Assembly: GCA_011051715.1 (NCBI GenBank)
Contig: DRKP01000163.1
Span: 1 to 57,060 of the forward strand
Reading direction: 5' to 3'
DNA from: Sedimenticola thiotaurini
GTDB taxonomy: Bacteria > Pseudomonadota > Gammaproteobacteria > Chromatiales > Chromatiaceae
Length of the DNA stretch: 57,060 bases
Positions 1 to 57,060 of the stretch are shown piece by piece. The notes under the pieces are model-generated. The model was given only the letters and a program-made list of their open reading frames with translations, was not told where the DNA came from and made no database searches. Made by a program: the position numbers and the translations under genes. The number at the start of each line of letters is the position of its first letter. Positions within the stretch are counted from its first letter, which is position 1.

Positions 1-140
1 GGCCAAGGGCCAAGGGCCAAGGGCCAAGGGCCAAGGGCCAAGGGCCAAGGGCCAAGGGCCAAGGGCCAAGGGCCAAGGGCCAAGGGCCAAGGGCCAAGGG
101 CCAAGGGCCAAGGGCCAAGGGCCAAGGGCCAAGGGCCAAG
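1..140. repeat. Heptanucleotide tandem array, GGCCAAG x20
   Basis: Twenty perfect contiguous copies of GGCCAAG run from the first base of the window to 140, so the array may extend further to the left. The unit is 7 bp, not a multiple of 3, so changes in copy number would shift any frame passing through it. I see no gene in it. It lies downstream of the korB/korA/ferredoxin block. A second, unrelated heptamer patch at 43150-43212 shows that 7-bp arrays recur in this genome. Heptameric short tandem repeats are known from cyanobacteria and some large sulfur bacteria; their function is unclear. Confidence 0.97.
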
Positions 141-204
141 GGGCGGCTGGACTGAGTCCAATCCTCGATTACTCCTGCTCCGTCCCGCTCGGCCCTGGTA
201 CCGC

Positions 205-290
205 TCCGTCAGCTCGTCCACACCCGATTCGTCCGGGCTCAGCGGTTTGCCGGGATGAATGCATCTGGAGAGGCAGATCTCCCCCGCCTC
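205..290 (-). pseudogene. Degenerate duplicate of the ferredoxin-domain tail
   Basis: About 85 bases here align with roughly 366-451, the last part of the neighbouring ferredoxin-tailed gene, in the same orientation. Read on the minus strand the copy gives EICLSRCIHPGKPLSPDES, against EICPSRCIHPGKPLNPDEP in the intact gene. The reading frame is kept for about 28 codons, then similarity stops. There is no start codon, no upstream CxxCxxC half-site and no in-register stop, so this is a non-functional remnant of a local tandem duplication. It sits between the heptamer array and the stop codon of the intact gene. The rest of 141-347 holds repeated CTCGGCCCT words and no recognisable gene. Confidence 0.75.
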
Positions 291-347
291 TCCCCGATCA
301 CTGCTGCTCCATCCCCACTCGGCCCTGTTTTTCCTCGGCCCTCGGCC

Positions 348-2861
348 CTAATTAAACACTGCCGCCCGCTCCACCAGCTCGTCCAGGCCCGGCTCGTCCG
401 GGTTCAGCGGCTTGCCGGGATGAATACACCTGGAGGGGCAGATCTCCGCCGCCTCCACCAGCTGGGCATAGGTGCCGGCGCTGGTGTCGGCGATGATGGC
501 CTGGTTGTTCTCGTTGTAGACGAACATGATCGGATTGATCGCCAGGCAGTCGTTGCAGCTGGTGCAGAGGGGGCTGTCGATCCAGGGATCGTCGAAGCCG
601 CCGATCTCCTCTTCCTCCTCTTCACCGGTGACAGTGGTGTCTGTTTCCTCTTCCGGCCCCGGGGCGGTGTCCGCGGCAGCAGTCTCTGCTGCTGGTGCCG
701 GGGTGGCCGGGCGGGCGACGATGCCGGCACTGGTGAGGTCCATTCCCATCAGCACCTCGGTCAGCCGGCCCATCACCTCACCGGCGGTCTCCGCGCGCGC
801 CTGGGCCAGCTCGGCCTGGTGCCGCGCCTGCAGCTCGTCGATCCGGGCCGCGGCCTCGGCCTCGGCCTGCTCCCGCACCCGGCTCTCGGCCTGCTCCACA
901 TAGCGGTTCCGCACCCCGGCCATCTCCTGCAGGCTGTGCCAGAAGTTGAGGCGGTCGCGGCAGGCGTGGACCAGGGTGCGGCTGATCACCAGCTGCTGCA
1001 GGGTGCCCTGGCGGTCCACGCCCCAGACGTAGGGCAGGTAGCGGGGGGCCTCCTCCCTTGGCAGCGCCAGGTAGTCGGCCAGCGGCAGCAGGTCGTCCGA
1101 TTCGCACAGTGCCGGCACCAGGGCGAAATGGTGGCGCAGGCGCGGCATCAGCAGGGCGTAGTCGGCGAAGGTGAAGGCCAGTTCCTGCTCCACCCGGTTG
1201 CCGCTCTCGTCCCGATAGGCGAAGGGGTGGACCGGCCAGTCCCTCTCCACCTGGGGATTGCCGTCGAACTCCATGCGGTCGGCGAAACGGTCGCCACGGG
1301 AGGGATCGACGCGGAAGAAGGGGTGGACCCGTCCCTCCAGGGCGGCGCCGGCCACCAGCCAGCCGTTGAGGGAGGTCTCGGTGCCGACGGTCCTGAGACC
1401 GGTGTTGATCAGATGCAGGCTGGTGCGGGTGGCATCCAGCGCCTGCAGGTAGCCGGCCAGCAGGTGCTCGTGGCGGGCGGCGGAGGTCTGGGCCACGAAT
1501 GCCTGGCGGTGGGCGATGCCCAGGTATCCCAGCTCGGTACGGTAGGCGCTGAACGGATCCTCGTCCGGACGCGCGCCCGGGTTGTTGTGGGCCTGGACCC
1601 GGATCATCACCTGCACCGGCCGGCCGGAGTTGAGCAGTCGTGAGAAGTGGGCCATGCCGGCGCCCGCCATCCGGTCGGCGCCCTCCAGCGCGATCACCGT
1701 CGGCACCAGTTGCAGCTCGTCACGGGAGAAGCCCTCCCAGTCGAAGCGGGCGAACCAGGGGTCGTGGATCGACGGATCGTAGAGGTCGTCCCGCTCCAGC
1801 CGGGCGATGCGCAGGGCGGCGAACACCTCCGCCAGCCGCTCCGCCTTGCGGTCGAACAGGGTGGCCGCCTGGGCCACCGGGTCGGGATCGCTCAACACCT
1901 CGACGTCGGCCTGCTGCTGCAGCCAGCTGTCGTCGGCCAGGGAGCCGACATGGATGAAACGGATCCGGACCGGGTCTTCCCGGTAGCCCTGCAGGGTGGC
2001 GAGGGCCTGCTCCACCCGCCGGCGCCGGGATTCGGGCATGCGCAGGGAGCCGTGGGAGTGGTCCATGATGTGGGACAGCGCCTCCGGATCCAGCAGGTCG
2101 GCAGCGGCGCCGGCGCTCTCCCGCAGCCGCGCCGGCTCGATCGCCTCCAGTGACTTGCCCTTCTCCACCTCGAGCAGCCGGGTGAGGTCGCGGATCCCCT
2201 CCTGTACCTGCTCCTGGAAACGGGCCAGGCGCGGGCCGGAGAGGCTGCGCACCACGTGGATCAGCAGCTGGATGGCGGGGTAGTGGCCATAGCCGAGCAG
2301 CTGCCCCTGCTCCGGAATCCGCTCCAGCAGGCGGTCGAGATCGGCCTGCAGGCGCCCGCCGTTCTCCTGGTCCAGGGCCAGGTGTTCCAGCAGCCGCTGT
2401 GCCGATCGCTGCAGCAGTGGCCGCGCCGGCACCGGCCCCTCCAGCGGCGGCTCCCCGTCGCTGCCACCCAGGCGACGGCGCAGGTCCCGTTCCAGCCAGG
2501 GGAGGTTGTCCTTCAGGATGCGCGCCGCCTCTTCCCCCGGAGCGAACCCGTCCACCGTCTCGCGCAGGAGGCGGGCGAGGGGGCGGGCGAGCCGGTCGGG
2601 GGTGACGTTCTCCGTGCTGTCCGACGGGGGGGCCAGGTACAGGGGGTAGTCGTAGCGCAGCCGGCTGTTGTCCCGGAACGGGTCCAGCAGGGCGGGCAGG
2701 GTGTCGGCGGACACCGGCTCCAGCTTGTCCCTGGCCTGGGGGTTGCCCAGGTGGAAGTGGCGCAGGGTGTGCATGATCTGCTTCGACGCATCCGCGTCCC
2801 TGACCGCGCTCGGCAGGGTCGGCAGGGGGGCTTCGGTTCGGGCGGTGGCGTTCATCGGCAT
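348..2861 (-). CDS. Large KorAB-associated protein with C-terminal [4Fe-4S] ferredoxin domain
   Basis: This 837-residue protein follows korA and korB on the same strand, 69 bases after korB, so it probably works with the oxidoreductase. Only the last ~80 residues are recognisable: a ferredoxin-like module with Cys766, Cys769 and Cys772 (CTSCNDC) and Cys808 and Cys812 (CPSRC), enough for one [4Fe-4S] cluster plus a spare cysteine. Before it lie a coiled-coil-like, Ala/Glu/Gln/Arg-rich segment (about 640-700) and an acidic linker with a run of glutamates (about 725-750). Residues 1-640 are soluble, with no signal peptide or membrane segment, and I do not recognise a family. A role as electron donor or docking subunit for 2-oxoglutarate synthase is inferred from position and the ferredoxin tail. 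ATG at 2861 has another in-frame ATG two codons on; neither has a strong Shine-Dalgarno. Confidence 0.8.
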   Translation of the reverse strand: MPMNATARTEAPLPTLPSAVRDADASKQIMHTLRHFHLGNPQARDKLEPVSADTLPALLDPFRDNSRLRYDYPLYLAPPSDSTENVTPDRLARPLARLLRETVDGFAPGEEAARILKDNLPWLERDLRRRLGGSDGEPPLEGPVPARPLLQRSAQRLLEHLALDQENGGRLQADLDRLLERIPEQGQLLGYGHYPAIQLLIHVVRSLSGPRLARFQEQVQEGIRDLTRLLEVEKGKSLEAIEPARLRESAGAAADLLDPEALSHIMDHSHGSLRMPESRRRRVEQALATLQGYREDPVRIRFIHVGSLADDSWLQQQADVEVLSDPDPVAQAATLFDRKAERLAEVFAALRIARLERDDLYDPSIHDPWFARFDWEGFSRDELQLVPTVIALEGADRMAGAGMAHFSRLLNSGRPVQVMIRVQAHNNPGARPDEDPFSAYRTELGYLGIAHRQAFVAQTSAARHEHLLAGYLQALDATRTSLHLINTGLRTVGTETSLNGWLVAGAALEGRVHPFFRVDPSRGDRFADRMEFDGNPQVERDWPVHPFAYRDESGNRVEQELAFTFADYALLMPRLRHHFALVPALCESDDLLPLADYLALPREEAPRYLPYVWGVDRQGTLQQLVISRTLVHACRDRLNFWHSLQEMAGVRNRYVEQAESRVREQAEAEAAARIDELQARHQAELAQARAETAGEVMGRLTEVLMGMDLTSAGIVARPATPAPAAETAAADTAPGPEEETDTTVTGEEEEEEIGGFDDPWIDSPLCTSCNDCLAINPIMFVYNENNQAIIADTSAGTYAQLVEAAEICPSRCIHPGKPLNPDEPGLDELVERAAVFN

Positions 2862-2930
2862 CGGGCCAGGGGCAGTGGGTTGGGGCGGGGCGCGGCGTCC
2901 GGCTGCCGCGGCTGCGGGCCCCGCTCCGGG

Positions 2931-3884
2931 TCAGATGGAGAAGCGGTCCAGCGCGGATTCGATGGCCGCCAGTTTCTCCGCATTGGTCTTGTCCAGGCCG
3001 CGGGCGGAGGCGTCCTCGTACACCACGGCGTCGGGATTGCGGTAGAGCAGACCCATGGGGACGCGGCTGCTGTCGCGGGCGATCTCCATCGCCCCGAGCC
3101 AGTCGGCCGGGTCGTGCTCCCGCTGGTTCTCGAACAGCCGCCGGACGCTGTCGTCCACCGGAATACCATCCTCGTGGTGCAGCAGCAGGATCCGCGACGC
3201 ATCCTCCTGCAGCGGCTTGCAGAAGGAGTCGGAGAAGACCGGGCAGCGCTGGATGATGCGCACGAAGCTGGTACCCCGGTGCCGGTGGGCGGCCCTGATG
3301 GTCTCGTACAGCATGGGCGGATTCCAGTCCACCACCTGGGCGACGAAGGAGACGTTGCTGATCCCCAGGGTGACCGTCAGCGGGTTGAGCGCCGGCAGCG
3401 GTGCCCCGTGGGGATGGGTGTTGGTGGTCATGCCGGTGGGGCTGGTGGGCGAGGTCTGCTTCTTGGTCAGGCCGTAGATGGCGTTGTCGAATACCAGCAC
3501 CACCATGTCCATGTTGTAGCGGATCGAGTGGATCCAGGGGCCGGCGCCGATGGAGAAGCAGTCGCCGTCGCCGGTGGCCACCCAGACGTCGAGGTCGGGG
3601 CGGCGCGCCTTGACGCCGTTGGCCAGGGGCAGGGCGCGGCCGTGCAGGCCGTGGAAGCCGTAGGTGCCCATGTAGTGGGGCAGCCGGCTGGAGCAGCCGA
3701 TACCGGACACCGCCACCGTCTTCTCCGGCGGCAGCTGGGCATCGCGCAGCACCCGGTGGACCGTGTTGAGCACGGCGAAGTCGCCGCAGCCGGGGCACCA
3801 GCGCGCCTCGCCGCCGGCGTAGTCGCCGAGGGTGAAGTAGCGTTCGAAGACGTCCAGGGACCAGTCTGCTTTCAATCCAAACAT
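2931..3884 (-). CDS. korB: 2-oxoglutarate:ferredoxin oxidoreductase, beta subunit
   Basis: The 317-residue thiamine-diphosphate subunit of a two-subunit 2-oxoacid:ferredoxin oxidoreductase. With KorA it would carboxylate succinyl-CoA to 2-oxoglutarate using reduced ferredoxin, a key irreversible-direction step of the rTCA cycle. CPGCG (Cys30, Cys33), GIGCSS (Cys64) and a later QRCP cysteine fit the four ligands of the single [4Fe-4S] cluster of this family. GDGDCFSIG (about 105-113) followed by DNAIYGLTKKQ is the ThDP/Mg site. Length is normal. The gene starts 16 bases after korA. The substrate could in principle be another 2-oxoacid; 2-oxoglutarate is preferred because of the surrounding rTCA genes. 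Confidence 0.93.
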   Translation of the reverse strand: MFGLKADWSLDVFERYFTLGDYAGGEARWCPGCGDFAVLNTVHRVLRDAQLPPEKTVAVSGIGCSSRLPHYMGTYGFHGLHGRALPLANGVKARRPDLDVWVATGDGDCFSIGAGPWIHSIRYNMDMVVLVFDNAIYGLTKKQTSPTSPTGMTTNTHPHGAPLPALNPLTVTLGISNVSFVAQVVDWNPPMLYETIRAAHRHRGTSFVRIIQRCPVFSDSFCKPLQEDASRILLLHHEDGIPVDDSVRRLFENQREHDPADWLGAMEIARDSSRVPMGLLYRNPDAVVYEDASARGLDKTNAEKLAAIESALDRFSI

Positions 3885-3900
3885 GGGTTCGGGTTCCCGT

Positions 3901-5811
3901 TCAGTTGTTCAGGGTGTTCAGCTTCGCCTCGATCGCCTGGTAGAGCATGCCGGGCTGGAGCGGGTGGCCGTAGACCACCGACCAGCAGTCCACGTCGACC
4001 AGGGTCTGGGCCCGCAGCACCATGGCGAGCTGGGCGTAGCGCCGGTTCTCCGGGGTGATCAGGGGGGCGTCGGCGCGATCGCTGTAGTTGATCTCCACCG
4101 TCATCACCTGCTTGAAACGGCCGAAGATCTCCGGCAGGCCGGGCTCCAGCGGTGACAGGAAGTGCAGGTGCAGGGAGGAGACCCGCCTGCCCTCGCTGCG
4201 CAGCAGGTCCACCGCCTCCTCGATGGCCCCCCTGGTGGAGCCCCAGCCGACCACCAGCAGGTCGCCCTCGTCGTCGCCGTGCACCTGCGGTCTCTTCAGG
4301 GTCCTGTGCAGGGCCGCCAGCTTGCGGCTGCGGTACTCCATGCTGCGCTGGTTGGAGTCGGAGTCGTAGGCCACCTTGCTGCGGTTGGTGTGGGCCAGGC
4401 CGGTGAGTACGTACTCACCTCTGCGCTGGCCGGGTATCGGGCGCTGGGACAGGCCGGTCTCCTCGTTCCAGTCGTAGGGCGGCACCGAGGGATCCCACGG
4501 CGACTGGTCCACCGGCGCGCCGAGCCACTCCTCGTTCAGCTCCGGCCGCGGGTAGGGTTGCACCCCGGTGGCCAGGTTGGCGTCGGTGAGCATGATCACC
4601 GGGATGCGGAAGGTCTCCGCCAGCCGGCGCGCCAGGATGACGTAATGGAAGCACTCCTCGATGGTGGCCGGGGCGATCACCACCTTCGGGGCGTCGCCGG
4701 GCTCGCCGTAGAGGGAGGAGAGCAGATCCGCCTGCTCCACCTTGGTCGGCAGCCCGGTGGAGGGACCGCCACGCTGCACGTCGATGATGACGATGGGGAT
4801 CTCGGCCATCACCGCCAGGCCGATCATCTCGGTCTTCAGGGCCATGCCGGGGCCGGAGGTGATGGTGCAGGCGGTCTTGCCGGCGAAGGAGGCGCCGAGG
4901 GCGAAGCCGATGGCGGCGATCTCGTCCTCGGCCTGGTGGACGAAGCCGCCGACGCCGTCGAACACCTCGGCGATGTAGTGGGAGGCGGAGGTGGCCGGAG
5001 TGATCGGGTACATGGAGACCAGTTCCATGCCGGCGGCCATGACGCCCAGTCCCACCGCCTGGTTGCCGTTGCTGATCATCATGCGCCGGCCGTGGCCGGT
5101 CTCCTGGGGGGGGATCTCCCAGTGGTAGGGCACCTGCTCGGCGGCGAAGCGGTAGCCGGCGTCGAACAGGTCGTGGTTGGCCTGGATCACCTTGTCGCCC
5201 TTGGCGGCGAAGGTGTGGGCGATCTCCTGTTTCGCCAGGTCGGTGTCTCGACTGTAGATCTGGCAGATCATGCCGAGCACGAACATGTTCTTGCCCCGGC
5301 GAGGGTTGGCCACCAGCTTCAGGCACTCCTCCTCCAGTGGCAGTTCGTGCACCACCAGGCCGTGCTCCTGGAACTCTGCGACGGCGGCGGCGTACTGCTG
5401 GCGGATCTTCTCCTGGGGGTCGCTGGCCCACTTGTTGTCCAGCAGCACGATGGTGCCCTCCTTGTAGGCACCGTTGGCGATACGGGAGAACAGTACCTGC
5501 TCGTTGAAGGCCACCACCAGATCCGCCTCGTCGCCCATGTTGGTGACGCGGCTGGAACCGAGGCGGATGCGGATGCCGCTGGCCCCGGCCGGGGAACGGG
5601 CCGGCGGCTGGATCTCGGCCGGAATGATCTCCACGGTCCAGACGCCGTTGCCCATCTTGCCGCTGATGGTGCCGAAGGTCTGGCCGCATTTCTGGGCCCC
5701 CTCACCGGAATCGCTGACGATCTCGACGATGTGTTCCGGGATACGGAGTGCATCGCCACCGCGGTCTTGCATCGGAACGACGTTGCCGCTCTGCTCGCTG
5801 TGTGTCGTCAT
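3901..5811 (-). CDS. korA: 2-oxoglutarate:ferredoxin oxidoreductase, fused gamma-alpha subunit
   Basis: A 636-residue subunit in which the gamma domain (about residues 30-230, with FGTISGKMGNGVWTVE near the start and a conserved FNEQVLFSR segment) is fused ahead of the alpha domain (from about 245, with MYPITPATSASHYIAE, SGPGMALKTEMIGLA and GGPSTGLPTK). The alpha domain binds substrate and CoA at the interface with KorB. This fused gamma-alpha architecture is that of KorA/VorB-type enzymes. ATG at 5811 is preceded by AGGAAGG, a good ribosome binding site. The gene is first in the korA-korB-ferredoxin-protein set and has a candidate promoter of its own at 5970-5998. Confidence 0.93.
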   Translation of the reverse strand: MTTHSEQSGNVVPMQDRGGDALRIPEHIVEIVSDSGEGAQKCGQTFGTISGKMGNGVWTVEIIPAEIQPPARSPAGASGIRIRLGSSRVTNMGDEADLVVAFNEQVLFSRIANGAYKEGTIVLLDNKWASDPQEKIRQQYAAAVAEFQEHGLVVHELPLEEECLKLVANPRRGKNMFVLGMICQIYSRDTDLAKQEIAHTFAAKGDKVIQANHDLFDAGYRFAAEQVPYHWEIPPQETGHGRRMMISNGNQAVGLGVMAAGMELVSMYPITPATSASHYIAEVFDGVGGFVHQAEDEIAAIGFALGASFAGKTACTITSGPGMALKTEMIGLAVMAEIPIVIIDVQRGGPSTGLPTKVEQADLLSSLYGEPGDAPKVVIAPATIEECFHYVILARRLAETFRIPVIMLTDANLATGVQPYPRPELNEEWLGAPVDQSPWDPSVPPYDWNEETGLSQRPIPGQRRGEYVLTGLAHTNRSKVAYDSDSNQRSMEYRSRKLAALHRTLKRPQVHGDDEGDLLVVGWGSTRGAIEEAVDLLRSEGRRVSSLHLHFLSPLEPGLPEIFGRFKQVMTVEINYSDRADAPLITPENRRYAQLAMVLRAQTLVDVDCWSVVYGHPLQPGMLYQAIEAKLNTLNN

Positions 5812-5969
5812 GGACCTTCCTGCCGAAGCTGTTTGCGCCGGAAGCGGGGCCTGCCGCCAGGTGTGGGGCGCCCTCCGTGGGAGAGCGGCGGCGGGGGACG
5901 GAATCCCCGGCGAAATGGGGTCGTTACGGCCTGCTCCGGTCCGGCGTCGTTTTTCGAAACGGGCGCAAG

Positions 5970-5998
5970 ACTATGGCAAATGCAGGCGGCGGGGTCAA
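5970..5998 (-). promoter_or_regulatory. Candidate sigma-70 promoter for the kor operon
   Basis: On the minus strand, TTGACC (5993-5998) and CATAGT (5970-5975) are separated by exactly 17 bases, a 5/6 and 4/6 match to the -35 and -10 consensus. It lies about 160 bases upstream of the korA start, so the leader would be long. The gap 5812-6101 contains no convincing gene. This suggests kor can be transcribed separately from the upstream frd genes. Confidence 0.4.
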
Positions 5999-6101
5999 AT
6001 CCATGGTTCCGGCATGGAAGTCGAGATCTGTGTCGATGTGTCCCTGTTCGATGAAGTTGAGGACAATAGGCGTCATGATCCGGCGGGTTAGCCGTTGCTG
6101 A

Positions 6102-7346
6102 TCAACCCTTGATGGCCTCTTCGTACTCGTCCATGAAATGGTAGAGGGAGCTTTCCAGCACCTTCACCGCACCGTCCAGCAGATGGCAGCGACCGGTTCC
6201 GGGGAGGATACGGCAGAGGTTGATCAGGGAGTCCAGGTCGGCGCGGGATCCCTGGCCGGTGTCGATCTTGCCCAGCAGCAGGGATATATAATAGGTGCCG
6301 GTCTTGCAGGGCGGGCACTGGCCGCAGGAGGAGGCGGCGAAGAAGTCCACGTACTCGGTGACCCGCTTGACGATGCCGGTACCCTCCGACACCACGATCA
6401 TCGCCCCGGTGCCGAGACTGGAGCGGCGCTGCTGCACCGAATCGAAATCCAGTGGCACGTCCAGGTCCTGCGGCGTCAGGATGGTGTTGGAGGGTCCGCC
6501 GGTGAACACCGCCTTCAGCTCCTTTCCCAGCAGCATGCCGCCACCATAGGTGTCGATCAGCTCCCGCAGCGGAGTCCCCATCGGCAGCTCGTAGGCGCCG
6601 GGATGGAGCACGTCGCCGCTGAGGCAGTAGATCTTGGTGCCGCAGGCATCACCGCGCCCGAGCCGGCGGTACCAGTCGGCACCGTTGCGCACGATGTTGG
6701 GCACGTTGGCCAGGGTCTCGATGTTGTTGATCAGGGTGGGGTGTCCATGCACTCCGGATTCCGCCGGATAGGGGGGCTTGCCGCGGGGGAAGGGGAAGCG
6801 GCCCTCCACCGACTCGATGGCGGCGGTCTCCTCGCCGCCGATGTAATGGCCGGAGCTGGCCATCACCCAGTACTCCAGTGGCTGGTTGAGGGCCTTGCAG
6901 GCGGCGTAGTAGAGATCCGAGCGCTCCCACTCCTCGACCGCATTGAGCATGGTCTCGAGCGACCCCTTCTGGTCCGGGTTGATGTAGAAGACGATGTGGT
7001 CGATGCCGGTGGCGAGGGCGGTGATGGTGGCGCCCTCGATCACCTGGTACGGCGTCTCCTCCAGCAGGATGCGGTCCTTGAAGGTCCCGGGCTCGTCCTC
7101 GTTGCCGTTGCAGATCAGGTACTTGGTAGTCCCTGGGCGGGTGGCGACGAATTCCCATTTGCGCCAGGTGGGATAGCCGCTGCCACCCAGTCCACGCAGC
7201 CCGGCGTCCCGGATCAGGGGGATCAGGGCCGCGGGCTCCTGCAGCGCCATCTGCAGCGCCTCGCCGCCGTGGTTGCCGAGCCAGGCCTGGAAATCGGCGC
7301 CCACCCGGTTGCTCTGGTGCAGCAGGACCTGGTTCAGGATGGTCAT
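6102..7346 (-). CDS. NuoF-like NADH-binding flavoprotein subunit of the fumarate reductase module
   Basis: A 414-residue homologue of the 51-kDa FMN/NADH subunit of complex I and NAD-linked hydrogenases and formate dehydrogenases. GLGGSGYPT (52-60) and NEDEPGTFKDR (82-92) match the NADH and FMN loops, GGEETAAIESVEGRFP the following conserved segment, and Cys341, Cys344, Cys347 plus Cys387 the ligands of the N3-type [4Fe-4S] cluster. There is no NuoE or NuoG here. Instead the gene follows frdA by 12 bases, with frdB upstream. The simplest reading is that it feeds electrons from NADH to the FrdB clusters and then to FrdA, making a soluble NADH:fumarate reductase. A multi-subunit soluble NADH-dependent fumarate reductase is known from the rTCA bacterium Hydrogenobacter thermophilus; the comparison is inference. 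Confidence 0.85.
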   Translation of the reverse strand: MTILNQVLLHQSNRVGADFQAWLGNHGGEALQMALQEPAALIPLIRDAGLRGLGGSGYPTWRKWEFVATRPGTTKYLICNGNEDEPGTFKDRILLEETPYQVIEGATITALATGIDHIVFYINPDQKGSLETMLNAVEEWERSDLYYAACKALNQPLEYWVMASSGHYIGGEETAAIESVEGRFPFPRGKPPYPAESGVHGHPTLINNIETLANVPNIVRNGADWYRRLGRGDACGTKIYCLSGDVLHPGAYELPMGTPLRELIDTYGGGMLLGKELKAVFTGGPSNTILTPQDLDVPLDFDSVQQRRSSLGTGAMIVVSEGTGIVKRVTEYVDFFAASSCGQCPPCKTGTYYISLLLGKIDTGQGSRADLDSLINLCRILPGTGRCHLLDGAVKVLESSLYHFMDEYEEAIKG

Positions 7347-7358
7347 GGCTCCATCTTC

Positions 7359-8969
7359 TCAGTTTCGGCGCAGGCCATCGTAGTCGGTGTCGACCTCGAA
7401 CTTGGCGTACTCCGGGAACAGCATCGGCCCCTTCGGCTCCATCGGCATCCCGGCCAGGGTCAGCTCCCGGCGCAGATTGCTGATGTGCTCCAGGGAGATC
7501 TTCTTCGGCCCCCGGTGGTGGCTGTTCTCCGCTGCATGGGCACCGGCGCGGCGGCCGAAGCTGATGATCTCGAGCAGGGCGTTGCCCATGATCCGGTTCT
7601 TGCCGTGGATGCCGCCACTCACCTCGCCGATGCAGTAGAGCCCGGGGACGCTGGTGCGGCCGAACTCGTCGATCACCACGCCGCCGTTCTGATAGTGCAG
7701 GGTGGGGTAGATCAGTATCGGGGTGGTGCTGAGGTCGATGTGGCAGCGGCGACCCAGTTGTACCAGCTTGGGGAAACGGGCCTGGAGGATGCCGGGGTTG
7801 CGCAGCTCCAGCCCCGGTGTATCGAGCCAGATACCCTCCGCGTCGTCGTCGACGCGGACAGCGCGTCCCTCGGCGCACTCGCGCAGGATGGCGGAGGAGA
7901 CGTGGTCGCGGCTCTTCAGCTCGTCGACGAAACGCTCGCCGTGGGCGTTCAGCATCCAGGCGCCGGCGGAACGCACCCCCTCGGTGATCAGGGTGCCGGC
8001 CAGGTGCTGGGGGTGGGCCAGCCCGGAGGGGTGGTACTGGAACGAATCCAGGTCCCGCAGCCGGGCGCCGAGGCGGTAGGCCAGCACCAGGCCATCGCCG
8101 GTGGCGCCAAAATGGTTGGAGGTGGGGAAGCGGTTGATGTGGACCCGGCCGATGCCGCCGGTGGCGATGATCACCGATTTCGCCTTGATCAGGGTGTAGC
8201 GGCAGTTCTTCAGCGAGAACAGCACGGCACCGCCGCAGTGGCCGACGTCGTCGGAGAGCAGCTCCACCGCCGGGCTGTAGTCCATCACCTCGACGTTGGT
8301 ATTGGCCACCGACTCACGCAGTACCCGCATCATCTCCAGGCCGGTGTAGTCGCGGTAGTAGGCGACGCGGTTGGCACTGGTGCCGCCGGCCCGGCGCAGC
8401 AGGATGTCGCCGAACCGGTCCAGGTCGAACTGCATGCCCTGCTGGATCAGCCAGCGGATCACCTCGGGGCCGTCCATCACCATGCGTGCCACCAGGCTGC
8501 GGTCGGCGTGGTAGTGGCCGGCGCGCAGGGTGTCGTCCAGGTGCGCCTGGGGGGTGTCGTCGCGCTCGATGGAGGCCTGGATCCCTCCCTCGGCCATCAC
8601 CGTGTTGCTGTCTCCCAGCCGTAACTTGGTGGCCAGGGTCACCCGGGCCCCGGCGCGGGATGCCACCAGGGCCGCGGCACAGCCGGCGCCGCCACCGCCG
8701 ATCACCAGCACGTCGGTCTCCCGCACCGGCGCCGCCGCCAGGTCGGCCTCGTCGATACGGGCGTCGGCCTGCAGCAGATCCGCCAGCTGGCGGTGGCACT
8801 TGTCCCCCTTGTTGGGGCCCACCTTCAGGGTGACGATGGAGCCTTCGTAGTGGTCCGGGTGGAAGCGCGACAGCAGCTCCTCCGGCGGGACGCTCTCTTC
8901 CGCCGGCGGGCGTTCCGGCAGCGGCCGGTAACGGGCCAGGGCCTCGGCATAGGGGATGCCCGTGCTCAT
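7359..8969 (-). CDS. frdA: Fumarate reductase flavoprotein subunit, soluble type
   Basis: A 536-residue FAD protein of the succinate dehydrogenase/fumarate reductase family, reducing fumarate to succinate. Residues 91-96 (GGGGAG) form the dinucleotide fold. The loop that carries the covalently bound FAD histidine in membrane enzymes reads DSNTVMAEGGI, with Asn122 in place of His, so FAD is probably bound non-covalently. Active-site segments HPSGL, LITEGVRSAGAW, SRDHVSSAI and the C-terminal HGKNRIMGNALLE are present. The C-terminal helical domain is shorter than in SdhA (about 590 residues). No membrane anchor gene is adjacent. The gene lies between frdB and the NuoF-like gene in a three-gene operon. 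Confidence 0.88.
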   Translation of the reverse strand: MSTGIPYAEALARYRPLPERPPAEESVPPEELLSRFHPDHYEGSIVTLKVGPNKGDKCHRQLADLLQADARIDEADLAAAPVRETDVLVIGGGGAGCAAALVASRAGARVTLATKLRLGDSNTVMAEGGIQASIERDDTPQAHLDDTLRAGHYHADRSLVARMVMDGPEVIRWLIQQGMQFDLDRFGDILLRRAGGTSANRVAYYRDYTGLEMMRVLRESVANTNVEVMDYSPAVELLSDDVGHCGGAVLFSLKNCRYTLIKAKSVIIATGGIGRVHINRFPTSNHFGATGDGLVLAYRLGARLRDLDSFQYHPSGLAHPQHLAGTLITEGVRSAGAWMLNAHGERFVDELKSRDHVSSAILRECAEGRAVRVDDDAEGIWLDTPGLELRNPGILQARFPKLVQLGRRCHIDLSTTPILIYPTLHYQNGGVVIDEFGRTSVPGLYCIGEVSGGIHGKNRIMGNALLEIISFGRRAGAHAAENSHHRGPKKISLEHISNLRRELTLAGMPMEPKGPMLFPEYAKFEVDTDYDGLRRN

Positions 8970-9012
8970 GAGGCGGGGTTCCCGGCCCGATCCGGGCCTT
9001 GCTGGAGCCGTC

Positions 9013-9639
9013 TCATTCCGGGATCTGCAGCTCGCCCCGGGCGAGCTTCTCCAGCCGGTTGATCAGGTTGGATGGCCGGATGTGGAAGTAGGCCGTGACC
9101 CGCCGGGCGAAGATGCCGACGTGGTTGGGGGCGATGAACTCGGGGCAGGCGGTCATGCAGAAGTTGCACATGACGCACTCGATGAACAGTTCGCCGGCCT
9201 CCCGGAAACGCCCCTTGCTGGCCAGTTCCACCCCCTTTTCCACGTCGATCCCCTTGGGGCAGGAGCGGGTGCAGCCGGAGCAGTGGCGGCAGTGGTCGGC
9301 CTCCGGAAAGATGCGGTTGAAATGGGCCTGGACCTCCCACGAATTGTTGATCTCGCCCAGCTCGTAGGTGTGGTGGGTGGGGGTGGGGAAGACCAGGAAA
9401 CTGACCTCCATACCCTCTTCGATCAGGGTCTGGCAGCCGAGCTCCATGGTCACCTCGGCGGTACCGGCGCGGCGTACCATGATGCGGCAGGAGCCGCATA
9501 CCCCCTCCAGACAGCCGACGCTCTTCACCCGGGGGTAGCCTGCGTGCCACAGGGCCTGGATGGTGGAGAGCCTGGCCGGGGCCGTGATCGACTTGCCGTC
9601 GATGACCACGTTGACCAGAGGTTCGTCGCTTTCGCTCAT
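9013..9639 (-). CDS. frdB: Fumarate reductase iron-sulfur subunit
   Basis: A 208-residue iron-sulfur protein. Cys43, Cys48, Cys51 and Cys69 form a plant-ferredoxin-type [2Fe-2S] site; Cys117/120/123/127 and Cys155/158/161/165 are two CxxCxxCxxxCP motifs. Classical FrdB uses a [3Fe-4S] site with different spacing, so this one may carry two [4Fe-4S] clusters and is nearer to the TfrB/HdrC-like and soluble fumarate reductase subunits. It is first in the operon frdB-frdA-nuoF-like. I chose the ATG at 9639 because the much longer upstream open frame runs into the inverted-repeat region and lacks family similarity. Confidence 0.87.
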   Translation of the reverse strand: MSESDEPLVNVVIDGKSITAPARLSTIQALWHAGYPRVKSVGCLEGVCGSCRIMVRRAGTAEVTMELGCQTLIEEGMEVSFLVFPTPTHHTYELGEINNSWEVQAHFNRIFPEADHCRHCSGCTRSCPKGIDVEKGVELASKGRFREAGELFIECVMCNFCMTACPEFIAPNHVGIFARRVTAYFHIRPSNLINRLEKLARGELQIPE

Positions 9640-9901
9640 GCCTGTCCGAAGGGTCTCCCGGTTCCCGCCCGCCGCGCCGCCGCAGCGCGGGAGCCCGGCG
9701 GGTGGCTCCGGTGGCGGTCGCTCCCGGGGAGCGTCGTAGTCGCTGCAGAGTCGCCGCGGGACGGCATGGGGCAGGCCCCATCGACCCGGACGCGCAGGGA
9801 CCAATTCTCCACTCTGGGTGGGGTTGTGTCCAGCCGGCCCGGCAGTGGCCCCCCGTCGCGCCCGACGCCGGTAGCCCGGCCTTCCCTTATTGACTATGAT
9901 T

Positions 9902-10147
9902 ATCAACCCGGCAACCCAATATGTCGTGTTCAGAGCCTCAGGCATCTTCCCTGTCAAGGCGCGCAACGCCGGGAGGGGAGATGCCTGAGGCTCCTGGCGT
10001 ATTGATATCAAATGACGGGCCGTGCTGTGCGCGCCCGCGGACTGCGTTGTCGAAACTGGCTGCAGGAGTGCTGCAGCGGCGTTTCGACGCCTTGCCGCGA
10101 ACGCGCACAGCATGGCTGAACACGATATATTGGGTCACCGGGTTAAT
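9902..10147. repeat. Long interrupted inverted repeat between frdB and acn
   Basis: The right arm, 10071-10147 (77 bases), pairs with two left segments: 10019-10065 (inner) and 9902-9933 (outer). The outer arms, 9902-9933 and 10116-10147, match at 28 of 32 positions and all four differences are transitions. The inner arms share GTGCTGTGCGCG-type, TCGAAAC and GCTGCAG blocks around a 5-base loop (10066-10070). An 85-base segment (9934-10018) interrupts only the left arm. Read outward on each strand both outer arms translate to a matching stretch, LNTTYWVAGLI and LNTIYWVTGLI. Possibilities are a MITE-like element, remains of two inverted copies of a longer repeat, or a duplicated regulatory site serving both divergent operons. 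The rest of 9640-10231 shows no gene. Confidence 0.85.
9934..9992. repeat. 18-bp-stem hairpin inserted in the left arm of the inverted repeat
   Basis: The arms 9934-9951 and 9975-9992 match at 17 of 18 positions (AGCCTCAGGCATCTTCCC and its complement) around a 23-base loop. The hairpin makes up most of the 85-base segment that splits the left arm. A perfect 10-base palindrome, TTGATATCAA, follows at about 10002-10011. It has no T-tract, so it is not an ordinary terminator. Confidence 0.85.
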
Positions 10148-10231
10148 TGCCTGGCTCGCGATACCGCGCCATTGGTCTCCGTAGTACCCATCGACAACCA
10201 GGCGGCACCCTGCCGCGACGAGGACACCAGA

Positions 10232-12154
10232 ATGACGAAACCCCTGAATCTGACGGAGAAGATCCTGCTGGATCACCTGGTGGGCGGCGACCGGCTGCCC
10301 CCCGCGGGCGAACCCATCACCATCCGCATCGACGAGGCGTTCACCCAGGACGCCACCGGCACCATGTGCATGCTGCAGCTGGAGGCGATGGGGGTGAAGC
10401 GGGTCAAGACCTTCTCGGTCAACTTCGTCGACCACAGCATGATGCAGGTTGGTTTCCGCAACCCGGACGATCACCGCTACCTGGAGAGCGTGTCGAAGAA
10501 GCTGGGCATCGTCTACTCGCCCCCGGGTACCGGCATCTGCCATTTCCTCAACATCGAGAACTTCGTCAAGCCGGGAACCACCGGTGTCGGCGCCGACAGC
10601 CACACCGTCAACGCCGGCGGCATGGGTGCCCTCTATTTCGGCGCCGGCGGCTACGACGTGGCCCTGGCAATGGCCACCGGCAACTATACCCTGCCGATGC
10701 CGAAGGTGGTGCGGGTGGAGCTGGTCGGCAGCCTGCGCCCCGGGGTGATGGCCATGGACGTGATCCTGAAGATGCTGGACACGGTCGGGGTCAAGGGCGG
10801 CAAGGGGATCATCTTCGAGTACGGTGGCCCCGGTGCCGCCACCCTGACCCTGAACGAGCGTGCCACCATCACCAACATGGGGGCCGAGATGGGGGCCACC
10901 ACCTCCATCTTTCCCAGTGACGAGCAGACCCTGAAGTACCTGGAGAGCCGGCGCCGACCGGACGACTACCGGCCACTGGCGGCGGACGACGGTGCCGGGT
11001 ATGCCGATGTGATCGAGATCGACCTCTCCTCGCTGCAGCCGTCCATCGCCATCTACCCCTCCCCGGGCAACGTTGAGCCGATCGCCGAACACGTGGGCGA
11101 GAAGATCGACCAGGTCTGCGTCGGCAGCTGCACCAACAGCTCCTTCTTCAATATCGCCAGCTTCGCCGAGATGCTGCGGGGCAAGCGGGTGGCGGTGGAG
11201 ACCCTGCTCTACCCCGGCTCCCGGGCGGTGGAGCTGCAGCTGGCCGAGGCCGGATATCTCACCTCCCTGCTCTATTCCGGCGTGCGGGTGATGGAGAGCG
11301 GCTGCGGCGCCTGCATCGGCCAGGGCGGGTCGCCACCGAGCAAGGGGGTGAGCCTGCGCACCTTCAACCGCAACTTCCCCAAGCGCTCCGGCACGCCCGA
11401 CGCCCAGGTGCACCTGGTCAGCCCGATGGTGGCGGCGGCCAGCGCTCTGACCGGCAGGATCACCCTGCCGGAGCAGCAGGTGGAGATCCGGGAGGTGCCC
11501 CAGGTGGACGACATGGCCGCCTTCGTCTATCCACCGGACCAGGCCGAGGCGGAGACCGTCGAGGTGGTGCGCGGCCCCAACATCATGGCGCTGCCCGATT
11601 TCGATCCCCTGCCCGGGCGCATCGAGGCCGAGGTGCTGCTGAAGCTGGGCGACGACATCAGTACCGACGACATCCAGCCGGCCGGCGTCTACCTGCCGCT
11701 GCGCTCCAACGTCAAGGAGTACGCTATGCAGGCCACCTTCCGGCCGGTGGACGAGACCTTCTCCGAGCGGGCGGTGGCGGTGCGCGACGCCGGCGGCATG
11801 GGGGCCATCGTCGGCGGCGAGAACTATGGCCAGGGCAGCTCGCGCGAGCATGCCGCCCTGTGCCCGCGCTGGCTCGGCATCCGCACCGTGATCGTGAAAC
11901 AGTTCGCCCGCATCCACGTGGCCAACCTGGTCAATTTCGGTATCGTCCCCCTCACCTTTGCCGATCCGGCGGACTACGACCGCATCGCCCAGGGCGACCA
12001 CATCGCCATCGATGTCTCCGACCTGGAGGGGGATCTGGTGCTGGAGGTGAACGGGGAGAGGATTCCGCTCCAGCCGGCGTTCGAGGCCAAGGACATCCCG
12101 GTGCTGAAGGCGGGCGGTGCGCTGCCCTACTTCAAGCAGACCCACCGGGGATAG
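10232..12154 (+). CDS. acn: Aconitate hydratase, short Aquifex-like type
   Basis: A 640-residue aconitase, shorter than AcnA (about 890) or AcnB, resembling the putative aconitases of Aquifex type. It interconverts isocitrate and citrate. The [4Fe-4S] ligands are the cysteine of VCVGSCTNSS and the two of ESGCGACIG; GENYGQGSSREHA is the swivel-domain substrate loop; GVGADSHTVNAGGMG is the conserved early motif. I start at the ATG at 10232 (MTKPLNLTEK), because the preceding 70 codons of open frame lie in the inverted repeat. Transcribed divergently from frd and upstream of pntAB, it supplies citrate for ATP citrate lyase in the rTCA direction. Confidence 0.93.
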   Translation: MTKPLNLTEKILLDHLVGGDRLPPAGEPITIRIDEAFTQDATGTMCMLQLEAMGVKRVKTFSVNFVDHSMMQVGFRNPDDHRYLESVSKKLGIVYSPPGTGICHFLNIENFVKPGTTGVGADSHTVNAGGMGALYFGAGGYDVALAMATGNYTLPMPKVVRVELVGSLRPGVMAMDVILKMLDTVGVKGGKGIIFEYGGPGAATLTLNERATITNMGAEMGATTSIFPSDEQTLKYLESRRRPDDYRPLAADDGAGYADVIEIDLSSLQPSIAIYPSPGNVEPIAEHVGEKIDQVCVGSCTNSSFFNIASFAEMLRGKRVAVETLLYPGSRAVELQLAEAGYLTSLLYSGVRVMESGCGACIGQGGSPPSKGVSLRTFNRNFPKRSGTPDAQVHLVSPMVAAASALTGRITLPEQQVEIREVPQVDDMAAFVYPPDQAEAETVEVVRGPNIMALPDFDPLPGRIEAEVLLKLGDDISTDDIQPAGVYLPLRSNVKEYAMQATFRPVDETFSERAVAVRDAGGMGAIVGGENYGQGSSREHAALCPRWLGIRTVIVKQFARIHVANLVNFGIVPLTFADPADYDRIAQGDHIAIDVSDLEGDLVLEVNGERIPLQPAFEAKDIPVLKAGGALPYFKQTHRG

Positions 12155-12268
12155 GGACCCGGCAGGCCCCGGCCATGGATGGCGGGGGCGAAATCGGCTA
12201 TAAACACCACTCATTCCATTGATATTGCCATTTCTATTGCACCGAACAGCAGTACGGGAGGACGGCGC

Positions 12269-13846
12269 ATGTCCATGAAGATCGGGGTTCCCAGGGAGGT
12301 CCATGAGGACGAATGCCGGGTAGCGGTCACCCCGGAGACGGCGGAGCAGATCCAGAAGCTGGGATTCCGTATCGCCATCGAGGCGGGGGCCGGGGCGAGG
12401 GCCCATTTCTCCGACGACGCCTACCGGGAGGTGGGGGTCGAGGTGGTCGATGACGTCCGCACCCTGTGGGCGGAGTCGGATATCGTGATGAAGGTGAGGG
12501 GACCGGAGCTGCACCCCGGGCTGTGCGTCGACGAGACCGAGCTGCTGCGCGAAGGCGGTGTCCTGATCGGCTTCATCTGGCCGGCCCAGAACCAGGAGCT
12601 GCTGCAGCGGCTGGCGGCGCGCAAGGCCACGGTGATGGCCATGGACAGCGTCCCCCGCATCTCCCGGGCCCAGAAGATGGACGCCCTCAGCTCCATGGCC
12701 AACATCGCCGGCTACCGCGCGGTGGTGGAGGCGGCGGAGCACTTCGGCCGCTTCTTCACCGGTCAGGTGACGGCCGCCGGCAAGATCCCGCCGGCCAAGG
12801 TGATGGTGATCGGCGCCGGTGTCGCCGGCCTGGCCGCGATCGGCACCGCCGGCTCCCTCGGCGCCATCGTGCGCGCCTTCGACACCCGCCCCGAGGTGAA
12901 GGAGCAGGTGGAGAGCATGGGCGCCGAGTTCCTCGAGCTGGAGTACGAAGAGGAGGAGGACGGCGCCGGCGAGGGCGGCTATGCCAAGGTGATGAGCAAG
13001 GCCTTCATCGAGGCCGAGATGGCCCTGTTCGCAAAGCAGGCGATGGAGGTGGACATCATCATCACCACCGCCCTGATCCCGGGCAAGCCGGCGCCCGAGC
13101 TGATCACCGCCGGCATGGTGGAATCGATGCGCGACGGCAGCGTCATCGTCGACCTGGCGGCGGAGCAGGGCGGCAACTGCGCCCTCACCGAGCCGGGCCG
13201 GGTGGTGGTGGAGCACGGCGTCACCATCATCGGCTATACCGATCTGCCAAGTCGCCTGCCGACCCAGTCGAGCCAGCTCTACGGCACCAACCTGCGCCAC
13301 CTGCTGAGCGATCTGACGCCGGAGAGAAACGGCGAGATCGTGGTCGACATGGAGGACGAGATCATCCGCGGCGTGACCGTGGTCAGGGAGGGCGAGATCA
13401 CCTGGCCGCCGCCGCCACCCAAGCTCAGCGCCGCGCCGAAGCAGGCGCCGGCGACCAAGGCACCGCCACGGGAGCCGGAGCCGGAAGCGGAGCAGAAGGG
13501 GCCGGGCGCGCTGCAGACGGTGCTGCTGCTGGCGGTCGCCGGCCTCGCCATGCTCGGCATCGGCGCCGTGGCGCCGGCCGATTTCCTGGCCCACTTCACC
13601 GTCTTCGTGCTCGCCTGCTTCGTCGGCTACATGGTGGTGTGGAACGTGACACCGGCACTGCACACCCCGCTGATGAGCGTCACCAATGCCATCTCCGGCA
13701 TCATCGTGATCGGCGCCCTGCTGCAGGTGTCGGGATCCTCGATGCTGGTGACCGCGCTCGCCGCCGTCGCCATTTTGATCGCCAGTATCAACATCTTTGG
13801 TGGCTTCCTGGTCACCCAGCGCATGCTGAAGATGTTCCGCAAGTAG
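12269..13846 (+). CDS. pntA: NAD(P) transhydrogenase, alpha subunit
   Basis: 525 residues: the NAD(H)-binding domain I (starting [20 protein letters not shown], with the dinucleotide loop [20 protein letters not shown]) joined to C-terminal membrane helices (about residues 410-525) after a proline-rich linker. With PntB it couples proton entry across the inner membrane to hydride transfer from NADH to NADP. The start at 12269 follows GGGAGGA at a good distance; a second ATG lies two codons on. The gene is 114 bases downstream of acn. NADPH formed here suits the NADP-dependent isocitrate dehydrogenase encoded further along, so the placement inside the rTCA region makes sense. Confidence 0.96.
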
Positions 13847-13856
13847 GAGCCGCGTC

Positions 13857-15251
13857 ATGACCGAAGGAATCATCACCGTCGCCTACATCGCGGCCAGCAT
13901 TCTGTTCATCCTCGCCCTCGGGGGCCTCAGCCACCCGGAGAGTTCGCGGCGCGGCAATCTCTACGGCATGACCGGCATGACCATCGCCATCCTGGCGACG
14001 GTACTGGGCGCCCAGGTCACCGGCTACGCCACCATCCTGGTCTGCATGGGCCTCGGTGGCGCCATCGGCATGGTGCTGGCGAAGCGGGTGGAGATGACCC
14101 AGATGCCGGAGCTGGTGGCCATCCTGCACAGCTTCGTCGGCCTGGCCGCGGTGCTGGTCGGCTATGCCAGTTACCTGGATCCGGAGGCGGCCTTCCAGGG
14201 CGTGGAGCGGACCATCCACGAGATCGAGATCTTTGTCGGGGTACTGATCGGTGCCGTCACCTTCACCGGCTCGGTGGTCGCATTCGGCAAGCTGCGCGGC
14301 ATCGTAACCAGCAAGCCCCTGCTGCTGCCCGGCCGCCACTGGCTCAACCTGGGCCTGCTGCTGCTGTCGGTCTGGCTCGGCGTCGAGTTCGTCGGCGAGG
14401 TGGGTGAACACGGCCTGGGGATGATGGCACTGGTGATCATGACCATCCTCGCCCTGGCCTTCGGCGTGCACATGGTGATGGCCATCGGTGGCGCCGACAT
14501 GCCGGTGGTGGTCTCCATGCTCAACAGCTACTCCGGCTGGGCCGCGGCCGCCACCGGCTTCATGCTGGCCAACGACCTGCTGATCGTCACCGGGGCCCTG
14601 GTCGGCAGCAGTGGCGCCATCCTCAGCTACATCATGTGCCGGGCCATGAACCGCCGTTTCCTGGCGGTGATCGCCGGTGGTTTCGGCACTTCCGGCGGCC
14701 AGGGTGCGGCGACCGGGGAGGAGCAGGGGGAGGTGGTGGCCACCAGCCCGGAGGAGACCGCCGAGCTGCTGAAGGCCGCCCGGGAGGTGATCATCGTTCC
14801 CGGTTACGGCATGGCGGTGGCCCAGGCCCAGCACATCATCAACGAGATCACCCGCAAGCTGCGCCAGCAGGGGGTCAACGTGCGCTTCGGCATTCACCCG
14901 GTGGCCGGGCGCATGCCTGGACACATGAACGTCCTGCTGGCAGAGGCCAAGGTGCCCTACGACATCGTGTTCGAGATGGACGAGCTGAACGAGGATTTTC
15001 CCTCCACCGACGTGGTGCTGGTGATCGGTGCCAACGACATCGTCAATCCGGCGGCCCAGGAGAATCCGGACAGCCCCATCGCCGGCATGCCGGTGCTGGA
15101 GGTGTGGAAGGCGAAGACGGTGATCGTGATGAAGCGCAGCATGGCCACCGGTTACGCCGGGGTGGAGAATCCCCTGTTCTTCAAGGAGAACACGCGCATG
15201 CTGTTCGGGGATGCCAAGAAGAGTGCCGAGGCGATCCTGGCCAGCCTGTGA
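13857..15251 (+). CDS. pntB: NAD(P) transhydrogenase, beta subunit
   Basis: 464 residues, the normal PntB length. About nine hydrophobic helices occupy the first 260 residues and the NADP(H)-binding domain III follows ([16 protein letters not shown], then [20 protein letters not shown], then [17 protein letters not shown]). It forms the proton channel and NADP site with PntA. It starts 10 bases after pntA with GGAG upstream. The NADP-loop residues look intact, so an active enzyme is expected. Confidence 0.97.
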
Positions 15252-15280
15252 GCGGGGCCGACCGGTGCGAGCGGCCCGCA

Positions 15281-15293
15281 GGGGCGTCGCCCC
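15281..15293. terminator. Weak hairpin between convergent pntB and SRPBCC gene
   Basis: GGGGC-GTC-GCCCC forms a short GC-rich stem in the 60-base gap between two convergent genes. There is no T-tract, so termination activity is a guess from position. Confidence 0.3.
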
Positions 15294-15311
15294 CGGCGTG
15301 AAGCGGAGGGG

Positions 15312-15920
15312 TCAGCGGTACTCCGCCAGGTAGATCGCCACCCCCAGCCCGATCAGGGCCAGCTCCGCCACCGAGATCAGCAGCAGGATATAGGTGATGC
15401 GCCGGCCCGCCGGCTTCATCGGCAGCCACACCCGGCGCATGAACCAGCGCCAGGGGGCGAATCCGGACCAGCGCTGCCAGCGCAGCAGCCAGGCCTGCAA
15501 CTCCTCCGCCCACTTCACCAGGCTCCTGTCCACTTCGTCGAGGCGGGCGCGGCGGCTCGCTTCGTCCAGGGCGCCGTAGTCGTCGACGATGGTGAGGTGG
15601 GAACCCTTCTCCGCGGGTTCGACCAGGAAGCGGGTGCTGGCCTTGAGGCCACCCTGGTAGCGGATCAGGAGGCCGTCGGGCCTGGGTTCCGCCCGCAGTG
15701 TAAGATCGAACGCCAGCGGCGGCTGCCGGCTCAGGTTGCGCCCGCGGACCTGCCAGCTGCCCTCTCCCAGGCACTCCCAGCGGTCGAACTCCAGATAGGG
15801 ATTGATGCGGAACAGCCGCTCCACGTCCTGGCAGAAGGCCACCAGTTCGGCCGGGGGGATGGGCACATCGAATCCGGCCCAGGCCTGGTCCCGCTCGTCG
15901 TTGCGGGCCGCCTCAGCCAT
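15312..15920 (-). CDS. SRPBCC-like protein with C-terminal membrane helix
   Basis: A 202-residue protein. Residues 1-130 look like an SRPBCC/polyketide-cyclase fold used to bind hydrophobic ligands: a start PIPPAELVAFCQDVERLFRI, beta-rich middle with RYQGGLKASTRF, and a long amphipathic helix. Residues about 175-197 are a hydrophobic helix, so the protein would be anchored to the inner membrane. The gene overlaps the upstream Usp gene by 8 bases, indicating translational coupling. Function is unknown; the fold call is from sequence pattern only. Confidence 0.65.
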   Translation of the reverse strand: MAEAARNDERDQAWAGFDVPIPPAELVAFCQDVERLFRINPYLEFDRWECLGEGSWQVRGRNLSRQPPLAFDLTLRAEPRPDGLLIRYQGGLKASTRFLVEPAEKGSHLTIVDDYGALDEASRRARLDEVDRSLVKWAEELQAWLLRWQRWSGFAPWRWFMRRVWLPMKPAGRRITYILLLISVAELALIGLGVAIYLAEYR

Positions 15921-16371
15921 GGGGATGGGGCACCAGCAGCAGCGGGACCGGCAGGGCGCGGGTCACCCGCTCGGTGGCCATGCGCGAGCGCAGTCCCGGC
16001 GTTCCCTTCGGCCGCGGTGACCCCATCACCACCAGGTCGTAGTCGGCCTCGCGGCAGCGCCGCAACAGACAGGCCTCCGGCCTGCCGAGGACCACGGTGT
16101 TGCGGTAGTGGAGTCCCTTCTCTCCGGCCCGGCTGCGGATCCGTTCGCAGTGCTCCTCCACCTCCCGGCCCAGCTCCGACTCCAGGTAGCGGGCGTAACG
16201 GTCGCGGGAGACCCCGTTGTTGAGCCAGTCGTCACCCATCATGCCCTTCCACAGATCGGGCACCACGATCAGATGGTGCAGGGTGGCGTCGGCGGGTGCC
16301 AGTTCGATCGCCATGCGTTCGGCGGCGCGGGCGCCCTCGGTGCCATGGCTGGACAGCAGGATATTGTTCAT
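15913..16371 (-). CDS. UspA-family universal stress protein
   Basis: A 152-residue single-domain Usp protein (start MNNILLSSHGTEGARAAE; C-terminal DLVVMGSPRPKG, then the P-V-P-L-L-L-V end strand). The usual nucleotide loop GxxG-9x-GS/T is imperfect, so ATP binding is uncertain. I start at the ATG at 16371, since the 12 codons before it add only a proline-rich run outside the fold. It lies 59 bases after the 42-codon membrane-protein gene, in line with the transporter. Usp proteins often modulate neighbouring transporters, but that link is inference. Confidence 0.75.
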   Translation of the reverse strand: MNNILLSSHGTEGARAAERMAIELAPADATLHHLIVVPDLWKGMMGDDWLNNGVSRDRYARYLESELGREVEEHCERIRSRAGEKGLHYRNTVVLGRPEACLLRRCREADYDLVVMGSPRPKGTPGLRSRMATERVTRALPVPLLLVPHPHG

Positions 16372-16430
16372 TGGTATCGTCACGGGTGGTGGCGCCGGGA
16401 CCGTCACGGGACGGCCCCGGCGCGGTCGGG

Positions 16431-16559
16431 TCAGTAGCTGACGTAGACGCCCAAGGCGATCACCAGGGCGATCAGCAGGGCCATGAAGTCCTCTCTCCGG
16501 TCGCTGCCGAAGATGGAGAGGGCGGTACCGCGGTCGAATTTCTGCTCTTCTTCAGTCAT
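16431..16559 (-). CDS. 42-residue single-helix membrane protein
   Basis: A small gene with ATG at 16559, 11 bases after the stop of the YeiH-like transporter gene. The charged N-terminus (MTEEEQKFDRGTALSIFGSD) precedes one hydrophobic helix (about residues 26-41, ending VYVSY). GGAG-type bases lie just upstream. Such tiny membrane proteins next to a transporter are often stabilising or regulatory subunits; here that is inferred from spacing and topology only. I do not recognise the family. Confidence 0.65.
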   Translation of the reverse strand: MTEEEQKFDRGTALSIFGSDRREDFMALLIALVIALGVYVSY

Positions 16560-16570
16560 GGGGCGTTCTC

Positions 16571-18154
16571 CTAGATGGTTTCCGAAACCAGTATCAGTAC
16601 CACGATGAGGGACAGCACCGCCTTGCCCAGGCCGACGAAGGCGCCGATCACTGCCGGCTGGCCCCCCGCCTGCTTCATCGACGAGATGGTGATCTGCATG
16701 CCCAGTCCCACCAGGCCGAAGGCGAACAGCCAGGTGATCCATTTGCGGAACGCCTTGATCTTCTTGGCCGTGTGCCGTACCGCCTTGTGCGCGCCCTTGA
16801 GGATCTTGTTCGCATCCCTGGACAGGATCTTCGCGTTGACCAGGCCGCGCAGCGCGTCGTCGTCGTCGATACTCATGATCTTGCGGTTCTCGATCAGCCG
16901 CTGCAGGGCGGCCTTGCGGTTCTCCCGCTGCACCTTGGGCGCCTCCGCCTGCAGGACGGCGATCTGGGCGTCCTTCAGCAGGTTGCTCTCCTTGAAGCCG
17001 GATTCCACCGTGTTGCCGAAGTACTTGCCCTTGTAGTGGTTCGGCGGGGCGAAGATACCTGTGCTGGAGAGGGCGAACATGATCAGGAAGCCGATCACGA
17101 ACATGGGGAACTTCTCGAAGATCACCCGGCCGACGTTGACCTGGCCGGCGACCGCGCTCTCTTCCCGCTTCACGTACCAGACCGCCAGCCAGAGCACGAT
17201 GATGGGCAGCACCAGCACCCGGGTGATGTTGAAGATCTCGGCCACCTTCAGGGTCTCGATGCCGTCCGGCTGGTAGGCCAGGGCGGCGCCGGCCACCTGG
17301 GCCGAGTTGAGGATGCCGGTACCGGCCCAGGCGCCGAACTGGACGTAGGACATGCCGAACAGGTTGCCGATGATGGGGAACACGAACATGCAGGCGACGC
17401 CCCACAGCAGAATGGTGCCGATGGTGTAGGCGATCTCCACCGACTTGGCCTGGACCACCGGGGCCGCGGCCACGGTGGCGGAGACGCCGCACACGCCCAT
17501 GCCGGCGGAGAGCACTCCACCCATGGAGTTGGGGATCTTCATCCGGGCACCCAGCCAGAGCACGGCGCCGACGGATCCGAGCACGAAGACACCGATCATG
17601 ACGATGGAGAGCCCGCCCAGGTTCTTCAGCTCGGCGGCACTGTAGAGGGTGCCGAGCAGGATCACGCCGGTCTTCAGGCCGAGGCGGGAGAGGCGCACCC
17701 CGTTCTCCGCCCACTTGGGCACGCCGAAAACGTTGACGATGACGATACCGGTGAGGATGCCGAGCACCACGTAGTTGAGGCCGAGCAGCTTGTGGATGTA
17801 CTTGCCGGTGTCACCCACCTTGCCGAAGGCGTGGCTGATCACCGCCACCTCCGGGGCGACGAACCAGCGCACCAGCATGGCGATCAGCAGGATGAACATG
17901 GCACCGGCCACCGACGACGAATAGTAGTCCCAGTGGCCCTCGCGGTGGCTGCCGAACAGCTGCCAGAGACCGAATGCCGCTGCCAGGATGCCGAAGTAGA
18001 GAGGGATACTGGTGAGTTCCGAGGTGTACTTGTACTTGGACCCGCCCAGGTGCTGGATATAGGGGTCCATCATGCCGTTGCTGGCGAGAAACCAGATGGC
18101 GAGCATGATGAGCCCCACGATCAGCAGCGCGGGGGATTTCTTGGTATAGACCAT
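16571..18154 (-). CDS. YeiH/UPF0324-type transporter (putative sulfate exporter family) with hydrophilic insert
   Basis: A 527-residue polytopic inner-membrane protein with about ten or more helices. The core (GVPKWAENGVRLSRLGLKTGVILLGTLYS, MGVCGVSATVAAAPVV, GTGILNSAQVAGAAL) matches the YeiH/PSE family, whose usual length is about 330-350 residues. The extra length is a charged segment of about 90-100 residues (from about 390 to 485) inserted before the last two or three helices, plus an extended N-terminus. Substrate is not established for most of the family; sulfate export has been proposed for some, which would suit a sulfur oxidiser. It is first in a set with the 42-residue membrane protein, Usp and SRPBCC genes. 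Confidence 0.75.
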   Translation of the reverse strand: MVYTKKSPALLIVGLIMLAIWFLASNGMMDPYIQHLGGSKYKYTSELTSIPLYFGILAAAFGLWQLFGSHREGHWDYYSSSVAGAMFILLIAMLVRWFVAPEVAVISHAFGKVGDTGKYIHKLLGLNYVVLGILTGIVIVNVFGVPKWAENGVRLSRLGLKTGVILLGTLYSAAELKNLGGLSIVMIGVFVLGSVGAVLWLGARMKIPNSMGGVLSAGMGVCGVSATVAAAPVVQAKSVEIAYTIGTILLWGVACMFVFPIIGNLFGMSYVQFGAWAGTGILNSAQVAGAALAYQPDGIETLKVAEIFNITRVLVLPIIVLWLAVWYVKREESAVAGQVNVGRVIFEKFPMFVIGFLIMFALSSTGIFAPPNHYKGKYFGNTVESGFKESNLLKDAQIAVLQAEAPKVQRENRKAALQRLIENRKIMSIDDDDALRGLVNAKILSRDANKILKGAHKAVRHTAKKIKAFRKWITWLFAFGLVGLGMQITISSMKQAGGQPAVIGAFVGLGKAVLSLIVVLILVSETI

Positions 18155-18585
18155 GATGGCTCCTTTGGTGTATCGCGGGGAGATCCCGGAGGACCGCGGC
18201 GGGGCCGCGGCGGGCGGATGGTCATCCGGCCGGGGAAGGATCGGGTCTCCCGTTGTCGTTTATTGTTGTCGTGGCTCCGGGGCCTGGATCAGGGTTCTGG
18301 GAGTCTGGGCATCGATCGTCCTCCTGGGTGGTGGTTACGGAAACGGCTGCACCGGTGGGGAGCGGTTCAGCCATTGCGTGTGGAAGAAACGACCGATAGG
18401 TTGGATTTATTCCCTCGACGGTTTTTTTTATTGCCGGGAGGAGGGGGTTCGGGGGGCTGCTCATTCGGGGGTCCCCGGAGGGGCCACTGAACGATCCGTC
18501 ATCCGGGCGATATCTCATCTGAACAGACTGTCATCCTGAGCGACCCTTCCCGGAACAATCCGTGTCATCCCGGCGCAGGCCATCC
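18155..18585. other. 431-bp non-coding gap upstream of the YeiH-like gene
   Basis: The gap lies between the start of the transporter gene and the end of the anti-sigma gene, both on the minus strand. It contains a run of eight T near 18420-18430 and, at 18564-18580, GTCATCCCGGCGCAGGC, a half copy of the dispersed repeat also present at 52049 and 56933. A 98-codon minus-strand open frame (18222-18518) is proline-rich and unlike any family I know; I do not call it. No clear promoter was found. Confidence 0.6.
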
Positions 18586-19371
18586 CTAGACCGCGCAGGG
18601 CTGTGCCCGGTCCCGGGCCTGGTTCAGTGCCAGGGTCATCGCCGGGTCGAGCGGGGTGTAGGCGCGGGTCATGCGGTAGACCGCCCGGGCCACCTGTGCC
18701 AGTCGCCCCGGGTCCATCCGCGGGGCCATCAGATAGAAGGTGTTGTCGCGGACCCGCCAGCCGTAGATGCGTCCACCGTCGCGGTCGAAGCCGCGCAGTT
18801 CCGGGGTGAGCCGCCGGGAGCCGGGAAAGACGACCAGGCTGACGCGGCAGCCGTGGGAGCCGCGGTAGCCCACGTGCAGGCCGCGACCGCCGCCGCCATC
18901 GAGGCGGCGGATACCGTCGTAGCGCAGGCCCGCAGGGGTCAGGTCGGGGATATAGGCGTCCAGCCGCAACCGGGTCCTGCTGCTCTTCAGCAGGCGACCG
19001 GCGTCGCCGGAAGCCCCCCCGGTGGAGCCCGCGACCCAGGCCTGGTGGGCGGCCATCGCCTGCAGCAGGTGGTCCGGAGTCCCCTCGTGCCGGTTCAGGA
19101 ACGTGCCGGCCAGCAGGGTGACGAGCAGGGCGGTGGTGGCCAGGGCAGCCACCAGGAGCGGTCGCCTCCGCCGGGGTGGTTCCAGGTGGATCGGGGGACA
19201 GACCATGGGCCGGCTGGCGTACAGACCCGACTTCAGCCGGCGCAGCTCGGCCATCTGCCGGGCCAGCTCCGGATCCCCGGCGACCCGGGCGGCGACCCGG
19301 GCCATGGTGGCGGGAGAGAGTTCGCCGTCCACGTAGGCGTTGAGGGTGGTCCAGTCGATCTCCGGTTTCAT
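18586..19371 (-). CDS. Membrane-anchored anti-sigma factor
   Basis: 261 residues. The N-terminal ~60 residues (DWTTLNAYVDGELSPATMARV) resemble the cytoplasmic anti-sigma domain; residues about 71-91 form one membrane helix after RRRR; the remaining ~170 residues are periplasmic. The zinc-finger HxxxCxxC motif of ZAS anti-sigma factors is absent. Its start overlaps the stop of the sigma gene (ATGA at 19368-19371). It would hold the adjacent ECF sigma factor inactive until an envelope signal is sensed. The later ATG at 19371 is chosen because the anti-sigma similarity begins there. Confidence 0.8.
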   Translation of the reverse strand: MKPEIDWTTLNAYVDGELSPATMARVAARVAGDPELARQMAELRRLKSGLYASRPMVCPPIHLEPPRRRRPLLVAALATTALLVTLLAGTFLNRHEGTPDHLLQAMAAHQAWVAGSTGGASGDAGRLLKSSRTRLRLDAYIPDLTPAGLRYDGIRRLDGGGGRGLHVGYRGSHGCRVSLVVFPGSRRLTPELRGFDRDGGRIYGWRVRDNTFYLMAPRMDPGRLAQVARAVYRMTRAYTPLDPAMTLALNQARDRAQPCAV

Positions 19372-19940
19372 CCCTTCATCTCCACCATGCGGCGCGGCGG
19401 CTCCGGCGTGCGCTTCAACTCCTGCAGCAGAACCCGGCGGGCGCGGCTGATGCGGCTCATGACGGTGCCGATGGGCACGCCCAGGAGCTCCGCCGCCTCG
19501 CGGTAGCTGAAGCCGATCATGTCGATCAGGGTGAGGATCTCGTGGTGGTCGTGGCACAGGCGCCCCATGGCCGCCTGCAGGGTGAGCTGATCGATGAGGG
19601 CATCGTCCTGGGCCACCGCCAGTTGCAGTGACACCACGTTGTCGTCACCGCCGGCACCTGCGGTGAGCTGCTCCAGGCTGACGGTGTCGCGCCGCTGGCG
19701 GCGTCGCTCGTCGTGGAAGCTGTTGCGCAGGATCTTGAACAGCCAGGCGCGGTAGGCGGGTTCGTCCACCGGTGGCCGCCTTGCCCCCAGTGCCTTCAGG
19801 GCGCAGGTCTGCACCAGGTCCCGTGCCTGCTCCCGGTGGTGGGTCAGGCTGAGGGCGTAGCCATAGAGGCGGTCGAGATAGGGCTCGATCCGGCGCCGGG
19901 CCGTCTCCGGGCACAGGGTGTTGCAGAACGGGGGCTGCAT
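19368..19940 (-). CDS. ECF-family RNA polymerase sigma factor
   Basis: 190 residues with region 2 (ALSLTHHREQARDLVQTCALKAL, then FKILRNSFHDERRR) and region 4 (GFSYREAAELLGVPIGTVMSRISRARRVL) of extracytoplasmic-function sigma factors. It is followed, with a 4-base overlap, by its putative membrane anti-sigma factor. A good sigma-70 promoter lies 46 bases upstream of the start. Target genes are unknown; the adjacent transporter set is one possibility, but I found no matching promoter pair. Confidence 0.9.
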   Translation of the reverse strand: MQPPFCNTLCPETARRRIEPYLDRLYGYALSLTHHREQARDLVQTCALKALGARRPPVDEPAYRAWLFKILRNSFHDERRRQRRDTVSLEQLTAGAGGDDNVVSLQLAVAQDDALIDQLTLQAAMGRLCHDHHEILTLIDMIGFSYREAAELLGVPIGTVMSRISRARRVLLQELKRTPEPPRRMVEMKG

Positions 19941-19985
19941 GGCCCGACCCTAGCAAGGCCATAAGCCCTGGTCAATCACCCATCA

Positions 19986-20013
19986 ATTATATTAATGGAT
20001 GCTGATCCATCAA
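19986..20013 (-). promoter_or_regulatory. Sigma-70 promoter of the ECF sigma gene
   Basis: On the minus strand TTGATG (20008-20013) and a consensus TATAAT (19986-19991) are separated by 16 bases, in an AT-rich island of otherwise GC-rich DNA. The start codon of the sigma gene is 46 bases further on. This implies basal housekeeping transcription instead of, or besides, autoregulation. Confidence 0.65.
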
Positions 20014-20063
20014 CTTGGGGGCCAGCCGGGCCGGGTGCAGGGACAGGGCGTATACTGCGCGCC

Positions 20064-21107
20064 ATGTCCCTGCTCAGCGTGGTCATCCCCGCCATCGACG
20101 AGGCTGCCTCCCTGCCGCCCCTGTTGCACCAGTTGCGGGGACAGCGCGGCGTGGAGCTGGAACTGATCCTGGCCGATGGCGGCTCCCGGGACGGCACCCG
20201 GAGGCTGGCCCGGGAGCTGGGGGCGCGGGTGGTGGATGCCCCGGCCGGGCGCGGCCGGCAGATGAACCGGGGTGCGGCCGCCGCCCGCGGTGACTGGCTG
20301 CTGTTTCTGCATGCCGATTCCGGTCTGGTGGAGGCGGAGCAGCTGGCCCGGGCGCTGGCGGCGCTGCGCCGCCGTATCGCCCGGGTCGGCCACGACCGGG
20401 TGGCCGGCCATTTCCGCCTGCGTTTCCGGCGGCAGCAGCAGGGCAGTGACCTGGCCTACCGCTATTACGAGGAGAAGAGCGCCCTCAACCGTCCGGAATG
20501 CACCAACGGTGACCAGGGGATGCTGCTCTCGCACCGTTTCTTCGATCGGCTGGGGGGGTTCGACGAGGGTCTCTGGTTCCTCGAGGACCAGCGCCTGGCG
20601 GAGACCATCCGCAGCCGTGGTGAATGGATCACCCTGCCGGGCCATCTCACCACCTCGGCCCGGCGTTTCGAGCGCGAGGGGTTGCGCAACCGCATGATCC
20701 TGTCCGCCCTGATCATGAACTTCCACGCCATCGGCATGGAGGCCTTCTTCCACCGCGCCGCCACCGTCTACCGCAACCAGGGCGACACCGGTCGCCTGCG
20801 GCTGACGCCCCTGTTCCGGCTGGTGGACGATCTCAACCGGGAGGCGGGTCCGGCCGAGGCGCGCCGCCGCTGGCTGGCCACCGGCCGTTACCTGCGCAGC
20901 CATGCCTGGCAGCCGTTCTTCTGGCTGGACGTGGCGTTGCAGCCGTTGTTCCGCGGCCGCCATCCCCTGCTGTGGTCGTACGACCGCCTGTTCGGCCGTC
21001 TGCCGGCGCCGCCACCGCTGGACTGGGCGGCGGCCGCTCTCGCCTGGCTCTGGTTTCGCACCAGCGCCCGGGTGTTCCGCCGGGCCGAAGGGGAGGAGTC
21101 CGGCTGA
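20064..21107 (+). CDS. Family 2 glycosyltransferase
   Basis: 347 residues. The GT-A fold starts at [17 protein letters not shown], with [20 protein letters not shown] and LLFLHADS (the DxD-type metal site region), as in the group of GT2 enzymes often found with selenium or radical-SAM modification genes. The usual enzymes are about 230 residues; here about 110 residues follow the catalytic domain, ending with an aromatic hydrophobic stretch ([12 protein letters not shown]). The start ATG at 20064 opens the fold directly; a TATACT hexamer at 20051-20056 could be a -10 box for a very short leader. Acceptor and donor sugar are unknown. Confidence 0.8.
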
Positions 21108-21145
21108 CCTGCTGCCTCGGCCGCTGCCGGGCGGCCGCCTGGCAC

Positions 21146-21175
21146 CGGCCGCCGGCCCTCTGCGACCGGCGGCCG
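21146..21175. terminator. GC-rich hairpin between convergent glycosyltransferase and icd genes
   Basis: CGGCCGCCGG (21146-21155) and CCGGCGGCCG (21166-21175) form a perfect 10-bp stem with a 10-base loop in the 72-base gap between convergent genes. No T-tract follows in either direction, so it may end transcription inefficiently or act with Rho. Confidence 0.45.
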
Positions 21176-21179
21176 CGGT

Positions 21180-23468
<2,289 letters not shown>

Positions 23469-23477
23469 TCAGGCCCC

Positions 23478-26207
23478 CTAACCGACGTGGCTGCACCGGC
23501 TCGCCGGTGTACGGGTGTCCATGTTGCGGCCGCGGTTGATGTGGTCCTCGATCTCCGCCGCGCTGCCGATCATGCGGCCGAACAGGAAGGTGGTGAAGGC
23601 GGCCGCCTCCATCACCTGTTCGCTGATCTCCCCCTCCACATGGGGCTGCCACAGCATCTTCAGCAGGATCACCGCGATCACCGCGTCGACATTGACGCAG
23701 TAGACGTTGCGGCTGACGCCCACCTTGTACAGGGCCTGCACCAGCTCGTGATAGAAATCCAGGAAGATGTTGTAGCTGCCGCGCCTGCTGAACAGGTCGC
23801 TGACGAACACCTCCCGCGGATCATAGTTCACCGGCTCGCCCTTGAACACCGGATGATTGATGCAGGGGATCTTGGCGTAGGAGAGATCCCCCGCCGCCTT
23901 GGCCTTTTTCTTGTATTCCAGATATTCGCGGGCGTAGTCCAGCGCCATTGCAGCCAGATCCAGGCCGTGCTCGCGGGAGCCGGGATTGGCCAGCCCGGTG
24001 TCGCGGAAGCGGTCCAGCAGGAAGGAGATCGCCTCGAAGCCGTTGCCGCCGTGGGCGTAGCCGGTGTGGCTGAGGAAGCCCAGGTAGCACTTGTTGATCT
24101 GTACCCGCTTCGGCGCTTCCGGCCCGTCCGCGCTCACCGCTCCCTTGGCCCCCTGGGCGGAGATGGTGCCGGGCCCGTTGGAGATGATCAGCCCCAGCAG
24201 CACCGAGAACGAGAACAGGGCCTCCATGTCGGGGCGCCGGCCGAGCAGGGCCAGGTGGGCGGTCTCGGCGAAGCTCCAGTCGCGCATCAGGGCATCGTCG
24301 TCGACGCCACAGAAGCGGCCGGGCTGCTGCTGTTCCTCGTCCGCCGCGCTGCCCACCAGGGCGCTGTAGATGCGGAAGTGCCAGGGCAGATTGACCACGG
24401 TGGTGATGGAGAGGCGTTTGCGCATCAGCGCCGGCCACGCCAGGTGGGTGGTGACGGCGGCCAGGATCACCTGCCCGCGCAGGCTGCCGCCCCGGCGTTC
24501 CGCCAGTGCCTGGAGGAACTCGATGAACACCGACTTGGCACCGCGCGCGGCCATCGCCGCCAGCATCGCCCCGCCACGGCTGCAGGCGGCGTCGGAGAGC
24601 AGCACCCCGGCGGCGTCCCCGGCGAGCGCCCGTTCCAACGGTCCGCTGAAATCGAAGGCGGTGTCCGACGGGTCGTTGAGGTCGCTGTGGCGGAACAGGT
24701 CGATGAGGGTGGCGGCGGCATCGCGCGCCGCCGCCACCTCGTCCGGGCCGAGCAGGGCGATCGCCGCGGAGAGGCTGGTGTTGGGGCTGTTGCCGGCCCG
24801 GCGGGCGGCCTGGGCGGCGGCCAGACCGATCTGTCCACTCTGGTTGACGAAGGCGTTCAGCGCCACGTTGGCCAGGGCGGTGCCGTTCATGTCCGGGTAT
24901 TCCCGGACCAGGGCCTGGACCAGGTTCTCCTCGTAGGAGCGGGTGGCCGCGTCGAGGATGCTGGTGCCGTGGATTCGGGTCACCTGGCTGTTCGGGTCCA
25001 TCATCGATGCGCCCGAGGCGTCCTTCATCACCTGGCGCGGGAACACCGCCCCCACCTGCTCCTCCAGCGCGGCGATCTGCTCGTCGTAGGGCGGCACCGC
25101 CTTCACCACCGGTGGATTGAGCTGCTCCGGCAGCTTCAGCCCCTGGGTGTTGCTGAACCAGCACTTGAGGGAGAGGTCGCCGCGCGGCTCGAAGTCGGGC
25201 TCGATGCCGTTCCTCGCCATCACCGCCGTCATCGCCGCCGGGATGTGGGCGATGTTGACCACCACCGCCCCCTTCTCCGAGCAGACCGGGTTCTCCGGGG
25301 TGAAGATGTCGTCGACGCCGAACTTCTGCAGGAACCACTCCTCCTTGGCGGCGGCGTTGTCGCCGCTGCCGGCGATGGCGCCGGCGTGACCGCAGGCCTT
25401 GGTCAGCCTCGCCTTCCAGCGCCCCACCACGCAGGCCACCACCGGCTTGTGGAACCGGAGTTCGTGTTCGTAGTAGCCGCCCGGCTCGATGTACATCACC
25501 GCCGCCTTCGAGCGGTCGTCGTTGTGGAAGGCGTGGGCCCACTCCATGGCGGCGTAGTGGATGTAGAGGTCCTTGCCGGAGGAGAGGGAGACGGTGGTGC
25601 CCCAGCCGGCGGTCAGCAGGTAGACGGCGATGGTGGTGGTGAAGTTGCCGGAGTTGGAGTAGATCGCCACCGAGCCCGGCACCAGCGACTCCTCCGGCTG
25701 GCTGCCGCCGAGGGCACCGCCGATGCGCACCCGGTTGTGGGCGTCGGCGATCCCCAGGCAGTTGGCGCCGAAGATGTCGATGCCGTGCATCTGGCCGATG
25801 GCGCGGATCACCCGCGCGTCCCGGACCGGCACCTTCTCGGTGAGGATCACGATCTTGTCGATGTCGGGATTGACCCGCACCGCCTCCAGCACGCCGTCGC
25901 GCACGCCGGCGGGGGGCAGGTAGACCACCACCACGTTGAAGCGGTGGCCCGCCGCCATCGCCTCCGGCAGGTTGTCGTAGATCGGGATGTCGCCGGCCGC
26001 TGTCTTCATCACGCTGCCGGAGCGGCCCGGCGCGGTGCCGCAGACCACGTTGCCGCCGGAGAAGGCATGGCTCACCGGGGTGACGGTACGGCTCTCGCCG
26101 CCGGTGATGTTGAGCACGCAGACCCGGTCCTCGCGGGTGGCCAGCCGGGCCAGGGAGTCGATACCCACGTAATAGTGGGGGAATGCCGCTACGCCTTGGG
26201 GATGCAT
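23478..26207 (-). CDS. aclA: ATP citrate lyase, large (alpha) subunit
   Basis: 909 residues. The N-terminal ~320 residues are succinyl-CoA-synthetase-alpha-like, with the CoA loop ITGGESRTVTPVSHAFSGGN, GANCLGIAD, YSNSGNFTTTI and the phosphohistidine loop ACGHAGAIAG (His274). A linker of about 270 residues follows. The C-terminal third (from about 590) is citryl-CoA-lyase/citrate-synthase-like, with NGPGTISAQGAKG and YNIFLDFYHELV. The overall size is well above the ~610 residues of the classical bacterial AclA and the motifs are divergent, which fits the type II enzyme described from tubeworm symbionts and Magnetococcus; that assignment is inferred. Cleaves citrate with ATP and CoA. GAGGAGGAGG precedes the start. 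Confidence 0.88.
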   Translation of the reverse strand: MHPQGVAAFPHYYVGIDSLARLATREDRVCVLNITGGESRTVTPVSHAFSGGNVVCGTAPGRSGSVMKTAAGDIPIYDNLPEAMAAGHRFNVVVVYLPPAGVRDGVLEAVRVNPDIDKIVILTEKVPVRDARVIRAIGQMHGIDIFGANCLGIADAHNRVRIGGALGGSQPEESLVPGSVAIYSNSGNFTTTIAVYLLTAGWGTTVSLSSGKDLYIHYAAMEWAHAFHNDDRSKAAVMYIEPGGYYEHELRFHKPVVACVVGRWKARLTKACGHAGAIAGSGDNAAAKEEWFLQKFGVDDIFTPENPVCSEKGAVVVNIAHIPAAMTAVMARNGIEPDFEPRGDLSLKCWFSNTQGLKLPEQLNPPVVKAVPPYDEQIAALEEQVGAVFPRQVMKDASGASMMDPNSQVTRIHGTSILDAATRSYEENLVQALVREYPDMNGTALANVALNAFVNQSGQIGLAAAQAARRAGNSPNTSLSAAIALLGPDEVAAARDAAATLIDLFRHSDLNDPSDTAFDFSGPLERALAGDAAGVLLSDAACSRGGAMLAAMAARGAKSVFIEFLQALAERRGGSLRGQVILAAVTTHLAWPALMRKRLSITTVVNLPWHFRIYSALVGSAADEEQQQPGRFCGVDDDALMRDWSFAETAHLALLGRRPDMEALFSFSVLLGLIISNGPGTISAQGAKGAVSADGPEAPKRVQINKCYLGFLSHTGYAHGGNGFEAISFLLDRFRDTGLANPGSREHGLDLAAMALDYAREYLEYKKKAKAAGDLSYAKIPCINHPVFKGEPVNYDPREVFVSDLFSRRGSYNIFLDFYHELVQALYKVGVSRNVYCVNVDAVIAVILLKMLWQPHVEGEISEQVMEAAAFTTFLFGRMIGSAAEIEDHINRGRNMDTRTPASRCSHVG

Positions 26208-26220
26208 GTCGTCCTCCTCC

Positions 26221-27492
26221 TCAGCCGATACCCAGCCGCTTGGCCACCAGCTCCCGGCCCCCTTCCGCCATCCAGCGGTCCGCCGCCTGGGCGAAGTTGA
26301 CCACCTCGCTCATGGCAGAGTCGTGGCCGAACATCTGGTAGGGCAGGCCGAGGGCGTCCAGGGTGTCGCGCAGGTAGCCCATGCCGCGGATCAGGTTGGG
26401 GCCGCCCCGTCCCACCACCACGTACAGGGGCTGGGGGCCGTGGCTGTTGAAATGGTCGCGCAGGGCATCGGCCATGGCGCGGAAGGTCTCGTAGATGTCG
26501 GTGTTGTTGGCCTTGCCGCCGATGATGAACAGCACGTTGGACTGCTCCAGCCAGTAGGTGTAGACGATGCGGCTGATGTCGTGCATCTTGGCATAGGGCG
26601 GGTTGCCGCCGAAATCGGAGGAGATGGTGGCGGACTCCCCCAGCAGTTCGGTGACCAGGGCGTTGGCGCCGCCGCCGAAGGTCATGGCGGTGATGGTCCC
26701 CTGCTCGTTGATCACGAACACGTCCGACTGCCCCTGGTAGGTGCGCAGCCGGTTCACCTCCTGCTCGAACTCCGAGTAGCTGGAGGCATCCACGGATGCG
26801 GGCAGGTCGAGCCGTTTCCAGTTTGGGTCGTCGTCGTCGAAGGCGCACTTGAAGTCGCAGGCCACCGGCGTCAGGCGGCCGTTCCGTTCCGGCCGCATGC
26901 GGATCGGGTTCAGTTCCAGCGTGGTCATGCCATAGGTGTGGTAGAGATCCCACAGCCTGGGCAGGCTCTGCACCAGCGGGCTGATCAGCTCGCGCGGCGC
27001 CTTCAGCCGCTTCAGCGCGTTGGAGACGACGAACCCCTTGAGGCCGGTGAGGGGATCGAACGGGATGCGGGCGATCTTCTCCGGCGGCAGCTCCTCGATG
27101 TCCATGCCGCCGTAGTGGGTGAGGGTGATGATCGGTGCCCGGTACTCGGTGCTGTCGGTGAGGGAGAAGTAGATCTCGTGCTCCGCCGGCACCGCCCCCT
27201 CGAAAGTGACCCCTTCCGCCTTCACCGGGGTGCCGTTGTGGAAGTGTTCGGCGAAGTAGAGCCGCGCCTTCTCCTTCATCGCGGTGGGGACGTCGCGGGC
27301 CCGGCCCAGCAGGCCGGCCTTGCCCTTCCTGCCCACCCCGCCCTTGAACATGGGCTTGATGAAGATCTCGCCGTGACGGTCGATCAGACCGGCGATCCGG
27401 TCGGCGTCCGCCTCCGGACCCAGCACCTCGGAGGTGGGGAAATCCACGTAATCGAGGAGCCGGGAGCCCCAGTACATTCCTGTTATCTGCAT
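26221..27492 (-). CDS. aclB: ATP citrate lyase, small (beta) subunit
   Basis: 423 residues with an ATP-grasp, succinyl-CoA-synthetase-beta-like N-terminal part (IFIKPMFKGGVGRKGKAGLL, TTLELNPIRM) and a CoA-ligase/flavodoxin-like C-terminal part (MTFGGGANALVTELLG, FGGNPPYAKMHDISRIV, IIGGKANNTDIYETF). With AclA it makes ATP citrate lyase, the diagnostic rTCA enzyme giving oxaloacetate and acetyl-CoA. Length agrees with AclB of other bacteria. It is 13 bases before aclA and 91 bases after the mdh-like gene. Confidence 0.92.
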   Translation of the reverse strand: MQITGMYWGSRLLDYVDFPTSEVLGPEADADRIAGLIDRHGEIFIKPMFKGGVGRKGKAGLLGRARDVPTAMKEKARLYFAEHFHNGTPVKAEGVTFEGAVPAEHEIYFSLTDSTEYRAPIITLTHYGGMDIEELPPEKIARIPFDPLTGLKGFVVSNALKRLKAPRELISPLVQSLPRLWDLYHTYGMTTLELNPIRMRPERNGRLTPVACDFKCAFDDDDPNWKRLDLPASVDASSYSEFEQEVNRLRTYQGQSDVFVINEQGTITAMTFGGGANALVTELLGESATISSDFGGNPPYAKMHDISRIVYTYWLEQSNVLFIIGGKANNTDIYETFRAMADALRDHFNSHGPQPLYVVVGRGGPNLIRGMGYLRDTLDALGLPYQMFGHDSAMSEVVNFAQAADRWMAEGGRELVAKRLGIG

Positions 27493-27583
27493 GATCTCTC
27501 TGCTCCCTGGCAGTGGATTGACCGGTGGATCCCGACGCCCGGCCGCCGCACGCCGCGGGTCGCTGCCATGCCCGGCGGCGGGA

Positions 27584-28519
27584 TCACAGCCGCAGGGCGG
27601 CCACCGTCGCCCGCACCCGCTCGGTGGTGGCGTCGAACAGCGCCCGTTCCTCCGGCGTCAACTGGAATTCGATCACCCGCTCCACCCCGCCGCTGCCGAT
27701 GACACAGGGTACCCCGAGGAACAGTCCGTCGACACCGTATTCCCCCCGGCACAGGGCGGCGGCGGGGATCACCCGCTTGCGGTCCCGCAGGCAGGCCTCG
27801 GCCATCTCCACCGCCGCTGCCGCCGGGCTGTAGAAGGCGCTGCCGTTGCCCAGCAGCTGCACGATCTCGGTACCCGCCTCCCGCGTCCGCGCCACGATGG
27901 AGCGGATCTGCTCTGCTGTGAGCAGGTCGGCCAGGGGGATGCCGCCAACGGTCGCTGTCCGGGTCAGGGGGATCATGGAGGGGCCGTGGCCGCCGATCAC
28001 CAGGGCCGAGACATCCGCCACCGACAGGCCGGTCTCCATGGCGATGAAGCTGCGGAAGCGCCCCGAGTCGAGCGCCCCTGCCATTCCGGCCAGACGCTGC
28101 GGCGGCAGCCCTGAATAGTGGTGGAAGGCGTAGACCATGGCGTCCAGGGGATTGGTGGTGAGGATGACGAAGGCATCCGGCGCGTGCTGGCGCACCTGCT
28201 GCGCCACCTGGCGTACGATGCGGAGATTGGTGTCGAGCAGATCCTCCCGGTCCATGCCCGGTTTCCGGGGCAGCCCGGCGGTGACGATCACCAGGTCGGC
28301 CCCGCCGATGGCCGCGTAGTCGCCGCTGCCCCGGATCGCGACGTCGTGGCCGCCATGGGGGCGCAGCGCCATCAGGTCGAGGGCCTTGCCCCGCATCGGG
28401 CCCTCCAGTTCGGGCCGGTCGACGAGGACCACATCGCCGAGGGCCTTCTGGGTGATCAGCAGCGCCAGGGTCCCGCCGATCTGCCCCCCGCCGATCAATG
28501 CGATTTTCCTTCGGCCCAC
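27584..28519 (-). CDS. Malate/lactate dehydrogenase family protein, divergent paralogue
   Basis: A 311-residue member of the LDH/MDH superfamily. GGGQIGG is the NAD loop, GLPRKPGM with RE following gives the mobile substrate loop arginines, TNPLDAMVY and GGHGPSMIPL follow. The last motif is normally GGHGDxMVPL: the aspartate after the catalytic histidine is proline here, which is unusual. I start at the GTG at 28519, because GGGAGGAGGA lies just upstream and this gives 311 residues, equal to the paralogue across the divergent gap. An ATG at 28537 is the alternative. As first gene of the acl operon it may act in rTCA malate formation, but altered activity cannot be excluded. Confidence 0.8.
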   Translation of the reverse strand: MGRRKIALIGGGQIGGTLALLITQKALGDVVLVDRPELEGPMRGKALDLMALRPHGGHDVAIRGSGDYAAIGGADLVIVTAGLPRKPGMDREDLLDTNLRIVRQVAQQVRQHAPDAFVILTTNPLDAMVYAFHHYSGLPPQRLAGMAGALDSGRFRSFIAMETGLSVADVSALVIGGHGPSMIPLTRTATVGGIPLADLLTAEQIRSIVARTREAGTEIVQLLGNGSAFYSPAAAAVEMAEACLRDRKRVIPAAALCRGEYGVDGLFLGVPCVIGSGGVERVIEFQLTPEERALFDATTERVRATVAALRL

Positions 28520-28724
28520 TCTCCTCCTCCCGTCCATCCGGCGACCCGGAACGGGCCTCCGAAGGCTCCAAGAATAATGGAATTCCACGGGATATCCCAG
28601 GGTTGGAGAGGGGTTTTTACGCGGGAGCGGGGCGATAGACAAATTCTATATGGACAGATAATCATCTATGACTATAGTTAGGGTGCCTGCAGGCCATCCC
28701 AAGAAAATAGGATGATCAGCCTAA

Positions 28725-28730
28725 TATAAT
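28725..28730 (+). promoter_or_regulatory. Consensus -10 box upstream of mdh
   Basis: A perfect TATAAT lies 27 bases before the mdh ATG, inside an AT-rich 238-base divergent gap (28520-28757) shared with the acl operon. At the -35 position (28702-28707) the sequence is AGAAAA, a poor match, and there is no extended -10. Such a promoter usually needs an activator, so the gap is a candidate control point for both mdh genes. No gene is seen in the gap. Confidence 0.4.
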
Positions 28731-28757
28731 TTCAAATTTCTGTGGAGAGGAAGAAGA

Positions 28758-29693
28758 ATGAAGAAGATAACCATCGTCGGGGCGGGACGGGTTGGCGAAA
28801 CGGTGGCGCAGATCCTGGCGGAGGAGGAGCTGTGCCGGGAGGTGGCACTGCTGGATGTACGGGAGGATGTACCGGAGGGGGTGGCCCTGGACATCTTTCA
28901 GACCTCTCCCTTCTTCCATTTCGATACCCGGGTGACCGGCAGCAACGATCCGGCGGTCATGGTCGGTTCCGACATCATCGTGGTTACCGCCGGTTTTCCC
29001 CGCAAACCGGGCATGTCGCGCTCGGACGTGCTCGAGGCCAACCTCGGAATCATCGACGAGGTCTGTGACAACGCCGTCAAGTTCGCCCCCGACGCCATGA
29101 TGATCGTGGTCAGCAACCCGGTGGACGTCCTCACCTACCGGGCCGCCGAGCGCACCGGCTGGGGCCGGCAGCGGGTGTTCGGCCAGGCCGGGGTGCTCGA
29201 CTCCTCGCGCATGGCCGGCTTCATCGCCACCGAGACCGGTTTCTCCTCCCGCGACATCACCACCATCGTGCTCGGCGGCCATGGCGACACCATGGTGCCG
29301 CTGCCCCGTTACTGCACCATCAATGGCATTCCCGTCTCCCATTTCATCGATGCGGAGCGGCTGGAGCAGATCATCGAGCGGACCCGTTCCGGTGGCGCCG
29401 AGATCCTGGCCCTGCGCAAGACCAGCAGCGCCTACGATGCCCCGGGGGCGGCGGTGGCGGCGATGATCGACGCGATCAGCCACAACCGGCGGCGGATCAT
29501 GCCCTGCGTGGCGTTGCTGGAGGGGGAGTACGGCGAGAGCGACATCGCCATGGGCGTGCCCTGCATCCTGTGTGAAGACGGGATCGAGGGGGTGGTGGAA
29601 CTCGATCTGGATGAAAAGGAGCGACGCATGTTTGATGAATCGGTGGCCTATATCCGGGGCGATCTCGGGAAGATGAAAGAGATCCTGAAATAA
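28758..29693 (+). CDS. mdh: Malate dehydrogenase
   Basis: 311 residues with intact family motifs: [42 protein letters not shown] and the catalytic [10 protein letters not shown]. Converts oxaloacetate and malate with NAD(H). GGAGAGGAAGAAG precedes the ATG. It is divergent from the acl operon, whose first gene is a more derived paralogue, and it is followed by citrate synthase. It is the safer candidate for the housekeeping/rTCA malate dehydrogenase. Confidence 0.93.
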
Positions 29694-29695
29694 TA

Positions 29696-29709
29696 CGGAC
29701 GTTCGTCCG
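29696..29709. repeat. Short palindrome after mdh
   Basis: CGGACGTTCGTCCG: 6-bp arms around TT, three bases after the mdh stop and 18 bases before the -35 box of the gltA promoter. It may be an operator for gltA or a weak stem at the end of mdh; no T-tract follows. Confidence 0.4.
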
Positions 29710-29726
29710 ATTCTGCTTCCCGAACC

Positions 29727-29755
29727 TTGTTAGCCCCGGAGCAGTCTGTTATACA
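29727..29755 (+). promoter_or_regulatory. Sigma-70 promoter for gltA
   Basis: TTGTTA (29727-29732) and TATACA (29750-29755) are spaced by exactly 17 bases, each matching four of six consensus positions, about 50 bases before the gltA start. It suggests that citrate synthase is transcribed separately from mdh. Confidence 0.5.
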
Positions 29756-29806
29756 GAAGTGAAATCACGATCACACCCGGAATCAGCTGTGAGGAGAGAA
29801 CGACCG

Positions 29807-31102
29807 ATGGCCGAAAAAACCGTGACCTTGACCGACAACACCAGTGGCCGCAGCGCCGAGTTTCCCCTCCTCCAGGGTACCGTTGGTCCGGAAGTGATGG
29901 ATATCTCCAGGCTCTATCGGGAGATGGGGGTGTTCACCTACGACCCGGGCTTCGTCTCCACCGGCAGCTGTCGCAGCGCCATCACCTACATCGACGGTGA
30001 CGCCGGCAAGCTGTGGTACCGCGGCTACCCCATCGAACAGCTGGCGGAGAAGGCGGATTTCCTCGAGGTGGCCTACCTGCTGATCTACGGTGAGTTGCCG
30101 AATCCGGAGCAGCTGGCCGAGTTCGAGCGTGTCATCCGCTACCACACCATGATCAATGAGACGTTGAAGAACTTCTTCGACGGTTTCCACTACGACGCCC
30201 ATCCGATGGCGGTGATGGTGGGTGTGGTGGGCTCCCTGTCGGCCTTCTATCACGACTCCCTGGATATCCACAATCCGCGTCACCGCGAGATCTCCGCCCA
30301 TCGCCTGATCGCCAAGATGCCGACCATCGCGGCGGCCTGCTACAAGCACAATGTGGGCGAGCCCTTCATCTATCCGCGCAACGACCTGGACTACTGTGGC
30401 AATTTCATCCACATGATGTTCGCGACGCCGTGCGAGGAGTTCCAGCCGGACCCGCTGATGGCGAAGGCGATCAACCTGCTGTTCATCCTGCACGCGGACC
30501 ACGAGCAGAACGCCAGCACCTCCACGGTGCGGCTGGCCGGCAGTTCCCAGGCCAATCCATTCGCCTGCATCGCCTCCGGCATCGCCTCCCTGTGGGGGCC
30601 GGCCCACGGTGGCGCCAACGAGGCGGTGCTGGACATGCTGCACGAGATCGGCGATGTCTCCAATATCGACAAGTACATCGCCAAGGCCAAGGACAGGAAC
30701 GACCCGTTCCGCCTGATGGGATTCGGCCACCGGGTCTACAAGAACTTCGACCCGCGGGCCACCATCATCCGCAAGATGTGCCACGAGGTGCTGGACAAGG
30801 TGGCGGACCAGAACAGCCCCCTGTTCGAGCTCGCCCTGGAGCTGGAGAAGGTGGCACTGCAGGACGAGTACTTCATCGAGCGCAAGCTGTATCCGAATGT
30901 GGATTTCTATTCCGGCATCATCTACCGGGCACTCGGCATCCCCAACAACATGTTCACGGTGATGTTCGCCATCGCGCGGACCGTCGGCTGGGTCGCCCAC
31001 TGGCTGGAGATGATGGACGATCCGGAACAGCGTATCGGCCGGCCGCGGCAGCTCTACGTGGGATCCGACCTGAGGGACTACGTGCCGCTGGATCAGCGCT
31101 GA
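29807..31102 (+). CDS. gltA: Citrate synthase
   Basis: 431 residues, the type I bacterial length. It has [20 protein letters not shown] near the start and the catalytic His, His and Asp in [24 protein letters not shown] and [10 protein letters not shown]. It condenses oxaloacetate and acetyl-CoA, the opposite of ATP citrate lyase. GAGGAG precedes the ATG at 29807; the upstream ATG 16 codons earlier lacks a site. Its stop overlaps the end of the convergent hypothetical gene by 10 bases. Presence of both enzymes suggests the cell can run the cycle in either direction. Confidence 0.96.
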
Positions 31103-31716
31103 CCGGAAGCGCCGGCCAGCAGCGCCGCCACCCGGCCGATGCCGGCGCCGGCCTCCGGGCGCTGGCTCCAGGGGTCGATGGGGGGATCCGACAGGGCGGC
31201 GGGGGGCAGGACCACCAGCTCGACGGCGCTGCCGCCGGCAGCGAAGTCGAACAGGGGGATGGAACGGGTCGAGCGGTCGCCGAAGCGCAGCCGCACCGAG
31301 CGCTCCGAGAACGGGATGCGCCGCTCCATCAGGTACAGCATCACCGCCTCCGGGGTGTCCGTGTACAGGTGGAGCCGCACCGGGTCGTCGTGATCCGCGG
31401 TACCGCGCAGCACCGGCCCGGTCAGCCGCGGGGCGAACGACTCCAGGTCCCGCATCGCCTCCAGCGCCGTTCGCCGCAAATGCACCAGGTCGTCGTCCAG
31501 CGCATGGGGCTGGAACAGCTCGCGGTACTGGCGCAACTGCCGCTCGATCTCCAGGTTGTCAGGCCACTGGGCGCGGTCGCGGCAGCCCAGCCGGGCGGCG
31601 GCCTTGCGGCAGGCATCCTGCGGGCCGCGGGCCTCCTGCTGCGCCAGCAGACGCGCCGCCTCGGCGGCGATCCGGTGGCGCAGCTCGCGGGAGCGCGGTC
31701 GTCTGGTCATGGGCAT
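31093..31716 (-). CDS. Conserved hypothetical protein
   Basis: 207 residues (start [24 protein letters not shown]; a second ATG at 31710). The family occurs in many gammaproteobacteria: an N-terminal helical, basic part with AARLG, a middle [29 protein letters not shown] and a beta-rich end. The middle looks faintly like a nucleotidyltransferase core, but no confident catalytic motif is visible, so I assign no function. It lies 10 bases downstream of mrcA on the same strand and converges on gltA. Confidence 0.75.
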
Positions 31717-31726
31717 CCGCCGCTGT

Positions 31727-34240
31727 TCAGAAGGGGTCTTCGTCGCTGTCGACGGCACCGGTCCCGGGGGCGCCGTCCGGCGCCGCCTGGTCCACGGCGA
31801 CAGGGGCCGGGGCCTGCTCCGTCGGTGCATTCTCCACCCGGAACACCTCGAAGATGGCGTCCTTCTGCCCGGCATGGGCGCGCTTGCCGGTCCTGGGGTC
31901 GATGCGCACCGTGGTGATCCCCTCCGGCATCTCCAGCGGAACCTCCTCCACCCCCTTCAGCGCCTCCTTCATATAGGCCATCCAGGCGGGGAGTGCCGCC
32001 CGTCCCCCCACCTCGCCACGGCCGAGCGGCTTGGCCGAGTCGAAGCCGACCCAGGCGATGGCCACCAGCGAGCGGTTGAAGCCGTTGAACCAGGCATCCT
32101 TCTGATCGTTGGTGGTCCCGGTCTTGCCCGCCAGGTCGTTGCGGCCGAGGGCGCGGGCGCGGCGCGCGGTGCCGAAGCGGACCACGTCGCGCATCATGGA
32201 GTTCATCAGGTACCAGTTCTGCTTGCTGATCACCCGCGGTGCGATCCTTCCGGTGTCACCCTTGCCGGTGCCTTCCTTCCCGGCGTCTTCCTTTCCGGCG
32301 TCGTCCGGATTGGTGCCGGTGGATGCCTGCGGGCCGCCGTCCCCGCACTCCCGGCAGACGCGCAGGGGCTGCGCCTGGAACAGCACCTGGTGCTGGGCAT
32401 CCTCGATGCGTTCGATGAAATAGGGCTCCACCCGGTAGCCACCGTTGGCGAGGATGGCATAGCCCGCGGCCATCTGCAGCGGCGTGACGGCACCACTGCC
32501 CAGGGCCAGGGAGAGATTGTGGGGCAGGGTGTCGGGGTCGAAGCCGAAGCGGGCGATGTGCTGCAACGCAAACTCGATGCCCATGGCACGCAACAACCGG
32601 ATCGATACCAGGTTGCGGGACTTGGTCAGGGCGTAGCGCAGCCGGGTGGGGCCAAAGAACTTGCCACTGTAGTTCTCCGGCCGCCAGGCCCCCTCCAGGC
32701 TCGGGTCGTCGAACACCACCGGCGCATCGTTGATCAGGCTGGCCGGGGTGAAGCCCGCCTCCAGCGCGGCCGAATAGATGAATGCCTTGAAGCCGGAGCC
32801 GGGCTGGCGTTCGGCCTGGGTGGCGCGGTTGAATTTGTTGCGGTAGTAGTCGTAGCCACCGGTCAGTGCCAGGATGGCGCCGTCGTCGGGGTCCAGCGAC
32901 ACCAGGGCACCCTCCACCTGGGGTGACTGGGCCAGGCGCCAGTAGCTTCGGCTCTTGCCGCTCTTACTGTCGGTCACCGTCACCCGGGTGATGCGGACCA
33001 GGTCACCGGGCCGGACCACGTCGGCAGCCTTCTTCGGGGCCGCGCCGCGCCGGTTCTCGGTCTTGTAGGGGCGGGCCCATTTCAGGCCTTCCCAGGGGAT
33101 CCCGATGCGCTCGCCGTCGCCGACATAGACCTCGGCGCTGCGCTCGGCCACGGCAGTGACGATGCCGGCGCGCAGTTCGGGCAGGCGGTCGCTGCCCTTC
33201 AGCAACACATCCAGGTCGGCGTCGGTCTCATCGCCGGTGAGTGACAGGCGCCGCTCCGGCCCGCGGTATCCATGACGCAGGTCGTATTCCAGCAGGGCCT
33301 TGCGCAGGGCCCTGTTGGCGGCCTCCTGCAGGCGGCTGTCGATGGTTGTGTAGACCGAGTAGCCGCTGGTGTAGATGGAGTCGCCGTAGCGCCCGATCAT
33401 CTCGGCACGGACCATCTCGGCCACGTATGGGGCCTCCACCTCGACTGCCGCCGAGTGCAGTGCCGCGGTCACCGGCTCGGCCACCGCTTGGCGGTACTCC
33501 GCGGTGGTGATGTATCCCAGGTCGCGCATGTTTCCCAGCACATAGTTGCGCCGCTCCAGCGCCCGCTTCGGATTGGTGACCGGATTGTAGCGGGACGGCG
33601 CCTTGGGCAGTCCCGCGATCATCGCCAGCTGGGCCAGGTTCAGCTCATCCAGCCTGCTGCCGTAGTAGACCTGCGCGGCGGCACCGACGCCATAGGAGCG
33701 GTGGCCGAGATAGATCTTGTTGGCGTACAGCTCCAGGATCTTCTCCTTGGACAGCTCGCGTTCGATCTTCAGCGCCAGCAGGATCTCGTTCAGCTTGCGG
33801 ACATAGGTCTTCTTCCGGGTGAGAAAGAAGTTTCTCGCCACCTGCATGGTGATGGTGGAACCCCCCTGCTTCTTCTCACCGGTGAGGATCAGCTGGGTGG
33901 CCGCGCGCAGCAGACCCTGGTAGTCCACCCCCGGGTGCTGGAAGAAACGGTGGTCTTCCGCCGCCAGGAACGCCTGGACCAGTTGCTCCGGCAGTTCGTC
34001 GTAGGTCAAAGGAAGCCGTCGCTTTTCACCGAATTCGGCGATAAGCTTCCGGTCCCGGCTGTAGACCCGGAGCGGAACCTGGAAGCTGACATCCTTCAGG
34101 CTGTCGATGGGCGGCAGTTTCGGCTCCAGGTAGAAGACCACGGCGGCCAGGGCGACGGCACCGGCCAGGATGCCGAGTCCCAGCAGCCAGAGACCGAACT
34201 TAACGACTTTCTTGATTAGCCACTTCATCGACTGGTTCAC
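31727..34240 (-). CDS. mrcA: Penicillin-binding protein 1A, bifunctional peptidoglycan synthase
   Basis: 837 residues. A membrane anchor (about 12-34) is followed by the glycosyltransferase domain (AAEDHRFFQHPG, GGSTITMQVARN, ELYANKIYLG), an OB-like insert and the transpeptidase domain with the active-site serine in PGSGFK, SRN and AGKTGTTND. It polymerises and cross-links peptidoglycan in the periplasm. An unusual low-complexity stretch lies within the transpeptidase part, just before IAPRVISKQN: a CREC motif followed by Gly/Lys/Asp/Thr repeats (AGKEDAGKEGTGKGDTG). The C-terminus is an Ala/Pro-rich tail. The gene is divergent from the pil operon, the usual gammaproteobacterial order. Confidence 0.96.
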   Translation of the reverse strand: MNQSMKWLIKKVVKFGLWLLGLGILAGAVALAAVVFYLEPKLPPIDSLKDVSFQVPLRVYSRDRKLIAEFGEKRRLPLTYDELPEQLVQAFLAAEDHRFFQHPGVDYQGLLRAATQLILTGEKKQGGSTITMQVARNFFLTRKKTYVRKLNEILLALKIERELSKEKILELYANKIYLGHRSYGVGAAAQVYYGSRLDELNLAQLAMIAGLPKAPSRYNPVTNPKRALERRNYVLGNMRDLGYITTAEYRQAVAEPVTAALHSAAVEVEAPYVAEMVRAEMIGRYGDSIYTSGYSVYTTIDSRLQEAANRALRKALLEYDLRHGYRGPERRLSLTGDETDADLDVLLKGSDRLPELRAGIVTAVAERSAEVYVGDGERIGIPWEGLKWARPYKTENRRGAAPKKAADVVRPGDLVRITRVTVTDSKSGKSRSYWRLAQSPQVEGALVSLDPDDGAILALTGGYDYYRNKFNRATQAERQPGSGFKAFIYSAALEAGFTPASLINDAPVVFDDPSLEGAWRPENYSGKFFGPTRLRYALTKSRNLVSIRLLRAMGIEFALQHIARFGFDPDTLPHNLSLALGSGAVTPLQMAAGYAILANGGYRVEPYFIERIEDAQHQVLFQAQPLRVCRECGDGGPQASTGTNPDDAGKEDAGKEGTGKGDTGRIAPRVISKQNWYLMNSMMRDVVRFGTARRARALGRNDLAGKTGTTNDQKDAWFNGFNRSLVAIAWVGFDSAKPLGRGEVGGRAALPAWMAYMKEALKGVEEVPLEMPEGITTVRIDPRTGKRAHAGQKDAIFEVFRVENAPTEQAPAPVAVDQAAPDGAPGTGAVDSDEDPF

Positions 34241-34365
34241 GGTATTGGGGGAGGGGCATCGCTAAATTTCCGCTGCCGAATGCCGCTATGGTAGCAAATG
34301 CGATCTTGCGCAACAGGTTGTCGTTGGGAAATAACTTCACATGAAAACCAATTGGTGTTATATAG

Positions 34366-35520
<1,155 letters not shown>

Positions 35521-35521
35521 C

Positions 35522-36091
35522 ATGGCACGTATCAATCTCTTACCCTGGCGCGAGAATCTCCGCAAGAAGAAGCAGCGGGATTTCGGTATCGCCGCCCTGA
35601 CCATGGTGGCCATCGTCGGGCTCGGCTGTGCCGCGGTCCACTTCTATATCGAGGGCCAGATCGAGTTCCAGAACCAGCGTAACGCCTATCTCAAGAAGGA
35701 GATTGCGGCGATGGACAAGAAGATCAGGGAGATCAAGGACCTGGAAAAGACCAAGGCGAGACTGATCGCGCGCATGAACGTGATCCAGCAGCTGCAGGGC
35801 AGCCGTCCCCAGATCGTCCATCTGTTCGACGAGGTGGTCAACACCATTCCCGAGGGCGCCTATCTGACCAAGCTGGAACAGCGCGGCAGGAAGCTGACCC
35901 TGACCGGCCTGGCCCAGTCCAACGCACGCATCTCCTCCTACATGCGCAACATCGACAAGTCCGACTGGATCGACAAACCGGTCCTGCAGGTGATCTCCAA
36001 CGAGGGCAAGGGCGCCGAGGGGCTGGCCAAGTTCACCCTGGATGCGGTGGAAATCGCCCCGAAGGAACAGAAAGAGGGGGGTGACCAGTGA
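35522..36091 (+). CDS. pilN: Type IV pilus assembly protein PilN
   Basis: 189 residues: a short cytoplasmic N-terminus with the PilM-binding motif ARINLLPWRE, one membrane helix (about 20-43), a coiled coil and a ferredoxin-like periplasmic domain. It pairs with PilO in the alignment complex. One base separates it from pilM. Confidence 0.96.
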   Translation: MARINLLPWRENLRKKKQRDFGIAALTMVAIVGLGCAAVHFYIEGQIEFQNQRNAYLKKEIAAMDKKIREIKDLEKTKARLIARMNVIQQLQGSRPQIVHLFDEVVNTIPEGAYLTKLEQRGRKLTLTGLAQSNARISSYMRNIDKSDWIDKPVLQVISNEGKGAEGLAKFTLDAVEIAPKEQKEGGDQ

Positions 36092-36696
36092 ATCTGCAGG
36101 AACTCAACGAACTCGACGTCAACAACATCGGCTCCTGGCCGGCGCCGATCAAGGCATTTCTGATCCTGCTGCTGTGCGCCGGCATCGCGGTGGGCTGGTA
36201 CTACTATGATACCGAGGGGCAGCTGGCCAGGCTCGCCAGGGCGGAGAAGGACGAGCAGCAGCTGCGCCAGACCTTCGAGAAGAAGCAGGCCAAGGCGGTC
36301 AATCTGGAGAAGTACAAGAAGCAGCTGGAAGAGATGAAGCAGTCGTTCGGCGCCATGCTGCGGCAGCTGCCGGACAAGACCGAGGTTGCCGGCCTGCTGG
36401 TGGATGTCTCCCAGACCGGCCTGGCGGCGGGCCTGGAATTCGAGCTGTTCGATCCCCAGGGCGAGGTCAAGAAGGAGTTCTATGCCGAGCTGCCGATCAA
36501 GATCAAGGTGAATGGCGACTATCATCAGTTCGGTACCTTCATCAGCGGTCTTGCCCTGCTGCCGCGGATCGTGACCATCCACGACATCGTGATCAGCCCA
36601 AGGTCCAGGCGTGGCAGGGGGGAGGGAGACGCCAAGCTGGTGATGGAGGCGGTGGTCAAGACGTATCGCTATCTGGATGAGGAGGGTGGACAATGA
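36088..36696 (+). CDS. pilO: Type IV pilus assembly protein PilO
   Basis: 202 residues with one membrane helix (about 20-40), a coiled coil (about 45-90) and a periplasmic domain. It starts with GTG inside the GTGA overlap with the pilN stop, indicating translational coupling. Partner of PilN and PilP. Confidence 0.95.
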   Translation: MNLQELNELDVNNIGSWPAPIKAFLILLLCAGIAVGWYYYDTEGQLARLARAEKDEQQLRQTFEKKQAKAVNLEKYKKQLEEMKQSFGAMLRQLPDKTEVAGLLVDVSQTGLAAGLEFELFDPQGEVKKEFYAELPIKIKVNGDYHQFGTFISGLALLPRIVTIHDIVISPRSRRGRGEGDAKLVMEAVVKTYRYLDEEGGQ

Positions 36697-37238
36697 GCAT
36701 CGGGACTTCCACTCCTGTCAGGCTTCTGTTTACATTGGCCCTGAGCGGCCTGCTGACCGGTTGCTTCACCCAGGACATGAGCGATCTCCGGCGTTATGTC
36801 GACGAGGTGAAGGCGCGCAAACAGGGATATATCGAGCCATTGCCCGAGATCAAACAGGTGGAGACGTTCGCCTACGTACCTGGTGACCGGCGCAGCCCGT
36901 TCGTTCCATCGAGCCAGGGTGAGGAGGAGACGCAGAAGCCCTCCAGCAATGGCATCGCCCCGGACCCGAACCGACGCAAGGAGGAGCTGGAGAACTACTC
37001 GCTGGACTCCCTGCGCATGGTGGGGACGCTGAAGCAGGGTGATGTGATGTGGGCACTGGTGCAGACCAGTGATTCGACCATCTATCGGGTCAAGGCCGGC
37101 AACTACATGGGGCGCAATCATGGCCAGATCACCCGTATAGACGAGAACGACATCGAGTTGACGGAAATCGTACCGGATGGGCAGGGGGGCTATCTTGAAC
37201 GGCAGGCCTCGTTGGCGCTTAAAGAAGATCAGGGGTGA
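36693..37238 (+). CDS. pilP: Type IV pilus lipoprotein PilP
   Basis: 181 residues. A signal sequence ends in the lipobox LLTGC (Cys24), so the mature protein is lipid-anchored. A disordered linker precedes the beta domain (LRMVGTLKQGDVMWALVQ, then VKAGNYMGRNHGQI) that touches the N-domains of PilQ. Four-base ATGA overlap with pilO. Confidence 0.95.
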   Translation: MSIGTSTPVRLLFTLALSGLLTGCFTQDMSDLRRYVDEVKARKQGYIEPLPEIKQVETFAYVPGDRRSPFVPSSQGEEETQKPSSNGIAPDPNRRKEELENYSLDSLRMVGTLKQGDVMWALVQTSDSTIYRVKAGNYMGRNHGQITRIDENDIELTEIVPDGQGGYLERQASLALKEDQG

Positions 37239-37244
37239 TACGAG

Positions 37245-39413
37245 ATGAATAAGATTGCATTGGAACAGGGGCGGTTGCAGGAGAACGGGCGCCGGTTCGG
37301 AGGGGGCGTGGTCGCCCGGTCGTTTCTCCTGCTGCTGCTGTTCACGCTGGCAGCGCCGCTGTATGCCGCCGGCAATGTCCTCAAGGACATCAGCTTCTCG
37401 GCACTCCCGGGCAACAGTGTCCAGATCGTGTTGACGGCGGAGAAACCGTTCGACGAGCCCAAGAGTTTCAGCACCGACAACCCGCCCCGCCTGGCGATGG
37501 ATTTCTTCGGCATGTCCAGTGGCCTGGCGCGCAAGACCCAGCAGATCAACGTCGGCATGGCGCGCAGCATCACCGCGATCCAGGCCGGCAACCGCACCCG
37601 GGTGGTGGTCAATCTGGTACAGCAGACCGGCACCCGCATCGAGCGCGACGGCAACCGGCTGACCATCACCGTCGAGGGATCGCCGCAGCAGGTGGCCACC
37701 ACCCGCAAGCAGGCCGCCGTGGCGGCGCCGCGGACGGTGATCGCACGGCCCGGCGGACACCGGGTGGAAGGGGTCGACTTCCGCCGTGGCGACGCGGGCG
37801 AGGGCCGGGTGGTGCTGGACATGAACGACTCCACCGCCGTGGTCGACATGCGCGAGGAGGGCCGGAAGGTGGTGCTCGACATCGTCGATGCCGAGCTGCC
37901 GGAGCGCTTCATGCGCAAGTTCGACGTCTCCGATTTCGCCACCCCGGTGAAGATGTTCGAGGTGACCCGCCGTGGCCGCAACGTCCATGTCGAGATCACC
38001 ACCCGGGGCGAATACGAGCACCTGGCCTATCAGGCCGACGACCTGCTGACGGTCGAATTCCGCCCCCTGACCAAGGAGGAGAAGGAGGAGATCAACCGGC
38101 GCAAGAAGACCTTCACCGGCGAGCGACTCTCCCTCAATTTCCAGGACATCCCGGTGCGCTCGGTGCTGCAGCTGCTGGCCGACTTCACCGGCCTCAACCT
38201 GGTGACCAGCGACACCGTGGGCGGAAGCATCACCCTGCGACTGCAGAACGTGCCCTGGGACCAGGCGCTGGACATCATCCTCAAGGCGCGTGGCCTGGCC
38301 ATGCGCAAGAACGGCAACGTGATCATGATCGCGCCGACGGAGGAGATCGCCGCGCGCGAGAAGCTCGAGCTCGAGTCGCAGAAGCAGATCGAGGAGCTGG
38401 CGCCACTGCATACGGAGTACATCCAGATCAACTATGCCAAGGCGAAGGATGTACAGAAGCTGCTCAAGAGCAAGGGCAACGAGCTGCTGACTCCGGGACG
38501 CGGCAATGTCACCGTGGATCCGCGTACCAACACCCTGCTGGTCCGCGACACCGCCGCCAAGCTGGAGGACATCCGCCGGCTGGTGGAGAAGCTGGACGTG
38601 CCGGTACGCCAGGTGCTGATCGAGTCGCGCGTGGTGATCGCGAACGACAGCTTCAACAAGGAGCTGGGCGTGCGTCTCGGCTTCAACCGCGCCAACGCCA
38701 TCGGCGGGGGTAACGAGGCCCTGATCGCCGGTGCCCAGCCCGGCCACATCAACGGTACCGGTGCACTCGATACCGGCTCCTTCATGGGCGTCGGCGCAGG
38801 GATTGCGGAAGGGACCAAGGAGAACCTGATGGTCAACCTGCCGGCCGCGGCCGCGACCAGCGGTATCAATCTGCTGATCGGCAAGGTGGGATCCTACCTG
38901 TTGCAGCTGGAGCTGACGGCGATGCAGGAAGAGGGCCGGGGCGAGGTGGTCTCGAGCCCGCGTGTGATCACCTCCGACAAGCACAAGGCGGTGATCAAGC
39001 AGGGTGTCGAGATCCCCTACCAGGAGGCCTCGTCCAGCGGCGCCACCTCGGTCTCCTTCAAGGAGGCGGTGCTGCAGCTCGAGGTGACCCCGAACATCAC
39101 CCCGGACGACCGGGTGATCATGGACCTCAAGGTGACCAAGGACAATCCGGACTTTTCGCGGCTGGTGCTGGGTACACCGCCGGTGGACACCCGCTCCATC
39201 GAGACCTCGGTGCTGGTCGACGACGGTGAGACCGTGGTCCTGGGTGGCGTGTTCGAGCGCGAGAAGACCAAGAACGTGGACAAGGTCCCCTTCTTCGGCG
39301 ACCTGCCCTACCTCGGCTTCTTCTTCAAGACCACGTTCAACAAGAACGAGAACAAGGAGCTGCTGATCTTCGTCTCGCCGAAGATCGTCAAGGAGAGCCT
39401 GAGCGTCCGCTAA
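37245..39413 (+). CDS. pilQ: Type IV pilus secretin PilQ
   Basis: 722 residues. A signal peptide (hydrophobic run about 27-43) is followed by two AMIN-type beta domains, the secretin N-domain (LNFQDIPVRSVLQLLADFTGLN), the NolW/N1 domain (IQINYAKAKDVQKLLKS) and the outer-membrane secretin barrel (VLIESRVVIAND to the C-terminal LLIFVSPKIV). It forms the outer-membrane gate for the pilus. It is the last gene before the hairpin at 39462-39491. Pilus operon regulation is not visible beyond the common leader. Confidence 0.97.
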   Translation: MNKIALEQGRLQENGRRFGGGVVARSFLLLLLFTLAAPLYAAGNVLKDISFSALPGNSVQIVLTAEKPFDEPKSFSTDNPPRLAMDFFGMSSGLARKTQQINVGMARSITAIQAGNRTRVVVNLVQQTGTRIERDGNRLTITVEGSPQQVATTRKQAAVAAPRTVIARPGGHRVEGVDFRRGDAGEGRVVLDMNDSTAVVDMREEGRKVVLDIVDAELPERFMRKFDVSDFATPVKMFEVTRRGRNVHVEITTRGEYEHLAYQADDLLTVEFRPLTKEEKEEINRRKKTFTGERLSLNFQDIPVRSVLQLLADFTGLNLVTSDTVGGSITLRLQNVPWDQALDIILKARGLAMRKNGNVIMIAPTEEIAAREKLELESQKQIEELAPLHTEYIQINYAKAKDVQKLLKSKGNELLTPGRGNVTVDPRTNTLLVRDTAAKLEDIRRLVEKLDVPVRQVLIESRVVIANDSFNKELGVRLGFNRANAIGGGNEALIAGAQPGHINGTGALDTGSFMGVGAGIAEGTKENLMVNLPAAAATSGINLLIGKVGSYLLQLELTAMQEEGRGEVVSSPRVITSDKHKAVIKQGVEIPYQEASSSGATSVSFKEAVLQLEVTPNITPDDRVIMDLKVTKDNPDFSRLVLGTPPVDTRSIETSVLVDDGETVVLGGVFEREKTKNVDKVPFFGDLPYLGFFFKTTFNKNENKELLIFVSPKIVKESLSVR

Positions 39414-39461
39414 CCGTCGTTCCCGATCCCGGGTATCGCCTTCGATCCCGGGCTGCCACAG

Positions 39462-39491
39462 CGAAGGGGTCTGTGTTCACAGACCCCTTCG
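39462..39491 (+). terminator. Strong hairpin at the end of the pil operon
   Basis: CGAAGGGGTCTGTG and its exact complement (39462-39475 and 39478-39491) form a 14-bp stem with a TT loop, 48 bases after the pilQ stop. The following TGCATTTT is a short T-rich tail. The most convincing terminator in the window. Confidence 0.8.
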
Positions 39492-39668
39492 TGCATTTTC
39501 CGTTACACTGCTCCCATGGCACGAGTCCATTGAGGGGGAACCTGCCGGCAGGCGTCGTGCATCTGTTCACCAAGGCCCCGGCCTTGACCCTGATGCCGGT
39601 TTCCATGAAGAATGAGCGACTTTTACTGATCCGTTTTTCCAACCACTGCCCAGTGATGATGGAGTGAT

Positions 39669-40187
39669 ATGGTTCGAGTGAACAGACTGTTCCTGGTGGG
39701 GCCCATGGGGGCCGGCAAGAGCACCATCGGCCGCCAGGTGGCTGCCCTGTTGCGGATGGAGTTCGAGGACAGCGACCACGAGATCCAGCGCCGTACCGGC
39801 GTGGATATCCCCACCATTTTCGATTTCGAGGGGGAGGAGGGTTTCCGCAAGCGGGAGAAGGCGGTGATCGAGGATCTGACCCGGAAGGACGATATCGTGC
39901 TGGCCACCGGTGGTGGCGCGGTGCTGGACCCGGACAACCGCCGCAACCTCTCCAGCCGTGGCTATGTGGTCTATCTCCACTGTACACCGGAACAGCAGTA
40001 CGAACGCACCGCCCGCGACAAGAACCGCCCCCTGATCAAGACAGGGGATCCGCTGGCGCGCCTGCGCCAGTTGATGGACGAGCGCGATCCGCTGTACCGG
40101 TCGACCGCCGACCTGGTGGTCACCACCGAGAAACGCAGCGCCCAGTCGGTGGCCCGGGAAATCGTGCGCAAACTGGAAGAAGACTGA
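39669..40187 (+). CDS. aroK: Shikimate kinase
   Basis: 172 residues: Walker A GPMGAGKST, substrate-binding DSDHEIQ, ATGGGAV, and the RPLI lid arginine region. It phosphorylates shikimate in aromatic amino-acid synthesis. The aroK-aroB order after pilMNOPQ is the ordinary gammaproteobacterial arrangement. The 255-base gap before it holds the pil terminator and no other gene. Confidence 0.97.
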   Translation: MVRVNRLFLVGPMGAGKSTIGRQVAALLRMEFEDSDHEIQRRTGVDIPTIFDFEGEEGFRKREKAVIEDLTRKDDIVLATGGGAVLDPDNRRNLSSRGYVVYLHCTPEQQYERTARDKNRPLIKTGDPLARLRQLMDERDPLYRSTADLVVTTEKRSAQSVAREIVRKLEED

Positions 40188-40211
40188 ACCGCTGCAGGAG
40201 AGGCACCCGCG

Positions 40212-41321
40212 ATGACCCGGGAGAGATCCGATGTGACGACGCTGCAGGTGGATCTGGGGGAGCGCTCCTATCCGATCTATATCGGTCAGCGGATCCTCGA
40301 CGATGCCGGTCTCTATCGCCGCCACATCCCCGCCGACCAGGTGATGGTGGTCTCCAACGAGACCGTCGCCCCCCTCTATCTGGAGCGCCTCACCACGGCA
40401 TTGGATGGGTTCCGGGTCGCCTCGGTGATTCTTCCGGATGGCGAGGAGTACAAGACGCTGGAGGTGTGGCGGCAGATCTTCGATGCCCTGCTGGCCGAGC
40501 GGTTCGACCGCCAGTGCACGGTGATCGCCCTGGGCGGTGGCGTGGTGGGGGACATGGCCGGTTTCGCCGCCGCCTGCTACCAGCGTGGCGTCCACTTCAT
40601 CCAGGTGCCCACCACCCTGCTGGCCCAGGTGGACTCGTCGGTGGGCGGCAAGACCGGGGTCAACCACCCCGCCGGAAAGAACATGATCGGCGCCTTCTAC
40701 CAGCCGCGCTGCGTCATCATCGACACCACCACCCTCGACACCCTGGACGACCGCCAGCTCTCGGCCGGCCTGGCAGAGGTGATCAAGTACGGCCTGATCG
40801 ACGATCCGGAATTCTTCAGCTGGCTGGAGCACAACATGGAGCGGCTGCTGGCGCGCGACCCCGGGGCCCTGGCTCACGCCATCGAGCGCTCCTGCCGGGA
40901 CAAGGCGGAGGTGGTGGCGGCGGACGAGCGCGAGGGCGGGCGCCGTGCCCTGCTCAACCTGGGCCATACCTTCGGCCATGCCATCGAAACCGGCGTCGGC
41001 TATGGCGAATGGCTGCACGGTGAGGCGGTCGCCGCCGGCATCTGCATGGCCATGGACCTGTCGCGGCGCCTGGGCTGGGTGGACCAGGCGGACCTGGAGC
41101 GGGTGGTGGACCTGATGCGGCGGGCGCGGCTGCCGGTGGCGCCACCGGCGGGGATCGACCGCGACGCCTTTCTCCGGCTGATGGCGGTGGACAAGAAGGT
41201 GCTGGGCGGCCGCATCCGGCTGGTGCTGCCGGATCGCCTGGGCCACTCCCGCATCAGCGACGACTTCGACGCGGAAAAACTGGACCAGACCCTGCGGCAG
41301 TACGGGCGGTCGCCGGGATGA
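40212..41321 (+). CDS. aroB: 3-dehydroquinate synthase
   Basis: 369 residues, normal length, NAD-dependent cyclisation of DAHP. Motifs include [48 protein letters not shown], the metal ligands in LAEVIKYG and [11 protein letters not shown], and a second metal histidine in GEAVAAG. It follows aroK by 24 bases. CTGCAGGAGAG provides a ribosome site. Confidence 0.97.
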
Positions 41322-41337
41322 GACCGGGGGGCGTGTC

Positions 41338-43143
41338 GTGATTCCGGACCAGGAGGACGTCCGCTTCCATGCGACCACCGAGTTCAATCAGCGCCTGGAT
41401 CTGATCCGGCACCTGATCCGCAACAGCGATCGCATACTGCTGGTACGCGGCGACAGCGGCATGGGCAAGAGCACCCTGCTGGCCTGGCTGCAGCGGCTGG
41501 CGGACCAGGAGTGGAGCATCTGCCGGCTCGACGCCACCCCCATGCTGCAGCCGGACAACCTGCTGCACCAGCTGGCCGCGGACTTCGGCATCGATCCCCA
41601 GTCCGGCGACCTGTTCGGTGCCCTGGTCCGGCGCATGGACGATCTGCATCAGGTGGGGCGGCTGCCGCTGATCCTGGTCGACGACGCCCACCTGCTGCCG
41701 GTACCGAGCCTGATCCTGTTGTTCCGGATCCATGAACACCTGGGGCAGGGAGGACTGCCGTTGCGCCTGGTGCTGTTCGCCCTGCCGCAGATCGACGACC
41801 TGCTGAACACCCCGCAGCTGCAGACCATGGAGAGTGGCGCCGTCCAGCGGATCGAACTGGCGCCGATGGACCTGCGCCAGACCGAGCGCTTCGTGCGCCA
41901 GATCCTGCAGGCCGGGGAGGCGGCGGCGAAGATGCCCTCCACCACCCGGCTGGCACGTCTGCATCGCGACAGCGGGGGGCGCCCGGGAGAGGTGGAGCGG
42001 CTGGCACGCCGGTTACTGCACGGGGGCGCCGGTGAGGCAACGGAACCGCCCCGGAAACGGCGCGGGATCCTCGCAGGGCTCTCCTGGCCGGTGCTCGCCG
42101 CTGCCGGCGGCGTGGCGTTCCTGCTGCTGCTCACCCTGGTGTTTCAGGACCGGATCAATGCCTTCCTGCAGGGCGGGAAGGGGGAGCAGGAGGAAGCGCC
42201 GCTGGTCGATGACGGGCGGATCGTGCCGCTGCCGATCCCGCAGCAGGAACCCTTATCCCCGGCCGGGGAGACCGGGTCCGGGGCGCAGACGACAGCGTCC
42301 GCCGGAGAACCCGTCCCGGCGACGGCCACCGAACCGGAACGCCCCCCGGTGGAGGCGCCGCCGGTGCTGGCGCTGCCCGAACTGGAGCCACTCCCGCAAC
42401 GGCCGCCGCCGGCCGCCGCTCCCCCGCAGGCGGAGGAGAAGGGGCCTGCATCCCGACCCGCGGAGGTCGTCGCACCGGCCCGGGGCACTGCGCCCGGGGT
42501 GGCGGTCCCGGCGACCCCGCCGCCGCGGGAGGCACCCGTGCCGGCACAGAAGAAGGCGGCTGTGGCGCAGCCAGCGCCACCATCGCCGCCGGAACCGGCC
42601 CCGGCGGCCGTCGGCGCGGGGACCGGTGCACCGGCCGGGAGCCCGGAGGCGCCGCCCGCCCCGGCCCCGATCGAGGAGTTGTCGACGCAGGGGACGGTCC
42701 GGAAACCGAAGCCGGCCGAGGTCTCGCCGCCACCGCCCCGGGAGGCGGCGCGGGCAGCGGCCCCGGCCCCCGCCCCGGTGGAGGAGCGGGCGCCGAAACC
42801 GGTGCCCCCGGCTCCACCGAAAAAGAGCGCCCCGGCCTCCGGCGGCGTCCACGACGAGGCCTGGCTGCTACAGCGCACGCCGTCCCGCTACGCCCTGCAG
42901 CTGGTGGGGGTGCAGGACGAGGACTCGGCCCGCAGCTTCATCCGCCGCCACCACCTGTCCGGCCCGGTGGCCTATTTCCGCACCACCCGCAACGGCAGGC
43001 CCTGGTACGCCGTGGTCTATGGCGATTTCGCCAGCCGCGCCGACGCGGTGGCCGCCCGCACCCGACTGCCGGGCCGGCTGGCCCGCTCCGGCGCCTGGCC
43101 CCGTACCTTCGCCTCGGTGCAGCAGGCGATCCGCAACCGCTGA
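41338..43143 (+). CDS. DamX-like AAA ATPase with SPOR domain
   Basis: 601 residues in three parts: a cytoplasmic AAA/ExeA-type ATPase (Walker A RGDSGMGKST, Walker B LILVDDAH, residues 1-225), a membrane helix (about 246-264), a long Pro/Ala-rich periplasmic linker (about 285-500) and a C-terminal SPOR domain (YALQLVGVQDEDSARSFIRRH) that binds denuded septal peptidoglycan. DamX proteins act in cell division and sit downstream of aroB in many gammaproteobacteria. It starts with GTG 16 bases after aroB. The linker is unusually long and compositionally simple. Confidence 0.88.
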   Translation: MIPDQEDVRFHATTEFNQRLDLIRHLIRNSDRILLVRGDSGMGKSTLLAWLQRLADQEWSICRLDATPMLQPDNLLHQLAADFGIDPQSGDLFGALVRRMDDLHQVGRLPLILVDDAHLLPVPSLILLFRIHEHLGQGGLPLRLVLFALPQIDDLLNTPQLQTMESGAVQRIELAPMDLRQTERFVRQILQAGEAAAKMPSTTRLARLHRDSGGRPGEVERLARRLLHGGAGEATEPPRKRRGILAGLSWPVLAAAGGVAFLLLLTLVFQDRINAFLQGGKGEQEEAPLVDDGRIVPLPIPQQEPLSPAGETGSGAQTTASAGEPVPATATEPERPPVEAPPVLALPELEPLPQRPPPAAAPPQAEEKGPASRPAEVVAPARGTAPGVAVPATPPPREAPVPAQKKAAVAQPAPPSPPEPAPAAVGAGTGAPAGSPEAPPAPAPIEELSTQGTVRKPKPAEVSPPPPREAARAAAPAPAPVEERAPKPVPPAPPKKSAPASGGVHDEAWLLQRTPSRYALQLVGVQDEDSARSFIRRHHLSGPVAYFRTTRNGRPWYAVVYGDFASRADAVAARTRLPGRLARSGAWPRTFASVQQAIRNR

Positions 43144-43149
43144 CCCCCG

Positions 43150-43212
43150 GTCCCCAGTCCCCAGTCCCCAGGATCTAGGACCTAGGACCTAGGACCTAGG
43201 ATCTAGGACCTC
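43150..43212. repeat. Two adjoining heptamer arrays, GTCCCCA x3 and GGAYCTA x6
   Basis: GTCCCCA is repeated three times (43150-43170) and is followed without a break by six units of GGATCTA or GGACCTA (43171-43212, the last ending in C). All nine units are 7 bp. The patch begins 6 bases after the stop of the DamX-like gene. The first motif equals the CCCCAGT-type heptamer known from cyanobacterial short tandem repeats, which may be convergence. Confidence 0.95.
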
Positions 43213-43267
43213 CAAACTGGCCACCTGCCCAATTCTAAAGTATGCTACGCGGTCCCTTGTCGTTCGA

Positions 43268-43285
43268 AATGCCCCCGGGGGCATT
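43268..43285. promoter_or_regulatory. Perfect 18-bp palindrome in the gltB upstream region
   Basis: AATGCCCCCGGGGGCATT is its own reverse complement. It lies about 160 bases before the gltB ATG and about 25 bases after a possible promoter pair TGGCCA / TATGCT with 17-base spacing (about 43219-43247). It could be a transcriptional operator or, in RNA, a stem in the gltB leader. The rest of 43213-43445 holds no certain gene. Confidence 0.6.
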
Positions 43286-43445
43286 CGGGCGATTGTGAGC
43301 AGGGCCCGGTTTGCCGCGGCAGTCAGCGCAGAACAGGCGGCTTCCGTCACAACATGCGACCGGCGGGCCCTCCATACACATCGAGCAACAGGTCGGGAGG
43401 CTGCCTTCCGGGAGGGCCCCTGACCGCCTGAAAAGAGGTTTTGCG

Positions 43446-48089
<4,644 letters not shown>

Positions 48090-48093
48090 GCAG

Positions 48094-49548
48094 ATGGGCA
48101 AGCCAACAGGTTTCATGGAGTATCCCCGGCAGGACCGGACCTACGCCCCGGCCGCCGACCGCATCACCCACTACGACGAGTTCGTCATCCCCCTGAGCCA
48201 GGAGGACCTGCAGGTCCAGGGCGCCCGCTGTATGGACTGCGGCATCCCCTACTGCCACGACGGCTGCCCGGTGAACAACCTGATCCCGGACTGGAACGAC
48301 ATGGTCTACCGGGGCGAGTGGCAGGAGGCGTGCGACATGCTGCACTCCACCAACAACTTCCCCGAGTTCACCGGCCGCATCTGTCCGGCGCCCTGTGAGG
48401 CCGCCTGCACCCTCAACATCGACGACAACCCGGTGACCATCAAGACCATCGAGTACAGCATCGTCGAGAAGGGCTGGGAGGAGGGCTGGATCCAGCCGCA
48501 GATCGCCCCCCACAAGAGCGGCAAGCGGGTCGCCGTGGTCGGCTCCGGTCCCGCCGGCATGGCCTGCTCCCAGCAGCTGGCCCGGGCCGGCCACCGGGTC
48601 AGCCTGTATGAGAAGCAGAACCGCATCGGTGGCCTGCTGCGCTACGGTATCCCCGATTTCAAGCTGAACAAGAAGGTGATCGACCGGCGCATGGCGCAGA
48701 TGCGTACCGAGGGGGTGGAGTTTCACGCCAACATCCACGTCGGCGTCGACATCCCGGTGCGCAAGCTGGTGGACGAGTTCGATGCGGTGGTGCTGGCCGG
48801 TGGCTCCGAGCAGCCGCGCGATCTGCCGGTCCCGGGCCGGGAGCTGAAGGGCATCCACTTCGCCATGGACTTCCTGCGCAGCAACAGCCACCGGGTGCAG
48901 GGCGACGAGGTGCCGCCGGAGGAGTTCATCTCCGCCGCCGGCAAGCACGTGGTGGTGATCGGCGGCGGCGACACCGGCTCCGACTGCATCGGCACCTCCA
49001 CCCGCCATGGTGCCGCCTCCATTACCCAGCTGGAGATTCTGCCGAAGCCGCCGGAGAAGGAGAACAAGCTCCTGACCTGGCCCTACTGGCCCAACCGGAT
49101 GCGCACCTCCAGTTCCCAGGAGGAGGGGTGCGAGCGCCGCTGGAGCGTCGCCACCAAGGAGTTCCTGGGTGACGACAACGGCCATGTCCGTGCGGTGCGC
49201 TGTGTCGAGGTGGAGTGGACCCGGGACGAACAGGGCCGCTGGCAGATGACCGAGGTGGAGGATTCCGAGTTCGAGCTGAAGGCCGATCTGGTGACCCTGG
49301 CCATGGGCTTCGTGCACCCGGTGCACGAGGGCATGCTGGAGGAGCTGAAGGTGGAGCTGGACGACCGCGGCAACGTCAGGGGCGTCACCGACGGCCCCAA
49401 CGCCTATCGCACCTCCATCGACGGCGTCTTCACCGCCGGCGACATGCGCCGCGGCCAGTCCCTGGTGGTCTGGGCCATCCGCGAGGGGCGCCAGTGTGCC
49501 CGCGCGGTGGACGAGTACCTGATGGGCAGCAGCGAGCTGCCGCGCTGA
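48094..49548 (+). CDS. gltD: Glutamate synthase, small subunit
   Basis: 484 residues. An N-terminal iron-sulfur domain ([14 protein letters not shown], then CPAPCEAAC) gives two [4Fe-4S] sites; the FAD loop is [16 protein letters not shown], the NADPH loop [16 protein letters not shown]. It delivers electrons from NADPH to GltB. Four bases separate it from gltB. The same FAD/NADPH fold occurs in NfnB-type proteins, but position beside gltB settles the assignment. Confidence 0.96.
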
Positions 49549-49613
49549 TCCTTCGCGGCGGGGCGCCGCTCCTGCAACACGAAACGATGAACCGGCATCG
49601 ACCAGGACTGGCT

Positions 49614-50684
49614 ATGAGCAAACCCGAACTGAAAAACGACCGCTTCCTGCGCGCCCTGCTGCGGGAGCCGGTGGACATGACGCCGGTCTGGATGATGCGC
49701 CAGGCGGGACGCTACCTGCCGGAATACCGGGCCACGCGGGCGAAGGCCGGCAGCTTCATGGACCTGTGCAGGAATCCCGATCTGGCCTGCGAGGTGACGA
49801 TCCAGCCGCTGGAGCGGTTTCCACTGGACGCGGCGATCCTCTTCTCCGACATCCTCACCATCCCCGATGCCATGGGCCTGGGCCTCTACTTCACCGAGGG
49901 CGAGGGCCCGCGCTTCGAGCACCCGGTGCAGGACGAGGCGGCGGTGGCCGCCCTCGGTGTGCCCGACCCGGAGGGGGAGCTGGGTTACGTGATGGATGCG
50001 GTGCGCACCATCCGCCGGGAGCTGGACGGCCGGGTGCCCCTGATCGGCTTCTCCGGCAGTCCCTGGACCCTGGCCACCTACATGGTCGAAGGGGGCGGCA
50101 CCAAGAACTTCGCCCGGGTGAAGGGGATGATGTTCGATCGCCCTGATCTGATGCACCGGCTGCTCGCCACCACCGCCGAAGCGGTGACCGCCTATCTCAA
50201 TGGCCAGATCGCCGCCGGCGCCCAGGCGGTGATGATCTTCGACACCTGGGGCGGGGTGCTGTCACCGGCCGACTATGCCGAGTTCTCCCTCGCCTACATG
50301 ACCCGCATCGTCGACGGACTCACCCGCGAGCACGAGGGAAGCCGGGTGCCGGTGATTCTGTTCACCAAGGGCGGCGGCCAGTGGCTGCAGCGCATGGCCG
50401 ACAGCGGCTGCGACGCCCTCGGCGTGGACTGGACCACGGACCTGGGCCGGGCCCGCGTCCTGGTGGAGGACCGGGTCGCCCTGCAGGGCAACATCGATCC
50501 CTGCATCCTCTACGCCTCGCCGGAGCGGATCCGCGAGGGAGTGGCCGAGGTGCTGGCCAGCTACGGCAAGGGCCCGGGCCACGTCTTCAATCTCGGCCAC
50601 GGCATCCACCCGGACGTCGATCCGGACCACGCCGCCGCCCTGGTCGAGGCGGTGCACGAACTGAGCCCCGTGTATCATTCGTGA
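49614..50684 (+). CDS. hemE: Uroporphyrinogen decarboxylase
   Basis: 356 residues, normal length. [16 protein letters not shown] near the start holds the conserved arginines; ILFSDILT contains the catalytic aspartate; [18 protein letters not shown] and [10 protein letters not shown] follow. It converts uroporphyrinogen III to coproporphyrinogen III in haem synthesis. I chose the ATG at 49614; an upstream in-frame extension has no family match. It lies 65 bases after gltD. Confidence 0.97.
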
Positions 50685-50813
50685 CTGGTGACAGGGGCAC
50701 TCCGTCGTCGTTTGGGACGATTGGCCTCGCAGAGGCGCGAAGGACGCGAAGAGCGCAGGGGAAGTAAGGAATCCTCGCGTTCTTCGCGAGAAAACGACCC
50801 GGCCTGAAACCGG
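50685..50813. other. Intergenic DNA with degenerate GCGAAG repeats, between hemE and slyX
   Basis: Repeats of the kind GGCGCGAAGGACGCGAAG at about 50731-50757 and a partial complement (CGCGTTCTTCGCGAG at 50777-50791) can pair into a loose stem. GACCCGG...CCGGTC near 50798-50815 forms a second short stem by the convergent slyX stop. No gene seen. Confidence 0.5.
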
Positions 50814-51020
50814 TCAATAATGGGGGGGCGGTGGCTCGCTGCCCCCCTCCACCTCCGACGGCTGCAGCGCCCGCAGTTGCTGCCGCAACTCCTCCACCTC
50901 CTGCTGCAGCCCGTCGATCGCCCGCTGTTGCCGCGCGATCACGTCCGACAGTTCCTGGATGGCCCCGTCCTGGAACGCGATCCGGGTCTGCAGCTCGATG
51001 ATGCCGTCGTCGTCGCTCAT
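50814..51020 (-). CDS. slyX: SlyX family protein
   Basis: 68 residues, mostly one coiled coil (LQTRIAFQDGAIQELSDVI to LRQQL), ending in PPPPHY, the usual SlyX tail. Role is unknown. Its ATG overlaps the TGA of the upstream transporter gene (51017-51020), so the two are probably co-translated. Confidence 0.9.
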   Translation of the reverse strand: MSDDDGIIELQTRIAFQDGAIQELSDVIARQQRAIDGLQQEVEELRQQLRALQPSEVEGGSEPPPPHY

Positions 51021-51886
51021 CCGCGGGGTGAGAGCAGGGCCCGGGCCGGGGCCGTGTTGAGGGCGATCACCACCGCAGCGCTGACGTTCATCACCAGGGC
51101 GTAGATGATGCTGGGGATCACCATGGTGGTGTTGGCCAGCAGGGTGGCGGCGACGAAAATGCCCATGGCCGCATTCTGCAGTCCGCACTCGAGGGTGATG
51201 GCGATCCCCTGCCGGTGGTCCAGCTGCAGCAGCCGGGCACCGACAAAGGCGACCACCATGGTGGACACGTTGAGGGCGATCACCGCCGGCCCGACATGGA
51301 TGAAGTTGGCGCTGATGCTGCCCCACTGGCCCATGAAGGTCGCCAGCACGATGAGCACGAACAGGAATACCGCCAGTCTCCTGGCCCGCGGTTCCAGCGC
51401 GACCGCCCGTTCCGGCCAGCGGTGGCGGATCAGCATCCCCAGCAACAGTGGCAGGGTGGAGATGACGAATACCCCGATCACCATCTTTCCCACCGGCAGG
51501 GGCACGATCTCGGTGGCGCCGGTGAACCAGGTGAGGCCCAGGTTGACGATGAACGGCACGCTGATCACCCCGGCCAGGCTGGTGACCGCGGTGAGGGAGA
51601 CCGAAAGCGCGGTGTCACCATTGGCGACATGGGTGAGCAGATTGGAGGTGATGCCGCCGGGGACGGCGGAGAGGATGATCAGCCCCATGGCGATCTCCGG
51701 TTCCAGCGGCAGCGCGGCCACCAGCCCGAAGGCGATCAGCGGCAGCAGAAGCATCTGGCTGACCAGGCCGAAGGTCATCGCCACCGGGTGGCGGATCACC
51801 CGCCGGAAGTCGTCCGTGACCAGGGCCAGGCCCATAGCGAACATGATGAAGGCGAGTCCCATGGGAAGGAGGATCTTGGTGATCAT
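51017..51886 (-). CDS. BASS-family sodium-dependent transporter
   Basis: 289 residues with nine or ten hydrophobic helices. PGGITSNLLTHVANGDTALSVSLTA is the conserved sodium/substrate crossover segment and LECGLQNAAMG the second one, as in bile-acid:sodium symporter homologues such as YocS/PanS. Bacterial members carry organic anions (pantoate, pyruvate, others); the substrate is not deducible. Start ATG at 51886 begins the first helix directly. Confidence 0.88.
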   Translation of the reverse strand: MITKILLPMGLAFIMFAMGLALVTDDFRRVIRHPVAMTFGLVSQMLLLPLIAFGLVAALPLEPEIAMGLIILSAVPGGITSNLLTHVANGDTALSVSLTAVTSLAGVISVPFIVNLGLTWFTGATEIVPLPVGKMVIGVFVISTLPLLLGMLIRHRWPERAVALEPRARRLAVFLFVLIVLATFMGQWGSISANFIHVGPAVIALNVSTMVVAFVGARLLQLDHRQGIAITLECGLQNAAMGIFVAATLLANTTMVIPSIIYALVMNVSAAVVIALNTAPARALLSPRG

Positions 51887-52048
51887 GGAGCGACTTCCGG
51901 TGCGGCTGGAGAACGGCTGTCGATTCTACCCCAAAATGACCCGTCACAAGGAGCATCGTCGGACGGATCCGGCGTTGGAGCGGCGCCCCAGCGCGAACCA
52001 ACGGGGCGACCGCCGGATCCCTGGGGGAGTTTCCCGCCAGGCCTCTCC

Positions 52049-52077
52049 CGTCATTCCGGCGCAGGCCGGAATCCAGG
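52049..52077. repeat. Dispersed palindromic repeat, GTCATTCCGG type
   Basis: The unit reads CGTCATTCCGGCGCAGG and continues as CCGGAATCCAGG, with a CCGG-centred dyad. Related copies are at 56933-56962 (opposite strand) and, shortened, at 18564-18580. It sits in the 277-base gap (51887-52163) between the BASS gene and zapE, where no gene is seen. Such sequences are common intergenic repeats in proteobacteria. Confidence 0.75.
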
Positions 52078-52163
52078 GGATTCGACCACAGGGATAGCGG
52101 CCTTTGCAGGAAGGTGGCCATTTGGATCTCCCTTCGCGCCGGTGCCCCCGCCGCCAAGGGCCG

Positions 52164-53282
52164 TCAGCCCCGGTGCCGGCTATGCAGGTAGGCGGTGGTC
52201 TGCATCTCCCGCAGCCGGCTGGCGGCACGCTGGAAATCGAATGCCAGGCGCTCGCCCTGGTACAGCGACTCCGGCGGCTCGGCGGCGCTGATCAGCAGCT
52301 TCACCCCGCGGTCGTAGAACTCGTCCAGCAGGTAGAGGAAGCGCCGGGTGGCGTCGTCCAGGGCCGGTCCCAGGGGCGGGATGTCGGAGATGATCACGGT
52401 ATGGAAGCAGCGGGCCAGCTCCAGATAGTCGGCCTGGCTGCGGGGTGGTCCGCACAGGGCCATGAAGTCGAACCAGACGAGGTCGTCCGCCTCCCGCACC
52501 ACCGGGATGTCGCGCTGCATCACCCGCACCGTGCCGCCGCGCCGGCCGGTCTCCGGCGCCAGCCGCTCGAACTCCTGTTCCAGCCGGGCGGTCACCTCCG
52601 GCCCCAGGGGGGTATGGTAGACCCGGGACCGTTCCAGGCTGCGCAGCCGGTAGTCGGTCCCACCGCCCAGCTCCAGCACCCGGGTGTGGCGTTTCAGCAA
52701 TTCGATCGCAGGCAGGAAACTGGCGCGCTGGATACCGTCCCGGTAGAGCTCTCCCGGCGCCGTGTTGGCGGTGGTGACCAGGGTGACGCCCTGCTGGAAC
52801 AGGGCCTCCAGCAGCCGCCCCAGGATCATGGCATCGGCGATATCGGTGACGATGAACTCGTCCAGGCAGAGCACACGGCCGTTGCGGGCGAGGTGGGATG
52901 CCACCTGCCGCAGCGGATCGCGCTGGCGATCCAGGCCGGCCAGCTGCCGGTGGATCTCACCCATGAAGCGGTGAAAGTGGAGCCGCTGCCGCAACCCCGG
53001 GGGCAGCAGGTTGTAGAACAGGTCCACGAGGCGGGTCTTGCCGCGGCCGACGCCGCCCCAGAGGTAGAGGCCCCGCTCCGCCGGCGGGGATGGGGTGCGA
53101 CCGGCCAGGCGCCGCAGCAGGCCGGGGCGGGGGAGGGGGCGCAGCAGCCGCCGGTGGAGTTCGTCCAGGGCCTCCACCACGACCAGTTGGGCGGCGTCGG
53201 CCTGCAGCGTGCCGTCGGCCAGAAGGGCCCGGTAGTGCTGCAGCGGGCCGGTACCGCCAGCGGCTTCCGGCGTGCCACTCAA
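52164..53282 (-). CDS. zapE: Cell-division ATPase ZapE
   Basis: 372 residues of the AFG1/ZapE AAA+ family: Walker A GGVGRGKTRLVD, Walker B LCLDEFIVTDIADAM, sensor TTANTAPGELY and the C-terminal arginine-rich end. ZapE binds FtsZ and modulates ring dynamics in E. coli. It overlaps the start of the arsR-type gene by 4 bases and is the last gene of the minus-strand kinase-regulator set. Confidence 0.93.
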   Translation of the reverse strand: MSGTPEAAGGTGPLQHYRALLADGTLQADAAQLVVVEALDELHRRLLRPLPRPGLLRRLAGRTPSPPAERGLYLWGGVGRGKTRLVDLFYNLLPPGLRQRLHFHRFMGEIHRQLAGLDRQRDPLRQVASHLARNGRVLCLDEFIVTDIADAMILGRLLEALFQQGVTLVTTANTAPGELYRDGIQRASFLPAIELLKRHTRVLELGGGTDYRLRSLERSRVYHTPLGPEVTARLEQEFERLAPETGRRGGTVRVMQRDIPVVREADDLVWFDFMALCGPPRSQADYLELARCFHTVIISDIPPLGPALDDATRRFLYLLDEFYDRGVKLLISAAEPPESLYQGERLAFDFQRAASRLREMQTTAYLHSRHRG

Positions 53283-53614
53283 CGCGGTGGGTAGCGGTCG
53301 TCCAGGTTGGCCGGGCAGAGCACCGTGCGCATGGTGCCGATCAGGGTCAGCAGCTGGTTGTTGCGGATGCGGTAGTAGATCCGGTTGGCCTCCTTGCGCG
53401 ACACCACGATGTTCTTGTTGCGCAGCTGCTCCAGGTGCTGGGAGATATTGCTCTGGGAGGTTCCGGTGCGCTCGACGATCTCGCCCACCGACAGCTCCGA
53501 GTCGCCCAGGGAACAGAGGATCTTCCAGCGCAGGGGGTGGGCCATGGCCTTGAGGGCGTTGGCGGTGAGGGTGGTATCCTCGTCGGGAACCGGCGGTTCG
53601 GTCTGTTCTGTCAT
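53279..53614 (-). CDS. ArsR-family regulator, candidate persulfide sensor
   Basis: 111 residues of winged-helix ArsR/SmtB fold: LKAMAHPLRWKILCSL, recognition helix TSQSNISQHLEQLRNKNIV and wing RKEANRIYYRI. The only two cysteines are Cys34 and Cys100, 66 residues apart. SqrR (Cys41/Cys107) and BigR (Cys42/Cys108) use two cysteines with the same spacing in the same helices to sense sulfane sulfur. Metal-binding ELCVCDL-type motifs of ArsR are absent. A persulfide sensing role is therefore plausible. AAGGAG precedes the start; it lies 3 bases after the response-regulator gene. Confidence 0.85.
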   Translation of the reverse strand: MTEQTEPPVPDEDTTLTANALKAMAHPLRWKILCSLGDSELSVGEIVERTGTSQSNISQHLEQLRNKNIVVSRKEANRIYYRIRNNQLLTLIGTMRTVLCPANLDDRYPPR

Positions 53615-53617
53615 CGT

Positions 53618-54499
53618 CTACTCCTTGGCCGCGGCGGCTCGGGCAGGTGCCTGGTCCAGGTCGTCCGGCTGGCGGACATACCCGGTCATGTCCTTGGCGA
53701 TGCAGATGATGTCCGTAATCTGTCCGTGCTGGTCCTTCACGGCCGTGCGTGAAAACAGGATCGGGACCCGGCGACCGTCATGGGCGATGAAGCGTGCCTC
53801 GATCTTGTCCAGGGCACCGGTGCGGATCAGAGCCTCCAGCCAGGTGCCCATGAAGGCACCGGCCTGCTCGTCTTCCCCCTCCTCGAACACATCGCCGATG
53901 GCGAGATCCATCAGCGCCTCCTCTGTGTAACCCAGCATGCGGCAGGCCGCCGGGTTGGCCTGGGTGATCCGACCCTCCGGCGTCAGCACCAGCAGGGCCT
54001 CTCCCATGTGATTTATTATATTCTCCAGGTGCTTCTTGGCGCTGGCCAGCTCGGCGGTCCGTTCCGCCACCTTCTGCTCCAGCAGCCGGTTCATCTCCCG
54101 CTCTTTCTCGATCAGGCGGAAGTAGGTGCTGATCTTGTTGATCAGCAGGTTGTCGTCGATCGGCTTCAGCAGGTAGTCCACCGCGCCCACCTCGTAACCC
54201 TTTTGCTGGAACTCCCCGGTCTTGAAGGCGGCGGTCAGGAAGATGATCGGGATGTCGCGGGTGCGACGCCGGATCTTCAGCATCTGGGCGGTCTGGAAGC
54301 CGTCCATCTCCGGCATCTGGATATCCAGGATGATCAGGTCGATGCCGCTCTCGCCGAGGGCGATGTCCAGCGCCTGCTGGCCGGAGGTCGCCTCCAGCAC
54401 CTCCACGTCCATGTGCTGCCGGATCAGGGTGCGCAGGGTGAACAGGTTGTGTTCGTGATCGTCGACGATCAGCAGTTTGAAGCCGGCGTAGCGATTCAT
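53618..54499 (-). CDS. Response regulator with PAS output domain
   Basis: 293 residues: REC domain (about 8-125, phospho-acceptor aspartate in LIILDIQMPEMDG, Lys in LLKPID), a coiled coil of about 30 residues, and a PAS domain (about 155-275, VLTPEGRITQANPAACRMLGYTEEAL) with a PAC end (RTAVKDQHGQITDIICIAKDMT). It has no DNA-binding, GGDEF, EAL or kinase domain, so it probably relays by protein contact. It starts within the stop of the hybrid kinase gene (4-base overlap). Confidence 0.88.
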   Translation of the reverse strand: MNRYAGFKLLIVDDHEHNLFTLRTLIRQHMDVEVLEATSGQQALDIALGESGIDLIILDIQMPEMDGFQTAQMLKIRRRTRDIPIIFLTAAFKTGEFQQKGYEVGAVDYLLKPIDDNLLINKISTYFRLIEKEREMNRLLEQKVAERTAELASAKKHLENIINHMGEALLVLTPEGRITQANPAACRMLGYTEEALMDLAIGDVFEEGEDEQAGAFMGTWLEALIRTGALDKIEARFIAHDGRRVPILFSRTAVKDQHGQITDIICIAKDMTGYVRQPDDLDQAPARAAAAKE

Positions 54500-56841
54500 G
54501 TATCGATGAAGGGCAGATGTCTGGCGATGATCTGCTTCAGCTCCTCGGTGTCCACGGGTTTGCTGAGAAAGTCGTCGGCGCCGGCCTCCAGGCTCGCCAC
54601 CCGGTCGTCGTCGCCGGCCTTGGCGGTGAGGGCGATGATGGCTACGTCGCGGTTGCGCCCACCGGCGCGAATGCGCCTGATCGTATCATAGCCATCCATA
54701 CCCGGCATCATGATGTCCATCAGCACCACCGAGAACTCCTCCTCCGCCAGTACCTCCAGCGCCTCGTTGCCGTCGCCGGCGGCGGTCACCTCCAGCCCCC
54801 AGCCCTCCAGCACCGGCGTCAGGGCGAGCAGGTTGCGCAGGTCGTCGTCCACCAGCAGTACCCGGTGGCCGACGATCTCGCCCTCGCGCGCGGGTTCCGC
54901 CGCTTGGTCCCCGGCCGGTGCCGCCGCCTCCTCCCCCGTATCAGGGACGGCGGTGGTGGAAGGCGCCCGCGTCGGCCGCTCGGGATCGCACTCCAGCGGC
55001 AGCAGCAGGGTGAAGGTGGAGCCCTCGCCCTCGGCGCTGTCGAGGCGGATCTCACCGCACAGCAGGTGCGCCAGCTGCTGGCTGATGGCCAGACCCAGGC
55101 CGGTACCGCCATAGCGCCGGCTGGTGGAGCCGTCGGCCTGGCGGAAGGCCTCGAAGATATGGGCCTGCTGGGACGGTGGAATGCCGATGCCGCTGTCGCG
55201 GACGCTGATGCCGAGGTCGCAGTTGCACTCCTGTCCGCGCTTCATTCCCTGCAGCCGCAGCACGACCGACCCGGAGTCGGTGAACTTGAGCGCGTTGGAG
55301 AGGAAGTTCTTCAGCACCTGGCGGATCTTGTCCGGGTCCGAGCGGATGCGGCGCGGTGCGTCGTCGGCGATCTCCAGCCGCAGGGGCAGCCCCTTGTCCT
55401 GGAACTGGGGCTCGACCAGCTCCATGATCCCGTGCAGCAGGCGCGGCAGGTCGATCCACTCCAGATGGACGGTGGTGCGCCGGGCCTCGATCCGGGACAG
55501 GTCCAGGATGTCGTTGATCAGCGCCTGCAGGTCGCGCCCCGCCTCGTGGATCACCCGTGCCTGCTGTTTCTGCTCCGGGGTCAGGCCGCTGTCGTCGGCG
55601 CCGAGCAGCTTGGACAGCAGCAGGATCGAGTTGAGGGGAGTGCGCAGCTCGTGGCTGACGTTGGCCAGGAACTGGGACTTGTAGCGGTTCGACTCCTCCA
55701 GCTTGCGTGCGTGGGCGCGCAGGTTGCGGGTGTTGCGGCCATGCTCCCGGGCCAGCCGCGACAGGCTCTCCCCCAGCTCGCGCAGCTCCTGGGGGCGGTG
55801 CCAGTCGAAGTGCACGTCCCCTTCGTCGTTGAGCACTTTCCGCACGCCGGCGAGCAGTTCACTGCTGAGGCGTTCCGCCCGCCGGGCGATCCAGCGCGCC
55901 GCCAGCCAGACCACCAGCGCCAGGGCGAAGACGATGCTCAGCACGCGCAGGGTGAGGGCGTTGCGGAACTGGGCGATGGGGGAGGGATCGACGCGCCGGC
56001 CGACCCACAGCGGCCCGGACTGTTCGGTGCGGAACATCGGGATCCACATGATCTGCTGGCCGTCCCCCTTCCACAGCGCCGGCTTGCCCTGGGCGAAGAT
56101 CCCGCGCAGGCCGGGAAAGCGTTCGAAGGCATCGCCCACCGGCGCGTTGGGACCGGCGTGCTCCAGGAAATGGCCGTCGTTGTGCACCCACAGGGTGTTG
56201 CGGTAGGAGCGGGCGATGCCGCCGACGTCGATCACCATCATGATGGCGCCGATGGTGCCGTTGCCGGACGGGTCCGGGATCGGGCCGATCAGGCGCAGGG
56301 TCATGAAGCGTCTGGGATCGGAGCTGCCGGCCACCGGGTTCAGGCTGATCGGGCTGACCAGGACGTTACCGGGTTCGGCGTTCAGGGCCGCCCGGATCAC
56401 CCGGGGGTCGGGCAGCTGCGGTGGTTCCGCTGTTGGCAGCCACTCCTGGCTGGTCTTGTCCCGCTGCAGCCAGAACTGGATGCGGCCCTGGTCGTCCAGG
56501 AACACCAGCTCGATGATGTCCAGCTGATCGCCCAGGATGCGGTTGATCCACAGGGTATAGCGGGCCCGGGCCTTGTCGATCGCCTCGCCGTCCTGCTGCC
56601 GGTCGCCGCCGAGGATGGTGCCCGGCTCGGGCAGCTTGGCCAGCAGCTGGACCATCTCGTCGCGGGATGCCAGGTGCTGGTCGAGGTCGCGGAAATCGGC
56701 GCGCAGGTTCTGCAGGTGGGCCTTGTGGTAGAACAGCTCCATCCGCTCCAGTACCAGCGGCAGGTTGATCACCACCGCCAGGATCAGCGGGGTGAGGGCG
56801 AACAGCAGGAAGAACAGGAGGATCTGGGTGCGGAGCTTCAC
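54496..56841 (-). CDS. Hybrid sensor histidine kinase
   Basis: 781 residues from a GTG at 56841 (VKLRTQILLFFLLF). Two membrane helices (about 5-28 and 297-316) flank a periplasmic sensor of about 265 residues with a Cache-like look (FLDDQGRIQFW, GTIGAIMMVIDVGGI). A HAMP-like segment and coiled coil lead to HisKA with His397 (NVSHELRTPLNS), a HATPase domain (KNFLSNALKFTDSG, DSGIGIPPSQ, GTGLGLAIS) and a C-terminal REC domain (Asp709 in LMDIMMPGMDG). The upstream open frame to the window edge codes through a dispersed repeat, so the GTG is favoured; an ATG at 56898 is the alternative. Signal unknown. Confidence 0.88.
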   Translation of the reverse strand: MKLRTQILLFFLLFALTPLILAVVINLPLVLERMELFYHKAHLQNLRADFRDLDQHLASRDEMVQLLAKLPEPGTILGGDRQQDGEAIDKARARYTLWINRILGDQLDIIELVFLDDQGRIQFWLQRDKTSQEWLPTAEPPQLPDPRVIRAALNAEPGNVLVSPISLNPVAGSSDPRRFMTLRLIGPIPDPSGNGTIGAIMMVIDVGGIARSYRNTLWVHNDGHFLEHAGPNAPVGDAFERFPGLRGIFAQGKPALWKGDGQQIMWIPMFRTEQSGPLWVGRRVDPSPIAQFRNALTLRVLSIVFALALVVWLAARWIARRAERLSSELLAGVRKVLNDEGDVHFDWHRPQELRELGESLSRLAREHGRNTRNLRAHARKLEESNRYKSQFLANVSHELRTPLNSILLLSKLLGADDSGLTPEQKQQARVIHEAGRDLQALINDILDLSRIEARRTTVHLEWIDLPRLLHGIMELVEPQFQDKGLPLRLEIADDAPRRIRSDPDKIRQVLKNFLSNALKFTDSGSVVLRLQGMKRGQECNCDLGISVRDSGIGIPPSQQAHIFEAFRQADGSTSRRYGGTGLGLAISQQLAHLLCGEIRLDSAEGEGSTFTLLLPLECDPERPTRAPSTTAVPDTGEEAAAPAGDQAAEPAREGEIVGHRVLLVDDDLRNLLALTPVLEGWGLEVTAAGDGNEALEVLAEEEFSVVLMDIMMPGMDGYDTIRRIRAGGRNRDVAIIALTAKAGDDDRVASLEAGADDFLSKPVDTEELKQIIARHLPFIDT

Positions 56842-56932
56842 GGCAGATATCGGGTCGACGGCCCCTGGGGAGTGTCTGAACCAGTCGCTCTGTGTCATCC
56901 CGGCAGGGGGCCGAGCCGGGAGGAATCGACCG

Positions 56933-56962
56933 CCTGGATCCCGGCCCGTGCCGGAATGACGG
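56933..56962. repeat. Dispersed palindromic repeat, GTCATTCCGG type, minus orientation
   Basis: The complement reads CGTCATTCCGGCACGGG and continues CCGGGATCCAGG, matching the copy at 52049-52077. A shortened facing half copy (GTCATCCCGGCAGG) starts at 56894. It lies upstream of the kinase gene; the remainder up to 57060 shows no gene. Confidence 0.7.
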
Positions 56963-57060
56963 CTTGTTCGCGATGGCGGGTTATCCAGATGTTCCCCAGT
57001 GTAGCATGCTGCCGGCCCTGGCAGCCGGTCGCAGCGTTGCGGCGGGCGTGTCACGGGCAA

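Follow-up and report, generated by a model that had tools for sequence, protein, structure and literature searches.

How low-potential electrons are supplied to 2-oxoglutarate synthase in organisms living near oxygen is an open energetic question of the rTCA cycle. The electron carriers described for OGORs, as in Aquifex, include a KorD/PorD delta subunit with two [4Fe-4S] clusters and free ferredoxin partners (PMC10052474). In gammaproteobacterial autotrophs, dimeric korAB has been reported by Rubin-Blum et al. (PMC6315080), with Hdr-Flx supply proposed for the four-subunit enzyme, and the Hdr-Flx and KorABCD rTCA clusters of tubeworm symbionts couple electron supply, OGOR and TfrAB at the level of the gene cluster.

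The window analysed here (57,060 nucleotides of contig DRKP01000163.1, from the Sedimenticola thiotaurini assembly GCA_011051715.1) contains a one-strand run, tfrB-tfrA-nuoF-korA-korB, which is continued by an intact open reading frame of 837 codons, P837. The sequence-only reading had placed this gene directly after korB, and the gap is indeed 69 bp on the same strand (Table 1). Electron supply, OGOR and TfrAB are thus likewise coupled by gene clustering, but the locus combines a two-subunit KorAB with Rnf and two degenerate PFORs, and Hdr-Flx was not seen in the operon. The three genes upstream of korA (6102-10113), which are conserved in many orthologues of the locus, probably encode a soluble NADH-dependent fumarate reductase. 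The window also encodes ATP-citrate lyase (23478-27492), monomeric isocitrate dehydrogenase, two malate dehydrogenase-family proteins, citrate synthase and transhydrogenase. The genes for ATP-citrate lyase and citrate synthase cluster, with those of the two malate dehydrogenase-family proteins, at 23478-31102, so the window encodes the citrate step in both directions. Within a partial coverage of the literature, no description of P837 or of a korAB-P837-rnf-giant2 operon was found, the nearest being a 'PFOR-like' gene of the Riftia symbiont (Endoriftia) that responds together with korAB.

Table 1. Coordinates of P837, its segments, its neighbours and the related proteins discussed in the text
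Feature	Position	Strand	Description	Basis
P837	348..2861	minus	837 aa; remnant of PFOR domains V-VI (a degenerate half), ending in a one-cluster ferredoxin	ORF, hhalign, Foldseek
P837 residues 53-178	2328..2705	minus	PFOR domain V remnant, both [4Fe-4S] sites lost	hhalign and cysteine columns
P837 residues 186-650	912..2306	minus	pseudo-domain VI with a TPP-domain fold but neither the proximal-cluster cysteines nor the TPP GDG motif	hhalign, ligand table
P837 residues 651-705	747..911	minus	long helix, probable coiled coil	AlphaFold helix 653-706
P837 residues 706-755	597..746	minus	linker: acidic, disordered, weakly conserved	pLDDT about 30
P837 residues 756-837	351..596	minus	ferredoxin tail, [4Fe-4S] ligands C766, C769, C772, C808; C812 extra	Fer4_13
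Decayed partial copy of the P837 tail (residues 802-832)	201..293	minus	77% identity; translation GEICLSRCIHPGKPLSPDESGVDELTERY	
GGCCAAG 7-bp tandem array	1..140		contig end, downstream of P837	
KorB, beta subunit	2931..3884	minus	TPP motif and cluster cysteines (CPGC, GIGC, GDGD, RCPVF); KorB cluster at C30, C33, C64, C214	PF02775 5e-24, TIGR02177
KorA, gamma-alpha fusion	3901..5811	minus		TIGR03710 513.7 bits, over cut-off
NuoF-like flavoprotein	6102..7346	minus	operon member in many orthologues	PF01512 2.7e-40; synteny
TfrA-like fumarate reductase flavoprotein	7359..8969	minus		PF00890; best NCBIfam model TfrA, under cut-off
TfrB-like iron-sulfur subunit	9013..10113	minus	true start probably internal	Fer2/Fer4 in C-terminal part alone; synteny
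giant1	L006:4960-9918 (own genome, contig C10)		1652 aa, between rnfB and rnfCDGE of second rnf cluster	
giant2	L007:214-4743 (own genome, contig C8)		1509 residues, full-length PFOR relic	
P837-like protein of genome G349	L119:8152-11070		972 residues, three tandem ferredoxin tails, beside korAB	

The statement that about 640 N-terminal residues of P837 match no family stood for single-sequence searches (Pfam, NCBIfam and PDB) but failed once profiles were compared with profiles, since residues 53-836 then correspond to PFOR domains V and VI followed by a tail. The sole domain recognised by Pfam was Fer4_13 (residues 761-814, 30.5 bits against a cut-off of 24.5), and a profile search of PDB sequences returned ferredoxin I as the sole match, so the PFOR homology required profile-profile and fold searches. 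The reference for these comparisons was giant1, a protein of the same genome which by profile is a NifJ-type PFOR (6cin, 6e-95; 1b0p, 4e-85) with an added ferredoxin tail, and which scored 388 bits against TIGR02176, under that model's cut-off. The family profiles of P837 and giant1 aligned with an E value of 1.4e-92 (hhalign). By segments, residues 1-185 matched giant1 domain V (E 1.7e-8, 95% probability), residues 186-327 and 328-650 matched domain VI in order (E 5.6e-7 and 1e-61; 3e-64 when 186-650 was taken as one piece), and the two tails matched each other (E 1e-31). Within the genome, P837 and giant1 share 38% identity over P837 residues 330-675 and 44% over the ferredoxin tail. All controls (reversed giant1, giant1 domains I-IV, KorA, KorB, RnfC and TfrA) remained at or below 2.3% probability; this highest value belonged to giant1 residues 1-740, so domains I-IV are not on the P837 chain.

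The predicted structure agrees with this assignment. In the AlphaFold model (mean pLDDT 75.6, pTM 0.66), an ordered body continues into a helix (residues 653-706), which a disordered stretch of some 50 residues (approximately 704-755) connects to an ordered ferredoxin. All 24 Foldseek hits at E <= 1e-3 were PFOR-type enzymes or related beta subunits. PFOR ranked first, together with the beta subunits of oxalate and pyruvate oxidoreductases, followed by those of 2-oxoacid oxidoreductases and by ferredoxin I; whole-chain TM-scores were low because only about 300 residues align. Both approaches point to PFOR for the N-terminal part, and the matched superfamily also contains KorAB, so this part does not belong to an unrelated enzyme family. 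At the level of sequence profiles, P837 is shown to descend from a ferredoxin-tailed, Rnf-associated PFOR, of which it represents the C-terminal half, domains V-VI with the ferredoxin tail. Descent from PFOR also displaces the view of P837 as a duplicated KorB, to which no profile similarity was detected by hhalign. An unrooted tree, informative on grouping rather than on duplication order, placed P837, giant1 and giant2 in separate clades, with two divergent P837-like proteins beside P837.

The descent of domains V-VI and of the tail, together with the beta-domain fold, is what P837 shares with NifJ-type PFORs (1b0p and 6cin, via giant1), whereas it has half their length, lacks domains I-IV, the TPP motif and the proximal, medial and distal clusters, and is genetically tied to KorAB. 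Each of the 42 near-full-length orthologues that make up the family alignment, none of which contains an internal stop, has lost the thiamine-diphosphate motif and every one of the 12 cysteines that bind clusters in the PFOR core. In domain V, the eight cysteine columns corresponding to two [4Fe-4S] clusters are substituted or deleted in 42/42. The proximal-cluster columns of domain VI hold F/I/L/V, Y (42/42), L/V/I/F/A and L/M/V, and the GGDG columns hold E/D, mixed residues, A (39/42) and mixed residues; a later N of the TPP motif is kept in 38/42. P837 fails every catalytic PFOR feature tested and was therefore not classified as a PFOR. By comparison, none of the 21 giant1 sequences has lost the GDG motif, any of the 12 core cysteines or any of the four tail ligands.

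In 31/31 sequences, the second degenerate protein, giant2, keeps the eight domain-V cysteines (two clusters) but has no tail, no TPP motif and no proximal cluster. As judged from the conserved ligands, P837 and giant2 are PFOR relics degraded in complementary ways, because giant2 keeps two clusters without a tail and P837 keeps only the tail ligands. The loss of catalytic residues, together with the decayed tail copy downstream of P837, might be taken to mark a decaying PFOR pseudogene, but over 40 genomes from several families have an intact open reading frame, the ferredoxin ligands are present in 42/42 and the place in the operon is conserved; conservation already refutes this reading, which is left with practically no likelihood.

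The modelled helix makes the proposed coiled coil probable, and the acidic linker and one-cluster ferredoxin were borne out by the charge of residues 706-758 (15 D+E against 1 K+R) and by the Fer4_13 match. The tail contains cysteines 766, 769, 772, 808 and 812, the first four of which, the cluster ligands, are present in 42/42 orthologues. It shares the CxxCxxC...CP pattern and the fold of one-cluster ferredoxins such as Desulfovibrio africanus ferredoxin I (1fxr/1dax), and in the predicted structure it superposes on 1fxr with an rmsd of 0.9 A (Foldseek). In contrast to a free one-cluster ferredoxin, however, it is tethered to a 750-residue body through the coiled coil and the acidic linker. 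The additional cysteine of the CPSRC end is not unusual, contrary to the sequence-only reading: D. africanus ferredoxin I has CPVQC, 19/21 intact PFORs carry a second cysteine, and two divergent relatives lack it, which makes a role as cluster ligand improbable.

With a mean pairwise identity of 68%, the tail is the best conserved region of the family. This value would suit a merely oversized soluble ferredoxin whose PFOR-derived body is a passive leftover without specific docking, as would the tripling of the tail in genome G349 and the frame splits between body and tail in G177 and, likewise, between giant1 and its tail in G006. The body, however, is well conserved too (63% in the domain VI part against 27% in the linker), contains many invariant residues and is present in every orthologue, which makes such a passive role improbable.

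A link to KorAB was surveyed in 146 genomes of the window's family, a single family whose genomes are related by kinship. KorA and P837 occurred together in 37 genomes, KorA alone in one, in which korA lies at a contig end, P837 alone in none and neither in 108 (Fisher p = 6e-34, uncorrected for kinship, the genomes of one family not being phylogenetically independent). Because giant1 occurs in many genomes without korAB, P837 tracks korAB rather than giant1. This co-occurrence (37/38 versus 0/108), together with a ferredoxin as the sole intact metal site, upholds the idea of a dedicated KorAB partner and electron carrier. Judged by these genomic data, P837 presumably works like the dedicated ferredoxin partner of an OGOR, a role it would share with the KorD/PorD delta subunits and free ferredoxins, although unlike the delta subunit it has one cluster, is far larger and is PFOR-derived. 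It was not assigned as a KorD subunit, having one cluster only and no match to the delta-subunit model in NCBIfam at E <= 1, nor as an Rnf subunit, its body matching RnfC with 0.1% probability (hhalign) and the other Rnf subunits being compared by Pfam and NCBIfam only.

The start of P837 lies no more than 150 bp from korB in 33 of the 39 measurable loci, some loci being limited by MAG fragmentation. The usual gene order is [tfrB-tfrA-nuoF]-korA-korB-P837-rnfB-giant2-rnfC; the korA to rnfC part is shared by most loci of the family and by several further families of the class, and its median gaps of 27, 28 and -4 bp suggest translational coupling. In the genome of the window, RnfB2 and giant2 are encoded on contig C8, at one end of which stands the GGCCAAG array that also opens the window; orientation and synteny fit a placement of C8 after P837, although C74 and C122 carry the array as well. 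Among 15 chosen korAB genomes, giant2 was present in 13, the copy of G461 being divergent, and was missing from G349 and from G009, which is fragmentary. Genera g23 and g59 depart from the usual order: either at least one gene intervenes between korB and P837, or giant2 is found at another place in the genome, so a complex strictly encoded by one operon is not universal. A search of G349 found neither giant2 nor an RnfB2-type gene, which argues against an obligatory link to giant2; since this genome does have korAB with a triple-ferredoxin relative of P837, the core role would seem to be the delivery of electrons for KorAB.

We consider it probable that P837 is a dedicated electron-transfer subunit of KorAB whose ferredoxin swings; in most cases it would connect KorAB with giant2 and Rnf, probably in the service of reductive carboxylation. 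In two-subunit OGORs, the KorB cluster is the sole cluster of KorAB. The dead domain V-VI body may serve as a docking platform for KorAB and/or giant2, so that the tethered ferredoxin could swing between the KorB cluster and giant2/RnfB, while the two clusters of giant2 and RnfB would join the arm to the Rnf pump. The ion gradient would then allow Rnf to provide low-potential electrons for the reductive carboxylation of succinyl-CoA, and the arm could be reversed during 2-oxoglutarate oxidation. We infer both the contacts of P837 and the direction of electron flow. A stronger proposal would unite KorAB, P837, giant2 and the operon's own Rnf in a single membrane-bound machine. Its two complementary, catalytically dead PFOR relics would serve as an electron bus, and the ion gradient would directly drive succinyl-CoA carboxylation without a free ferredoxin pool; this proposal is tentative, and on balance we would expect it not to hold.

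Evidence for the reductive direction comes from the fumarate-reductase genes alongside, from the enrichment of ATP-citrate lyase in korA genomes (27/38 versus 9/108 others, p = 2e-13) and from the fact that 34/38 of them, including the genome of the window, also have OGDH E1. On the other hand, AclA was undetected in 11/38 korA genomes of the family, which counts against this direction and leaves a strict link to rTCA, for which the sequence-only reading had proposed a survey, unsupported. The same anatomy and operon are compatible with an oxidative role, in which KorAB oxidises 2-oxoglutarate and P837/giant2 pass the electrons to RnfB, while Rnf reduces NAD+ and pumps ions, the purpose being energy conservation rather than CO2 fixation. 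Besides the AclA-less genomes, this role would suit the citrate synthase of the window, the dimeric korAB of tubeworm symbionts, which adjoins TCA genes including gltA (PMC6315080), and the response of Endoriftia to H2S limitation, during which dimeric korAB and the 'PFOR-like' gene, not equated here with giant2 or P837, fell while rTCA genes rose (PMC11636981). It is nevertheless an unlikely alternative, given that OGDH E1 already covers the oxidative step, that ATP-citrate lyase is strongly enriched with KorA and that the TfrAB-NuoF genes resemble a soluble fumarate reductase. The sequence-only reading had also offered P837 as an electron-bifurcating adaptor, and the flavoproteins encoded in the same operon (NuoF-like and RnfC) could be cited in favour of a bifurcating or regulatory function; P837 itself, however, has one cluster, and neither Pfam and NCBIfam nor the fold reveals a site for flavin, NAD or TPP, so bifurcation by P837 was rejected and an adaptor of either kind appears very improbable.

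The korAB-Rnf cluster, joined through two complementary PFOR relics, offers concrete proteins for the question of electron supply near oxygen, and P837 illustrates a route by which an enzyme is hollowed out into an electron-transfer scaffold. Among the gammaproteobacterial MAGs with the cluster are those of symbionts, from a tubeworm-like annelid host record and from a lucinid bivalve, so the cluster bears on symbiont carbon fixation.

Several further observations concern the wider set of PFOR-like proteins. Giant1 is an apparently intact ferredoxin-tailed PFOR, apparently paired with Rnf, and the same arrangement is found in relatives. In G177 (L114:8649-11154), the split between the body of P837 and its ferredoxin tail, which occupy different frames, falls in the linker, and in G006 (L123) giant1 and its tail are separate open frames. 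PFOR-like giants of yet another, third group, about 1720 aa long, were encountered in several relatives, at G132:C308, G092:C1627, G064:C15, G011:C256, G114:C513 and G058:C1:985179.
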